The position numbers and the translations under genes were made by a program. From positions 1 through 42,330 of the forward strand of contig NZ_FQTP01000002.1 in assembly GCF_900128515.1 (NCBI RefSeq): a stretch of 42,330 nt of DNA, written 5' to 3'. Shown one piece after another: positions 1 through 42,330 of this stretch (positions are counted from its first letter, which is position 1; each line of letters begins with the position of its first letter). This DNA is from Bathymodiolus heckerae thiotrophic gill symbiont. Its GTDB lineage: Bacteria > Pseudomonadota > Gammaproteobacteria > PS1 > Pseudothioglobaceae. Below the pieces are notes generated by a model, which made no database searches, was not told the DNA's origin, and saw only the letters and a list, made by a program, of their open reading frames with translations.

Positions 1-529
1 CTAGTGATGCACGCTTATGTTTAGATGAATCTTCATAGTCAAAAAACGCATTGATACCTGCAATGGCACGCTGATCTTCTACTAGGTAGCGCTGTCCAAT
101 ACCTAGGTTAATGGTGTTGCGACGCTCACCTTCGTTCTCACCAGAAAACACTGAGCCTTGGACGTAAGTTAGCTCTTGAATGTCAGTATTGAATTCACTA
201 ATAGGCTGAATGGTATCGATACTATAGCTTGGCTTATCTGATTCAATACCCTTGATGCTGATTGAAGTTCTACCTTTGCCAAAGTTATTAATAAGCTCGT
301 TGGCTTGGGTGTTGATATAGCCCTCAGTAGTACTGATGGCTTTATTGACTATTTGAGATTGTATTTGCTCGCCTGCTTGGCGAGCATCAACGGCGGTAGT
401 GTTGAGTGATAGGGTTAGTAATAAAAATACAAAAAGCTGTTTAAGCTTGGTTAGTGCACTAGGGAGTGTTTCCCCCCCGCCTAGAGATGTGAGTGCTTGG
501 TTAGTTTTTTTGTTTTTTAATGTTGTCAT
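1..529 (-). CDS. Inverse autotransporter (intimin/invasin-type) outer-membrane protein, N-terminal part, truncated by the window edge
   Basis: The frame is open from an ATG at 529 to base 1 (176 codons). It starts with a long leader: a polar stretch of about 27 residues, then a hydrophobic signal (KQLFVFLLLTLSLNTTAVDA). This is followed by the start of a beta-barrel domain. The barrel shows family marks: a NELINNFGKGRTSISI segment, a GERRNTINLGIGQRYL segment, and the hallmark GINAFFDYEDSSKHKR just before the cut. In this family the N-terminal barrel sits in the outer membrane and exports C-terminal Ig-like or adhesin domains, which lie outside the window. Such proteins usually act in attachment to host cells or other bacteria. 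A run of seven G on the coding strand lies near codons 17-19, ahead of the signal core. I am confident of the domain; passenger and partner are unknown. Confidence 0.82.
   Translation of the reverse strand, partial: MTTLKNKKTNQALTSLGGGETLPSALTKLKQLFVFLLLTLSLNTTAVDARQAGEQIQSQIVNKAISTTEGYINTQANELINNFGKGRTSISIKGIESDKPSYSIDTIQPISEFNTDIQELTYVQGSVFSGENEGERRNTINLGIGQRYLVEDQRAIAGINAFFDYEDSSKHKRASL
472..478 (-). repeat. G7 homopolymer tract (C7 on the plus strand) inside the 5' end of the inverse autotransporter gene
   Basis: Seven C on the plus strand read as seven G in the coding strand, in codons for Gly-Gly-Gly about 17 residues after the start. A second run, C6 at 571-576, lies about 42 bases upstream of the start codon. 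Poly-G tracts at these positions can vary in length by slipped-strand mispairing and switch surface proteins on and off. At the present length the frame is open. Confidence 0.6.
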
Positions 530-663
530 TTTAGTTAAAAATTAAATAGTAATTCGCATTCTACCACGTACCCCCCTTGCAGTGCAAGATTATGAATACC
601 TCAATCCAAAAATAGAAACTTAAATTCACATCATAAACGCACCACCTAGTGTAACTGCAAAGC

Positions 664-729
664 GTGTATTTTTTTACTTGGCCGTAGGTCAAGGATTTGT
701 GCCCTGTGAGTAAAAAGAAAAAAATACAC
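664..729. repeat. 12-bp perfect inverted repeat
   Basis: GTGTATTTTTTT at 664-675 is the exact reverse complement of AAAAAAATACAC at 718-729, with 42 bases between the arms. The arms are AT-rich with a T run, so it could act as a terminator-like structure. It may also be flanking sequence of the decayed IS30 element just to its right. No gene is supported inside it. Confidence 0.6.
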
Positions 730-730
730 T

Positions 731-758
731 TAATCTTTGAATTTAGGCTCAAAGATTA
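731..758. repeat. 10-bp perfect hairpin at the left end of the IS30 remnant
   Basis: TAATCTTTGA (731-740) and TCAAAGATTA (749-758) pair perfectly around an 8-base loop. The segment TGAATTTAGGCTCA inside it resembles the reverse complement of GAGTCGAATTCA just after the transposase stop (about 1635-1647). Part of it may therefore be the left terminal inverted repeat of the IS. Confidence 0.5.
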
Positions 759-804
759 GCCGGTGTTTTATAATCATCGGTCCTCGCTAAAAAACAGGTG
801 GATT

Positions 805-1636
805 ATGTACAAACAACTAACCCTTGAGCAAAGGCATTATATCAATATTGCTCGTAAGAATGATGAATCTATAAGAACAATTGCTAAGGATTTAAACGTC
901 TCGCACACAACCATATCAAGAGAGATAAGGCGTAATACTGGAGGACGAGGCTATCGTTATGTTCAAGCTGATAACTTTGCACAGCAAAGACATTAAGACA
1001 AACGTAAGCTTGTCAAACTTGATGATAGTTGTAAAAAATTGACTCGTAATTGTTTAAAGCTTGATTGGTCACCTGAACAAGTCTGTGGCTGGCTTGACAC
1101 TAACAATATCCTTAAACTTCACCATGAGAGTATTTATCGTTACCTACTCAAAGATAAATTGGGTGGCGGTAATTTGTATAAATATTTACGCCATCAAGGT
1201 AGGCCTTATCGCAAGCGTTATGGCTATGTAAACAATCGCACAGGCATTCCCAATCGAGTTGATATAGACGAGCGTAGCGAGGCTGCTAATAACCAAGATG
1301 AATTTGGGCATTTTGAGGCTGACACTATCATTGGTAAAGCACATCAAGGTGTTATTGTTACTCTGGATGAGCGCATATCAAAGTTAAGACTAGCCTACCC
1401 ACTGAATAGTAAAACACAAAGAGGGGGTTAGTGCTGCCATAAGCACTCTACTCAAACCAATTAAAGATCTTGTGCGCTCTATTACCTATGACAATGGCAA
1501 GGAATTTGTTGGACATGAGCAAGTAAATACATTGAATTCTAGACCAAGAAAGTGTTTAGGATTTAAAACACCTTGCCAGGTGTTTTTAGAGATGACGGGT
1601 GTGGATGCTCGTCAATTGGAAGTGGTGCACTTATGA
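805..1636 (+). pseudogene. IS30-family transposase pseudogene (stop codon, frameshift and internal deletion)
   Basis: The protein starts MYKQLTLEQRHYINIARK, followed by a helix-turn-helix (IRTIAKDLNVSHTTISREI), typical of IS30 transposases. Three lesions are visible. An in-frame TAA stands at 994-996, and the same frame continues directly after it. A frameshift lies in the G5 run at 1423-1427. A deletion joins GHEQVNT to LNSRPRKCLGF near 1530, removing roughly 50 residues by comparison with the family. The first two catalytic acids remain (FEADTIIG, TYDNGKEF), but the block carrying the third (the Glu of a WERG-NEN type motif) is gone. The enzyme must be inactive. Confidence 0.88.
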
Positions 1637-1729
1637 GTCGAATTCACCGTGTTTAAAGTTTACATGAATAAACATAATAAAACCAAAGTATTGGCGGTCA
1701 CACAATACAGTAGCTATTGAGGAGCGGAC

Positions 1730-2746
1730 ATGAATATTACAAACTTAAAATCCATTATTTTTATTATATTGATATTTTCCAATATCACTTATGCACAACA
1801 ACCAGAAAAAACCGGTGCTATTACTGGTGGCGCACCGTACACAATGTTGCCTTGGTTTAAAGCCAGCTTTTTAGAAATTGCTGATGATGTTGATGAGGCA
1901 AAAGAAGAGGATAAACACGTTATGTTGTTTTTTTATTTGAGTGAATGTCCTTATTACAATCAGATGATAAAGAATTTTGAAAAGCCATTTCTTAAAGAGT
2001 TTATCCAACAACACTTTGATGTGATTGCTATTAATATTCTTGGCAGTAAAGAAGTGGTCATTACTGAAGATGTATCTTTAACTGAAAAAGAGCTAGCCAC
2101 TAAAGTTGGTGTGCAATACACACCAACCATTGTTTTCCTGAATCAAAACAATGAAGCCGTAGCCCGAACTAACGGCTATCGCAAGCCTGAGAAATTTAAA
2201 CAGGTTTTGGCTTATGTGCACGATAAAGCGTACAAAGATTCAACTTTAGCCCAATATATTGAAAAATCTAAAGAAACCGGCAGTTACCAATTGCAAAGCA
2301 ATGTGACGTTTAAACAGTTTATTGATTTTTCTATAATCAAAAGACCATTGGCCATTATCTTTGAAGATAAAAATTGTGATTCTTGTGCATATTTTCATAA
2401 CACAACACTTGAAGATGAGGCTGTAATTAATGAATTTAGAGCATTTAAAGTAGTGCGCTTTGATGCTGACTCAACTCAAACTATTATTGACAATAAAGGC
2501 AATAAAACCACGCCTAAAGATTGGGCTAAACAACTCAAACTTAACTATAGGCCTGACATTATCTTATTTGATAAAGGCCGTGAAATTACCCGCATTGACG
2601 GACTCTTATACAAGTTTCACTTTCAAGAAGTGTTGCGTTATGTGAGTGGTGGCTCTTATCAAGAATTTAAAACTTACAATGCTTATCCTGTAGAAAGGCA
2701 GGAAGAATTGCTCGAGCAAGGTATTGATATTGATATTAGTAAGTAG
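1730..2746 (+). CDS. Exported protein with two thioredoxin-fold domains (SoxW-like)
   Basis: The 338-residue protein begins with a signal peptide (about residues 1-22, ending in ITYA). A thioredoxin-like domain follows, with the active-site region SECPYYNQM (Cys73, Tyr76) and a cis-Pro loop (VQYTPTIVF, Pro132). A second related domain carries a true CxxC (Cys216, Cys219 in KNCDSC) and a YRPDIILF strand. It probably works in the periplasm as a thiol reductase or isomerase. SoxW-type relatives occur beside sulfur-oxidation genes and receive electrons from DsbD/CcdA-type proteins; a DsbD lies at 30930. In domain one the second Cys of the usual CPYC is Tyr, which could arise from one base change (TGC to TAC). 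Start: ATG 1730, preceded by GAGGAG. Confidence 0.75.
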   Translation: MNITNLKSIIFIILIFSNITYAQQPEKTGAITGGAPYTMLPWFKASFLEIADDVDEAKEEDKHVMLFFYLSECPYYNQMIKNFEKPFLKEFIQQHFDVIAINILGSKEVVITEDVSLTEKELATKVGVQYTPTIVFLNQNNEAVARTNGYRKPEKFKQVLAYVHDKAYKDSTLAQYIEKSKETGSYQLQSNVTFKQFIDFSIIKRPLAIIFEDKNCDSCAYFHNTTLEDEAVINEFRAFKVVRFDADSTQTIIDNKGNKTTPKDWAKQLKLNYRPDIILFDKGREITRIDGLLYKFHFQEVLRYVSGGSYQEFKTYNAYPVERQEELLEQGIDIDISK

Positions 2747-2830
2747 GTTAATTAGTAGTGGCCTTATTAAAAAATAAATTGCGCATAAAGCACTAATTAG
2801 AGAATGACTTAATTATAAAAAGGAAAATAA

Positions 2831-3577
2831 ATGGAAAACTTAGAAAGCCCATATAGTAAAGAGCAGTTAAATTCAAAAGATGTACAAAAAAATTTGAGAT
2901 TCATTTTAAATTTAGAAGAATCTATTAAGAGCATGAATGTATTCAATCATCCGTTACTTATTAAAATGTCTAAAGGATTATTTGAAAAAGAATTTGTTGC
3001 TTTTGTACATGCACAATTTTCAAAGCATATTCGAGTTTTTACCGCTGAATTATCTAATTTATCGGGAGTGGCGCCAGATATCGAAAGTAGATTTATGTTG
3101 TTTGATAATCTATATGAAGAAATGGGAAGAGGTAAATTATATAACTGCCATTACAATCTTTATTTGTCAATGCCTGATTCTATTGGATACGATTTAAAAA
3201 GATAACAGAGCCGCCAAATCTATACACAATAGAATTGTTGGGTGATGGCTTGTCTAATGCTATCAGCAAGGGTTCGTTTTCAACAGCGCTGGCTTGGCTT
3301 GGATCTGGTGGTGAATTGACCATACCTAATAATTTCCCTTTGTTAAAAAAAATCGTTAATTTCCAAGTTTGAAAATAATAATGTAAATTATGCATTTTTT
3401 GATAGACATGGTGATAGAGATCAAATGTACAATGACGATGCTAATTTATTGCTGGCATTGCATATAGATCCATCTGATTATAAAACTATTGAAATAGAAG
3501 TAAAGAAATCTCTTATTTTAAGAGGCTATGTCTGGGATGAATTGTTACAAATGTACGAGACAAAATCATGGAGATAG
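2831..3577 (+). pseudogene. Heme-oxygenase-like (diiron redox enzyme type) protein, two compensating frameshifts
   Basis: Starts at ATG 2831 after AAGGAAAA. Frame 1 gives 124 residues and stops at 3203-3205. Homologous-looking sequence continues in another frame from the A5 tract at about 3196-3200, then returns to the first frame at the A8 tract at about 3345-3352, ending at TAG 3575-3577. The joined product is about 248 residues, normal for this fold. Likely metal-binding positions are Glu96/Glu97 and His107 in LYEEMGRG...YNCH, and a distal FFDRHGDRDQMY segment. Relatives are non-heme iron oxygenases of the TENA/HO-like fold (CADD, UndA, SznF central domain), several acting in small-molecule biosynthesis. 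In the distal H-x3-D-x2-H pattern the last His is Tyr. It may be dead, rescued by slippage at the A tracts, or an assembly artefact. The substrate is unknown. Confidence 0.62.
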
Positions 3578-3581
3578 CATA

Positions 3582-3878
3582 GTGTTTCCATGGATCGATA
3601 AATTATTTGATCATGATAATCTTGGCACAATAGGTGCGATTGTTACAAAAGTAAATGATTCACAATATCATACTGATGTTAGAGGGCCGACATGCCCAGG
3701 GTATCTTCTTTCAATAAATAGAGAGGTCGATAAGCTAGATAAAAATTCAAAAATAACCTTATTAGCCAGCTATTTTCCATGTGAAAGTGACGTAAAAATT
3801 TGGTGCAATAGTAAAGGGTATACTTTTTTAAAGACTACGATACAAGAAGAACATTTTGAAATAAATATTATCAATTAA
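3582..3878 (+). CDS. TusA/SirA-like sulfur-carrier family protein, atypical
   Basis: About 98 residues. The core TDVRGPTCPGYLLSINREVD, followed by SDVKIWCNSKGYTFLKT and a closing FEINI strand, fits the TusA fold: D-x-R-G-xx-C-P near the start, then D-I/V-xx-W and a G-[YH]-x-hydrophobic turn. TusA carries persulfide sulfur on the Cys of its CPxP motif. Here the Cys is kept (Cys38) but the motif reads CPGY, so the second Pro is missing. I chose GTG 3582 because GGAG sits 8 bases upstream and it begins just after the preceding gene ends. ATGs at 3528 and 3537 in the same frame would overlap that gene. The neighbours suggest a role in a small biosynthetic locus rather than tRNA thiolation. Confidence 0.5.
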   Translation: MFPWIDKLFDHDNLGTIGAIVTKVNDSQYHTDVRGPTCPGYLLSINREVDKLDKNSKITLLASYFPCESDVKIWCNSKGYTFLKTTIQEEHFEINIIN

Positions 3879-4118
3879 TTTTTTTAAAGCTGGATTCGCA
3901 ACTATCACGAATTTTGAGATAGAGCTATATGGCTCTGTTTAATACTTCAGGTTTACTAAATCTCATCTAGTGGGAACTATATCAATATACCCAATATCAC
4001 GCTGTAATCAGAGTATAAATAGTATATTCGCACTGAAAATTATGATTTACGTATTAAATTGATACCAATATTCAGAATACAGTCATAGTAAATAGTTATG
4101 TTTCAAAAGGAGAGGCTA

Positions 4119-4850
4119 ATGCCAAAAGTTTTAAACTTGCAAGAGGCAAGAGAACAAAAAGAGCAGTGGAAAAATGTAGTTTTTGAAGAATTCTATACCA
4201 CAATGACAAATGAGAATGAAAAGTTCCCGTGTGTTTTTGGCACAGCAGGTGTCAAAAACCAGCAAGTAAGATATTATTTTTCAAATTCGCAAGCTAGAGA
4301 TCCAGATATTTACCCCTTAGCAATAGTCTTAGAAGAATATGTAAAAAATTCTAGAACATACGGGAAAAATACATCTCTGGTGGTGTTCTTTAAGCCAGAC
4401 TCGAAAATACGCTCAATACAAAATTATGAGCGAGATTTTTGGTCTATATTACAGAGATTAAACTATATTGATTCATCTAGTTGGCCAAAAGAGATTTCAG
4501 AAGATCCGGAGCATTACCTCTGGGAATTCTCATTCTCTGAAGAGCCTATTTTTGTTGTATGCAATAACCCAGCTCACAAGTTAAGACGAAGCAGATATGC
4601 AGGTACTTTTATGATTACGCTTCAACCGCGCTGGGTATTTGAATTCTTACAAAAACCAGCAGGGAGAAAATCTAAAAAAATAGTAAGAGAAATACTAAAA
4701 TCATATGATGATATTGATGTGCATCCAGAATTAGGAACTTATGGAGATAAAAAAAATAAAGAATGGTTACAATACTATCTTTCAGATACAAATGAAACAA
4801 ATAACAAAAAATGCCCATTTCAATTAAAAGAGAAGCAACATGATCGATAA
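4119..4850 (+). CDS. YqcI/YcgG family protein
   Basis: The 243-residue protein carries the whole family pattern in order: FPCVFGTAGVKNQQVRYYF near the N-terminus, W-x-LQRLNYID in the middle, then DPEHYLWEFSFSEEPIFVVC, NNPAHKLRRSRYAGTFMI and LQPRWVFEFL. The length fits the family. From memory, some relatives (DcsA-, AglA- or GntA-type proteins) are heme-dependent N-hydroxylases of arginine-like substrates in natural-product pathways, while most members have no assigned role. The reaction here is not known. Start: ATG 4119, seven bases after AAGGAGAG; an in-frame ATG at 4098 lacks this site. Its 3' end overlaps the cupin gene by 11 bases, so the two are probably translated together. The 240 bases before it hold no gene. 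Confidence 0.75.
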   Translation: MPKVLNLQEAREQKEQWKNVVFEEFYTTMTNENEKFPCVFGTAGVKNQQVRYYFSNSQARDPDIYPLAIVLEEYVKNSRTYGKNTSLVVFFKPDSKIRSIQNYERDFWSILQRLNYIDSSSWPKEISEDPEHYLWEFSFSEEPIFVVCNNPAHKLRRSRYAGTFMITLQPRWVFEFLQKPAGRKSKKIVREILKSYDDIDVHPELGTYGDKKNKEWLQYYLSDTNETNNKKCPFQLKEKQHDR

Positions 4851-5160
4851 AGTGGTCTTACAAAAAGGAAGTCCTGTAACAATGGAGCAGGCAGTTATGA
4901 TATTGTTACCCGAAACAGGCTCTGTTGAAGTGCAAAGAGATGCCTCCTGTCGAGAACATAAAGCACACACACATTCAACAAATGAAACGTTATTAATTAT
5001 TAGTGGAGAGATAATATTTACAGTTGATGGTGAGAATATCACCTGCACTTCTGGAGATAGAATTTTATTAACCTCTGAAACAGTTCACTCATCGGTTGCT
5101 GGAAAAAATGGTTGTTTATACATTATCGCATTTGAGCTTAAGGATAATAAAAATGATTAA
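4840..5160 (+). CDS. Small single-domain cupin protein
   Basis: The 106-residue protein is one beta-barrel. Cupin motif 1 is HKAHTHSTNETLLIISGEI (His, His, Glu metal ligands). Motif 2 is SGDRILLTSETVHSSV (Pro replaced by Ser, His kept). Such proteins bind a metal and may be small oxygenases, isomerases or binding proteins; the sequence does not tell which. It overlaps the YqcI/YcgG gene at its start and the transporter gene at its end (8 bases from ATG 5153), so all three form one translationally linked unit. Confidence 0.75.
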   Translation: MIDKVVLQKGSPVTMEQAVMILLPETGSVEVQRDASCREHKAHTHSTNETLLIISGEIIFTVDGENITCTSGDRILLTSETVHSSVAGKNGCLYIIAFELKDNKND

Positions 5161-6421
5161 TAATAAGTTAGAAAAGTCATTAAGCATTAGCCAAGCCGTA
5201 GGCTTGGGGATAACCATCGTTGTTGGAAGCGGTCTTTTGTTGCTTCCTGGTTTAGCTTATCAAGATGCTGGTGCATCGTCAATTTATGTTTGGGTTATTT
5301 GCGCTTTACTGGTTATTCCTTTACTTGTAATATTTTCCGCATTAGGTGCAAAATACCCAACTGCTGGAGGAGTTGCAGGGTTTATGCAAAATGTATTTTC
5401 TAGGCACATATCTAGTGCAACAGAAGTGATGTTGCTGGGTACTTTTGGCTTGGGTATTCCGGCAATTGCTCTAACTGGTAGTTATTATGTAAATACATTA
5501 ATTTTTGTAGATGTTCAATTTGAAATTATTACTCTGACTATATCGCTATTAATGATATTTGCTGCATTTACAGTAAACTATTTGGGCGCGGCTATTTCAG
5601 GAAATATACAAAAATATTTAGCAATAACTCTAGTTTTGGCATTACTATTAATACCAATATTGTCACTTGTATTTGTAAGTGAATATAAAGGAGAAGGAAT
5701 AAACAGAATTTCAAATATTGAAATAAGTAATATTTTCCCTTTATTAGGCATGGTGTTTTTTGCTTATACAGGCTGGGAAATGTTATCCTTTACAATTGAG
5801 GAGTACAAGAATCCGAAGCGAGACTACCCCATTTCAGTTGCACTTAGTTTTTTTATAGTGATTATTTTGTATTTTCTTTTAGTAATATCTATACAGTTGA
5901 TTGTCCCCATTGATGATGTATTGCTAGGTACAGCCCCTTTATCGGCTTTGGCACAACAGGTATTTGGCAGTATGGCTGGAAATTTAGTTGGAGTACTGTC
6001 ATTTATTATTATCTTAGCAAACCTTATTGGTGCAATTTGGGCTGCATCACGACTAGTATTTTCATCAGCTAGAGAGGGTTTGCTTCCGGCGTCAATTGCC
6101 AAGTTAAGTGTAAATAAAGTGCCTAGAGCATCGCTCGTAGTTACATGTTTGTTTTTTTCAACAGTGCTAATTTTAAACTATTTTAATATTTTGAAAGTTA
6201 ATGATTTGTTGAGGCTTACAGGTCAAAACTTCTTTATTTTATACGGCATGGCGGTTTTAGCTTATATAAAAATATCTGAAACAAAAAAACAAAAAATATT
6301 TGGCATTATCTCCCTTATGATTGTTGTAATAACAATGGGTACATTTGGTGTTGAGTTGCTGTACCCTATTGTTTTGCTTAGTTTTGGGTATTTTATGAGT
6401 AAATACAAATCGTGGAAATAA
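5153..6421 (+). CDS. APC-superfamily amino-acid transporter, YjeH-like exporter type
   Basis: The 422-residue integral membrane protein has about 12 hydrophobic segments. It opens with SLSISQAVGLGITIVVGSG, the substrate-site helix of the APC superfamily (GxG in TM1). The next segment (AKYPTAGGVAGFMQNVFSRH) resembles YjeH, which in E. coli exports methionine and branched-chain amino acids. Start: ATG 5153, eight bases inside the end of the cupin gene with AAGGAT just upstream; an in-frame start at 5096 would lie deep inside the cupin gene. Coupling to two possible biosynthetic genes suggests it exports an amino-acid-like product. That is inference; uptake is also possible. Confidence 0.8.
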   Translation: MINNKLEKSLSISQAVGLGITIVVGSGLLLLPGLAYQDAGASSIYVWVICALLVIPLLVIFSALGAKYPTAGGVAGFMQNVFSRHISSATEVMLLGTFGLGIPAIALTGSYYVNTLIFVDVQFEIITLTISLLMIFAAFTVNYLGAAISGNIQKYLAITLVLALLLIPILSLVFVSEYKGEGINRISNIEISNIFPLLGMVFFAYTGWEMLSFTIEEYKNPKRDYPISVALSFFIVIILYFLLVISIQLIVPIDDVLLGTAPLSALAQQVFGSMAGNLVGVLSFIIILANLIGAIWAASRLVFSSAREGLLPASIAKLSVNKVPRASLVVTCLFFSTVLILNYFNILKVNDLLRLTGQNFFILYGMAVLAYIKISETKKQKIFGIISLMIVVITMGTFGVELLYPIVLLSFGYFMSKYKSWK

Positions 6422-6462
6422 AAACATAGCAAACCATTCTTGTCGACCGCTAACGCGTTGGC

Positions 6463-6499
6463 TGAATTCAAGCATTATGTATACTGACACTTGAATTCA
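6463..6499. repeat. 10-bp perfect inverted repeat TGAATTCAAG / CTTGAATTCA
   Basis: The arms lie at 6463-6472 and 6490-6499, separated by 17 bases. They begin 41 bases after the transporter stop. No T run follows, so a rho-independent terminator is unlikely. The motif TTGAATTCA resembles the end sequence near the IS30 remnant (GAATTCAC at 1640-1647), so an old IS end is possible. Confidence 0.5.
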
Positions 6500-6560
6500 C
6501 ATAATTAGCCCACATGTAATTAAAGCGCTCAGCAATAATACTAGGCGCCATTAAAGGGGA

Positions 6561-6770
6561 ATGCTAAGGGAGCCAAACCAGGACCAAAAAGAACTGCTAA
6601 ATCGACTGGGAAGCCAGATAAGCGTCAACGAGATAATGAAGACACTCCCGGGAATACGCCATCACTTAAGCCTCACAGGCACAAGAAAGGTGATTAACAC
6701 CACATTAGCAACATCAATCGCTATACTCCTTGGAGATGGCGGTGTTATGTGTAAAAAACTAGGAGAGTAA
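6561..6770 (+). other. Possible gene fragment of unknown origin
   Basis: A 69-codon frame starts at ATG 6561. I do not recognise its product. Another frame over the first two thirds reads as a basic, proline-rich sequence (AKGAKPGPKRTAKSTGKPDK and onward to a stop near 6690), which looks like a linker or a transposase tail but matches nothing I can name. Neither frame has a convincing ribosome binding site. It is probably the eroded end of a mobile element. Confidence 0.25.
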
Positions 6771-6835
6771 ATCCTAGTGGGCAAGCACTCATCACACTTT
6801 ATCTTTAAATATCACAGACTAAAGTTTGTTATAAT

Positions 6836-6899
6836 TTAATGGGTCATGACAACTTAAGCATATTTAAAATCATGTTAAAGTACCGTTATGACCCTTAAT
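6836..6899. repeat. 54-bp MITE-like element with 10-bp terminal inverted repeats and TTAAT direct repeats
   Basis: GGGTCATGAC (6841-6850) and GTTATGACCC (6885-6894) are inverted with one mismatch. TTAAT flanks the pair on both sides in direct orientation (6836-6840 and 6895-6899), as a target-site duplication would. A TATAAT at 6830-6835 lies just outside. It is too small to code for anything. It could be a miniature element, an excision footprint or chance. Confidence 0.4.
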
Positions 6900-6968
6900 A
6901 ATAATTGCTATGCATTTTACACCGCAACGATACAAAAAGGCTGTGTGATAATAAGGCTATGCCACCGG

Positions 6969-9353
6969 TTACTTTTTCTTGGCTGGTTTTTTAGCGACCT
7001 TACTTATTGCTTTTTTAGTGGTGGCTTTTTTAGGTGCTGCTTTTTTGCGTTTTTTAGTTTTAGGCTTTAGCTTGCCAGAAACAGCTTTCTTGCATTCTTC
7101 AAGGGTAAGATCAGCAGGATCTTTATCGCCAAAAACTTTCTTAATGGTAATATTTTTTTGACCCTTGCCTTTCTTTTTACCATTCCAAACATAAGGGCCA
7201 AAACGACCATTCAGGACTTGGATTTCACTATCATCGAAAGTTTTAATAATACGTTCAGCATCAAATTTTTCTTTAGCTGCAATTAGTTCCAAGGCTGTTT
7301 CTAACGTTACCTCCTCAGGAGAAACCTCTTTTAACGAAACATACTTTTTACCGTATTGGATATAAGGGCCAAAACGCCCATAGTTCGCCTTAATGACGCC
7401 AAAGTCATCAGTTTCACCAACGGTTCTAGGCATATTGAATAATTCTAAGGCTTCGTCTAAGGTGATAGTTTCAATATCTAATGTGCCTCTAAGTGCGGCG
7501 AAAGTAGGCTTATCTTCGTCATCCTTGTGGCCAATTTGTGCGAATGCACCATAACGACCAAAACGAACACTAACCGGTTTATCAGATTTCGGATCTTTAC
7601 CGAGCTCACGCATACCATGAGTTTCTTCTCTTGAAATATCAGCAGCAGCTACGATTTGAGCGTGAAATGGCTCATAAAAATTCTTAACAACATTTTTCCA
7701 AGGTACATTTTTTGTCGCAACCGTATCAAAATCGGATTCTAATTTTGCAGTAAATTCGTAATCAATAATATTGCTGAAGTTCTTTACCAAGAAATCGTTC
7801 AATAAATAAGCAACATTGGTTGGGAACAATTTATTTTTTTCCGCACCCGTAGTCTCACTTGGTTTTGACTCTACAACTTTACCTTCTTCAATTTCAATTA
7901 ACTCATACTCACGTTCAAAACCCTCTCTGGTTTCTTTGGTAACATAGTTTCGATCTTGCACGGTTGATACCATGGTGGCAAACGTAGAAGGCCTGCCAAT
8001 ACCCATTTCTTCAATTTTTTTAACTAATGAAGCTTCGGTATATCTTGGTTTAGCACGTGAAAAACTTTCCCTTGCAGAGAAACTGGCTAACGTTAATTGT
8101 TCACCTTCTTGCAAATCAGGCAATAACTTATCATCGGCTGATAAGTAATCGTAAACCTTTAAAAATCCAGGGAAAATTAGAATTTCGCCATTTGCCAAAA
8201 ATATTTCTTGCGCATTTGATAGTCTAATTTTTATTTGTGTTTTTTGTAATTTAGCATCACTCATCTGAGATGCCAACGTGCGCTTATAAATCAGACTATA
8301 GAGTCGAGCTGTTTGTTCGTCTACGCCATAAATACTTGACTTGGTTAAGTCAGTTGGGCGAATAGCTTCATGCGCTTCTTGAGCGCCAGAATCCTTGGTT
8401 TTAAAACGTCTTTCACTATGATATTCAGCACCAAACTCTTGCTCAATCACTTTACCTGCCGCCTCAATAGCTGTTTCAGACAAAGTAAATGAGTCTGTTC
8501 TCATGTAGGTAATTGAACCTTCACGATATAGATTTTGTGCAATAGTCATGGTCTGTTTAACTGAAAAACCAAGCTTTTGCGACGCCTCTTGCTGCAATGT
8601 AGAAGTAATAAATGGTGCTTTTGGAGAGCGCTTAGATGGCTTCTTTTCAATAGACGAAACAGTTAAATCAGATGATAGAAGTTTGGTTGCAAATGCCAAA
8701 GCCTCATCTTTTGAATCAAAATCTTTGTTTAACTTAACATCAACCACTTCGCCATTACCATTAACCAATTCTGCCTTGACTTTATAAGTCGAAATAGAAG
8801 TATGTTTAGTGATTTCACGTTCTCTCTCAACCACCAGTCGCATCACTGGAGATTGAACACGTCCTGCTGAACGCGCACCTGAAATCTTGCGCCAAAGCAC
8901 TGGAGAGATTTCAAAACCTACTAGTCGATCAATAATACGACGCGCTTGCTGTGCATCAACTAAATCATAGTCTACGGTTCTTGGCTTAACAATCGCGTTA
9001 GTAATTGCACCTTTGGTAATTTCGTGAAAAACGATTCTAGGGGTGTCTCTTGGTAATTTTAATGCTTCTAACAAATGCCAAGCAATGGCCTCACCCTCAC
9101 GATCCTCGTCCGTTGCAAGATAAATTTTTTCTGCAGTTTTAACGGCTTTGCGCAATTCTGCAACAACTTTCTTTTTGTCAGCTGTTACTTCATAAGTTGG
9201 CTCAAAGTTGTTCTCAATGTCAATGCCCATGTTTTTCTTTGGCATATCGCGGATATGGCCGATACTAGACTTAACCGCATAATCTTTGCCTAGAAATTTT
9301 TCAATCGTCTTGGCCTTGGCAGGAGACTCGACAATAACTAAATTCTTAGCCAT
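6969..9353 (-). CDS. topA: DNA topoisomerase I
   Basis: This type IA topoisomerase relaxes negative supercoils through a tyrosine-DNA link. Over 794 residues it shows the Toprim domain (VIVESPAKAKTIEKFLG with Glu9; DEDREGEAIAWH with Asp82, Asp84 and Glu86) and the catalytic Tyr283 in GSITYMRTDS. Its C-terminal part lacks the Cys4 zinc ribbons of E. coli TopA. Instead it has three repeats with an RFGRYGAF / NYGRFGPYIQYG / NGRFGPYVWNG core (topoisomerase C-terminal repeat), followed by a strongly basic Lys/Ala tail of about 35 residues. It follows smg and dprA in the usual gammaproteobacterial order; its start touches the last base of the smg stop. Start: ATG at 9353. Confidence 0.97.
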   Translation of the reverse strand: MAKNLVIVESPAKAKTIEKFLGKDYAVKSSIGHIRDMPKKNMGIDIENNFEPTYEVTADKKKVVAELRKAVKTAEKIYLATDEDREGEAIAWHLLEALKLPRDTPRIVFHEITKGAITNAIVKPRTVDYDLVDAQQARRIIDRLVGFEISPVLWRKISGARSAGRVQSPVMRLVVEREREITKHTSISTYKVKAELVNGNGEVVDVKLNKDFDSKDEALAFATKLLSSDLTVSSIEKKPSKRSPKAPFITSTLQQEASQKLGFSVKQTMTIAQNLYREGSITYMRTDSFTLSETAIEAAGKVIEQEFGAEYHSERRFKTKDSGAQEAHEAIRPTDLTKSSIYGVDEQTARLYSLIYKRTLASQMSDAKLQKTQIKIRLSNAQEIFLANGEILIFPGFLKVYDYLSADDKLLPDLQEGEQLTLASFSARESFSRAKPRYTEASLVKKIEEMGIGRPSTFATMVSTVQDRNYVTKETREGFEREYELIEIEEGKVVESKPSETTGAEKNKLFPTNVAYLLNDFLVKNFSNIIDYEFTAKLESDFDTVATKNVPWKNVVKNFYEPFHAQIVAAADISREETHGMRELGKDPKSDKPVSVRFGRYGAFAQIGHKDDEDKPTFAALRGTLDIETITLDEALELFNMPRTVGETDDFGVIKANYGRFGPYIQYGKKYVSLKEVSPEEVTLETALELIAAKEKFDAERIIKTFDDSEIQVLNGRFGPYVWNGKKKGKGQKNITIKKVFGDKDPADLTLEECKKAVSGKLKPKTKKRKKAAPKKATTKKAISKVAKKPAKKK

Positions 9354-9844
9354 TATTGTAAAGTACGTTTTTCGTCAAGAAAAACAATGGACTCAAGCCA
9401 TTGCGCTGATATCTCACCTTCGACACTATTACCTAGCACCATCATTACCACCCATTTAAGATCTTCTAAGTCAATTTTTGCTTCGCCCAATGACATCACT
9501 TGTTCAATAATCATTTCGCGCTGATTAGCATCTAGCTGGCCAATATTTTCCATGAATAATAAAAATCCACGTGATTTTGAATCCAATTTTTTCTGCTCAG
9601 CTTCCGAATAAATTCGCATGCTTGATTGATATACAGTACTAAAAGGCTTGATCTTTCCATCTTGCAAAGCGGCTATATTTTCAAGCCAATTTAATGCCTT
9701 ATCAATGCCAATAACATCAAAACCTGCATCAGATAAATGAGCTTTTAATTCAATATCATCGATTTCATGGGCGTCATTATGTTCTGCCTCTTCGAAAAGA
9801 TAATCAAACATATAAGTTAAAACATCTAGAATATTATGCGTCAT
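9353..9844 (-). CDS. smg: Smg family protein (DUF494)
   Basis: The 163-residue protein has the family opening (ILDVLTYMFDYLFEEAE) and the conserved end region (DLKWVVMMVLGNSVEG). Smg is a small helical protein found between dprA and topA in many gammaproteobacteria; its biochemical role is unsettled. Start ATG 9844 overlaps the dprA stop by four bases, and its stop shares a base with the topA start, so the three genes form one transcript. Confidence 0.92.
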   Translation of the reverse strand: MTHNILDVLTYMFDYLFEEAEHNDAHEIDDIELKAHLSDAGFDVIGIDKALNWLENIAALQDGKIKPFSTVYQSSMRIYSEAEQKKLDSKSRGFLLFMENIGQLDANQREMIIEQVMSLGEAKIDLEDLKWVVMMVLGNSVEGEISAQWLESIVFLDEKRTLQ

Positions 9845-10935
9845 ATTGGTTTATTTAATATATAGCCTTGCGAGCTGGTTCTTTCAATCTGGCCGTTAAG
9901 CTCTAGTAACAACAACTCTTGTGTTACTAGTTGCGGGCTAAGTTTGGTTTTTTCAACTAATTGATCAACCGTCAAAGCCTCATAGCTGAGACATTTTAAT
10001 ACGTTAAACCCTGTTTTGTCCACCTGTTTTGTTGATTGACTGGTTTTTATGGATGATATATTACCCAATAACCCCTCGGGCAACTCATTAATAATGTCAT
10101 TAATACTACTGGTTAATTTTGCGCCTTGCTTGATTAAATCATGACAACCTTCAGCTAATGGATTGTGGATTGAACTAGGAATGGCGAATACCTCCTTTCC
10201 TTGATCAGCAGCTAGTTTTGCAGTAATCATGGTGCCACTTTTAATGCTAGCCTCTACCACTAGTGTACCTAAGCTCAATCCACTAATAATACGATTACGC
10301 CTTGGAAAATTACTTGCAATTGGCGCTGTTCCAATACAAAATTCAGAAACCAATGCGCCCTGTAGTGAAATTTGATGCGCTAAGGATTTGTGCTTAGCAG
10401 GATAAATTCTATCCAGCCCTGTACCACAAACCGCAATGGTGTTTACTTGCGCTTCTAATGCACCAATATGCGCCTGCGCATCAATACCGCTAGCCATGCC
10501 TGAAGTAATAACCAGCCCAAGATTTGCTAGCTGATTAGCAAATTGATATGCATTTTGCTTGCCGCCTGTGCTCGGATTTCTACTACCAACAATAGCAAGC
10601 TGCGGCTTGGACAAACAAAAAATATCGCCTCTGACATATAATAAAGGTGGTGGATCAGCAATGGTTTTTAGTTGTGATGGATAATTCTCATCAATCAATG
10701 TTAGTATGTGACAATCATCCCCCTCAAGCCAATCAAGATCAGTCTGCACTAAGGATGTATCTATTGTGGTCAAATATTCTAAAGTGGGCTTGCGAAATAA
10801 TCCCGAGTTGAGCCTTTCAGTATGACTTGAAGAAAACACCTGTTGTGGCGACTCAAAATATTGCAAGGCTTTGTAAAATGTTTTAACACCTAAATGTGGC
10901 GCCTTTAATAACAACAACCAATAAACTAAATCCAT
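9841..10935 (-). CDS. dprA: DNA-processing protein DprA (Smf)
   Basis: DprA binds incoming single-stranded DNA during transformation and loads RecA on it. The 364-residue protein has an N-terminal SAM/HhH-like part, then the Rossmann core: LAIVGSRNPSTGGKQNAYQF, TSGMASGIDAQAHIGAL, TIAVCGTGLDRIYP, then SEFCIGTAPIASNFPRRNRI, and VEASIKSGTMITAKLA with DQGKEVFAIP. A C-terminal winged-helix segment (YEALTVDQLVEKTKLSP) completes the family length. It is the first gene of the dprA-smg-topA unit. Its start is 153 bases from the divergent rpmH. Confidence 0.95.
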   Translation of the reverse strand: MDLVYWLLLLKAPHLGVKTFYKALQYFESPQQVFSSSHTERLNSGLFRKPTLEYLTTIDTSLVQTDLDWLEGDDCHILTLIDENYPSQLKTIADPPPLLYVRGDIFCLSKPQLAIVGSRNPSTGGKQNAYQFANQLANLGLVITSGMASGIDAQAHIGALEAQVNTIAVCGTGLDRIYPAKHKSLAHQISLQGALVSEFCIGTAPIASNFPRRNRIISGLSLGTLVVEASIKSGTMITAKLAADQGKEVFAIPSSIHNPLAEGCHDLIKQGAKLTSSINDIINELPEGLLGNISSIKTSQSTKQVDKTGFNVLKCLSYEALTVDQLVEKTKLSPQLVTQELLLLELNGQIERTSSQGYILNKPI

Positions 10936-11088
10936 TAGATCCTAATAATAACCCTTGAATGCTTGTTATTGTAGCACTTTATAACAATGATAGAATCTGT
11001 CAATTATTAGAATCTATATTCATCACTGTTAATACAAATCTCGTTAAGTTATGGTAAAATTGCAAGATTTTATTGAGCGATATTCATT

Positions 11089-11229
11089 ATGAAGCAAAAG
11101 AGAACCTTTCAACCGAGTGTTATTAAACGTAAACGTAAACACGGTTTCAGATCAAGAATGAGCACCAAAGCAGGTCGTGCAGTTGTTAATGCGCGCAGAA
11201 GAAAAGGACGTAAGCGTTTAACAGCTTAA
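11089..11229 (+). CDS. rpmH: 50S ribosomal protein L34
   Basis: The 46-residue, very basic protein begins [20 protein letters not shown] and ends [10 protein letters not shown], the standard L34 pattern and length. It lies 13 bases before rnpA, the almost universal bacterial order. The 153 bases upstream, shared with the divergent dprA, are AT-rich and must carry its promoter; I could not choose one -10/-35 pair with confidence. No dnaA gene or clear DnaA-box cluster is present, although the origin often lies beside rpmH. Confidence 0.97.
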
Positions 11230-11242
11230 TACCGATCTGTAA

Positions 11243-11584
11243 ATGTCTTTTAGATTAGCCCGCCAATCTAAAATATTAAAACCTAGTGAATACAAATCCA
11301 TTTTTAATAATGGTAATATGACTAGGGGGGAATATTGGCAGGTTATGGCCATCAAGACAAGTACAACTAAAGCCAAACTTGGGCTTGCTATTTCTAAAAA
11401 AGTACACCATCTAGCGATTGAAAGAAATCGCTTTAAACGTATTGCGCGTGAAACTTTTCGATTACAGCAAGCTGAATTTAAAAATTGGGAATTTGTCGTC
11501 ATGGCAAGACATGCCAAAACTGCAAATAACGTCACTATTGCACAAGATTTATTAATGCTACTGACTAAAGTAGCAACTAAATAA
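11243..11584 (+). CDS. rnpA: Ribonuclease P protein component
   Basis: The 113-residue basic protein helps RNase P RNA mature tRNA 5' ends. The family RNR motif region is visible as [19 protein letters not shown], preceded by [10 protein letters not shown]. It follows rpmH and its stop overlaps the yidD start by one base (TAATG). Confidence 0.96.
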
Positions 11585-11805
11585 TGCGCTATTTATTGCT
11601 TATTCCGATCAAATTTTATCAGCTATTTATTAGCCCAATGCTTGGCTCTAACTGTCGATTTCAACCGACTTGCTCTCAATATGCTTATGATTCTGTTAAG
11701 AATCATGGGTTTTTTAAAGGCCTTGCCTTGAGTGCAAAACGTATCAGCAAATGTCATCCTTGGCATGATGGTGGATATGACCCAGTACCAAAAAAAATAA
11801 TTTAA
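11584..11805 (+). CDS. yidD: Membrane protein insertion efficiency factor YidD
   Basis: The 73-residue protein has the family signature: [38 protein letters not shown] and the [12 protein letters not shown] ending. It is thought to assist YidC-mediated insertion of inner-membrane proteins. It sits between rnpA (one-base overlap) and yidC (19-base gap), as in most gammaproteobacteria. Confidence 0.95.
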
Positions 11806-11824
11806 TTTAACTTAAAAAATACCG

Positions 11825-13456
11825 ATGAACAATCAAAAAATTTTCCTTATTGTTGCTATTCTTCTTAGTTTGTTCTTGCTTAATGAACAGTGGGATAGAC
11901 AACATGCCGTTGATACTAATGGAAATTTAATCTACCAGCCAAAAACTGCAAATACAGCGACCAACGTTGCATCTAATACAAATGATCAGGCGCTTAATGT
12001 ACCAAGTGCCATCAGCACAACATTAGCCACAGCAGATGTACCTATCGCTAAAGAAACTAATAGCGGCTCTTTTGTCACTGTTAATACTGATTTACTAACA
12101 CTAGAAATTAGTCGCAAAGGTGGCACCATCACCAATGCATGGCTCAATGATTACCCAATTGAACTTGGATCTGAACCCAAGTTTCAATTATTAAGCGATA
12201 AATCTGGTGAGCTTTTCCAGGCACAAAGTGGCTTGCTACCAAGTAAACAAATGCCTACGCATCATTCATTTTTTAGCTCGGGTCAAAGTTATTATCAAAT
12301 GCAGGGCGATAGCTTAGTTGTGCCTTTGATTTGGAAAAGTGAGAATGGTACGGTTGTTACCAAAAACTATCACTTTACTAAGGGTAGTTATGTTGTTAAT
12401 GTAGATTACCAAGTGAGCAACAACTCTAACAACAGCGTTGATGTTACAAGCTATACACAACTAGTACGCAACGCTTTAGATCAGTCAAACATAATGATGC
12501 CTACTTATACAGGTGGTGCGAAATATGACGATCAAGAGGTTTTTGAAAAGATAGCATTTGATGAATTTGATGAACAGCCAAAAACTACTTCTAAAGGTGG
12601 TTGGATGGCTATGATTGAGCATTATTTCTTTGTCGCCATGATTCCTGAAGCACAAAATACTCATAACTACTCTTCTAAAATTAACAACGGAAAATACTTA
12701 TTAACCATTGTTAACCCTGCTCAAAGTGTTGCAGCAGGTACTACTACAACACTTAGTACAAATGCTTTGTACATTGGTCCGAAAGAGCAAGAGCGCATTG
12801 ATAGCCTGGCGCCAGGCTTAGACAAAACAGTTGACTACGGTATTTTATTTATTATTGCCAAGCCGTTATCAGAAGTGTTGCATTGGATATATTCGTTTGT
12901 ACAGTCGTGGGGTTATGCGATTATTATTCTAACAATTTTAATCAAGCTAGCCTTTTACAAGCTTAGTGAGAAGTCCTACCGCTCAATGGCCGGCATGAGA
13001 AAACTATCTCCAAGGCTGGCCAAACTAAAAGAAACTTATGGTGATGACAAACAAAAAATGGGTCAAAAAACCATGGAGTTATACAAGAAGGAAAAGATCA
13101 ATCCTGCCGCAGGTTGTTTGCCGATCTTAGTACAGATCCCAGTGTTCATCTCTCTTTACTGGGTACTATTAGAAATGGTTGAGCTGCGTCAAACACCATT
13201 CTGGTACTTGTTAGACCTTTCAGCACCAGATCCATTCTACATTCTTCCGCTGATCATGGGTGTTTCTATGTTCGTACAACAGAAACTTAACCCGCCACCG
13301 CCTGATCCAATGCAGGCCAAAATTATGATGGCACTACCGTTTGTATTTACAATTTTCTTCCTATGGTTCCCATCAGGATTAGTACTTTACTGGGTAGTTA
13401 ACAACATCTTGTCAATTACACAGCAATGGATTATCAACAAGAGAATTAATGGCTAA
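11825..13456 (+). CDS. yidC: Membrane protein insertase YidC
   Basis: The 543-residue inner-membrane insertase has an N-terminal anchor (FLIVAILLSLFLLNEQW), a large periplasmic beta domain (about residues 60-340), and five C-terminal helices. The last include the conserved PAAGCLPILVQIPVFISLYW, PFWYLLDLSAPDPFYILPL and the FFLWFPSGLVLYWVVNNILS helix. The length matches gammaproteobacterial YidC. Its end overlaps the next gene by eight bases. Confidence 0.97.
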   Translation: MNNQKIFLIVAILLSLFLLNEQWDRQHAVDTNGNLIYQPKTANTATNVASNTNDQALNVPSAISTTLATADVPIAKETNSGSFVTVNTDLLTLEISRKGGTITNAWLNDYPIELGSEPKFQLLSDKSGELFQAQSGLLPSKQMPTHHSFFSSGQSYYQMQGDSLVVPLIWKSENGTVVTKNYHFTKGSYVVNVDYQVSNNSNNSVDVTSYTQLVRNALDQSNIMMPTYTGGAKYDDQEVFEKIAFDEFDEQPKTTSKGGWMAMIEHYFFVAMIPEAQNTHNYSSKINNGKYLLTIVNPAQSVAAGTTTTLSTNALYIGPKEQERIDSLAPGLDKTVDYGILFIIAKPLSEVLHWIYSFVQSWGYAIIILTILIKLAFYKLSEKSYRSMAGMRKLSPRLAKLKETYGDDKQKMGQKTMELYKKEKINPAAGCLPILVQIPVFISLYWVLLEMVELRQTPFWYLLDLSAPDPFYILPLIMGVSMFVQQKLNPPPPDPMQAKIMMALPFVFTIFFLWFPSGLVLYWVVNNILSITQQWIINKRING

Positions 13457-14312
13457 TATCATCACTTCGGTTGATGACTACCAATTTTGGCGAGATCGAA
13501 AACTTGCCAATACTGACACTCATGTTGAAGACTGTTTAATAGAAGTTAGCAATCCTGAACAATTAACGCAAGTTGAAAAGAATCAGATTGTTACTTTGTG
13601 CGAGCACAATAACTTTGCATTATTTCAAACACCGCAATTGCAAAATTATGAAACAAGCTTAATCAAATTTAATCAACAGTTTGGCTTGCAAGCCTTTGAT
13701 CAGCACTTATATGCAAAAGATCAAGGTTTGGCACATATTACTCAAAGCGACCAAAAAGATCAGGCTGAATTTATTCCGTATACCAATCGTGCGATTGGCT
13801 GGCATACTGATGGCTATTATAATTCTATAGAAAATAGAATTCGTGTCTTCTCTTTATTTTGTGTCAACCCTGCCCACACGGGTGGGGAGAATAATTGGAT
13901 TGACCATCAAATGGTTTACTTGCTATTAAGAGAGCAAAATCCAGATGTGGCTAAGGCACTAATACATGCAAAAGCCATGAGCATTCCAGCACATATTGTT
14001 GATGGAAAAATAAGCCGTGAAACATCTGTCGGCCCAATTTTCTTCATCGATGAATCAACCGATCAACTATCAATGCGTTACACGCAACGAAAGAAAAACA
14101 TTGAATTTTATAACTCGGATGAAATCAAACAAGCAGTTGCGCTACTTGACCAACTACTGGCCGATACTACCGAGTATCATTTTTCACACACTATGAGCGC
14201 CAACCAAGGCTTGATTTGCAATAACATCTTACACAAGCGCACTGCATTTATAGATACACCCGATTCGCCAAGACTAATGCTACGCGGACGTTATTTTAAT
14301 AAGATTCAATAA
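13449..14312 (+). CDS. TauD/TfdA-family Fe(II)/2-oxoglutarate dioxygenase
   Basis: The 287-residue protein carries the iron-binding HxD in AIGWHTDGYYN, a downstream His in NNILHKRTAF, and an Arg (SPRLMLRGRYF) placed to bind 2-oxoglutarate, all in family order. Members hydroxylate small organic substrates such as taurine, carnitine precursors or amino-acid derivatives. The substrate is not readable from sequence. It overlaps the end of yidC by eight bases and lies 18 bases before ampD, so it is expressed with envelope genes. That placement is unusual and hints at a housekeeping role in this lineage. Confidence 0.82.
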   Translation: MANIITSVDDYQFWRDRKLANTDTHVEDCLIEVSNPEQLTQVEKNQIVTLCEHNNFALFQTPQLQNYETSLIKFNQQFGLQAFDQHLYAKDQGLAHITQSDQKDQAEFIPYTNRAIGWHTDGYYNSIENRIRVFSLFCVNPAHTGGENNWIDHQMVYLLLREQNPDVAKALIHAKAMSIPAHIVDGKISRETSVGPIFFIDESTDQLSMRYTQRKKNIEFYNSDEIKQAVALLDQLLADTTEYHFSHTMSANQGLICNNILHKRTAFIDTPDSPRLMLRGRYFNKIQ

Positions 14313-14330
14313 AGGGTTATAATTATTCAC

Positions 14331-14849
14331 ATGATTATTAATCATCAGCTGGATAGTGCAACACAAAACCCTTCTAAAAACTTCAATCAACGTCCGTTAA
14401 ATGCCGAAATAACACTGATTGTTATTCACAATATATCATTGCCGCCCTCTGAATTTAATAACCCTTATATTGAAGATTTCTTTACCAATAAGCTTGACAT
14501 TAGCAAGCATGATTATTTTAAGACAATTGAGGGTGTTAAGGTATCTGCTCATTTGCTAATTAAGCGTGATGGGTCAATTATTCAATTTGTAGATTTTGAC
14601 CAACGTGCTTGGCATGCGGGCAACTCAATTTATAATGGTACAGCCGATTGCAACAATTACTCTATTGGTATTGAATTAGAAGGGTCTGACGATATCAACT
14701 ACAAAACAAAACAATATCAATCGTTAAATCACGTATTATCAACTTTAAAATTTCACTACCCAATTACTAACGTAGTTGGGCATAGTGATATCGCTCCGGG
14801 TAGAAAAACCGATCCCGGACCTGCATTTGAATGGAGTCAATTAACATGA
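14331..14849 (+). CDS. ampD: 1,6-anhydro-N-acetylmuramyl-L-alanine amidase AmpD
   Basis: AmpD cleaves the amide bond in recycled anhydro-muropeptides in the cytoplasm. The 172-residue protein shows the zinc ligands expected of the family: His33 in IVIHNISLPP, and a His and an Asp in VGHSDIAPGRKTDPGPAFEW, with the Glu of NYSIGIELEGSD. Its stop overlaps the kdsC start by four bases (ATGA). Confidence 0.94.
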   Translation: MIINHQLDSATQNPSKNFNQRPLNAEITLIVIHNISLPPSEFNNPYIEDFFTNKLDISKHDYFKTIEGVKVSAHLLIKRDGSIIQFVDFDQRAWHAGNSIYNGTADCNNYSIGIELEGSDDINYKTKQYQSLNHVLSTLKFHYPITNVVGHSDIAPGRKTDPGPAFEWSQLT

Positions 14850-15379
14850 ACTTATTAAACAAAGCCTATTTGCGTGCTAAAAAAATTAAACTGATTATAT
14901 TTGATGTAGATGGTGTACTTACCGATGGTGGGCTTTACTTTTCTGATGATGGTACAGAAATAAAACGTTTCAACTCATTAGATGGACTAGGCATTAAATT
15001 ATTAAAGGAATATGGTATTGAACCTGCAGTGATCAGCGCAAGAAACACACAAAATGTTGCCCATCGAATGAATAATTTAAATATTGAACATTTTTATCAA
15101 GGTCAAAGTGACAAGCTAATTGCATTTAATGAGCTATTGGCTAAGTTATCTCTGACTGCAGAGCAAGTGGCTTATGTTGGTGATGATATTATTGATTTGC
15201 CAGTGATGCGTAAAATCGGCTTGCCAATTGCAGTTGCCAATGCACATGAGTTGGTCAAAGAAAATGCCTGCATTGTTACTGATAAAAAAGGTGGCCATGG
15301 TGCAGTTAGAGAAGTGTGTGATTTTATTTTAAAATCTCAAGAGAACTACGATCTAGCAATGGCTAAATATTTGGTGTGA
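14846..15379 (+). CDS. kdsC: 3-deoxy-D-manno-octulosonate 8-phosphate phosphatase KdsC
   Basis: KdsC removes phosphate from KDO-8-phosphate, a step in making the lipopolysaccharide core. The HAD motifs are clear: IIFDVDGVLTDGG (nucleophile and acid Asp), VISARN, a conserved Lys (SDKLIAF) and YVGDDIIDLPVM. The C-terminal GGHGAVREVCDFIL is typical of KdsC. I chose ATG 14846, which overlaps the ampD stop (ATGA), over the in-frame ATG 14831. It implies an outer membrane with KDO-containing LPS. It overlaps the next gene by four bases (GTGA). Confidence 0.94.
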   Translation: MNLLNKAYLRAKKIKLIIFDVDGVLTDGGLYFSDDGTEIKRFNSLDGLGIKLLKEYGIEPAVISARNTQNVAHRMNNLNIEHFYQGQSDKLIAFNELLAKLSLTAEQVAYVGDDIIDLPVMRKIGLPIAVANAHELVKENACIVTDKKGGHGAVREVCDFILKSQENYDLAMAKYLV

Positions 15380-15675
15380 CCGATTTTCAACAACTCTGTT
15401 ACGATACGCTTGAACAATACGTTCCCGCAGGCTCTGTTATTACCTACAAAGGTTTAGCCAAACTAATCAACCATCCCAATGCTTATAGAGCAGTTGGATC
15501 TGCTATGAATAAAAACCCCTTTGCACCTAGGGTGCCCTGTCATCGAGTGGTTAAATCAAATGGGGAGTTGGGTGGTCTTGCAGATGACATATCTGTGAAA
15601 ATAAAACGCCTTCAAAAAGAAGGCATTCAAGTAGTTAACAACAAAATTATAGATTTTGATGAAATTTGCGTTTAA
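15376..15675 (+). CDS. Single-domain MGMT/Ogt-like DNA alkyltransferase family protein
   Basis: The 99-residue protein matches only the C-terminal DNA-binding and active-site domain of O6-methylguanine-DNA methyltransferase. It keeps the acceptor Cys in APRVPCHRVVKSNGELGG and the recognition-helix region AYRAVGSAMNKNP. The N-terminal domain of the usual ~170-residue enzyme is absent. Because PCHR is intact (not PWHR as in alkyltransferase-like proteins), it may still accept alkyl groups or flag lesions for other repair. It uses a GTG start overlapping the kdsC stop. Its stop overlaps the atpC stop on the other strand by three bases. Confidence 0.85.
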   Translation: MTDFQQLCYDTLEQYVPAGSVITYKGLAKLINHPNAYRAVGSAMNKNPFAPRVPCHRVVKSNGELGGLADDISVKIKRLQKEGIQVVNNKIIDFDEICV

Positions 15676-16088
15676 CGCTTCTTGCCTCTCATCTTAGAAA
15701 TCAATTGTAATTGTGCCATAGACTCAGCTAAAGCAGCCTGAGTAGAAGTAATATCTTGATCCGTATCAGCGTTAGCCGTTTCTTCTTCTGCTCTTTGTTT
15801 CGCCTCTAAGGCTTTAGATTCATCTAAATCATGCGCACGAATAGCTGTATCAGAAAAAATAGTCACAACCGTTGGCTGTACTTCAACAATACCGCCAGAA
15901 ACATAAATTGACTCAATGCCACTCTCAGTTTCCACACGAACTTCGCCAGGACGCAATGTTGACAAAAGTGGTAAATGCTGAGGATAAATACCTAGCTCGC
16001 CGCTATTACCAGGAGCAAACACACACTTAGCCTCTCCTGAGTATAACGACTCAGTAGCACTTACGATATCAACATGAATCGTTGACAT
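15672..16088 (-). CDS. atpC: ATP synthase F1 epsilon subunit
   Basis: The 138-residue protein has the beta-sandwich start (MSTIHVDIVSATESLYSGEA), the GELGIYPQHLPLLSTLRPGE core and a helical C-terminus. Epsilon links gamma to the c-ring and inhibits ATP hydrolysis. It ends the atp operon, immediately after atpD, and its stop codon overlaps that of the convergent MGMT gene, leaving no room for an intergenic terminator. Confidence 0.96.
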   Translation of the reverse strand: MSTIHVDIVSATESLYSGEAKCVFAPGNSGELGIYPQHLPLLSTLRPGEVRVETESGIESIYVSGGIVEVQPTVVTIFSDTAIRAHDLDESKALEAKQRAEEETANADTDQDITSTQAALAESMAQLQLISKMRGKKR

Positions 16089-17495
<1,407 letters not shown>

Positions 17496-17508
17496 TTATT
17501 TTTAAATT

Positions 17509-18372
17509 CTATACTGCTGACGCGCCACTTACAATCTCAGAAATTTCCTGAGTAATTGCTGCCTGTCTTGCCTTGTTGTAAACCATCTCTAACTCATCTA
17601 CCATGTCACCAGCATTATCTGTTGCACTCTTCATGGCAACCATTCTAGATGACTGCTCACAAGCAATATTTTCAACTAAACCTTGATAAACAAGTGCCTC
17701 AATATATCTAACTAACAATGCGCTTAATGCTTCTTCAGCGTCTGGCTCATAAATATAATCCCAACGATGATCCATACCTTCAGCATCAGATGCAACCATT
17801 GGAATCAACTGTGCAGTTGTTGGCACTTGGGTCATGGTGTTAGCAAATTTATTGTAGGCGACTGACAATTGCTGGAATTCATCGTTGTCATAAGCATCTA
17901 ACATCACTTTAACCGTACCTAATAGGTCGTCAAAATGTGGCGCATCACCTAAGTCTGTTAAGACAGACTTAATGGTTAAACCAGAATTTTTGAAAAAAGC
18001 GGTAGCTTTTTTACCAATCGTACAAATGTCAACTTCAATACCTTTAGCTTGATAGTCTGTAACTTGTCTTAAAATATTTCTAAACAAGTTAGTGTTTAGA
18101 CCACCACACAAACCTCGATCACTCGAGATGATAATAATACCAACACGCTTAAGCTCACCGACCTCTTTCATATAAGGGTGTTCGAACTCAGGATGTGCGT
18201 TTGCTAAATGACCAACCACCTTAGTGATTTTTTCAGAATAAGGGCGTGATGCCTCCATTCTATTTTGGGCCTTTTTCATTTTAGACGCGGCCACCATTTC
18301 CATGGCCGAAGTGATCTTCTGAGTATTTTTAATACTCGCGATCTGCGTCCTAATTTCCTTTCCAGCTGCCAT
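17509..18372 (-). CDS. atpG: ATP synthase F1 gamma subunit
   Basis: The 287-residue central-stalk subunit begins with the long helix [20 protein letters not shown] and has the [16 protein letters not shown] motif. The C-terminal helix ends in [20 protein letters not shown]. It rotates inside the alpha-beta ring. It lies 10 bases after atpA and 37 before atpD. Confidence 0.97.
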
Positions 18373-18381
18373 ATTATTTAA

Positions 18382-19923
18382 TTACCAAGTGTGGTTTGCT
18401 TTGAAATCATCAATTGCCACTTGTAACTTGCTAGCAATATCGTCATTGTATTCACCGTCTTTGTTAATTTCATCCATTAACATAACCTGATTTGACTTCA
18501 TGTAGTTTAATAAAGCTTCTTCAAAATCAACAACTTTCTTTGCATCAATATCATCTAGTGAGCCAGAGTTAGCGGCAAATAATGAGGTTGCAAGCTCGGC
18601 CACTGATAGTGGAGAGTATTGCTTTTGTTTCATCAACTCTGTTACACGCTGACCACGATCAATTTGTGCTTTTGTTTCAGCATCAAGATCTGACGCAAAC
18701 TGAGCGAATGCTTGTAATTCACGGTACTGAGCCAAGTCTAAACGAATACCTCCACCTAATTTCTTAATGATATTTGTTTGCGCTGCACCACCAACACGAG
18801 ATACTGATAAACCGGCGTTAATCGCTGGTCTTACACCCGCGTTAAACAAATCAGTTTCTAAGAAGATCTGACCATCAGTAATTGAAATTACATTTGTTGG
18901 TACGAATGCTGATACGTCGCCACCCTGAGTCTCAATAATTGGTAATGCTGTTAATGAACCCGTTTTACCTTTTACTTCGCCGTTAGTCATTTTTTCAACG
19001 TACTCGGCATTTACACGCGATGCACGCTCTAATAAACGAGAATGCAAGTAGAATACGTCGCCTGGGTAAGCTTCACGTCCTGGTGGACGCTTAAGTAATA
19101 ATGATACTTCACGGTAAGCCCATGCTTGTTTGGTCAAATCATCATAAACAATCAATGCATCTTCACCACGATCACGGAAGTATTCAGCCATTGAACAACC
19201 TGCATATGGTGCGATGTATTGTAGTGCTGGAGATGACGCTGCACCTGCATTAACGATGATCGTATTCTCTAAAGCACCATGCCCTTCTAATTTACGAACC
19301 ACTGCTGCTACTGATGAGTCTTTTTGACCAATCGCAACATAAACACAACGAATGCCCGTGTCTTTTTGATTGATAATTGCATCAATCGCAACTGCTGTTT
19401 TACCTGTTTGGCGATCGCCAATAATTAGCTCACGTTGACCACGGCCAACTGGAACCATTGCGTCAATTGCTTTAACACCTGTCTGAATCGGCTGGTCAAC
19501 TGACTTACGCTCAATTACACCTGGTGCCATAATTTCCAAAGGAAGTGAGCCTGTTGTTGCAATTGCGCCTTTGCCATCAATTGGCTGGCCTAACGGGTTC
19601 ACAACACGTCCCAACATTGCTTCACCAACTGGCACCTCCACCAATCTGTTAGTACATTTAACAATGTCGCCTTCTGAAAGGTGAAGGTAATCACCTAATA
19701 CAACCGCACCAACTGAATCTTGCTCAAGGTTAAGTGCCATTCCAAAAGTGTTGCCCGGGAATTCAAGCATTTCACCAAATTGAACGTCAGCTAAGCCGTG
19801 GATTTTAACAATGCCGTCACTAACACTTACGATTCTACCTTCTGTGCGAGCTTCTGAACCAAAGTCAAAACCTTCTATTTGTTTTTTAATTAAATCACTA
19901 ATTTCGCTGGCGTTTAATTGCAT
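18382..19923 (-). CDS. atpA: ATP synthase F1 alpha subunit
   Basis: The 513-residue nucleotide-binding, regulatory subunit. Visible features are the P-loop [49 protein letters not shown], and the signature [17 protein letters not shown]. Length and order match E. coli AtpA. Confidence 0.98.
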
Positions 19924-19950
19924 AACTCTTCCTTTTATATAAATTTATAA

Positions 19951-20499
19951 TTAATGTGTTGTCAGACGTAAGTTAAGCTCATCTGTACGAGCTTTGATTG
20001 ATAAATCAATCACTTTGTCCCCTAGTTTTATAATCAGACCGCCAACCAGCGACTCATCAATAGTTGTTTCAATGCTTACACTGGCATTGTACTTCTCACT
20101 AAGGTCCTTAACAATATTTTTCTCTTCAGTAGCAGTCAGCTTATAGGCGCTAATCACGCTAAACGCTTTTGCATCGTCAAACGAATTCGATCGGTCTTCA
20201 AACAAAGATAAGATACTTGGTAGTACTGCAGCTCGATCATTCGCCAAAATTAATGATAAAAATTCATTTTCCTTGGTGTTTAATTTACGATCAATAACGC
20301 TAGCAACAAGACTTTGAGTAGCACTACTTTTATCTTGCTTTGAAGCACTTGGTGAATCTAAATAAACTTGCATTTGATCATCCACAACTAAAGCTGCAGA
20401 TGCTTCTAATACAGCCTTCCAATCATCGTGTGATTCATCCTGCTGAGCAATTGAAAAAACTGCATTTGCGTAAGGTTTAGCGATTGTAACTAATTCCAT
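19951..20499 (-). CDS. atpH: ATP synthase F1 delta subunit
   Basis: The 182-residue stator subunit has the start AKPYANAVFSIAQQ and the C-terminal SLVGGLIIKLGDKVIDLSIK motif typical of delta/OSCP. It links F1 to the peripheral stalk. It lies 28 bases before atpA and 10 after atpF. Confidence 0.95.
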   Translation of the reverse strand: MELVTIAKPYANAVFSIAQQDESHDDWKAVLEASAALVVDDQMQVYLDSPSASKQDKSSATQSLVASVIDRKLNTKENEFLSLILANDRAAVLPSILSLFEDRSNSFDDAKAFSVISAYKLTATEEKNIVKDLSEKYNASVSIETTIDESLVGGLIIKLGDKVIDLSIKARTDELNLRLTTH

Positions 20500-20508
20500 A
20501 ATCGTTTA

Positions 20509-20979
20509 CTATAACGTTTGAGACAGTTTAGATAGCATGTCTTTATGCGTCTTGCTATCTACTTCTTTAGATAACACTGCATTAACGCCTTGCATAACTA
20601 ATGCCGATACTCGCTCTTGTAGTTCATTACGGACACGTGTGGTATCTTGCTCAAGCTCTGCGCTAGCAGCTGACTTAACTTTGTCAGCAGCTTGAATTGC
20701 AACATCTTTAGCTTCTTCCACCATATTTGATGCTTGCTTAGAAGCGTTAGCGATAATCTCTGCCGCCTGATCTTTAGACTGGCTAATTAACTCTTGTGCT
20801 CTTTGCTCAGCTTCCGCTTGCTCAGATAAACCACGTTCCGCTGCAAGTAGACCAACTTCGATGCGCTTTTGGCGCTCCTCCATGGCTGCGATCAGCGGCG
20901 GCCAAACGTATTGTTTGACCAGATAGATAAAAATGAAAAATGCAATTGATTGACCAATTAACGTAGCATTGATATTCAT
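20509..20979 (-). CDS. atpF: ATP synthase F0 b subunit
   Basis: The 156-residue subunit has one N-terminal membrane helix (ATLIGQSIAFFIFIYLVKQY) with VWPPLIAAMEERQKRI at its end, then a long charged coiled-coil stalk rich in Ala, Glu and Lys. It dimerises to form the peripheral stalk. Confidence 0.95.
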   Translation of the reverse strand: MNINATLIGQSIAFFIFIYLVKQYVWPPLIAAMEERQKRIEVGLLAAERGLSEQAEAEQRAQELISQSKDQAAEIIANASKQASNMVEEAKDVAIQAADKVKSAASAELEQDTTRVRNELQERVSALVMQGVNAVLSKEVDSKTHKDMLSKLSQTL

Positions 20980-21015
20980 AAGTCTGCCTTAATTAAAAAT
21001 GAGGTACGAAAAGAT

Positions 21016-21270
<255 letters not shown>

Positions 21271-21292
21271 TTAAAAAAAATTATACGCTACA

Positions 21293-22401
<1,109 letters not shown>

Positions 22402-22411
22402 AGATCGCAAT

Positions 22412-22441
22412 ATTATATACTATCAATTATTCACTTTCTAA
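22412..22441 (-). promoter_or_regulatory. Possible sigma70 promoter of the atp operon
   Basis: On the minus strand a perfect TATAAT (22417 down to 22412) is preceded, 18 bases away, by TTAGAA (22441 to 22436). Transcription would start about 22405, giving atpI an almost leaderless message with ATG 22401. That tight geometry lowers confidence. Confidence 0.35.
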
Positions 22442-22503
22442 TAAAAATAGCAACTTTACTCTGCTTTTTTTCAAATTAAAGCGCTTTAGTTTTGCATGTT
22501 TAC

Positions 22504-22532
22504 TTGACAAACTTACTCTTTATCTCAATAAT
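22504..22532 (+). promoter_or_regulatory. Strong sigma70 promoter of the sulfide:quinone oxidoreductase gene
   Basis: A perfect TTGACA (22504-22509), a 17-base spacer and AATAAT (22527-22532) lie about 40 bases before ATG 22572. A strong ribosome site, GAGGAGAG (22559-22566), follows. This is the clearest consensus promoter in the window and suggests high expression. Confidence 0.72.
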
Positions 22533-22571
22533 GGTTACGTTTTGAACTAAATACTACTGAGGAGAGAGTAT

Positions 22572-23858
22572 ATGGCACATGTTGTCGTTATTGGTGCAAG
22601 TACGGGCGGATTGCCCTTCGCTTACGATATGAAGAAGACTTTGGGTAATGATCATGAAGTCACCGTTATTTCTAACAATCCAAACTTTAATTTCATTCCG
22701 TCAAATCCTTGGTTGGCTGTTGGCTGGCGTAGTGAAGACGATATCAGCTTTGAATTAGCACCGCGTTTAGAGCGCAAAGATATTAACCTTATTATTGGTG
22801 AAGCGACGCAAATCAAGCCGAATGATAACCAAGTAATGGTTGGCGATCAAGTCGTTGATTATGATTATTTAGTGTTAGCCACTGGCCCAAAATTAGCCTT
22901 TGATGAGGTTGAGGGTTTGGGGCCTGAAGGGCACAGCGTTTCAATTTGTACAACGGCTCACGCCAAAGTTGCTTCTAGCGAATGGGGAACATTCTGCGCT
23001 AATGGTGGTGGTCCAATCGCTGTAGGTGCGGTTCAAGGTGCGTCTTGCTTTGGTCCGGCTTATGAGTTTGCTTGTATTATGGACACCGATCTTAAAAAAC
23101 GTGGTATTCGCGACAAATGCCCGATAACCTTTATTACGGCTGAGCCTTATATTGGCCACTTAGGTTTGGGTGGTGTTGGTGATTCTAAAGGACTACTTGA
23201 GTCTGAATTTAGACAACGTCATATCAAATGGATTATCAATGCAAAGGTAACCTCAGTTACTGCTGATACAGTCAATGTCGATGAAGTCAACGATGAAGGA
23301 AAAACCATTAAAACCCATGAAGTTGCCACCATGCACACAATGATGCTACCGGCCTTTAAAGGGGTTGATACTGTTGCAAAATTAGCAGAAATTGATGCGG
23401 GCTATGTTAATCCACGTGGTTTTGTCATGATTAATGATTATCAGCAATCACCTGTTAAAGAAAATATTTTTTCAGTCGGTGTTAATATCGCCATCCCGCC
23501 TGTTGAAGCCACGCCAGTTATGTGTGGTACGCCAAAAACAGGCTACATGATTGAGTCAATGGTGACTGCTGTGGTGCACAATATTGAAGAAATGATTGCT
23601 GGAAAATCACCTTCACACATCCCTACTTGGAATGCGGTTTGTATTGCTGACATGGGTGATACTGGTGCTGCGTTTGTTGCCATGCCCCAGATTCCACCTA
23701 GAAATGTCACTTGGGCAAAAAAAGGCAGGATGATGCATTTGGCTAAAATTGCTTTCGAAAAGTTCTTTATTCGTAACATGAAAACAGGCAATTCTGAACC
23801 ATCCTATCAAAAGTACATCTTTAAGATGTTGGGCATTGAGCGTTTAAAAAAGAAATAG
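22572..23858 (+). CDS. sqr: Sulfide:quinone oxidoreductase-like flavoprotein
   Basis: The 428-residue FAD enzyme oxidises sulfide and passes electrons to quinone on the periplasmic face of the inner membrane. It opens with the dinucleotide-binding motif VVVIGASTGGLPFAYDM. It has the second FAD motif DYLVLATGPKLAF and candidate redox cysteines at 126 (SICTTAHA), 159 (QGASCFGPAYEF) and 318 (TPVMCGTPKTGYM). The spacing and the GASCFGPAYE and VMCGTPKTGYMIESM blocks fit the SQR/FCSD flavoprotein superfamily. No partner cytochrome gene is adjacent, which favours SQR over flavocytochrome c. It has its own promoter and terminator. It is a major sign of sulfur-based energy metabolism. Confidence 0.88.
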   Translation: MAHVVVIGASTGGLPFAYDMKKTLGNDHEVTVISNNPNFNFIPSNPWLAVGWRSEDDISFELAPRLERKDINLIIGEATQIKPNDNQVMVGDQVVDYDYLVLATGPKLAFDEVEGLGPEGHSVSICTTAHAKVASSEWGTFCANGGGPIAVGAVQGASCFGPAYEFACIMDTDLKKRGIRDKCPITFITAEPYIGHLGLGGVGDSKGLLESEFRQRHIKWIINAKVTSVTADTVNVDEVNDEGKTIKTHEVATMHTMMLPAFKGVDTVAKLAEIDAGYVNPRGFVMINDYQQSPVKENIFSVGVNIAIPPVEATPVMCGTPKTGYMIESMVTAVVHNIEEMIAGKSPSHIPTWNAVCIADMGDTGAAFVAMPQIPPRNVTWAKKGRMMHLAKIAFEKFFIRNMKTGNSEPSYQKYIFKMLGIERLKKK

Positions 23859-23871
23859 ATTGGTTAAAAAG

Positions 23872-23894
23872 AGCCGCGAAAGCGGCTTTTTTTT
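23872..23894. terminator. Bidirectional rho-independent terminator between sqr and recN
   Basis: AGCCGC (23872-23877), loop GAAA, GCGGCT (23882-23887), then a T8 run closes the sqr transcript. Read on the minus strand, the same stem is followed by CTTTTT and can end the recN transcript. The two stops are only 42 bases apart. Confidence 0.88.
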
Positions 23895-23899
23895 GGATA

Positions 23900-25567
23900 T
23901 TACCTTACTCTACTGGCAGAAATCATTTCTTCTGCAGCCAATCTGGCTTTATCAGTAATGGTTGCACCGCCCACAATACGCGCCACCTCTTCCACTCGCT
24001 GATCGTTTGTAAGCTGGATAACAGTTGTCTGTACGCTATCATCTTGCTGAACCTTACTAACTTGTAGGTGTTGATGGCCAAAGGCAGCTACTTGAGCCAA
24101 ATGCGTGATACAGATAATTTGATAATTCTTTGCCAAATCTTGCAATTTTTTACCCACCACTTCTGCAACTGCACCACTAATACCCACGTCTACTTCGTCA
24201 AAAATCAAGGTTGGTGTATATTCACTATCACTACCGACCACTGAAATAGCCAGCGAAATTCTTGATAATTCACCGCCAGAAGCTACTTTTTTAAGTAGGC
24301 TGAATTCCTGCCCCATATTGGTTTTTACCAAAAACTCCACACTTTCATTACCATTCAAATGAACACCGTCAGTTTTTTGATTAAGTTCTGCTTTAAATTC
24401 ACTACCTGGCATGCCCAATACTTGCATCGCCTCAGTGACTAGTTTTGACAACGCCCGTGTTTTTTCAACTCTGACTTTGCTTAATGCTTGTGCTTTGAGC
24501 TGATAACGATCATTAATAACCGATAATTGCTGGCTCATTTCTTCAATAGAATTTGCCCCGCCACCGATCTCATCTAATTTTTGTCCGATCTGATCACGTG
24601 CTGTTAGCAGGGCCTCAATTTGACAATCATGCTTTCTAGCCAAGCCATACAATTCAGAAATTCGCTCTTCCATTTCTTGTGCACTTTGCTCATTGGTTGA
24701 AAGCTTGCTTAAATATTGTGTCAATTCGTAAATAGCTTCTTGAGCTTGTACTTGTGCTGAGTTAATTAACTCAAAACCCGTCCGCAGTTTTTCATCCATC
24801 TGCAGCGCTTCAGATAGGCTAGCACTTAAGGATAATAGCTGTGCATTGGCGCCGGATTCATCTTCCAGCTGCGCCAATACATTGGAAGTTTTTTCAGTAA
24901 TTGTTTGTGCATTAGCACTAGTTTTAAAGTCCGCCTCAATACTATTGAGTTCATCTTGATTAAGCATCGCTTCATCAAGTTCTTTAAGCTGATGAGAATA
25001 AAGCGCTTGCTGTTGCTCGATAATATCCTGATTATTACTTAATTGGCCGATCTTATCAGCCAGTGTTTTATGCTCTCTAACAATCAAATTTAGCGCATCT
25101 TTATCGTCATTCAATCGTGCAAAACCATCTAATAATTGCAACTGCTGATCAGGGCGCAATAACAATTGATGTTCATTCTGGCCATGTATGTCAATCAGTA
25201 AATCGCCCAACTCTCGTACAATTGACAAGGGTGTACTACTGCCATTAATAAAGGCTTTAGAGCGCCCATCACTGGTAATCACGCGGCGTAGAATACACTC
25301 ACCCTCGTCTTCCAGAGAATGCTCTGCTAAAAAACCTTGAACTGCTTGGTTTTGATCCACGGAAAAAACTGCGCTTACATCGGCTTTATCTTTGCCATGA
25401 CGCACCAAATTTGAATCGGCCCGAATACCGAGTGACAAGCTCAATGCCTGCAAAAGAATAGATTTTCCTGCGCCTGTTTCACCCGTAACTGTACTCATGC
25501 CTGGCTCGAAAGATAGGTCTAGAGTTTCAACAACGGCTAAATTTTTTACAGATAACTGCGATAACAT
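23900..25567 (-). CDS. recN: DNA repair protein RecN
   Basis: The 555-residue SMC-like ATPase acts in double-strand break repair. Walker A is TVTGETGAGKSILLQAL. A central coiled-coil half (about residues 160-370) separates it from the ABC signature VASGGELSRISLAISVV and Walker B TLIFDEVDVGISGAVAE, with the H-loop ICITHLAQVAAFGHQH. It lies 14 bases after nadK, a common pairing in gammaproteobacteria. Confidence 0.97.
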   Translation of the reverse strand: MLSQLSVKNLAVVETLDLSFEPGMSTVTGETGAGKSILLQALSLSLGIRADSNLVRHGKDKADVSAVFSVDQNQAVQGFLAEHSLEDEGECILRRVITSDGRSKAFINGSSTPLSIVRELGDLLIDIHGQNEHQLLLRPDQQLQLLDGFARLNDDKDALNLIVREHKTLADKIGQLSNNQDIIEQQQALYSHQLKELDEAMLNQDELNSIEADFKTSANAQTITEKTSNVLAQLEDESGANAQLLSLSASLSEALQMDEKLRTGFELINSAQVQAQEAIYELTQYLSKLSTNEQSAQEMEERISELYGLARKHDCQIEALLTARDQIGQKLDEIGGGANSIEEMSQQLSVINDRYQLKAQALSKVRVEKTRALSKLVTEAMQVLGMPGSEFKAELNQKTDGVHLNGNESVEFLVKTNMGQEFSLLKKVASGGELSRISLAISVVGSDSEYTPTLIFDEVDVGISGAVAEVVGKKLQDLAKNYQIICITHLAQVAAFGHQHLQVSKVQQDDSVQTTVIQLTNDQRVEEVARIVGGATITDKARLAAEEMISASRVR

Positions 25568-25581
25568 TTTTTTATACCGGC

Positions 25582-26403
25582 TTACGAGAGCTTAGATCCC
25601 CAATGTAATTTTGAGCGAATAATTTCAAAATAATCATAATTTTTTGGATGCAATAAATGAATAAAACCGCCGTGTTGGCGCACGCGAACCTCCTGACCCG
25701 GCAAAATCGGGAAGGACTCTTGTCCATCAATATGCACGCTCACGCCTTCACTGCTCTCCTTAATACGAACCACCACCTCGCTACCGCCCGGTACTAATAA
25801 CGGGCGATGACTCATGGTGTGCGGGCAAATTGAAACCAGGCCAATTGCATTAACACCTGGGTGCATAATAGGTCCGCCGCTTGATAATGCATAAGCTGTT
25901 GATCCCGTAGGCGTGGTAATAATCAATCCATCAGCGCGTTGATTATTTACAAACTTACCATCAATATAAACATCAAATTCGATCATCTTCAAAGCGTCTT
26001 GGCGGTTAATAACTGCATCGTTTAATGCCACACTTTGATGTACAACCTGTCCATCTTGCTCAATTTGGCAAGAAAGCAAGCAGCGCTCTTCCTTAGTAAA
26101 TTCACCTTCTAGCACTTGGGAAACTATATCAAACATCTTCCCAGCAGATACATCCGCTAGAAAGCCTAAACGACCTAAATTAATCCCCAAAATTGGAATA
26201 TTATTATCAACAAAAGTACGGGCAGTATTTAAGATGGACCCATCACCGCCCACCACAATAATTAAATCTGCCTGCTCGGAAATTAACTCCCTGCCCTCAA
26301 CCACACCAACACCGCGCTCTTCTAGAAACGCGCATAGCTCGTCTGCCGTGCCTTTGCTGACAGGATCATTGGGTTTGCTAATGATGCCAATTGTATTAAA
26401 CAT
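25582..26403 (-). CDS. nadK: NAD kinase
   Basis: The enzyme makes NADP from NAD. It has the motif VVGGDGSILNTART, the ILGINLGRLGFLADVS stretch, and the glycine-rich TPTGSTAYALSSGGPIMHP near 170 residues. The ATG at 26403 (MFNTIGIISKPNDP) fits the family N-terminus better than the in-frame GTG at 26415. It is transcribed with recN and divergently from grpE. Confidence 0.94.
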   Translation of the reverse strand: MFNTIGIISKPNDPVSKGTADELCAFLEERGVGVVEGRELISEQADLIIVVGGDGSILNTARTFVDNNIPILGINLGRLGFLADVSAGKMFDIVSQVLEGEFTKEERCLLSCQIEQDGQVVHQSVALNDAVINRQDALKMIEFDVYIDGKFVNNQRADGLIITTPTGSTAYALSSGGPIMHPGVNAIGLVSICPHTMSHRPLLVPGGSEVVVRIKESSEGVSVHIDGQESFPILPGQEVRVRQHGGFIHLLHPKNYDYFEIIRSKLHWGSKLS

Positions 26404-26420
26404 TTTCTTAATCACTCAAG

Positions 26421-26448
26421 GTTGAATTCTTTAAAATAACCACTATAT
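26421..26448 (+). promoter_or_regulatory. Possible sigma32 heat-shock promoter of grpE
   Basis: GTTGAAT (26421-26427) followed after about a dozen bases by CCACTATAT (26440-26448) resembles the RpoH pattern (CTTGAA ... CCCCATNT). It sits about 35 bases before the grpE start, and grpE is a classical heat-shock gene. The match is imperfect. Confidence 0.35.
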
Positions 26449-26483
26449 AACTGGCTACAAATATACATTAATTGGACAACAAG

Positions 26484-27029
26484 ATGGCAAAAAAACAAGA
26501 GCAAGACGAGAGCGTTGAAAAAGTTGAAGATGAAAACATTGAGGCTGCCGAGCAAGAAGCGCCAGAAGATGATTTAGAAACTCAGCTAGAGGCGGCCCAA
26601 CAATCTGCCAAAGACAACTGGGAGAAGCTATTGCGCGCACAAGCGGAAATGGAAAATCTAAAACGTCGAAATGCTAAAGACCTTGAAAATGCGCACAAAT
26701 TTGCATTAGACGGATTTGTAAAAGCGCTACTTGAAGTGAAAGATTCATTAACAATGGGCTTAAAAACGGCTAAAGACGAGAGCACTTCAGTTGAAATCAT
26801 TACCGAAGGCTTGGAAATGACAGACAAAGTATTTTTATCAACCATGGAAAAATTTGGTGTTGAGCTTTTAAACCCTACTGGCGAAACATTTGATCCAGAA
26901 TTCCATGAAGCAGTTACCATGATCCCAATGCCAGACAAAGAGTCCAATTCAGTATTAGAAGTGATACAACACGGCTTTACTTTAAACGGCCGCTTGGTTC
27001 GTCCAGCGATGGTGATTGTGGTTCAGTAG
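26484..27029 (+). CDS. grpE: Nucleotide exchange factor GrpE
   Basis: The ~181-residue cytosolic co-chaperone exchanges ADP for ATP on DnaK. An acidic N-terminal tail leads into a coiled coil ([20 protein letters not shown]), then the beta domain with [16 protein letters not shown] and [13 protein letters not shown] chose ATG 26484 over the in-frame TTG 26472. dnaK and dnaJ are not next to it; the toxin-antitoxin zone follows instead. Confidence 0.95.
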
Positions 27030-27064
27030 CAGCCAACCTACAACAAGCTATTTTTTTGCTATTA

Positions 27065-27079
27065 GTTGCATTGTGCAAC
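27065..27079. promoter_or_regulatory. Palindrome upstream of the decayed antitoxin gene, possible operator
   Basis: GTTGCA-TTG-TGCAAC is a perfect 6-bp inverted repeat, 34 bases before the antitoxin start at 27113. ParD-like antitoxins usually repress their own promoter through such sites, so an operator is plausible. Confidence 0.35.
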
Positions 27080-27112
27080 ATAATGTACTCAAACTAATAA
27101 ACAGGTACAACA

Positions 27113-27332
27113 ATGTCAACAGCAGTAAGAATTTCAGATGAACTGGCTAGCAACGCAAAGAAGTATTCTAAAGTAGAGCACCGCTCTGTTACAGGCCAAG
27201 TAGAGTATTGGGCGCGTATCGGCAAGTGCGCTGTATGATAACCCAGATCTGTCCTATGAATTTATTAAAGATCTGTTAGTGAGTATTGAGGAACTAGACT
27301 CTGGAGAAAAGTCTGAATTTAAATTCGGCTAA
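27113..27332 (+). pseudogene. ParD-like antitoxin, frameshifted
   Basis: The frame starts MSTAVRISDELASNAKKYSK, continues EHRSVTGQVEYWARIGK, and then hits TGA at 27236-27238. One extra base near 27227 explains this: the next frame reads YDNPDLSYEFIKDLLVSIEE and ends EFKFG at TAA 27330-27332. Together they match the ParD-like antitoxin family (about 72 residues). The frame break falls before the C-terminal part that would bind the toxin. Confidence 0.75.
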
Positions 27333-27337
27333 TCTGG

Positions 27338-27616
27338 GTGAAAATTTATCAGTCAAAAACTTTTGAAAGAAAGGTCAAAAAATTATCAAAGAATGATAAA
27401 TTAGCACTAGATAAGGCTGTTCATACAGTGATCGAAAACCCGGATACGGGTGTTGAGAAAAAAGGCGATCTGGTTAGAATATTTGTTTATAAATACAAGG
27501 TAAAGACCCAGCAATACCTGTTAGCTTACTGATTTATAGAATCTAATTTGGAACTTATTAAAATTGATGTTCATCAAAATTTCTATCGAGATCTAAAGAA
27601 ACGAGTTAAACACTAA
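27338..27616 (+). pseudogene. RelE/ParE-type toxin interrupted by a TGA codon
   Basis: Starting at GTG 27338, the frame reads KIYQSKTFERKVKKLSKNDK, later PDTGVEKKGDLVRIFVYKYK, then QQYLLAY followed by TGA at 27530-27532. The same frame continues FIESNLELIKIDVHQNFYRD to TAA 27614-27616. Relatives have Arg at the stop position (LLAYRFI-like), so a CGA to TGA change is the likely lesion. It pairs with the frameshifted antitoxin five bases upstream; both partners are damaged. Confidence 0.75.
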
Positions 27617-27711
27617 AATTAACGGATGCTGTTCCCATCAATTTTATAAAGAGCAATAAAAATCCCCAATTTATTAAGCAACGTATTACAAATAACTACA
27701 ACGATTTTATT

Positions 27712-27978
27712 ATGGGTGTTACTAGTATTCGCCTAAATTCAGAAATTGAAAAACCGCTTGCAGACTTAACTAAAAAATTAAACAGAAGTAAAAACTATCT
27801 AATTAATCAAGCAGTTAAAGAGTTTGTTGCACGTCAAGCAATGGATCAAGGCCGCTGGCAAGACACGCTTGAAGCGCTGGATGATGTGAAAAATGGCAGA
27901 GTTGTTAGTTCAGACGCTGTTGAAAAATGGATGGATAGTTGGAGGGGTGATGATGAGTTATCACAACCAACTGCATAA
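27712..27978 (+). CDS. CopG/ribbon-helix-helix antitoxin
   Basis: The 88-residue protein has an N-terminal ribbon-helix-helix (TSIRLNSEIEKPLADLTKKL, then NRSKNYLINQAVKEFV) that would bind operator DNA as a dimer. Its C-terminal tail would cover the toxin. Its TAA overlaps the toxin ATG by one base, the usual antitoxin-first arrangement. The module appears intact. Confidence 0.85.
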   Translation: MGVTSIRLNSEIEKPLADLTKKLNRSKNYLINQAVKEFVARQAMDQGRWQDTLEALDDVKNGRVVSSDAVEKWMDSWRGDDELSQPTA

Positions 27979-28262
27979 TGATTCACCATACCACTGGAGT
28001 TCTATCAGATCTAATTCGCTTGCGAGAGTTTATTGCCGATAAGAATCCAACTGCCACAAGCAGGATATCAAGTGAATTAAAGCAGGAAATAAACAAATTA
28101 TCCATATCTTCTCAAATTGGCATTGAAGTTAGCAAGGCGACAGATCCAAAAAAGATAAGAGATTTATTTGTTGGTAATTACACCATTCGATATCTTGTTG
28201 CTAATGACGATATTTTCATATTAAAATTGTGGCATGACAAGGAAAATGAGGGAAATGAATAA
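27978..28262 (+). CDS. ParE/RelE-family toxin
   Basis: The 94-residue protein has the ParE/RelE fold pattern: an N-terminal helix pair (LSDLIRLREFIADKNPTAT), then KKIRDLFVGNYTIRYLVAND, and the closing IFILKLWHDKENE strand (typical of ParE-type). Family members poison gyrase (ParE) or cut mRNA on ribosomes (RelE); which applies here is not clear. It is encoded with its antitoxin upstream. Confidence 0.82.
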   Translation: MIHHTTGVLSDLIRLREFIADKNPTATSRISSELKQEINKLSISSQIGIEVSKATDPKKIRDLFVGNYTIRYLVANDDIFILKLWHDKENEGNE

Positions 28263-28275
28263 AAAAATAAAGGGG

Positions 28276-29508
28276 TTATGGAACGTTGAGCACTGCGCAA
28301 TTGCACAAATCATCACTTTCAAAACTTGTTATATCGTCAGTATTTAAGCCTGGAACTGGAAAAACACGAACAGTGAGTGGCTTATTTAATCGAAATGCCA
28401 TTGTTCCTGTATCTCTCATAAGGGCAGATATCTTATCTATAGATGTATCGCCTGGAATCGGAACTGTATCTAAACCAATGCCACAAACAGAACTATAGGT
28501 TAACAAGGAGTGGATATCAAAATTTGAATCAATCGTACCTTGCGCCAAACCAACATCTTCCGTTAACGCTAGCATAAGTCCGGAAAATCCTACCAGATCC
28601 ACACCATTAACAGACTTAAATACTTTGGTTAACAAAGATGATGCCTCAACCGTTCCACTTGCACCAAAATACTCAACACCCATTTGCTCATAAACTTCAA
28701 CCATACTTGAACAATTTTTTGATGGTGCTGCGGAGCTATCAAAACCAGAAAATTTAAATGGTTTTTCAATGTTTGAATTGTCAATGATATTATCAATCAT
28801 AGAAATGTGATATTGTAACGCCTCACTCATAGCGTTGTAATAGCCTTCAAATAGCTTATTGTGATCTTTATCGTTTGTGGCACCATTAAATTCTTTTAAA
28901 ACACTAACAAGCAAATCTGGCGTTTCAAGGCCTATAACAAACCTATCACCCAACTCTCTCCTATGATAACTAGCGGGAAAATAAGGTATAAGCGGATCAC
29001 AATTAAAATTTACTGTAAAGTTAAAATTTCCCTCACCTCTTGGTGTAATGGTGCTAATCCTGCTAACTGCTTTTGCACAATGCTGGATTAAGTTATTGTC
29101 AAGAACCCCGAAATCATCAGTTCCTACATTAACGCATACATTGCATAAATCCCCGAACTCTTTAACCAGCTCTGGAAGGATTTCTATTTCTTCTTGGGTT
29201 TTTGCCTCTCCAATTGCAAATCTAATTCTAACTCCAGATGTATTAGCAGAATTTAACAACTCAGAAAGATAGGCCAAATCTATCTTTGCATTTTCCAAAC
29301 TGTCAGTATTTAAATACTCTCCAAATGGGTTTGTAACAATTCTGACTGATTGAACTGTGTAATTATTTTTTTGGAATTCTGTAGATAGATCAGCGCAAAA
29401 TTTTGATGCTTTTATTATTTCTTTATTCCACGTTTCTTTTCTATCATTCAATGACAAAAAAGTAGTTATTGTTCTTATCTTGCAAAGATCTTTATTCTTA
29501 TAGTTCAT
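28276..29508 (-). CDS. DUF711 family protein (UPF0210-like)
   Basis: The 410-residue protein has family marks: IRTITTFLSL at the N-terminus, NFNFTVNFNCDPLIPYFPAS in the middle, SVCGIGLDTVPIPGDTS and PLTVRVFPVPGLN near the end. The fold is related to glycyl-radical-like barrels but lacks the radical motif, and its function is unknown. It is a lone minus-strand gene between the toxin-antitoxin genes and a VapC remnant, with no obvious partner or strong ribosome site. Confidence 0.78.
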   Translation of the reverse strand: MNYKNKDLCKIRTITTFLSLNDRKETWNKEIIKASKFCADLSTEFQKNNYTVQSVRIVTNPFGEYLNTDSLENAKIDLAYLSELLNSANTSGVRIRFAIGEAKTQEEIEILPELVKEFGDLCNVCVNVGTDDFGVLDNNLIQHCAKAVSRISTITPRGEGNFNFTVNFNCDPLIPYFPASYHRRELGDRFVIGLETPDLLVSVLKEFNGATNDKDHNKLFEGYYNAMSEALQYHISMIDNIIDNSNIEKPFKFSGFDSSAAPSKNCSSMVEVYEQMGVEYFGASGTVEASSLLTKVFKSVNGVDLVGFSGLMLALTEDVGLAQGTIDSNFDIHSLLTYSSVCGIGLDTVPIPGDTSIDKISALMRDTGTMAFRLNKPLTVRVFPVPGLNTDDITSFESDDLCNCAVLNVP

Positions 29509-29660
29509 ATTATTGTAGTTTTACTAAAATTCATTATAAACAACAGGAGTATTCTATTTGATGCCGCCTCTATTTTTTAAAAATAGACCCGAATTTTCTT
29601 GTTGTACCCCAAGGGCATTTCCTCGCTGTGCTCAGAACGAAAAAGGATTTAACTAAAAAA

Positions 29661-29916
29661 TTACCAAACAGCCTTATTATAATGCTTAAGGATATTACCA
29701 TCTTTAGTAATTAACTCAGCCTTATCAGCCATTGCTTGAGCAACAATTAATCGATCAAATACATCTCGCGTCCAGTCAACTTTAATAGCGCTATCAAATA
29801 TAACGCTACTCTCGGTGGTCGCCACAACCAAACCAATAGACTAGCGCAAGGATTTTAAAACAACCTCTGGCAAGGTTTTTTATTCTACCAATTTCATACA
29901 AATACTGCATTTCTAA
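29661..29916 (-). pseudogene. VapC-like PIN-domain toxin remnant
   Basis: Reading the minus strand, fragments in neighbouring frames give LEMQYLYEIGRI, then PEVVLKSLR, a TAG, then SIGLVVATTESSVIFDSAIK, VDWTRDVFDRLIVAQAMADK and AELITKDGNILKHYNKAVW to a stop at 29663-29661. The last parts match the C-terminal half of PIN-domain VapC ribonucleases (FDRLI, LITKD, ends in a Trp). The N-terminal third is gone, at least one frameshift and one stop are present, and no antitoxin is visible. It is a dead relic. Confidence 0.72.
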
Positions 29917-30058
29917 TTTTGTCTTTTACAAGGTCTAATTACCACAAAACCTTTATTTACTGCATAAATAATGCCGTTTTTAACTTAGATTGAGCCTTGT
30001 CCGTTCTAAAAACCAAAAATTTCGGAAATTTTAACAATGAGTGTAAATTATGCTTAGA

Positions 30059-30087
30059 TTGTAAACACCACATCTCTATGATATAAT
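30059..30087 (+). promoter_or_regulatory. Sigma70 promoter of adk
   Basis: TTGTAA (30059-30064), a 17-base spacer and a perfect TATAAT (30082-30087) lie about 75 bases before the adk start. Confidence 0.62.
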
Positions 30088-30161
30088 TTTTGCTCAATTT
30101 TGACCTTAAAGATTAAAACGGTAAGGTTGAATTTTTTATTAACTTATTCCAAGGAAACACT

Positions 30162-30800
30162 ATGAAATTAATTCTTTTAGGTGCACCAGGCGCAGGCAAG
30201 GGCACAGTTGCAAAATTACTAACTAAGCTTGACGGTTCAGTTCAAATCTCTACAGGCGATATTTTGCGTGGTGCAGTTGCAACAGGTACAGAGCTAGGCA
30301 AACAAGCACAAGCAGCAATGAAAGCAGGTGACTTAGTATCTGACGATTTAATCATGGGCATTATGGAAGAGCGTTTACAAGAAGATGATTGTAAATCTGG
30401 CTACTTATTAGACGGCTTCCCGCGCACAATTCCACAAGCAGAAGCTTTAAAAGCACTACTTGAAAAAATGGGAGAAAAATTAGACGCAGCTGTTGAAATC
30501 GATGTTCCACGTGATGTGATTCTTGATCGTTTAACAACACGTCGTACTTGTGAAGCTTGTGGTGCAATTTACAACACCAAGTCTAACCCGACTAAAGTTG
30601 AAGGCGTATGTGACAAATGTGGTGGTGCCGCCGTACAACGTGAAGATGAAACTGAAGAGGCAATCAGCAATCGTTTGAATGTTTACAACGATCAAACCGC
30701 ACCTTTAGTAGGCTTCTATAAAGAAGAAGGCTTGTTACTTAGCGTTGACGCTACTTCGTCTCAAGCGGTGATTGATGCGATTACAACAAGAATCGGCTAA
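30162..30800 (+). CDS. adk: Adenylate kinase, zinc-lid type
   Basis: It interconverts AMP, ADP and ATP. The 212-residue protein has the P-loop LGAPGAGKGT, the AMP-site region QISTGDILR and the long form with a LID domain. The LID holds two CxxC pairs (Cys130, Cys133, Cys150, Cys153), so it should bind zinc, whereas the E. coli enzyme uses a polar network at these sites. Start: ATG 30162 after AAGGAAA. It has its own promoter and terminator. Confidence 0.97.
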   Translation: MKLILLGAPGAGKGTVAKLLTKLDGSVQISTGDILRGAVATGTELGKQAQAAMKAGDLVSDDLIMGIMEERLQEDDCKSGYLLDGFPRTIPQAEALKALLEKMGEKLDAAVEIDVPRDVILDRLTTRRTCEACGAIYNTKSNPTKVEGVCDKCGGAAVQREDETEEAISNRLNVYNDQTAPLVGFYKEEGLLLSVDATSSQAVIDAITTRIG

Positions 30801-30831
30801 TATTTGCTAGCCGAATAGGTAGCATAAAGCT

Positions 30832-30866
30832 AAAAACCCCAAGTGTGAAAGTGCTTGGGGTTTTTT
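30832..30866 (+). terminator. Rho-independent terminator after adk
   Basis: AAAAACCCCAAG (30832-30843) pairs with CTTGGGGTTTTTT (30854-30866), with a T-rich end. It lies 32 bases after the adk stop and insulates dsbD. Confidence 0.85.
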
Positions 30867-30929
30867 AATGCTTGCTTATAAACCCCAAAATGACTTATAA
30901 TAACTCTAATCATCGTGAGGAGAGATTTC

Positions 30930-33152
30930 ATGAAGCGTTTATTACTGCCTTTATTTTTATTACTGTTATCAACTTTTACTCAAGCTCAGGGCGAACTGCT
31001 GCCGGCTGACAAGGCCTTTGCTTTCAAAGCAAAAGTAGTTAATGATGAAATTGTATTAAGCTGGGATATTGCCAAAGATTATTACCTTTATAAAGAAAAA
31101 ATAAAAATATCAAGTGACTATTCAGATCAACTTGGTGTGGCTAAATTTCCACCCGCAAAAATAAAAAATGATGAATTTTTTGGCAAGATTGGTGTTTACA
31201 GAAATACTGTAGATGTCAAAATTCCAATCTTAAGAGGCAATGCAAACTCATTATTATTAAATGTTACTTTTCAAGGTTGCGCCGATTTAGGCGTTTGCTA
31301 CCCGCCAATTACCAAAACTGCCGCACTAGATATTAGCGCCATGCAAAGGCCTTCACTGGTTGACAATGCTTTTGAATTGTTCTCAAAAGCCAAACAAAGC
31401 GCTCAATCTATTGTTGAAAAAATCACGCCAATCTCTGATGAACCTTTACCTGCAGACGAAGCATTTAAATTTTCAGTCGATGTATTTGAATCAAATACAT
31501 TATTAGTTGCTTGGGATATTCATCCTGAATACTACTTATATCATGATAAATTCTTTATTGATGTCAAAGGTGCAGAAATTGGCAAGGTTGATTTTCCCAA
31601 AGGAAAAATTAAAGATGATCCTTTATTTGGCAAGGTTCAAATTCACAAGGGCAGGTTGGTGCTTGAAGTGCCTTTACGCAATATTAAGAGTCAGAATATT
31701 AGTTTTATTGCCAAATACCAAGGTTGTTGGACGGGTGGCATTTGTTATCCCCCACAAGAGAAAAAGGTTGATTTAGTGTTACCAATACAAGGCTCGTCCA
31801 ATGCGACGAGCACTACTTCAGATGCGATACAATCTGCATTACAGCCCAACGTAGAATTAAACGAAACAGATCAGATTGCAGCCCTACTTCAGCAAGATAA
31901 TTTATTTTGGGTATTAATGAGTTTCTTTGGTTTTGGCTTACTATTATCGCTAACACCTTGTGTATTTCCAATGATTCCGATTTTATCGGGCATTATCGTT
32001 GGTCAAAAAGGTGAAATAACCACGCGCAAAGCACTAATTATGTCGATCGTTTTCGTTTTAGCGATGAGTGTTACTTACTCAATGGCTGGCGTTTTAGCAG
32101 GCTATTTTGGTGAAAATTTACAAGTGTTATTCCAGACACCTTGGATTCTCGCGGTCTTCAGTTTAATTTTTGTGGCACTTGCCTTTTCAATGTTTGGATA
32201 TTACGAAATTCAATTACCAGCTGGCTTACAAAATAAAATTACCAATATTAGTAATAATCAAGAAGGCGGTCATTTAATTGGTGTTGCGATTATGGGATTC
32301 TTATCGGCATTGATTGTCGGCCCTTGTGTGGCGCCGCCATTGGCAGGTGCTCTAATCTACATCGGTCAAACTGGCGATGCTCTGTTAGGTGGATTGTCCT
32401 TGTTTGTAATGAGTTTAGGCATGGGTGCGCCGCTAATCCTAATTGGCGCTGGCGTATCTAAATTGCCACGTGCTGGTGGCTGGATGGATAATGTTAAATA
32501 CATCTTCGGCATCTTGATGTTGGCAGTTGCTATTTGGCTAATTGAGCGCGTTATTCCATCAATCGCCTCATTAGCGCTCTGGGCGGCAATCTTTAGTATT
32601 GCACCAATTGCCATGGGCGTGCTTAACAAACTTGGTGATACACCAAGCGCCTGGATTCGCATCTTTAAAGCTATTGGCTTGCTAGTCATGTTCTACGGAA
32701 TTCTGCTATGGGGTTTGGTGGCTAGAGGTGGTGGCGACATGCTAGCACCACTATCAGGCTGGGGCACGTCAGGCACTCAGGTAGCACAGGTTCATATACA
32801 ATTTGAGAAAATTAAAAGCATTGAAGATTTAGATCAAGCATTGGTTCGCTCTCAAAAGAATAACCAGATTGTCATGCTTGATTTTTATGCTGATTGGTGT
32901 ATCTCTTGTAAAGAGCTCGAACGCTTTGTATTTTCAAACAACAGCGTTGTTGACGCCATGAAAAATGTCATCGCTCTACAAGCTGACGTCACTGCTAACG
33001 ATGCTGTTGATAAAGCATTAATGACTAAGTTTAATATCATCGGTCCGCCAGGGATCTTATTCTTCAAAAATGGTATTGAGCATCGCGGCCAGCGTATTGT
33101 TGGCGAAATTAATGCACAAGGCTATCTTGAGCACCTCAACAAGGTTAAATAA
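30930..33152 (+). CDS. dsbD: Thiol:disulfide interchange protein DsbD with two N-terminal alpha domains
   Basis: DsbD carries electrons from cytoplasmic thioredoxin to periplasmic proteins. The 740-residue protein has a signal peptide (to about residue 20) and two successive alpha domains with the same cysteine pattern (QGCADLGVCYPP, Cys117/Cys123; QGCWTGGICYPP, Cys266/Cys272). An eight-helix membrane domain follows with LTPCVFPMIPIL and VGPCVAPPLAG, then a gamma thioredoxin domain with DWCISCKELE. E. coli DsbD has one alpha domain and is about 565 residues, so the alpha domain is duplicated here. ATG 30930 follows GAGGAGAG; the in-frame GTG at 30915 would place the site inside the gene. A likely partner is the tandem thioredoxin protein at 1730. 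Confidence 0.93.
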   Translation: MKRLLLPLFLLLLSTFTQAQGELLPADKAFAFKAKVVNDEIVLSWDIAKDYYLYKEKIKISSDYSDQLGVAKFPPAKIKNDEFFGKIGVYRNTVDVKIPILRGNANSLLLNVTFQGCADLGVCYPPITKTAALDISAMQRPSLVDNAFELFSKAKQSAQSIVEKITPISDEPLPADEAFKFSVDVFESNTLLVAWDIHPEYYLYHDKFFIDVKGAEIGKVDFPKGKIKDDPLFGKVQIHKGRLVLEVPLRNIKSQNISFIAKYQGCWTGGICYPPQEKKVDLVLPIQGSSNATSTTSDAIQSALQPNVELNETDQIAALLQQDNLFWVLMSFFGFGLLLSLTPCVFPMIPILSGIIVGQKGEITTRKALIMSIVFVLAMSVTYSMAGVLAGYFGENLQVLFQTPWILAVFSLIFVALAFSMFGYYEIQLPAGLQNKITNISNNQEGGHLIGVAIMGFLSALIVGPCVAPPLAGALIYIGQTGDALLGGLSLFVMSLGMGAPLILIGAGVSKLPRAGGWMDNVKYIFGILMLAVAIWLIERVIPSIASLALWAAIFSIAPIAMGVLNKLGDTPSAWIRIFKAIGLLVMFYGILLWGLVARGGGDMLAPLSGWGTSGTQVAQVHIQFEKIKSIEDLDQALVRSQKNNQIVMLDFYADWCISCKELERFVFSNNSVVDAMKNVIALQADVTANDAVDKALMTKFNIIGPPGILFFKNGIEHRGQRIVGEINAQGYLEHLNKVK

Positions 33153-33160
33153 ACACAAAA

Positions 33161-33194
33161 CTTAGTCGCTAAAAGTCAGTCAAAAACGACTAAG
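33161..33194. repeat. 8-bp perfect inverted repeat between dsbD and aroQ
   Basis: CTTAGTCG (33161-33168) and CGACTAAG (33187-33194) pair around an 18-base loop. No T run follows, so it is not a clear terminator. It could be an mRNA structure ahead of aroQ, or chance. Confidence 0.4.
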
Positions 33195-33247
33195 ATGCGT
33201 GATGTTGGTGGTAAAATCATGTTTATTTGAAACTTGTTGTGAGTGTT

Positions 33248-33691
33248 ATGGACATCTTATTACTAAATGGCCCAAATCTAAACATGCTCGGTACACGTGA
33301 GCCAGATCTTTACGGTGCTCAAACACTTGACGATATTGTTAACAACTTAACCAAATTAGCAGCAGATGCAGGTCTTATACTCGAACACCATCAAGACAAT
33401 TCCGAGGTTGGATTGATTGAAAAAATTCACGCAGCAAGTAGCAATGGTACAAAATACATTATGATTAATCCAGCAGCATTCGCACATACCTCCGTTGCGC
33501 TACGTGACGCCTTATTGGCAGTTGGCATTGAATTTACAGAAGTGCACTTGTCTAACGTTTACAAGCGTGAAGATTTCCGTAAAAAATCTTATTTTTCAGA
33601 CATCGCACAAGGCGTTATTTCTGGCTTTGGTTCACAAGGCTATGAATTCGCACTCAGTGCAGCAATTAAACACATTAAATTAAAGGGATAG
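33248..33691 (+). CDS. aroQ: 3-dehydroquinate dehydratase, type II
   Basis: The enzyme performs the third step of the shikimate pathway. The 147-residue protein begins [20 protein letters not shown] with the catalytic Arg17 and Tyr22, has [16 protein letters not shown], and the His in [19 protein letters not shown] 33248 gives the usual length; the in-frame upstream start at 33227 adds seven non-conserved residues. It is followed within 10 bases by accB, a common gammaproteobacterial arrangement. Confidence 0.96.
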
Positions 33692-33697
33692 AAAGAC

Positions 33698-34126
33698 ATG
33701 GACATTCGTAAAGTAAAAAAATTAATGGAATTGCTAGAACAATCTGGCATGGCAGAAATTGAAATTGTCGAGGGTGAAGAATCAGTTCGTATCTCACGCT
33801 ATGGCAATGCGCCTATAGCTACAGCACCAGTAGCAATGGCAGCACCAGTAGCGGTTGTTGAGTCAGCAGTTGACACACCAGCAACTATCAATGGCCACCC
33901 AATCACTTCTCCAATGGTTGGTACTTTTTACGGCTCAGCTTCACCAACTTCTGGTGTATTTGTTTCAGTTGGTCAACATGTTAACCAAGGCGATACAATT
34001 TGTATCATTGAAGCGATGAAAATCATGAACCAAATTGAAGCGGATCAATCAGGCACTGTGACTGAAATCTTATGCAAAGACGGTGATGCTGTTGAATTTG
34101 GTCAAACACTTGTTATTATTCAATGA
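33698..34126 (+). CDS. accB: Biotin carboxyl carrier protein of acetyl-CoA carboxylase
   Basis: The 142-residue protein has the N-terminal helix ([16 protein letters not shown]), an Ala/Pro-rich linker (about residues 38-62) and the biotinyl domain with the biotin attachment Lys108 in [15 protein letters not shown]. It supplies carboxybiotin for malonyl-CoA synthesis. It overlaps accC by four bases (ATGA). Confidence 0.97.
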
Positions 34127-35481
34127 TCGCTTTAAATAAAATTCAAAAAGTTCTAATTGCCAATCGCGGTGAGATTGCACTTAGGATTTTAAGAGCTTGT
34201 AGAGAGCTTGGCATTAAAACGGTTGCTGTCTATTCAACAGCAGACAAAGATCTTAAACACGTACGACTTGCTGATGAGGCGGTTTGTATCGGCCCACCCC
34301 CTTCGGCTGATAGCTATTTAAACATTCCGGCATTGATTGCTGCAGCAGAAGTAACGCATGCAGATGCGATTCATCCAGGCTATGGGTTCTTATCAGAAAG
34401 CGCTGACTTCTCTCAACGCGTTGAAGAAAGTGGATTTATCTTTATTGGACCTCGTGCGGAAAATATCCGCGTGATGGGTGATAAGGTTGCGGCCATTGAA
34501 GCCATGCAAAAATCTGGCGTACCTTGTGTGCCTGGATCTGATGGCGCACTAGGCGAAAACCCAATTAAAAATATGGAAATCGCCCGCAACATTGGCTTAC
34601 CAGTTATTATTAAAGCTTCTGGTGGTGGTGGTGGACGTGGCATGCAAGTAGTAGAAAAAGAAGAGGACTTGCTTGCCTCAATTGAGCTTGCCAAAACTGA
34701 AGGATTAAGCTTTTTTGGCAATGCAGAAGTTTACATGGAGAAGTTTTTAACCACGCCTCGCCATGTTGAAATTCAAATTTTAGCTGACGAGCACGGCAAT
34801 GCTGTGCATCTTGGTGAGCGTGATTGCTCTATGCAGCGCCGCCATCAGAAAGTTGTCGAAGAGGCGCCAGCTCCTGGTATCAACCCCGAACTTCGTAACA
34901 AAATTGGTACAGTTTGCGCTGATGCTTGTAAAGCTATCAACTATCGCGGTGCAGGCACGTTTGAATTCTTGTTTGAAAATGATGAGTTTTATTTCATAGA
35001 AATGAATACGCGTGTGCAAGTTGAACACCCTGTTACTGAAATGATTACTGGTGTTGATATTGTCCGTGAGCAAATTTTAATTGCCGATGGTCAGCCACTA
35101 TCTTTTACTCAAGATGAAGTTGTCATTAAAGGCTATTCTATCGAGTGTCGTATTAACGCTGAAGATCCGAACAACTTTATGCCGTCTCCCGGCAAGATCA
35201 CTCAATACCATGTTGCTGGTGGATTAGGCGTTCGTGTTGATTCGCATGTTTACAACGGCTATACAGTGCCGCCTCATTACGATTCAATGATTGGTAAGCT
35301 AATTACCTATTCTGACACGCGTCTTGGTGCAATTATCAAAATGCAAACTGCACTCAGTGAAATGGTCATTGACGGTATTAAAACTAACATCCCCTTGCAA
35401 GCTCGCATCATGAAAGATAAGGTATTTCAAAAAGGTGGCATGAACATTCACTACCTTGAAAAAATGCTGGGAGAAAACTAA
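34123..35481 (+). CDS. accC: Biotin carboxylase subunit of acetyl-CoA carboxylase
   Basis: The 452-residue ATP-grasp enzyme carboxylates biotin. Key parts are the start [33 protein letters not shown], the Gly-rich loop [33 protein letters not shown] and [14 protein letters not shown]. The length is standard. Its stop is followed after a single base by the start of the unrelated ATPase gene, whose ribosome site GGGAG lies inside the accC end. Confidence 0.98.
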
Positions 35482-35482
35482 A

Positions 35483-36772
35483 ATGAATTTTAAACTGGAA
35501 GGCTTTAAACCCATTCAATCAGCGGAAATTGTAGTCAATGATTTAACTTTAATTTTTGGTGATAATAATAATGGAAAAACCTATTTTGCCTATGCTCTAT
35601 ATGGCTTGTTAAAAGCTTTTAAGTCTATTAATATTGAGATTTTAACAAAAAAAATGGAAAGTGATTTACTCGCTAATAATAAAATTACCATTAATAAAGC
35701 CAAATTGAATTTAGAAGATATTATCAAGAGCGTTGCTAAGAGCTATGCTAAAAAAATACATTCTTTTGTGTTTTCTAGTGAGAATCAAAATATACCCATA
35801 ATATCTTTATCAAATTTAAGCCTATCAACAGAAAAAACTAAACAGACTATCAACATAGGTGGTTCTAGTATTATTATTGACTCTAACAAAGAATGGTTTG
35901 AGATTACGATAAAAAATCAAGACACTGGTTTAAACAATATAATTATTTATGAAATTAACCAAGCACTACTAACATTATTATTTGACATTCCTGATGTATT
36001 TATTTCGGTTGCTGAAAGATTAGGAATTAGCCTGTTCCAAAAAGATTTAGATTTAAATATTAATACTTTAGTAGATCATATTAAAAAAAGCAAAGAAATA
36101 AATCCTTTTGACTTAATTCGTGATTACTCTTCCAGATATGCTTTACCTGTAAAAGACAATATTGATTTTATACGTGCTATTGAAACCATTCAAAAAGGCA
36201 AGACTACTTTAAAAATTGACCTGTCTACTCACATAAAAAAGATGATAGGCGGTAAGTTAAAATATAACGGTAATGAGGTGAGACTCTCTAACAATCGGCA
36301 TGGTGATAATAAAATAGATATCCCCATTTACTTAACATCTGCTTCAGTTCGCGCCTTATCCAGTTTGTATTTTTTCTTAAAGCACAAGGCGAAACCTGGA
36401 GATTTAATTATTATTGATGAGCCAGAAAGTCATTTAAGTTTAGCTAAACAAAGATTACTTGCAAAACTAATTGCAGATTGTATTAATAATGATTTAAAAA
36501 TAATGCTAACCACACATAGTGACACTTTAGTTCTGGAGTTAAATAACTTAATAATGCTCAATAGTGACTTTGACGATAAAGACAGTTTTATGAAAAAAAA
36601 TCACTACAAAAATAATAATATAATCAATCCTGATAAGGTTAGCGCCTATATTGCTGAGAATGGCGGCATGACTAAGTGTAATATTGACAAATACGGCATG
36701 GAAGTTGGTAGTATGGATAAAGAAATTAATAAATTAAACACAATTAGGGATGGCTTAGAGGCACGATTATGA
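35483..36772 (+). CDS. AAA-family ATPase, OLD-like without a TOPRIM domain
   Basis: The 429-residue protein has the Walker A GDNNNGKTY (residues 26-34), a degenerate signature region (TSASVRALSSLYFFLK), Walker B LIIIDEPESHL (Asp312, Glu313) and an H-loop TTHSDT (His345). This matches the AAA_15/AAA_21 SMC-like ATPases of OLD nucleases and many phage-defence systems (such as Septu PtuA or PARIS AriA). The protein ends soon after the H-loop and lacks the C-terminal TOPRIM nuclease of true OLD proteins. I chose ATG 35483, one base after the accC stop, over the in-frame start inside accC. It overlaps the next gene by four bases (ATGA). The insertion between accC and argC, and composition more AT-rich than its neighbours, suggest transfer. 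Confidence 0.72.
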   Translation: MNFKLEGFKPIQSAEIVVNDLTLIFGDNNNGKTYFAYALYGLLKAFKSINIEILTKKMESDLLANNKITINKAKLNLEDIIKSVAKSYAKKIHSFVFSSENQNIPIISLSNLSLSTEKTKQTINIGGSSIIIDSNKEWFEITIKNQDTGLNNIIIYEINQALLTLLFDIPDVFISVAERLGISLFQKDLDLNINTLVDHIKKSKEINPFDLIRDYSSRYALPVKDNIDFIRAIETIQKGKTTLKIDLSTHIKKMIGGKLKYNGNEVRLSNNRHGDNKIDIPIYLTSASVRALSSLYFFLKHKAKPGDLIIIDEPESHLSLAKQRLLAKLIADCINNDLKIMLTTHSDTLVLELNNLIMLNSDFDDKDSFMKKNHYKNNNIINPDKVSAYIAENGGMTKCNIDKYGMEVGSMDKEINKLNTIRDGLEARL

Positions 36773-37185
36773 TGTTTGACCATTTTTTTAAAACCCAAAC
36801 AAACTCAAAACAAGAAATAACATTACTTGGAAAGAAACAGCAGAAGCACGTAGTGCAACTAGAGGCTGATCAAACGATTGAGTATTTTGAATTAGACAAG
36901 ATTATTAAGCCTTGCAACAAAACAATTCAAAACCTAAAGGCTTGTGATTATGTCTTGGCTGATCATAGTAGAAAGAGGCTATTATTTTGTGAATTAAAAA
37001 ATTCTCAAGATAGAAAAGTAATTAAAGGGGCAGAAACGCAGCTAGATCATTCAAAACACATTATTAATTTGTTTTTAAATATTTTTGAAGAAGGTGAATA
37101 TTCATATGCTTTATTGGTGCTTCGTACAAAAAAGATGAGTAAAAGAACAACTAAAACTAGACGAATTCAACAAAAAAATATATAG
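36769..37185 (+). CDS. PD-(D/E)XK-like nuclease candidate paired with the ATPase, probably 3'-frameshifted
   Basis: The 138-residue protein carries Asp60 (CDYVLADHS), then Glu75-x-Lys77 in LLFCELKNS, and Gln91 (AETQLDH), a spacing like the D...ExK...Q pattern of PD-(D/E)XK nucleases. I do not recognise a named family. It overlaps the ATPase gene by four bases, so the pair is translationally coupled. At its end the frame stops at 37183-37185 just after an A7 run (37172-37178). One more A would extend it through [19 protein letters not shown] to TAA 37236-37238, into the start of argC. That continuation reads as protein, so the gene is either frameshifted, slippage-rescued or misassembled. Confidence 0.5.
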   Translation: MMFDHFFKTQTNSKQEITLLGKKQQKHVVQLEADQTIEYFELDKIIKPCNKTIQNLKACDYVLADHSRKRLLFCELKNSQDRKVIKGAETQLDHSKHIINLFLNIFEEGEYSYALLVLRTKKMSKRTTKTRRIQQKNI

Positions 37186-37224
37186 ATTCAAATAAAAAAG
37201 AGTTTCATTTTAACAAGTTAGTTT

Positions 37225-38262
37225 ATGCGCAAAATTAAAGCAGGAATTATTGGCGGCACCGGTTATACCGGGATCGAACTACTAAGACACCTTCACAACC
37301 ATAAAGGTGTAGAAGTGATTGCAATCAGCTCTCGCTCAGAAGCAGGACAGCTTGTTGGTGAATTCTTCCCTTCTTTAGCGGGACAAACAAAATTAGTTTT
37401 TACAGCGCCTGATGATGCAATCCTAGATGAATGCGACGTTATTTTCTTTGCAACACCACATGGTGTGGCCATGAAAACTGCCGGCAACTTTATCGATAAA
37501 GGCATCAAAGTAATTGACTTAGGGCCAGATTTCCGATTGCGTGACAAAGATGAATACGCCCAATGGTACGGCTTGGAAAATTTCCAAGATGAATTATTGG
37601 CGTCATCAGTGTACGGATTGTCTGAAATTAATCGTTCGCAAATTAGGAATGCTCAATTAATTGGTAATCCAGGTTGTTTTCCAACTACTGTTTTATTGGC
37701 GCTTAAACCTTTAATTGAAAAGAATTTAATCGACTTATCAAGCATTATTGTTGACTCTAAAACGGGTGTGAGCGGTGCAGGGCGTGGTGCAAACCAAGCA
37801 ATGCTACTATGTGAAACCAGCGAATCCGTTAAAGCATATGGCGTTAGTGGTCATCGTCACTATCCAGAGATTAAACAAGAGTTAAGCTTGTTAGCAGGTG
37901 GAAAATCTATTGGTCTAACCTTCATCCCGCACTTAGTACCAATGATTCGCGGCATGGAGTCCACAATTTATGTGGACTTATTAGAGTCTGACGTTGATGT
38001 ACAATTAATCTTTGAGAATGCTTACAAAGATGAGCATTTTGTTACCGTGCTTGGCGCGGGCACTGCGTGCGCAACGCGTAATGTCAAATCAAGTAACTTC
38101 TGCCAAATTGCTGCACAAAAAGCAGTTGGCGGTAAGTTGGTAATAACATCCGTCATTGATAATTTAGTCAAGGGCGCATCAGGCCAAGCTGTTCAAAATA
38201 TGAACATCATGTTTGGTCTAGACGAGAAGTCTGGACTATCATCTATTGGCTTGCTACCTTAA
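37225..38262 (+). CDS. argC: N-acetyl-gamma-glutamyl-phosphate reductase
   Basis: The enzyme performs the third step of arginine biosynthesis. The 345-residue protein begins [19 protein letters not shown] (NADP-binding) and has the active-site Cys151 in [18 protein letters not shown], followed by [12 protein letters not shown]. The family length is full. It is alone among arg genes here and precedes erpA by 13 bases. Confidence 0.96.
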
Positions 38263-38275
38263 ATTAGGAGACACC

Positions 38276-38623
38276 ATGTCAGAAGTATTAGAAGAAGCAG
38301 ACATTATTTTTAGCAATAGTGCTGCCAGCAAAGTTTCAACTTTAATAGAAGAAGAGAAAAACGACAATTTGCGTCTACGCGTCTATATTACTGGCGGTGG
38401 CTGTTCCGGATTTTCTTACGGATTTACCTTTGATGAAGAGCACAAGGAAGGAGATTCTGGCGTTGAAAATAACGGCGTTCAACTAGTTGTAGATCCAATG
38501 AGTTATCAATATTTAATGGGCGCAACGGTTGATTATCTTGAAGATTTACAAGGCTCTCGCTTTATCATTCACAACCCAAATGCAAAAACAACTTGCGGCT
38601 GTGGTTCGTCTTTTTCGGTTTAA
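38276..38623 (+). CDS. erpA: Iron-sulfur cluster insertion protein ErpA
   Basis: The 115-residue A-type carrier has the three cluster cysteines Cys43 ([11 protein letters not shown]), Cys107 and Cys109 (TTCGCGSSF) in the standard C-x(n)-CxC pattern. It delivers [4Fe-4S] clusters to target enzymes. ATG 38276 follows TTAGGAG; the in-frame start at 38246 lies inside argC. Confidence 0.93.
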
Positions 38624-38639
38624 CGTTTAAGCGCTTATT

Positions 38640-39776
38640 ATGATTGAATACATTCCAGGTCTCGCAGGCGTTCCAGCAACAGAATCATCCATTTCCTCTA
38701 TTGACGGAAAAAATGGCATCCTGGCTTATCGTGGCTACTCTATCGAAGATTTAGCAAAAAACGCCTCTTTCGAAGAAGTTGCAATGCTGCTTAGAGATGG
38801 TGAATTACCGAGCGAAACAGCTTTAGAAGAGTTTCGCTTGGTACTGCACAAGCGTTATGAAGTAAAGCGCAACATTAGACAAATGATGTGGGCGCTGCCG
38901 GCCAGTGGCCACCCTATGGATGTATTGCAAACTGCTATTGCAGCCATGGCTACCTTCTATCCAGATGCTGGCGCCAAAGATCCCGACTCAGCTTTTACTC
39001 AAAGTGCACTGACTAAAATTATTGCCAACATGAGTACTCTGGTTGCCATGTGGGCAAGAATTAGCGCTGGCTATGACCCTATTCCACCTAGCAAGAATAT
39101 GTCTTATGCAAAAAACTTTTTGTATATGTCTTTTGGCGAAGAGCCAGATGATGACATCGTGCAGCTATTTGACGCCTGTCTAATTTTGCATGCAGAGCAC
39201 ACGATTAATGCCAGTACTTTTTCAGCCATGGTTACCGCTTCAACATTGGCAAACCCTTTTGCTTCAATCTCTGCAGCAGTTGGTACATTAGCAGGGTCAC
39301 TACACGGTGGCGCTAATGAAGACGTGCTTAAAATGTTAGATGAGATTGGTGAAGCTAAAAATGCACGTGGCTATATCGAAAATCGCCTAAAGAATAAACA
39401 AGTTATTTGGGGCATGGGGCATAGGGAATATAGTGTCAAAGACCCTAGGGCAAAAATATTGCAAAAAATGATTAACGCCTATGTCAAAAAATCCAAAATT
39501 ACTTTGTCTAAACGTTTTGAAACAGCACTAGAAGTAGAGCGGATTTGTGAAGAGCTGCTATCTTCTAAAGGTGTTTTTCCTAATGTAGACTTTTATTCTG
39601 GCATTTTATACTCAGAAATTTTTAAGATTCCAAAAGAACACTTTACACCAATTTTTGCCATGGCAAGATCAGCAGGCTGGGCAGCGCACTGGCACGAGCA
39701 AGTGGCACATAATCGCATCTTCCGCCCAACCCAAATTTATACAGGTAGCGACTTCAGGGCCTACCCAACAAAATAA
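38640..39776 (+). CDS. gltA: Citrate synthase
   Basis: The 378-residue enzyme condenses oxaloacetate and acetyl-CoA. Visible are the N-terminal [20 protein letters not shown], the active-site His in [25 protein letters not shown], the second His in [13 protein letters not shown], and the Asp in [10 protein letters not shown]. The short dimeric type I length could also be a 2-methylcitrate synthase, but no prp genes are near. It begins 16 bases after erpA. Confidence 0.9.
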
Positions 39777-39781
39777 GATTT

Positions 39782-40522
39782 ATGGATAATACAACACATT
39801 TTGGCTTTAAAGACGTCGCCACCAAAGATAAGCAAAATTTAGTTCGAGGTGTGTTCGACTCTGTTGCCAGCAAATACGACCTGATGAATGATGTGCTATC
39901 GTTCGGCGCGCACCGATTATGGAAGCGCTACACCATTGCCTCTTCTAATGTTAAAACGGGTGATAAGGTTTTAGATATTGCTGGTGGAACAGGGGATTTA
40001 GCCATCGCATTTCGTAAAAAAGTAGGTGAATCTGGCCATGTTATCCTGTCTGATATTAACGCCGCAATGCTTGGCGAAGGGCGTAAAAACTTAATCAATA
40101 AAGGGGTTTTTGGCGTAGATTTTGTTCAGCTAAACGCTCAGTTTTTACCCTTTGCAGACAATACTTTTGATTGCGTCTCTATTGCCTTTGGCCTTAGAAA
40201 TGTTACAGATAAAGATCAGGCACTAGCTGAAATTCACCGAATTTTAAAACCAGGTGGCTGCTTGTTAATTTTAGAATTCTCAAAAACAGATTCTGAGTTT
40301 CTTAAAAAATTCTACGACTTTTATTCATTCAATGTTATGCCGGCCCTTGGCGATCTCATCGCTGACGATAAAGAATCTTACCAATATCTAGCTGAATCTA
40401 TCCGCAAACACCCTGATCAAGAAACCTTGAAAAATATGGTGCTGGATGCGGGATTTGGCTTTTGCGAATACCACAGCCTGTCAGGTGGCATTGTTGCTCT
40501 ACATAAAGGCATCAAAGTCTAA
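39782..40522 (+). CDS. ubiE: Ubiquinone/menaquinone methyltransferase UbiE
   Basis: The 246-residue SAM-dependent methyltransferase methylates the quinone ring. Motifs are [20 protein letters not shown], the SAM-binding [29 protein letters not shown] and [11 protein letters not shown]. It lies in the ubiE-ubiJ-ubiB order, five bases after gltA. Confidence 0.96.
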
Positions 40523-40531
40523 CGTCGCCTT

Positions 40532-41044
40532 ATGCAACATTTTGCTCTTGAACAGGCGCTCAACTACTTAATTCAAACTGGTGCAATTAACCTTAAGCCT
40601 TTAGACGGTAAAACCATTCGATTTTCATTGAAAGACTTGCCGCTCGATGTCAACTTTATTTGCACTAATGATCGGATTTTTGCTGTCAGTGATACAGGTC
40701 AACATAGTGACGTTAACATCAGCCTCAATGCTGGTGTATTTTTTGCCTTGTTTAAAGGCGAAGATTTAACCGACCTCCTTAGACAAGACAAAATTGTTAC
40801 TCATGGTGACGTTAAAACTGCACAATTACTGGTTGACATGCTTCAGTCTGTTGATATTGATTTAGAAGAGGTTTTATCTCAGTACACAGACGATATAGTT
40901 GCTCATGGGGTGGGGAAAATAGCCAAAAACTTTAAACAAGTTGTACAAAATTCAAGCAACCCTATTGATGCTATAAAGGATGGATTAAGCAAGTTGATGA
41001 TTACACCAGTCGTTTCAAAATTGTATAAAAATAAACATCACTAA
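40532..41044 (+). CDS. ubiJ: Ubiquinone biosynthesis accessory factor UbiJ (SCP2 domain)
   Basis: The 170-residue protein has an SCP2-like lipid-binding domain (about residues 15-110, with VNISLNAGVFFALFKGEDLT) and a helical tail. UbiJ helps assemble the soluble ubiquinone-making complex. The call rests on its place between ubiE and ubiB and on the SCP2-like pattern. Confidence 0.88.
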   Translation: MQHFALEQALNYLIQTGAINLKPLDGKTIRFSLKDLPLDVNFICTNDRIFAVSDTGQHSDVNISLNAGVFFALFKGEDLTDLLRQDKIVTHGDVKTAQLLVDMLQSVDIDLEEVLSQYTDDIVAHGVGKIAKNFKQVVQNSSNPIDAIKDGLSKLMITPVVSKLYKNKHH

Positions 41045-41046
41045 TC

Positions 41047-42330
41047 GTGAACAGTCTATTTAGATTTTTTAAAATTTCACGAGTGTTAATGCGCTATCGC
41101 CTGGACTCTCTTATACTTTCAACGCCACTACTAAAAGGCTTCAGGCCTCTTTTATACTTAATCCCTTGGCATTATTTTCCAGTCAAAAAATTTACACGAG
41201 GCGAGCGCATACGTCTAGCCCTTGAAGAGCTCGGCCCTATTTATATTAAATTTGGCCAAACCCTTTCAACTAGGCCTGATTTGTTGCCTACTGATATCAG
41301 CCTTGAATTGAAGAAACTACAGGACAGCTGTCCAGCTTTTGATACTCAATCTGCAAGAAGCATTATTGAGCAAGAACTTGGATCTAGCATTGATCAGCTA
41401 TTTAAAACATTTGATGATCAGCCTTTGGCCAGTGCCTCAATTGCACAAGTACATACAGCAACCACGCTAGACGGCCATGAAGTTGTTGTCAAAATTGTAC
41501 GTCCTGATATTGATACATTGATTGCTGGTGATATCAAGCTAATGCGCAGTTTGGCAAAATTAGTCAACAATCACCCAGTGGCTAAAAAAATCAGGCCAAT
41601 TGAAATTGTTGAAGAGTTTGAGTCGATCATTAATGATGAGCTAGACATGCGCATTGAAGCAGGTCATTGTGACAAGCTTAGAGCAAATTTTGAAGACTCT
41701 GGCCTTTTATACATACCTAAAGTTTATCATCGGCTTAGTGGTATCAAGGTACTAACAACAGAGCGCATTTACGGCACCCCAATTGGTGAGATTGAAACCC
41801 TTAAAGCTAAAAACATTGACATGAAACGTCTGGCTGAAGAAGGTGTGGTTATCTTTTTTACCCAAGTTTTCAAGCATAATTTTTTCCATGCAGATATGCA
41901 TCCAGGCAACATTTTTGTCTCTGATAAGGGTCGATACATTGGTGTAGATTTTGGCATCATGGGCACATTAACCGAAGAAGATAAAGATTTCTTGGCAGAC
42001 ATATTTCTAGCTTTTTTCAATCAAAATTATCAAAAAGTAGCACAGGTTTATATTGACTCTGGCTGGATTGGTGCGCATACTGATGAGAAAGCATTTGAAG
42101 CTGCTGTTAAAAAAATCTGCAGCCCAATGTTTGACAAGCCCTTGGGAGAAATTTCTTTTGGTCAAGTGCTGTTGGATTTAATCCGAGAGGCTAAGAATTT
42201 TGATATCAGCGTTCAGCCGCAGTTATTATTATTAGACAAAACCTTATTAAACATCGAGGGGCTAGGTAGACAGCTTTATCCTCAATTAGACCTCTGGTCA
42301 ACCGCCAAACCTTTTTTAGAAGATTTAACG
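41047..42330 (+). CDS. ubiB: Ubiquinone biosynthesis regulatory protein kinase-like UbiB, cut by the window edge
   Basis: The frame is open from a GTG at 41047, two bases after ubiJ, to the right edge (428 codons). It shows the family's KxGQ motif (YIKFGQTLSTRPDLLP), the Ala-rich loop (PLASASIAQVHTA), VVVKIVRP, and the HADMHPGNIFV catalytic loop with VDFGIMG. UbiB is an atypical kinase/ATPase needed for ubiquinone synthesis. An in-frame ATG at 41089 exists, but the residues before it match the family N-terminus. The C-terminal membrane helices lie outside. Confidence 0.95.
   Translation, partial: MNSLFRFFKISRVLMRYRLDSLILSTPLLKGFRPLLYLIPWHYFPVKKFTRGERIRLALEELGPIYIKFGQTLSTRPDLLPTDISLELKKLQDSCPAFDTQSARSIIEQELGSSIDQLFKTFDDQPLASASIAQVHTATTLDGHEVVVKIVRPDIDTLIAGDIKLMRSLAKLVNNHPVAKKIRPIEIVEEFESIINDELDMRIEAGHCDKLRANFEDSGLLYIPKVYHRLSGIKVLTTERIYGTPIGEIETLKAKNIDMKRLAEEGVVIFFTQVFKHNFFHADMHPGNIFVSDKGRYIGVDFGIMGTLTEEDKDFLADIFLAFFNQNYQKVAQVYIDSGWIGAHTDEKAFEAAVKKICSPMFDKPLGEISFGQVLLDLIREAKNFDISVQPQLLLLDKTLLNIEGLGRQLYPQLDLWSTAKPFLEDLT

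Follow-up and report, generated by a model that had tools for sequence, protein, structure and literature searches.

The window analyzed here, 42,330 nucleotides of contig NZ_FQTP01000002.1 from the thiotrophic gill symbiont of Bathymodiolus heckerae, carries three overlapping genes for a YqcI/YcgG-family protein, a small cupin and an amino-acid permease (called the cassette below), preceded by two further genes and bordered by remnants of mobile and repeated DNA:

763..1431, + strand: remnant of a transposase that we take to be IS30-like, left flank (HTH_38 in 763-996; 1039-1431 IS30-like by eye only)
2831..3571, + strand: remnant of an HO-like (CADD-type) gene, outside the cassette (frame changes twice)
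3528..3878, + strand: TusA-like ORF, apparently intact, outside the cassette (PF01206, 42.3 bits)
4119..4850, + strand: predicted YqcI/YcgG-family heme-thiolate N-oxygenase, 243 aa (PF08892, E 1.5e-69)
4840..5160, + strand: small stand-alone cupin, 106 aa (Cupin_2, E 5e-8)
5153..6421, + strand: APC-superfamily amino-acid permease, 422 aa (AA_permease_2, E 2.7e-34)
6425..6895, no strand: repeat-rich stretch reaching the onset of synteny with relatives (genome repeats and alignment)

The last three genes, which a first-pass annotation had named as YqcI/YcgG, cupin and exporter-type permease, are borne out by these family matches (for PF08892, 234.5 bits against a gathering cut-off of 27), and they do overlap as it had stated, by 11 bases between the YqcI/YcgG and cupin genes and by 8 between the cupin and permease genes. 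The best curated model for the permease is YjeH (PRK11021), with 176.9 bits and thus under the equivalog cut-off of 284. In scans for promoters and terminators, the counts were close to the averages of shuffled sequence. We could not find any Lrp regulator near the cassette in the window, nor any NRPS gene among the ORFs of positions 1-10000.

Concerning the two upstream genes, the TusA-like protein is confirmed (cut-off 28.6 bits for PF01206), whereas an intact HO-like oxygenase is not. ORF 2831-3205 is a front part of 124 aa that falls under the curated cut-offs (PF14518, 21.5 versus 28.9 bits; CADD TIGR04305, 30.3 versus 200), and by eye the reading goes on in two other frames to about position 3571, in pieces that matched no Pfam family. 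The IS remnants said to flank the locus are present on the left, where a profile search placed HTH_38 at 763-996 (E 2.6e-16); on the right, pieces of 6425-6860 are repeated within the symbiont's own genome (24 matches in a genome search, itself included). Alignment of the window with relatives starts only at about position 6895 and runs rightwards.

Linkage of the three genes among relatives

The YqcI/YcgG, cupin and permease genes form a real unit, with a linkage beyond chance. The same type of cupin occurs in 38 of 88 loci of YqcI relatives, either fused to the YqcI protein (11) or as an adjacent small protein (27), and a homologue of the permease lies directly downstream on the same strand in 19 of these 38; such counts are of records and not of independent events, since L048 and L132 cover one and the same region of a record and the pairs L044/L094 and L045/L122 are close to duplicates. 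The nearest relative, a YqcI-cupin fusion from Paenibacillus (46%), lies between two ATP-grasp genes that are followed by an MFS gene, a setting that one would expect if the product is a modified amino acid. Actinobacterial YqcI genes adjoin SznF-type proteins in 11 loci, nine of which also have an NRPS.

The alignment of YqcI relatives comprised the best 80 of 184, and the SznF-type group of the tree includes L099 and L107, in neither of which a cupin was counted in the later tally (L099 has a weak whole-protein cupin match only). PF08892 is present in 22 of 398 genomes of the phylum, the window's own included, and nine PF08892 rows from other genomes of the phylum fall in a far, GntA-like group of the tree. 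A scan of genome contigs with the single YqcI protein of the window gave no confirmed relative.

The HO-like and TusA-like genes show no such association. No ORF in the 88 loci matched either protein at E 0.01; a plasmid search gave one weak Nostoc match for the HO-like protein and none for the TusA-like one. The latter has matches in 14 of 144 further genomes, all 14 of which lack the YqcI gene, and its examined relatives adjoin other genes, with no HO-like gene recognised beside any; in turn, a relative of the HO-like gene (L150) shows no TusA gene. Because the HO-like gene is broken as assembled and no locus among the 88 matched either gene, we place both outside the unit: they are unrelated to the cassette and not part of it. 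The five-gene cluster of the first-pass annotation is therefore reduced to its last three members. Its own ground for refutation, that the genes occur together in no other genome, is contradicted for these three and describes what we found for the HO-like and TusA-like genes. Their head-to-tail order notwithstanding, that all five genes make up a single biosynthetic pathway is highly improbable.

Conserved sites and predicted folds

The AF2 model of the YqcI/YcgG protein (pLDDT 94.9) has the sandwich fold of AglA, five entries of which are the only PDB matches at E<=0.001 in a Foldseek search (E 5.4e-18, TM 0.84). From alignment and site table, Cys38, at the place of AglA Cys44, is the predicted heme ligand, and F145, Q169, R171, F174, E215 and Q218 are predicted to hold arginine. 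AglA Cys44, F152, Q177, R179, F182, Q228 and R166 correspond to C38, F145, Q169, R171, F174, Q218 and R159 of the window, and these seven sites are kept in all 28 small-cupin-type rows, the window included (27 for R179), rows being classed as small-cupin type above 60 bits and as SznF-type below 30 bits.

E215 falls at AglA position 225, where Glu is present in 28/28 small-cupin-type, 10/10 SznF-type and 16/16 cupin-less rows; the AglA row in this comparison is 9ubb, the K225E variant. The available text of PMC12866846 reports that K225E acquires N-delta hydroxylation of free arginine, Glu anchoring the amino group, and that of PMC10849742 that ChmN, of the YqcI/YcgG family, produced N-delta-hydroxy- and N-delta,N-omega-dihydroxyarginine in vitro. 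The position of AglA K196 is variable among YqcI rows, which counts against the explanation that we favour.

In GntA-like rows, N replaces Q177 in 9/9 and H replaces R179 in 8/9 (AglA numbering). The window protein was rejected as a GntA guanitoxin N-hydroxylase (NF041366; 58.1 bits versus an equivalog cut-off of 145, with differing pocket residues), and a guanitoxin-type pathway is ruled out on the same two grounds.

The 106-aa protein is a cupin only, with no HO-like domain ahead of it (AF2 pLDDT 91.4). Its predicted metal ligands are H43, H45 and H83, and E49 is conserved; the alignment shows this Glu to be absent at the matching place in ChmM-type domains. The three His and Y94 align with H407, H409, H448 and Tyr459 of SznF, whose N-N step needs the three His, Tyr459 being the proposed proton mover (PMC11705231, available text). 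A Tyr eleven residues after the last His is found in 38/38 YqcI-linked small cupins and 11/11 SznF-type neighbours, against 0/29 ordinary Cupin_2 controls. These controls had the highest Cupin_2 scores and are biased towards canonical cupins; of 38 control segments, nine were left out for having no His at the compared column, and the 29 include one spurious row of 1.9 bits. MobE of the tistrellabactin producer also has this Tyr.

Profile and fold comparisons are divided on how near the cupin stands to the SznF type. A model of SznF-type cupins matches 38/38 small cupins (12.1-23.9 bits for the 32 with printed scores, lower for the other six) and reaches at most 10.2 bits in 30 control loci, and a profile-profile match has a probability of 94 (E 1.2e-7). 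Conversely, the small-cupin model scores 34.4 bits in one of the 30 control loci, above the SznF-type domains (28.0-30.9), and only 11.2 bits on the MobE cupin. Against the PDB, the best match of the cupin profile is the quercetin dioxygenase YxaG (E 3.7e-11, two domains summed), with SznF at E 0.0027; in the fold comparison, SznF takes ranks 2-6 at Z 10.8-11.2, level with unrelated cupins such as YcfD (11.3). We know of no activity for any stand-alone cupin of the YqcI-linked type.

A putative arginine N-oxidation pathway

We give about even credence to the reading that the locus is a minimal, horizontally gained three-gene cassette for arginine N-oxidation, N-N bond formation and export of the modified arginine. 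The YqcI/YcgG enzyme would use a Cys-ligated heme, O2 and electrons supplied by a general reductase of the host to hydroxylate free L-arginine, initially at N-delta and subsequently at N-omega. The cupin, with a three-His metal site and Tyr as proton shuttle, would then rearrange the dihydroxyguanidine so that N-delta bonds N-omega, yielding a graminine-like (diazeniumdiolate or N-nitroso) amino acid that the permease would carry outward as such. The data show the gene anatomy, the linkage, the conserved sites and the predicted folds; we infer the substrate, the second hydroxylation, the N-N bond, the product and the direction of transport in this scheme. Counting against it are the inactivity of ChmM in vitro, the cupin's PDB ranking with quercetin dioxygenase ahead of SznF, and the lack of an Lrp regulator near the cassette, given that 17 of the 38 YqcI-cupin loci have one. 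The earlier idea of a locus that modifies an amino-acid or guanidino compound and exports it fits the last three genes, with support at the level of sites, and does not hold for a five-gene pathway. Tentatively, and with some doubt, we extend this to the smallest N-N bond pathway known, in which a heme N-oxygenase and a 106-aa cupin make free graminine or a close relative that the permease secretes to act on its own as a metal chelator or donor of nitric oxide, without a peptide assembly line; the YqcI-cupin fusions would take arginine to an N-N bond within one protein and would have spread horizontally through Pseudomonadota and Bacillota.

The same evidence on the YqcI sites applies if the enzyme hydroxylates arginine and the cupin performs some other hydroxyguanidine chemistry, such as oxidative cleavage to citrulline or ornithine plus NO or nitrite, or dehydration or isomerisation, so that the exported product has no N-N bond. 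The full canonical metal set of the cupin, including the E49 that ChmM-type domains lack, and the quercetin dioxygenase as its best PDB sequence match lean towards this reading, which we nevertheless consider unlikely, as the Tyr and the SznF-type scores separate the small cupins from ordinary ones. If the cupin were instead a sensor or stabiliser, the pathway would stop at N-hydroxyarginine, which would leave the cell as an antimetabolite or as an intermediate like that of NO synthase. No cupin was found with the YqcI protein in 39 of the 88 loci, of which 19 have LysE, and therefore hydroxylation and export alone seem to be used elsewhere; here, the 11 fusions of cupin and enzyme and the fully conserved metal ligands point to a catalytic partner and make a mere accessory role distinctly improbable.

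The direction of transport could also be reversed, the permease importing a guanidino compound that the two enzymes detoxify or catabolise. APC permeases also import, and the family includes antiporters; of the 38 YqcI-cupin loci, 5 have an isochorismatase-like gene and 6 a nitroreductase gene nearby, and Lrp-type control is common (17/38). LysE-family exporters are nevertheless found near 10 of the 38, and ATP-grasp genes and NRPS adjoin close relatives, so that we regard uptake and breakdown as improbable.

If the product of the proposed cassette is free graminine, this chemistry would reach beyond siderophores to a single amino acid that is secreted. In the presence of root extract and peroxide, graminine gave off NO (PMC6771848, available text). 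According to the available text of PMC10849742, ChmM was inactive in vitro and the N-N bond step by the cupin of a graminine enzyme has yet to be reproduced in vitro; the natural YqcI-cupin fusion and the 106-aa cupin are small, simple proteins for a direct test of this step. We found no description of a compact YqcI/cupin/permease cassette in the literature searched, and the genome-mining rules given in the available text of PMC12971057, which demand GrbD, GrbE and NRPS together, would miss such cassettes.

Comparison with known N-oxygenation systems

The first-pass annotation knew no described pathway with such a combination, which is less isolated than that would suggest, as YqcI/YcgG enzymes with SznF-type cupins have already been described in graminine pathways (PMC10849742, PMC9679993, available text), where the published role of the pair is in peptide assembly lines. 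The graminine (diazeniumdiolate amino acid) modules GrbE/GrbD and ChmN/ChmM consist of a YqcI/YcgG arginine N-oxygenase adjoining a protein with an SznF-type cupin, and their conserved positions for heme, arginine and the cupin site match those of the window. In GrbD and ChmM, however, the cupin makes up the end of a long protein whose HO-like domain has decayed, and an NRPS takes up the product, whereas the window has a cupin of 106 aa on its own (in relatives also joined to YqcI), next to a permease and without a neighbouring NRPS.

SznF/StzF, the N-nitrosourea enzyme of streptozotocin, has the cupin His triad and Tyr as in the window; SznF carries out the N-oxygenation itself, through a diiron HO-like domain, while in the window this would be done by the heme enzyme. 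AglA, the arginine N-hydroxylase of argolaphos, shares the fold, heme Cys and guanidine pocket of the window enzyme, but its substrate is AMPn-Arg and not free arginine (PMC12866846, available text), and the window enzyme has Glu where AglA has Lys225. GntA belongs to the same Pfam family, although GntA-like rows are only 19-25% identical to the window protein and have other pocket residues. Finally, YjeH, a transporter of methionine and branched-chain amino acids, provides the best curated model for the permease, at a score under its cut-off.

Gene content and recurrence of the cassette

Three overlapping genes lie on one strand, downstream of two further genes, according to the ORF list and the Pfam scan:

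1730-2746, protein with two thioredoxin-like domains
2831 to a stop at 3205, HO-like (CADD-type) gene, upstream of the cassette (ORF list)
3528-3878, TusA-like ORF, an ordinary member of the TusA family (Pfam scan)
4119-4850, YqcI/YcgG protein, first gene of the cassette
4840-5160, small cupin, same strand, second
5153-6421, APC-family permease, same strand, third
6969-9353, topA

The first-pass annotation had treated the five genes from HO-like to permease as one set, which stands for the last three only: these overlap (YqcI/cupin by 11 bases, cupin/permease by 8) and recur elsewhere, whereas relatives of the HO-like or TusA-like genes occur in none of 88 compared loci (8 plasmid loci plus the best 80 of 184 relatives from a profile search of named genomes). 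Nor is the proposed HO-like oxygenase intact: its frame is broken after 3205, and the reading, judged by eye, carries on as far as about 3571 but changes frame twice. Because its front part falls below curated limits (curated models, Pfam) and the remaining pieces gave no match in the Pfam scan, we call it a putative remnant; alternatively, the break may be an assembly error. In a same-family genome, a TusA-like relative (L027, 1450-1761) is flanked by two genes resembling RND transporters by eye.

Among these 88 loci (8 plasmid, best 80 of 184 genome), YqcI is fused to a cupin in 11, adjoins a small cupin in 27 and lies alongside a SznF-type protein in 11, while no cupin was found in 39; in the 38 fusion or small-cupin loci of this set, a permease comes next on the same strand in 19, and an Lrp or LysE gene lies nearby in 17 and 10, respectively. 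Cupin and permease thus recur around YqcI/YcgG. Plasmids of Thioclava, Leisingera and Rhodobacteraceae SC52 carry a divergent Lrp regulator, then YqcI, cupin and permease, the last three ordered as in the window, and a Rhodoferax antarcticus plasmid encodes a single 357 aa YqcI-cupin protein followed by a permease.

Several loci show other arrangements. On an Acetobacter pasteurianus plasmid (L046, 4144-6855) an IS1380-type element splits the YqcI gene, and the cupin ORF that follows (6544-6855) has no gene entry in the PLSDB table. Two Leisingera cassettes (L045, L122) have adenylation-domain and tautomerase genes near them (about 12300-16240 in L045). In several haloarchaea (L048/L132, L137, L140, L143), sulfotransferase-like and APS-kinase-like genes precede YqcI without a cupin, and the product is perhaps an O-sulfated N-hydroxy compound. 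Another cupin-less type, in many Paenibacillus (L108, L109, L112, L113, L117, L119-L121, L124, L126, L130, L131), carries LysE, genes that on inspection by eye look amidase-like and DUF1989-like, and an APC permease in the opposite orientation.

Predicted chemistry of the YqcI protein and cupin

At E 0.001 or better, the AF2 model of the YqcI protein (pLDDT 94.9) matches only structures of AglA, a YqcI-family N-hydroxylase. The AglA heme-ligand, propionate and guanidine-pocket residues named in PMC12866846 are kept in the window protein (alignment, site table); GntA-like proteins depart from both at two of them. In a tree built by a quick method, the window protein groups with a Paenibacillus YqcI-cupin fusion, L069 (support 89, 46% identity), inside the small-cupin rows. 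The SznF-type rows fall into a single group with support 99, and the GntA-like rows are distant. The protein is probably an N-hydroxylase of an arginine-like guanidine. Free L-arginine would be its likeliest substrate, because the position of AglA 225 is Glu, as in the AglA K225E variant, which hydroxylates free arginine at N-delta and whose Glu anchors the amino group (PMC12866846). By analogy with ChmN of the graminine pathway, a second hydroxylation might follow.

H40, H43, H45, E49, H83 and Y94 are invariant in an alignment of 36 small cupins. According to PMC11705231, the SznF cupin requires H407, H409 and H448, and Tyr459 is its proton shuttle, as proposed from computation; H448 and Tyr459 are 11 places apart, as are H83 and Y94. 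This Tyr is present in 38/38 small cupins and 11/11 SznF-type domains, and in none of 29 ordinary cupins. MobE of Tistrella mobilis, an ORF so assigned by its place and SznF-type cupin, also has it; the siderophore of this species contains arginine-derived graminine (PMC10391617). Profile comparisons agree with a SznF-like reading; however, YxaG outranks SznF as PDB match to the window cupin's sequence profile, nor does SznF stand out by fold score. We give even chances to N-N bond formation after N-hydroxylation.

Origin of the cassette and fate of its product

topA is 90-94% identical to that of 11 other genomes of the genus, and all 11 compared loci align to the window over topA and rightwards. 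These alignments end on the left at about 6895 (one at 7053, another at 7009 with a short extra piece at 6900), so the cassette sits just past a break in synteny. A search of 144 further genomes, taken as relatives, did not turn up the YqcI protein in any of them. Of the flanking IS remnants first annotated, an IS30-like one is borne out on the left; on the right lie repeated pieces. The thioredoxin-like protein has relatives in 12/12 genomes of the genus, and since its 68% relative in one of them (G011) adjoins DNA matching window 30077-35188, the gene seems to have moved, a further rearrangement of the region. From this sequence context, we read the cassette region as a probable gained island.

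The permease is YjeH-like, scoring below the curated limit. Export of the product is somewhat favoured, because LysE-family genes lie near relatives. In L069 (6725-11535), the nearest relative, an ATP-grasp gene stands on each side of the fusion and an MFS gene follows them, an arrangement that looks like a small peptide cluster; Streptomyces and Frankia relatives accompany NRPS genes. With such genes alongside, the product in these three genera is probably a building block. The ORF list of window 1-10000 holds no ATP-grasp or NRPS genes, which makes a free amino acid the simplest product here.

Judged by its sequence, the cassette would be a compact, NRPS-free version of the graminine-type N-oxygenase and cupin pair with its own transporter. 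While the graminine-type pair is already known, this compact form would be a new variant of it.

Follow-up and report, generated by a model that had tools for sequence, protein, structure and literature searches.

Between the essential genes accC and argC of a gammaproteobacterial symbiont we found two overlapping genes, here called A and B, that probably constitute a phage-defence pair. They lie in a window of 42,330 nt (contig NZ_FQTP01000002.1 of assembly GCF_900128515.1, Bathymodiolus heckerae thiotrophic gill symbiont, forward strand), which is the whole stretch of DNA analysed here. A preliminary description of this region did not recognise the pairing. Sequence comparison places it in the class combining an OLD-ABC ATPase with a PD-(D/E)XK nuclease (PD-T4-4, PDC-M47, WonAB), as a branch with a strongly diverged nuclease. 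The defensive role, already suggested there, is inferred from the match of A to the ATPase of PD-T4-4, the known members of the class and the patchy presence of the pair in related genomes.

The biotin carboxylase gene accC (34123..35481, + strand) ends with a TAA codon at 35479-35481, and the ATG codon of A follows at 35483, after a single base. Gene A (35483..36772, +) encodes an ATPase of the OLD/ABC type of 429 aa, and gene B (36769..37185, +) a small PD-(D/E)XK-like protein of 138 aa; the two overlap by four bases, B starting at 36769 and A ending at 36772. The 3' flank is formed by argC (37225..38262, +). These coordinates agree with the initial account of a two-gene insertion with a one-base gap and a four-base overlap. 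The sequence GGAGA within the end of accC (35470-35474) can serve as a ribosome site for A, as had been proposed. However, the end of the module had been set at 37238, beyond the stop codon of B at 37185; an out-of-frame continuation at 37176-37226 was apparently counted in.

The pair is surrounded by biosynthetic genes, and no defence island was observed in its neighbourhood. The G+C content of A and B is 0.29-0.30 versus 0.41-0.43 in accB, accC and argC. The Rfam search of the region yielded zero families. Scans of the region for promoter and terminator patterns gave results at about the chance level, and a promoter belonging to the pair is neither supported nor ruled out by them. With no clear promoter of its own, the pair is probably transcribed by read-through from the accC operon. 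Elsewhere in the window, there are a YqcI/YcgG family protein (4098-4850, 234 bits), a DUF711 protein on the minus strand (28276-29508, 302 bits), and a fragment at 1039-1431 that resembles an IS30-type transposase by eye and has no Pfam match at E 1e-5.

The assignment of A is clear. It matches the Pfam domains AAA_15 and AAA_21, and its best PADLOC match is PD-T4-4_A, covering the full length with 314 bits (E 5.8e-94). The second match is PDC-M47A (258 bits), and the PD-T4-4_A score is far above those of the remaining defence ATPase profiles; the AriA and GajA profiles match the ATPase part only, with at most 68 bits. The Walker A (GDNNNGKT, residues 26-33, 35558..35581, +), Walker B (LIIIDEP, residues 308-314, 36404..36424, +) and H-loop (TTHSD, residues 343-347, 36509..36523, +) motifs all fall in conserved columns. 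No TOPRIM domain was found in A or B by Pfam profile search, so that A is an OLD-type ATPase lacking TOPRIM, as previously described, and has the features expected of the ATPases of the class.

The D...ExK...Q pattern noted earlier in B is formed by residues D60, E75, K77 and Q91, which delimit a putative active-site stretch (36946..37041, +). Taken by itself, this pattern is weak evidence, as the same spacing occurs by chance in 37% of shuffled B sequences; more telling is the register of these residues, which is maintained across relatives. A profile made from a small alignment of B relatives was compared with the alignments of PD-T4-4_B and PDC-M47B. It matched the former with a probability of 94% (E 1.5e-7, over 49 columns) and the latter with a probability of 90% (E 1.8e-6), and D60, ExK and Q were in register with both families, which are themselves related (97.6% in the profile-profile comparison). 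Thus a gene adjacent to A carries the PD-(D/E)XK motif in register with the known partners, as expected for this class, and the idea of a small PD-(D/E)XK-like partner gains support. In a direct profile search B matches neither PD-T4-4_B (at E<=1) nor PDC-M47B, and for this reason the pair is not filed under either system. Its best PADLOC match is PDC-M29B (26 bits, E 2e-6).

Structural predictions for B are of low confidence, with a mean AlphaFold2 pLDDT of 52 for the window protein and 50 for a longer relative. The models predict a helix, two strands (the second with ExK), two helices (the first with Q) and a final strand, an order that fits the PD-(D/E)XK fold. The top Foldseek matches include nicking enzymes, restriction enzymes and many other PD-(D/E)XK nucleases, none of them significant (best E 0.08); the VIA-align Z is at most 5, and sequence search gave no significant match to a protein of solved structure. 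A scan of the genome collection with the B alignment produced matches in two Bathymodiolus symbionts only, and no relatives of B were found on plasmids, phages or viral contigs. By prediction, B is likely a very divergent PD-(D/E)XK nuclease.

In a family that we take to be Thioglobaceae/SUP05, 63 accC-argC junctions were readable. The pair occupies five of these junctions, that of the window and those of G043, G047, G024 and G116, which belong to another genus. It is missing from 57 junctions: 56 are closed up, and G021 (L066) has a 278-base spacer with no similarity to A or B. All eight other readable junctions in the genus of the window are empty. The remaining junction, that of G022 (L071), contains a fossil: the sequence MKFKLENFKPIHSAEIKV, 18 codons from the start of A, continues in frame into argC, whose product seems to have acquired 18 N-terminal residues from the deleted gene. 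The occupied copies share details of the junction, namely two additional codons at the start of argC and the lack, at the end of accC, of the SH seen in most empty states. The presence of the pair is thus patchy, at a single shared site. The variable presence expected by the preliminary description was borne out by this comparison, and so fixation in all relatives as a housekeeping operon, the outcome named there as refuting, is contradicted. Occupied, decayed, fossil and empty states of one site can be compared here among closely related marine symbionts and their SUP05 relatives.

The two genes diverge unevenly. Divergence was estimated by the simple Nei-Gojobori method with synonymous sites near saturation, so that the following figures serve as contrasts only. 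Between the window and G043, residues 244-429 of A are 74% identical, the same as argC, whereas residues 46-165 (35618..35977, +) are 27% identical with dN 0.84, and B is 39% identical. Within the other genus, G043 and G047 are 82% identical in residues 244-429 of A and 83% in argC. On these comparisons the motor part of A appears to diverge at about the rate of argC, the insert 46-165 and B being hypervariable. Rapid change in the insert and the nuclease is what one would expect of a sensor and an effector, and its contrast with the slowly changing motor points to the insert as the possible location of phage sensing. The similarities of B run opposite to those of A: B from G047 and G116 is 39-46% identical to B of G043 and 53-58% identical to that of the window. 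Since A suggests the reverse, B may have been exchanged.

The parity of the A motor with argC fits long residence at the site with repeated loss. Alternatively, the pair may have come from unsampled lineages by transfer through the flanking core genes; recent import together with long flanks was rejected, as both flanking genes have the look of native genes of the window's genus almost up to the junction. We tentatively suggest, while considering it somewhat unlikely, that the pair is a promoterless defence cassette riding a biosynthetic operon. It would be a single old insertion between accC and argC, inherited or swapped between lineages through the flanking core genes. Its nuclease and sensor insert would be exchanged or evolve rapidly, and loss of the cassette could leave a part of the ATPase as a new N-terminus of argC. 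If so, the PDC-M47 pairs found between thrC and cysM in the same family would be a second case.

Not all copies of the pair are in good condition. Frame changes, internal stops or deletions affect four of the five, although several come from draft assemblies in which single frame errors are possible, window B included. The copy of G043 seems to be undamaged. In G047 the frame of A changes, in G116 both genes contain frame changes or stops, and in G024 most of A is missing and B is interrupted by a stop. The window has an intact A, and a stretch resembling the C-terminal end of longer B relatives follows in a different frame (17 residues, segment frame 3, 37176..37226, +). This continuation suggests that window B, which lacks about the last 20 residues present in relatives, was shortened by a frame change near its end, a detail that the preliminary description overlooked. 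Without this stretch the window copy may already be impaired.

It is quite possible, if on balance doubtful, that in the window genome the pair is a degenerating, functionless remnant of an ancestral defence pair, an explanation compatible with the proposed identity. The lesions, the shortened B and the fossil in G022 all speak for it. On the other hand, window A retains all ATPase motifs, D60, E75, K77 and Q91 are still present in B, the sequence of the lost tail differs between relatives, and the frame change in B may itself be an assembly error. A housekeeping role tied to accC and argC, for instance in DNA repair or in control of the operon, is far less probable. The exact fit into the operon, with overlapping starts and stops, and the argC-like rate of the A motor would agree with it, but the pair is absent from 57 of the 63 junctions, including all eight others in its own genus, and the existing copies decay. 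The empty junctions rule out a fixed part of a housekeeping operon, and the small number of occupied sites, the fossil, the low G+C content and the lesions argue against housekeeping in general.

The candidate mechanism of the defence pair follows the analogy with WonAB, the best studied system of the same build. A would dimerise via its ABC motifs, and its variable insert (residues 46-165), the proposed sensor, would recognise a phage-made signal. The ATP cycle would then license cleavage of nucleic acid by the B protein that A holds. If the analogy holds, the infected cell would be halted before phage assembly, perhaps at translation. A toxin-antitoxin or other selfish pair, where B is a toxic nuclease restrained by A and the genes are kept by addiction and not by phage defence, would have the same appearance of an overlapping gene duo with a small putative nuclease, and overproduced WonB is indeed toxic (PMC12137116). 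However, the toxicity of WonAB requires the ATPase, which is at odds with simple neutralisation, frequent loss and decay at the junction are a poor fit to addiction, and sensing would better explain why the ATPase is a large motor with a variable insert. We consider such a pair unlikely and retain phage defence as the preferred reading.

Several other defence systems with ATPases or nucleases were considered, of which Gabija, OLD, PARIS, Septu and Shedu were rejected. Gabija, OLD and PARIS require a TOPRIM nuclease in or beside the ATPase, and neither A nor B has a TOPRIM match. Septu requires the HNH partner PtuB, and no HNH match was found in B. For Shedu, the C-terminal domain of SduA (SduA_C) scores 16.4 bits in B, the cut-off being 27. 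PDC-M29, a phage-defence candidate of PADLOC, provides the top match of B, but A prefers PD-T4-4_A instead, and PDC-M29A is absent among the best 25 PADLOC matches listed for A. Searches of several hundred genomes with PDC-M29B and PD-T4-4_B gave no useful loci.

Other members of the class occur in the genomes considered here. One, in G085, is part of a BREX operon, where brxC and pglX flank it. In L080 and L081 the pair comes after a gene for a type III methylase, and in L081 a res gene comes next after the pair. These contexts speak for a role in defence. A 2026 survey (PMC12839542) described add-ons of BREX operons in which OLD-ABC ATPases are combined with nucleases of the PD-(D/E)XK and other types. 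The candidate system PDC-M47 of PADLOC also has members in a housekeeping operon: PDC-M47AB pairs were found between thrC and cysM in L029 (G022), L030 (G059) and L031 (G047), where B overlaps the start of cysM, and the two flanking genes are close together in several relatives. Spacers between thrC and cysM of about 310 bases in L118 (G051) and about 830 bases in L123 (G117) were also observed, several relatives being nearly closed. The A proteins of the thrC-cysM pairs are only about 30-34% identical to window A, and the B protein of G043 matches PDC-M47B with E 0.004 only.

PD-T4-4 was discovered in E. coli by selection with phages (Vassallo et al. 2022, PMC9519451). It shares with our pair the order of ATPase and nuclease genes, the A family and the D...ExK...Q register of the PD-(D/E)XK partner. 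However, the PD-T4-4_B profiles have about 190-206 positions versus 138 aa in window B, and PD-T4-4 resides in an ICE-like element of E. coli (PMC9519451), whereas the pair described here sits in a housekeeping operon. WonAB of V. cholerae WASA-1 was compared by build alone; it is likewise a two-gene operon of an OLD-ABC ATPase and a small PD-(D/E)xK nuclease, although borne by a prophage (PMC12137116). There, abortive infection was shown by experiment, both proteins and both active sites are required, the nuclease is toxic only together with the ATPase, and in aborted infection translation is halted with the DNA intact (PMC12137116). To this barely characterised class, in which an ATPase sensor is joined to a nuclease effector, the accC-argC pair adds a candidate branch whose nuclease has strongly diverged.
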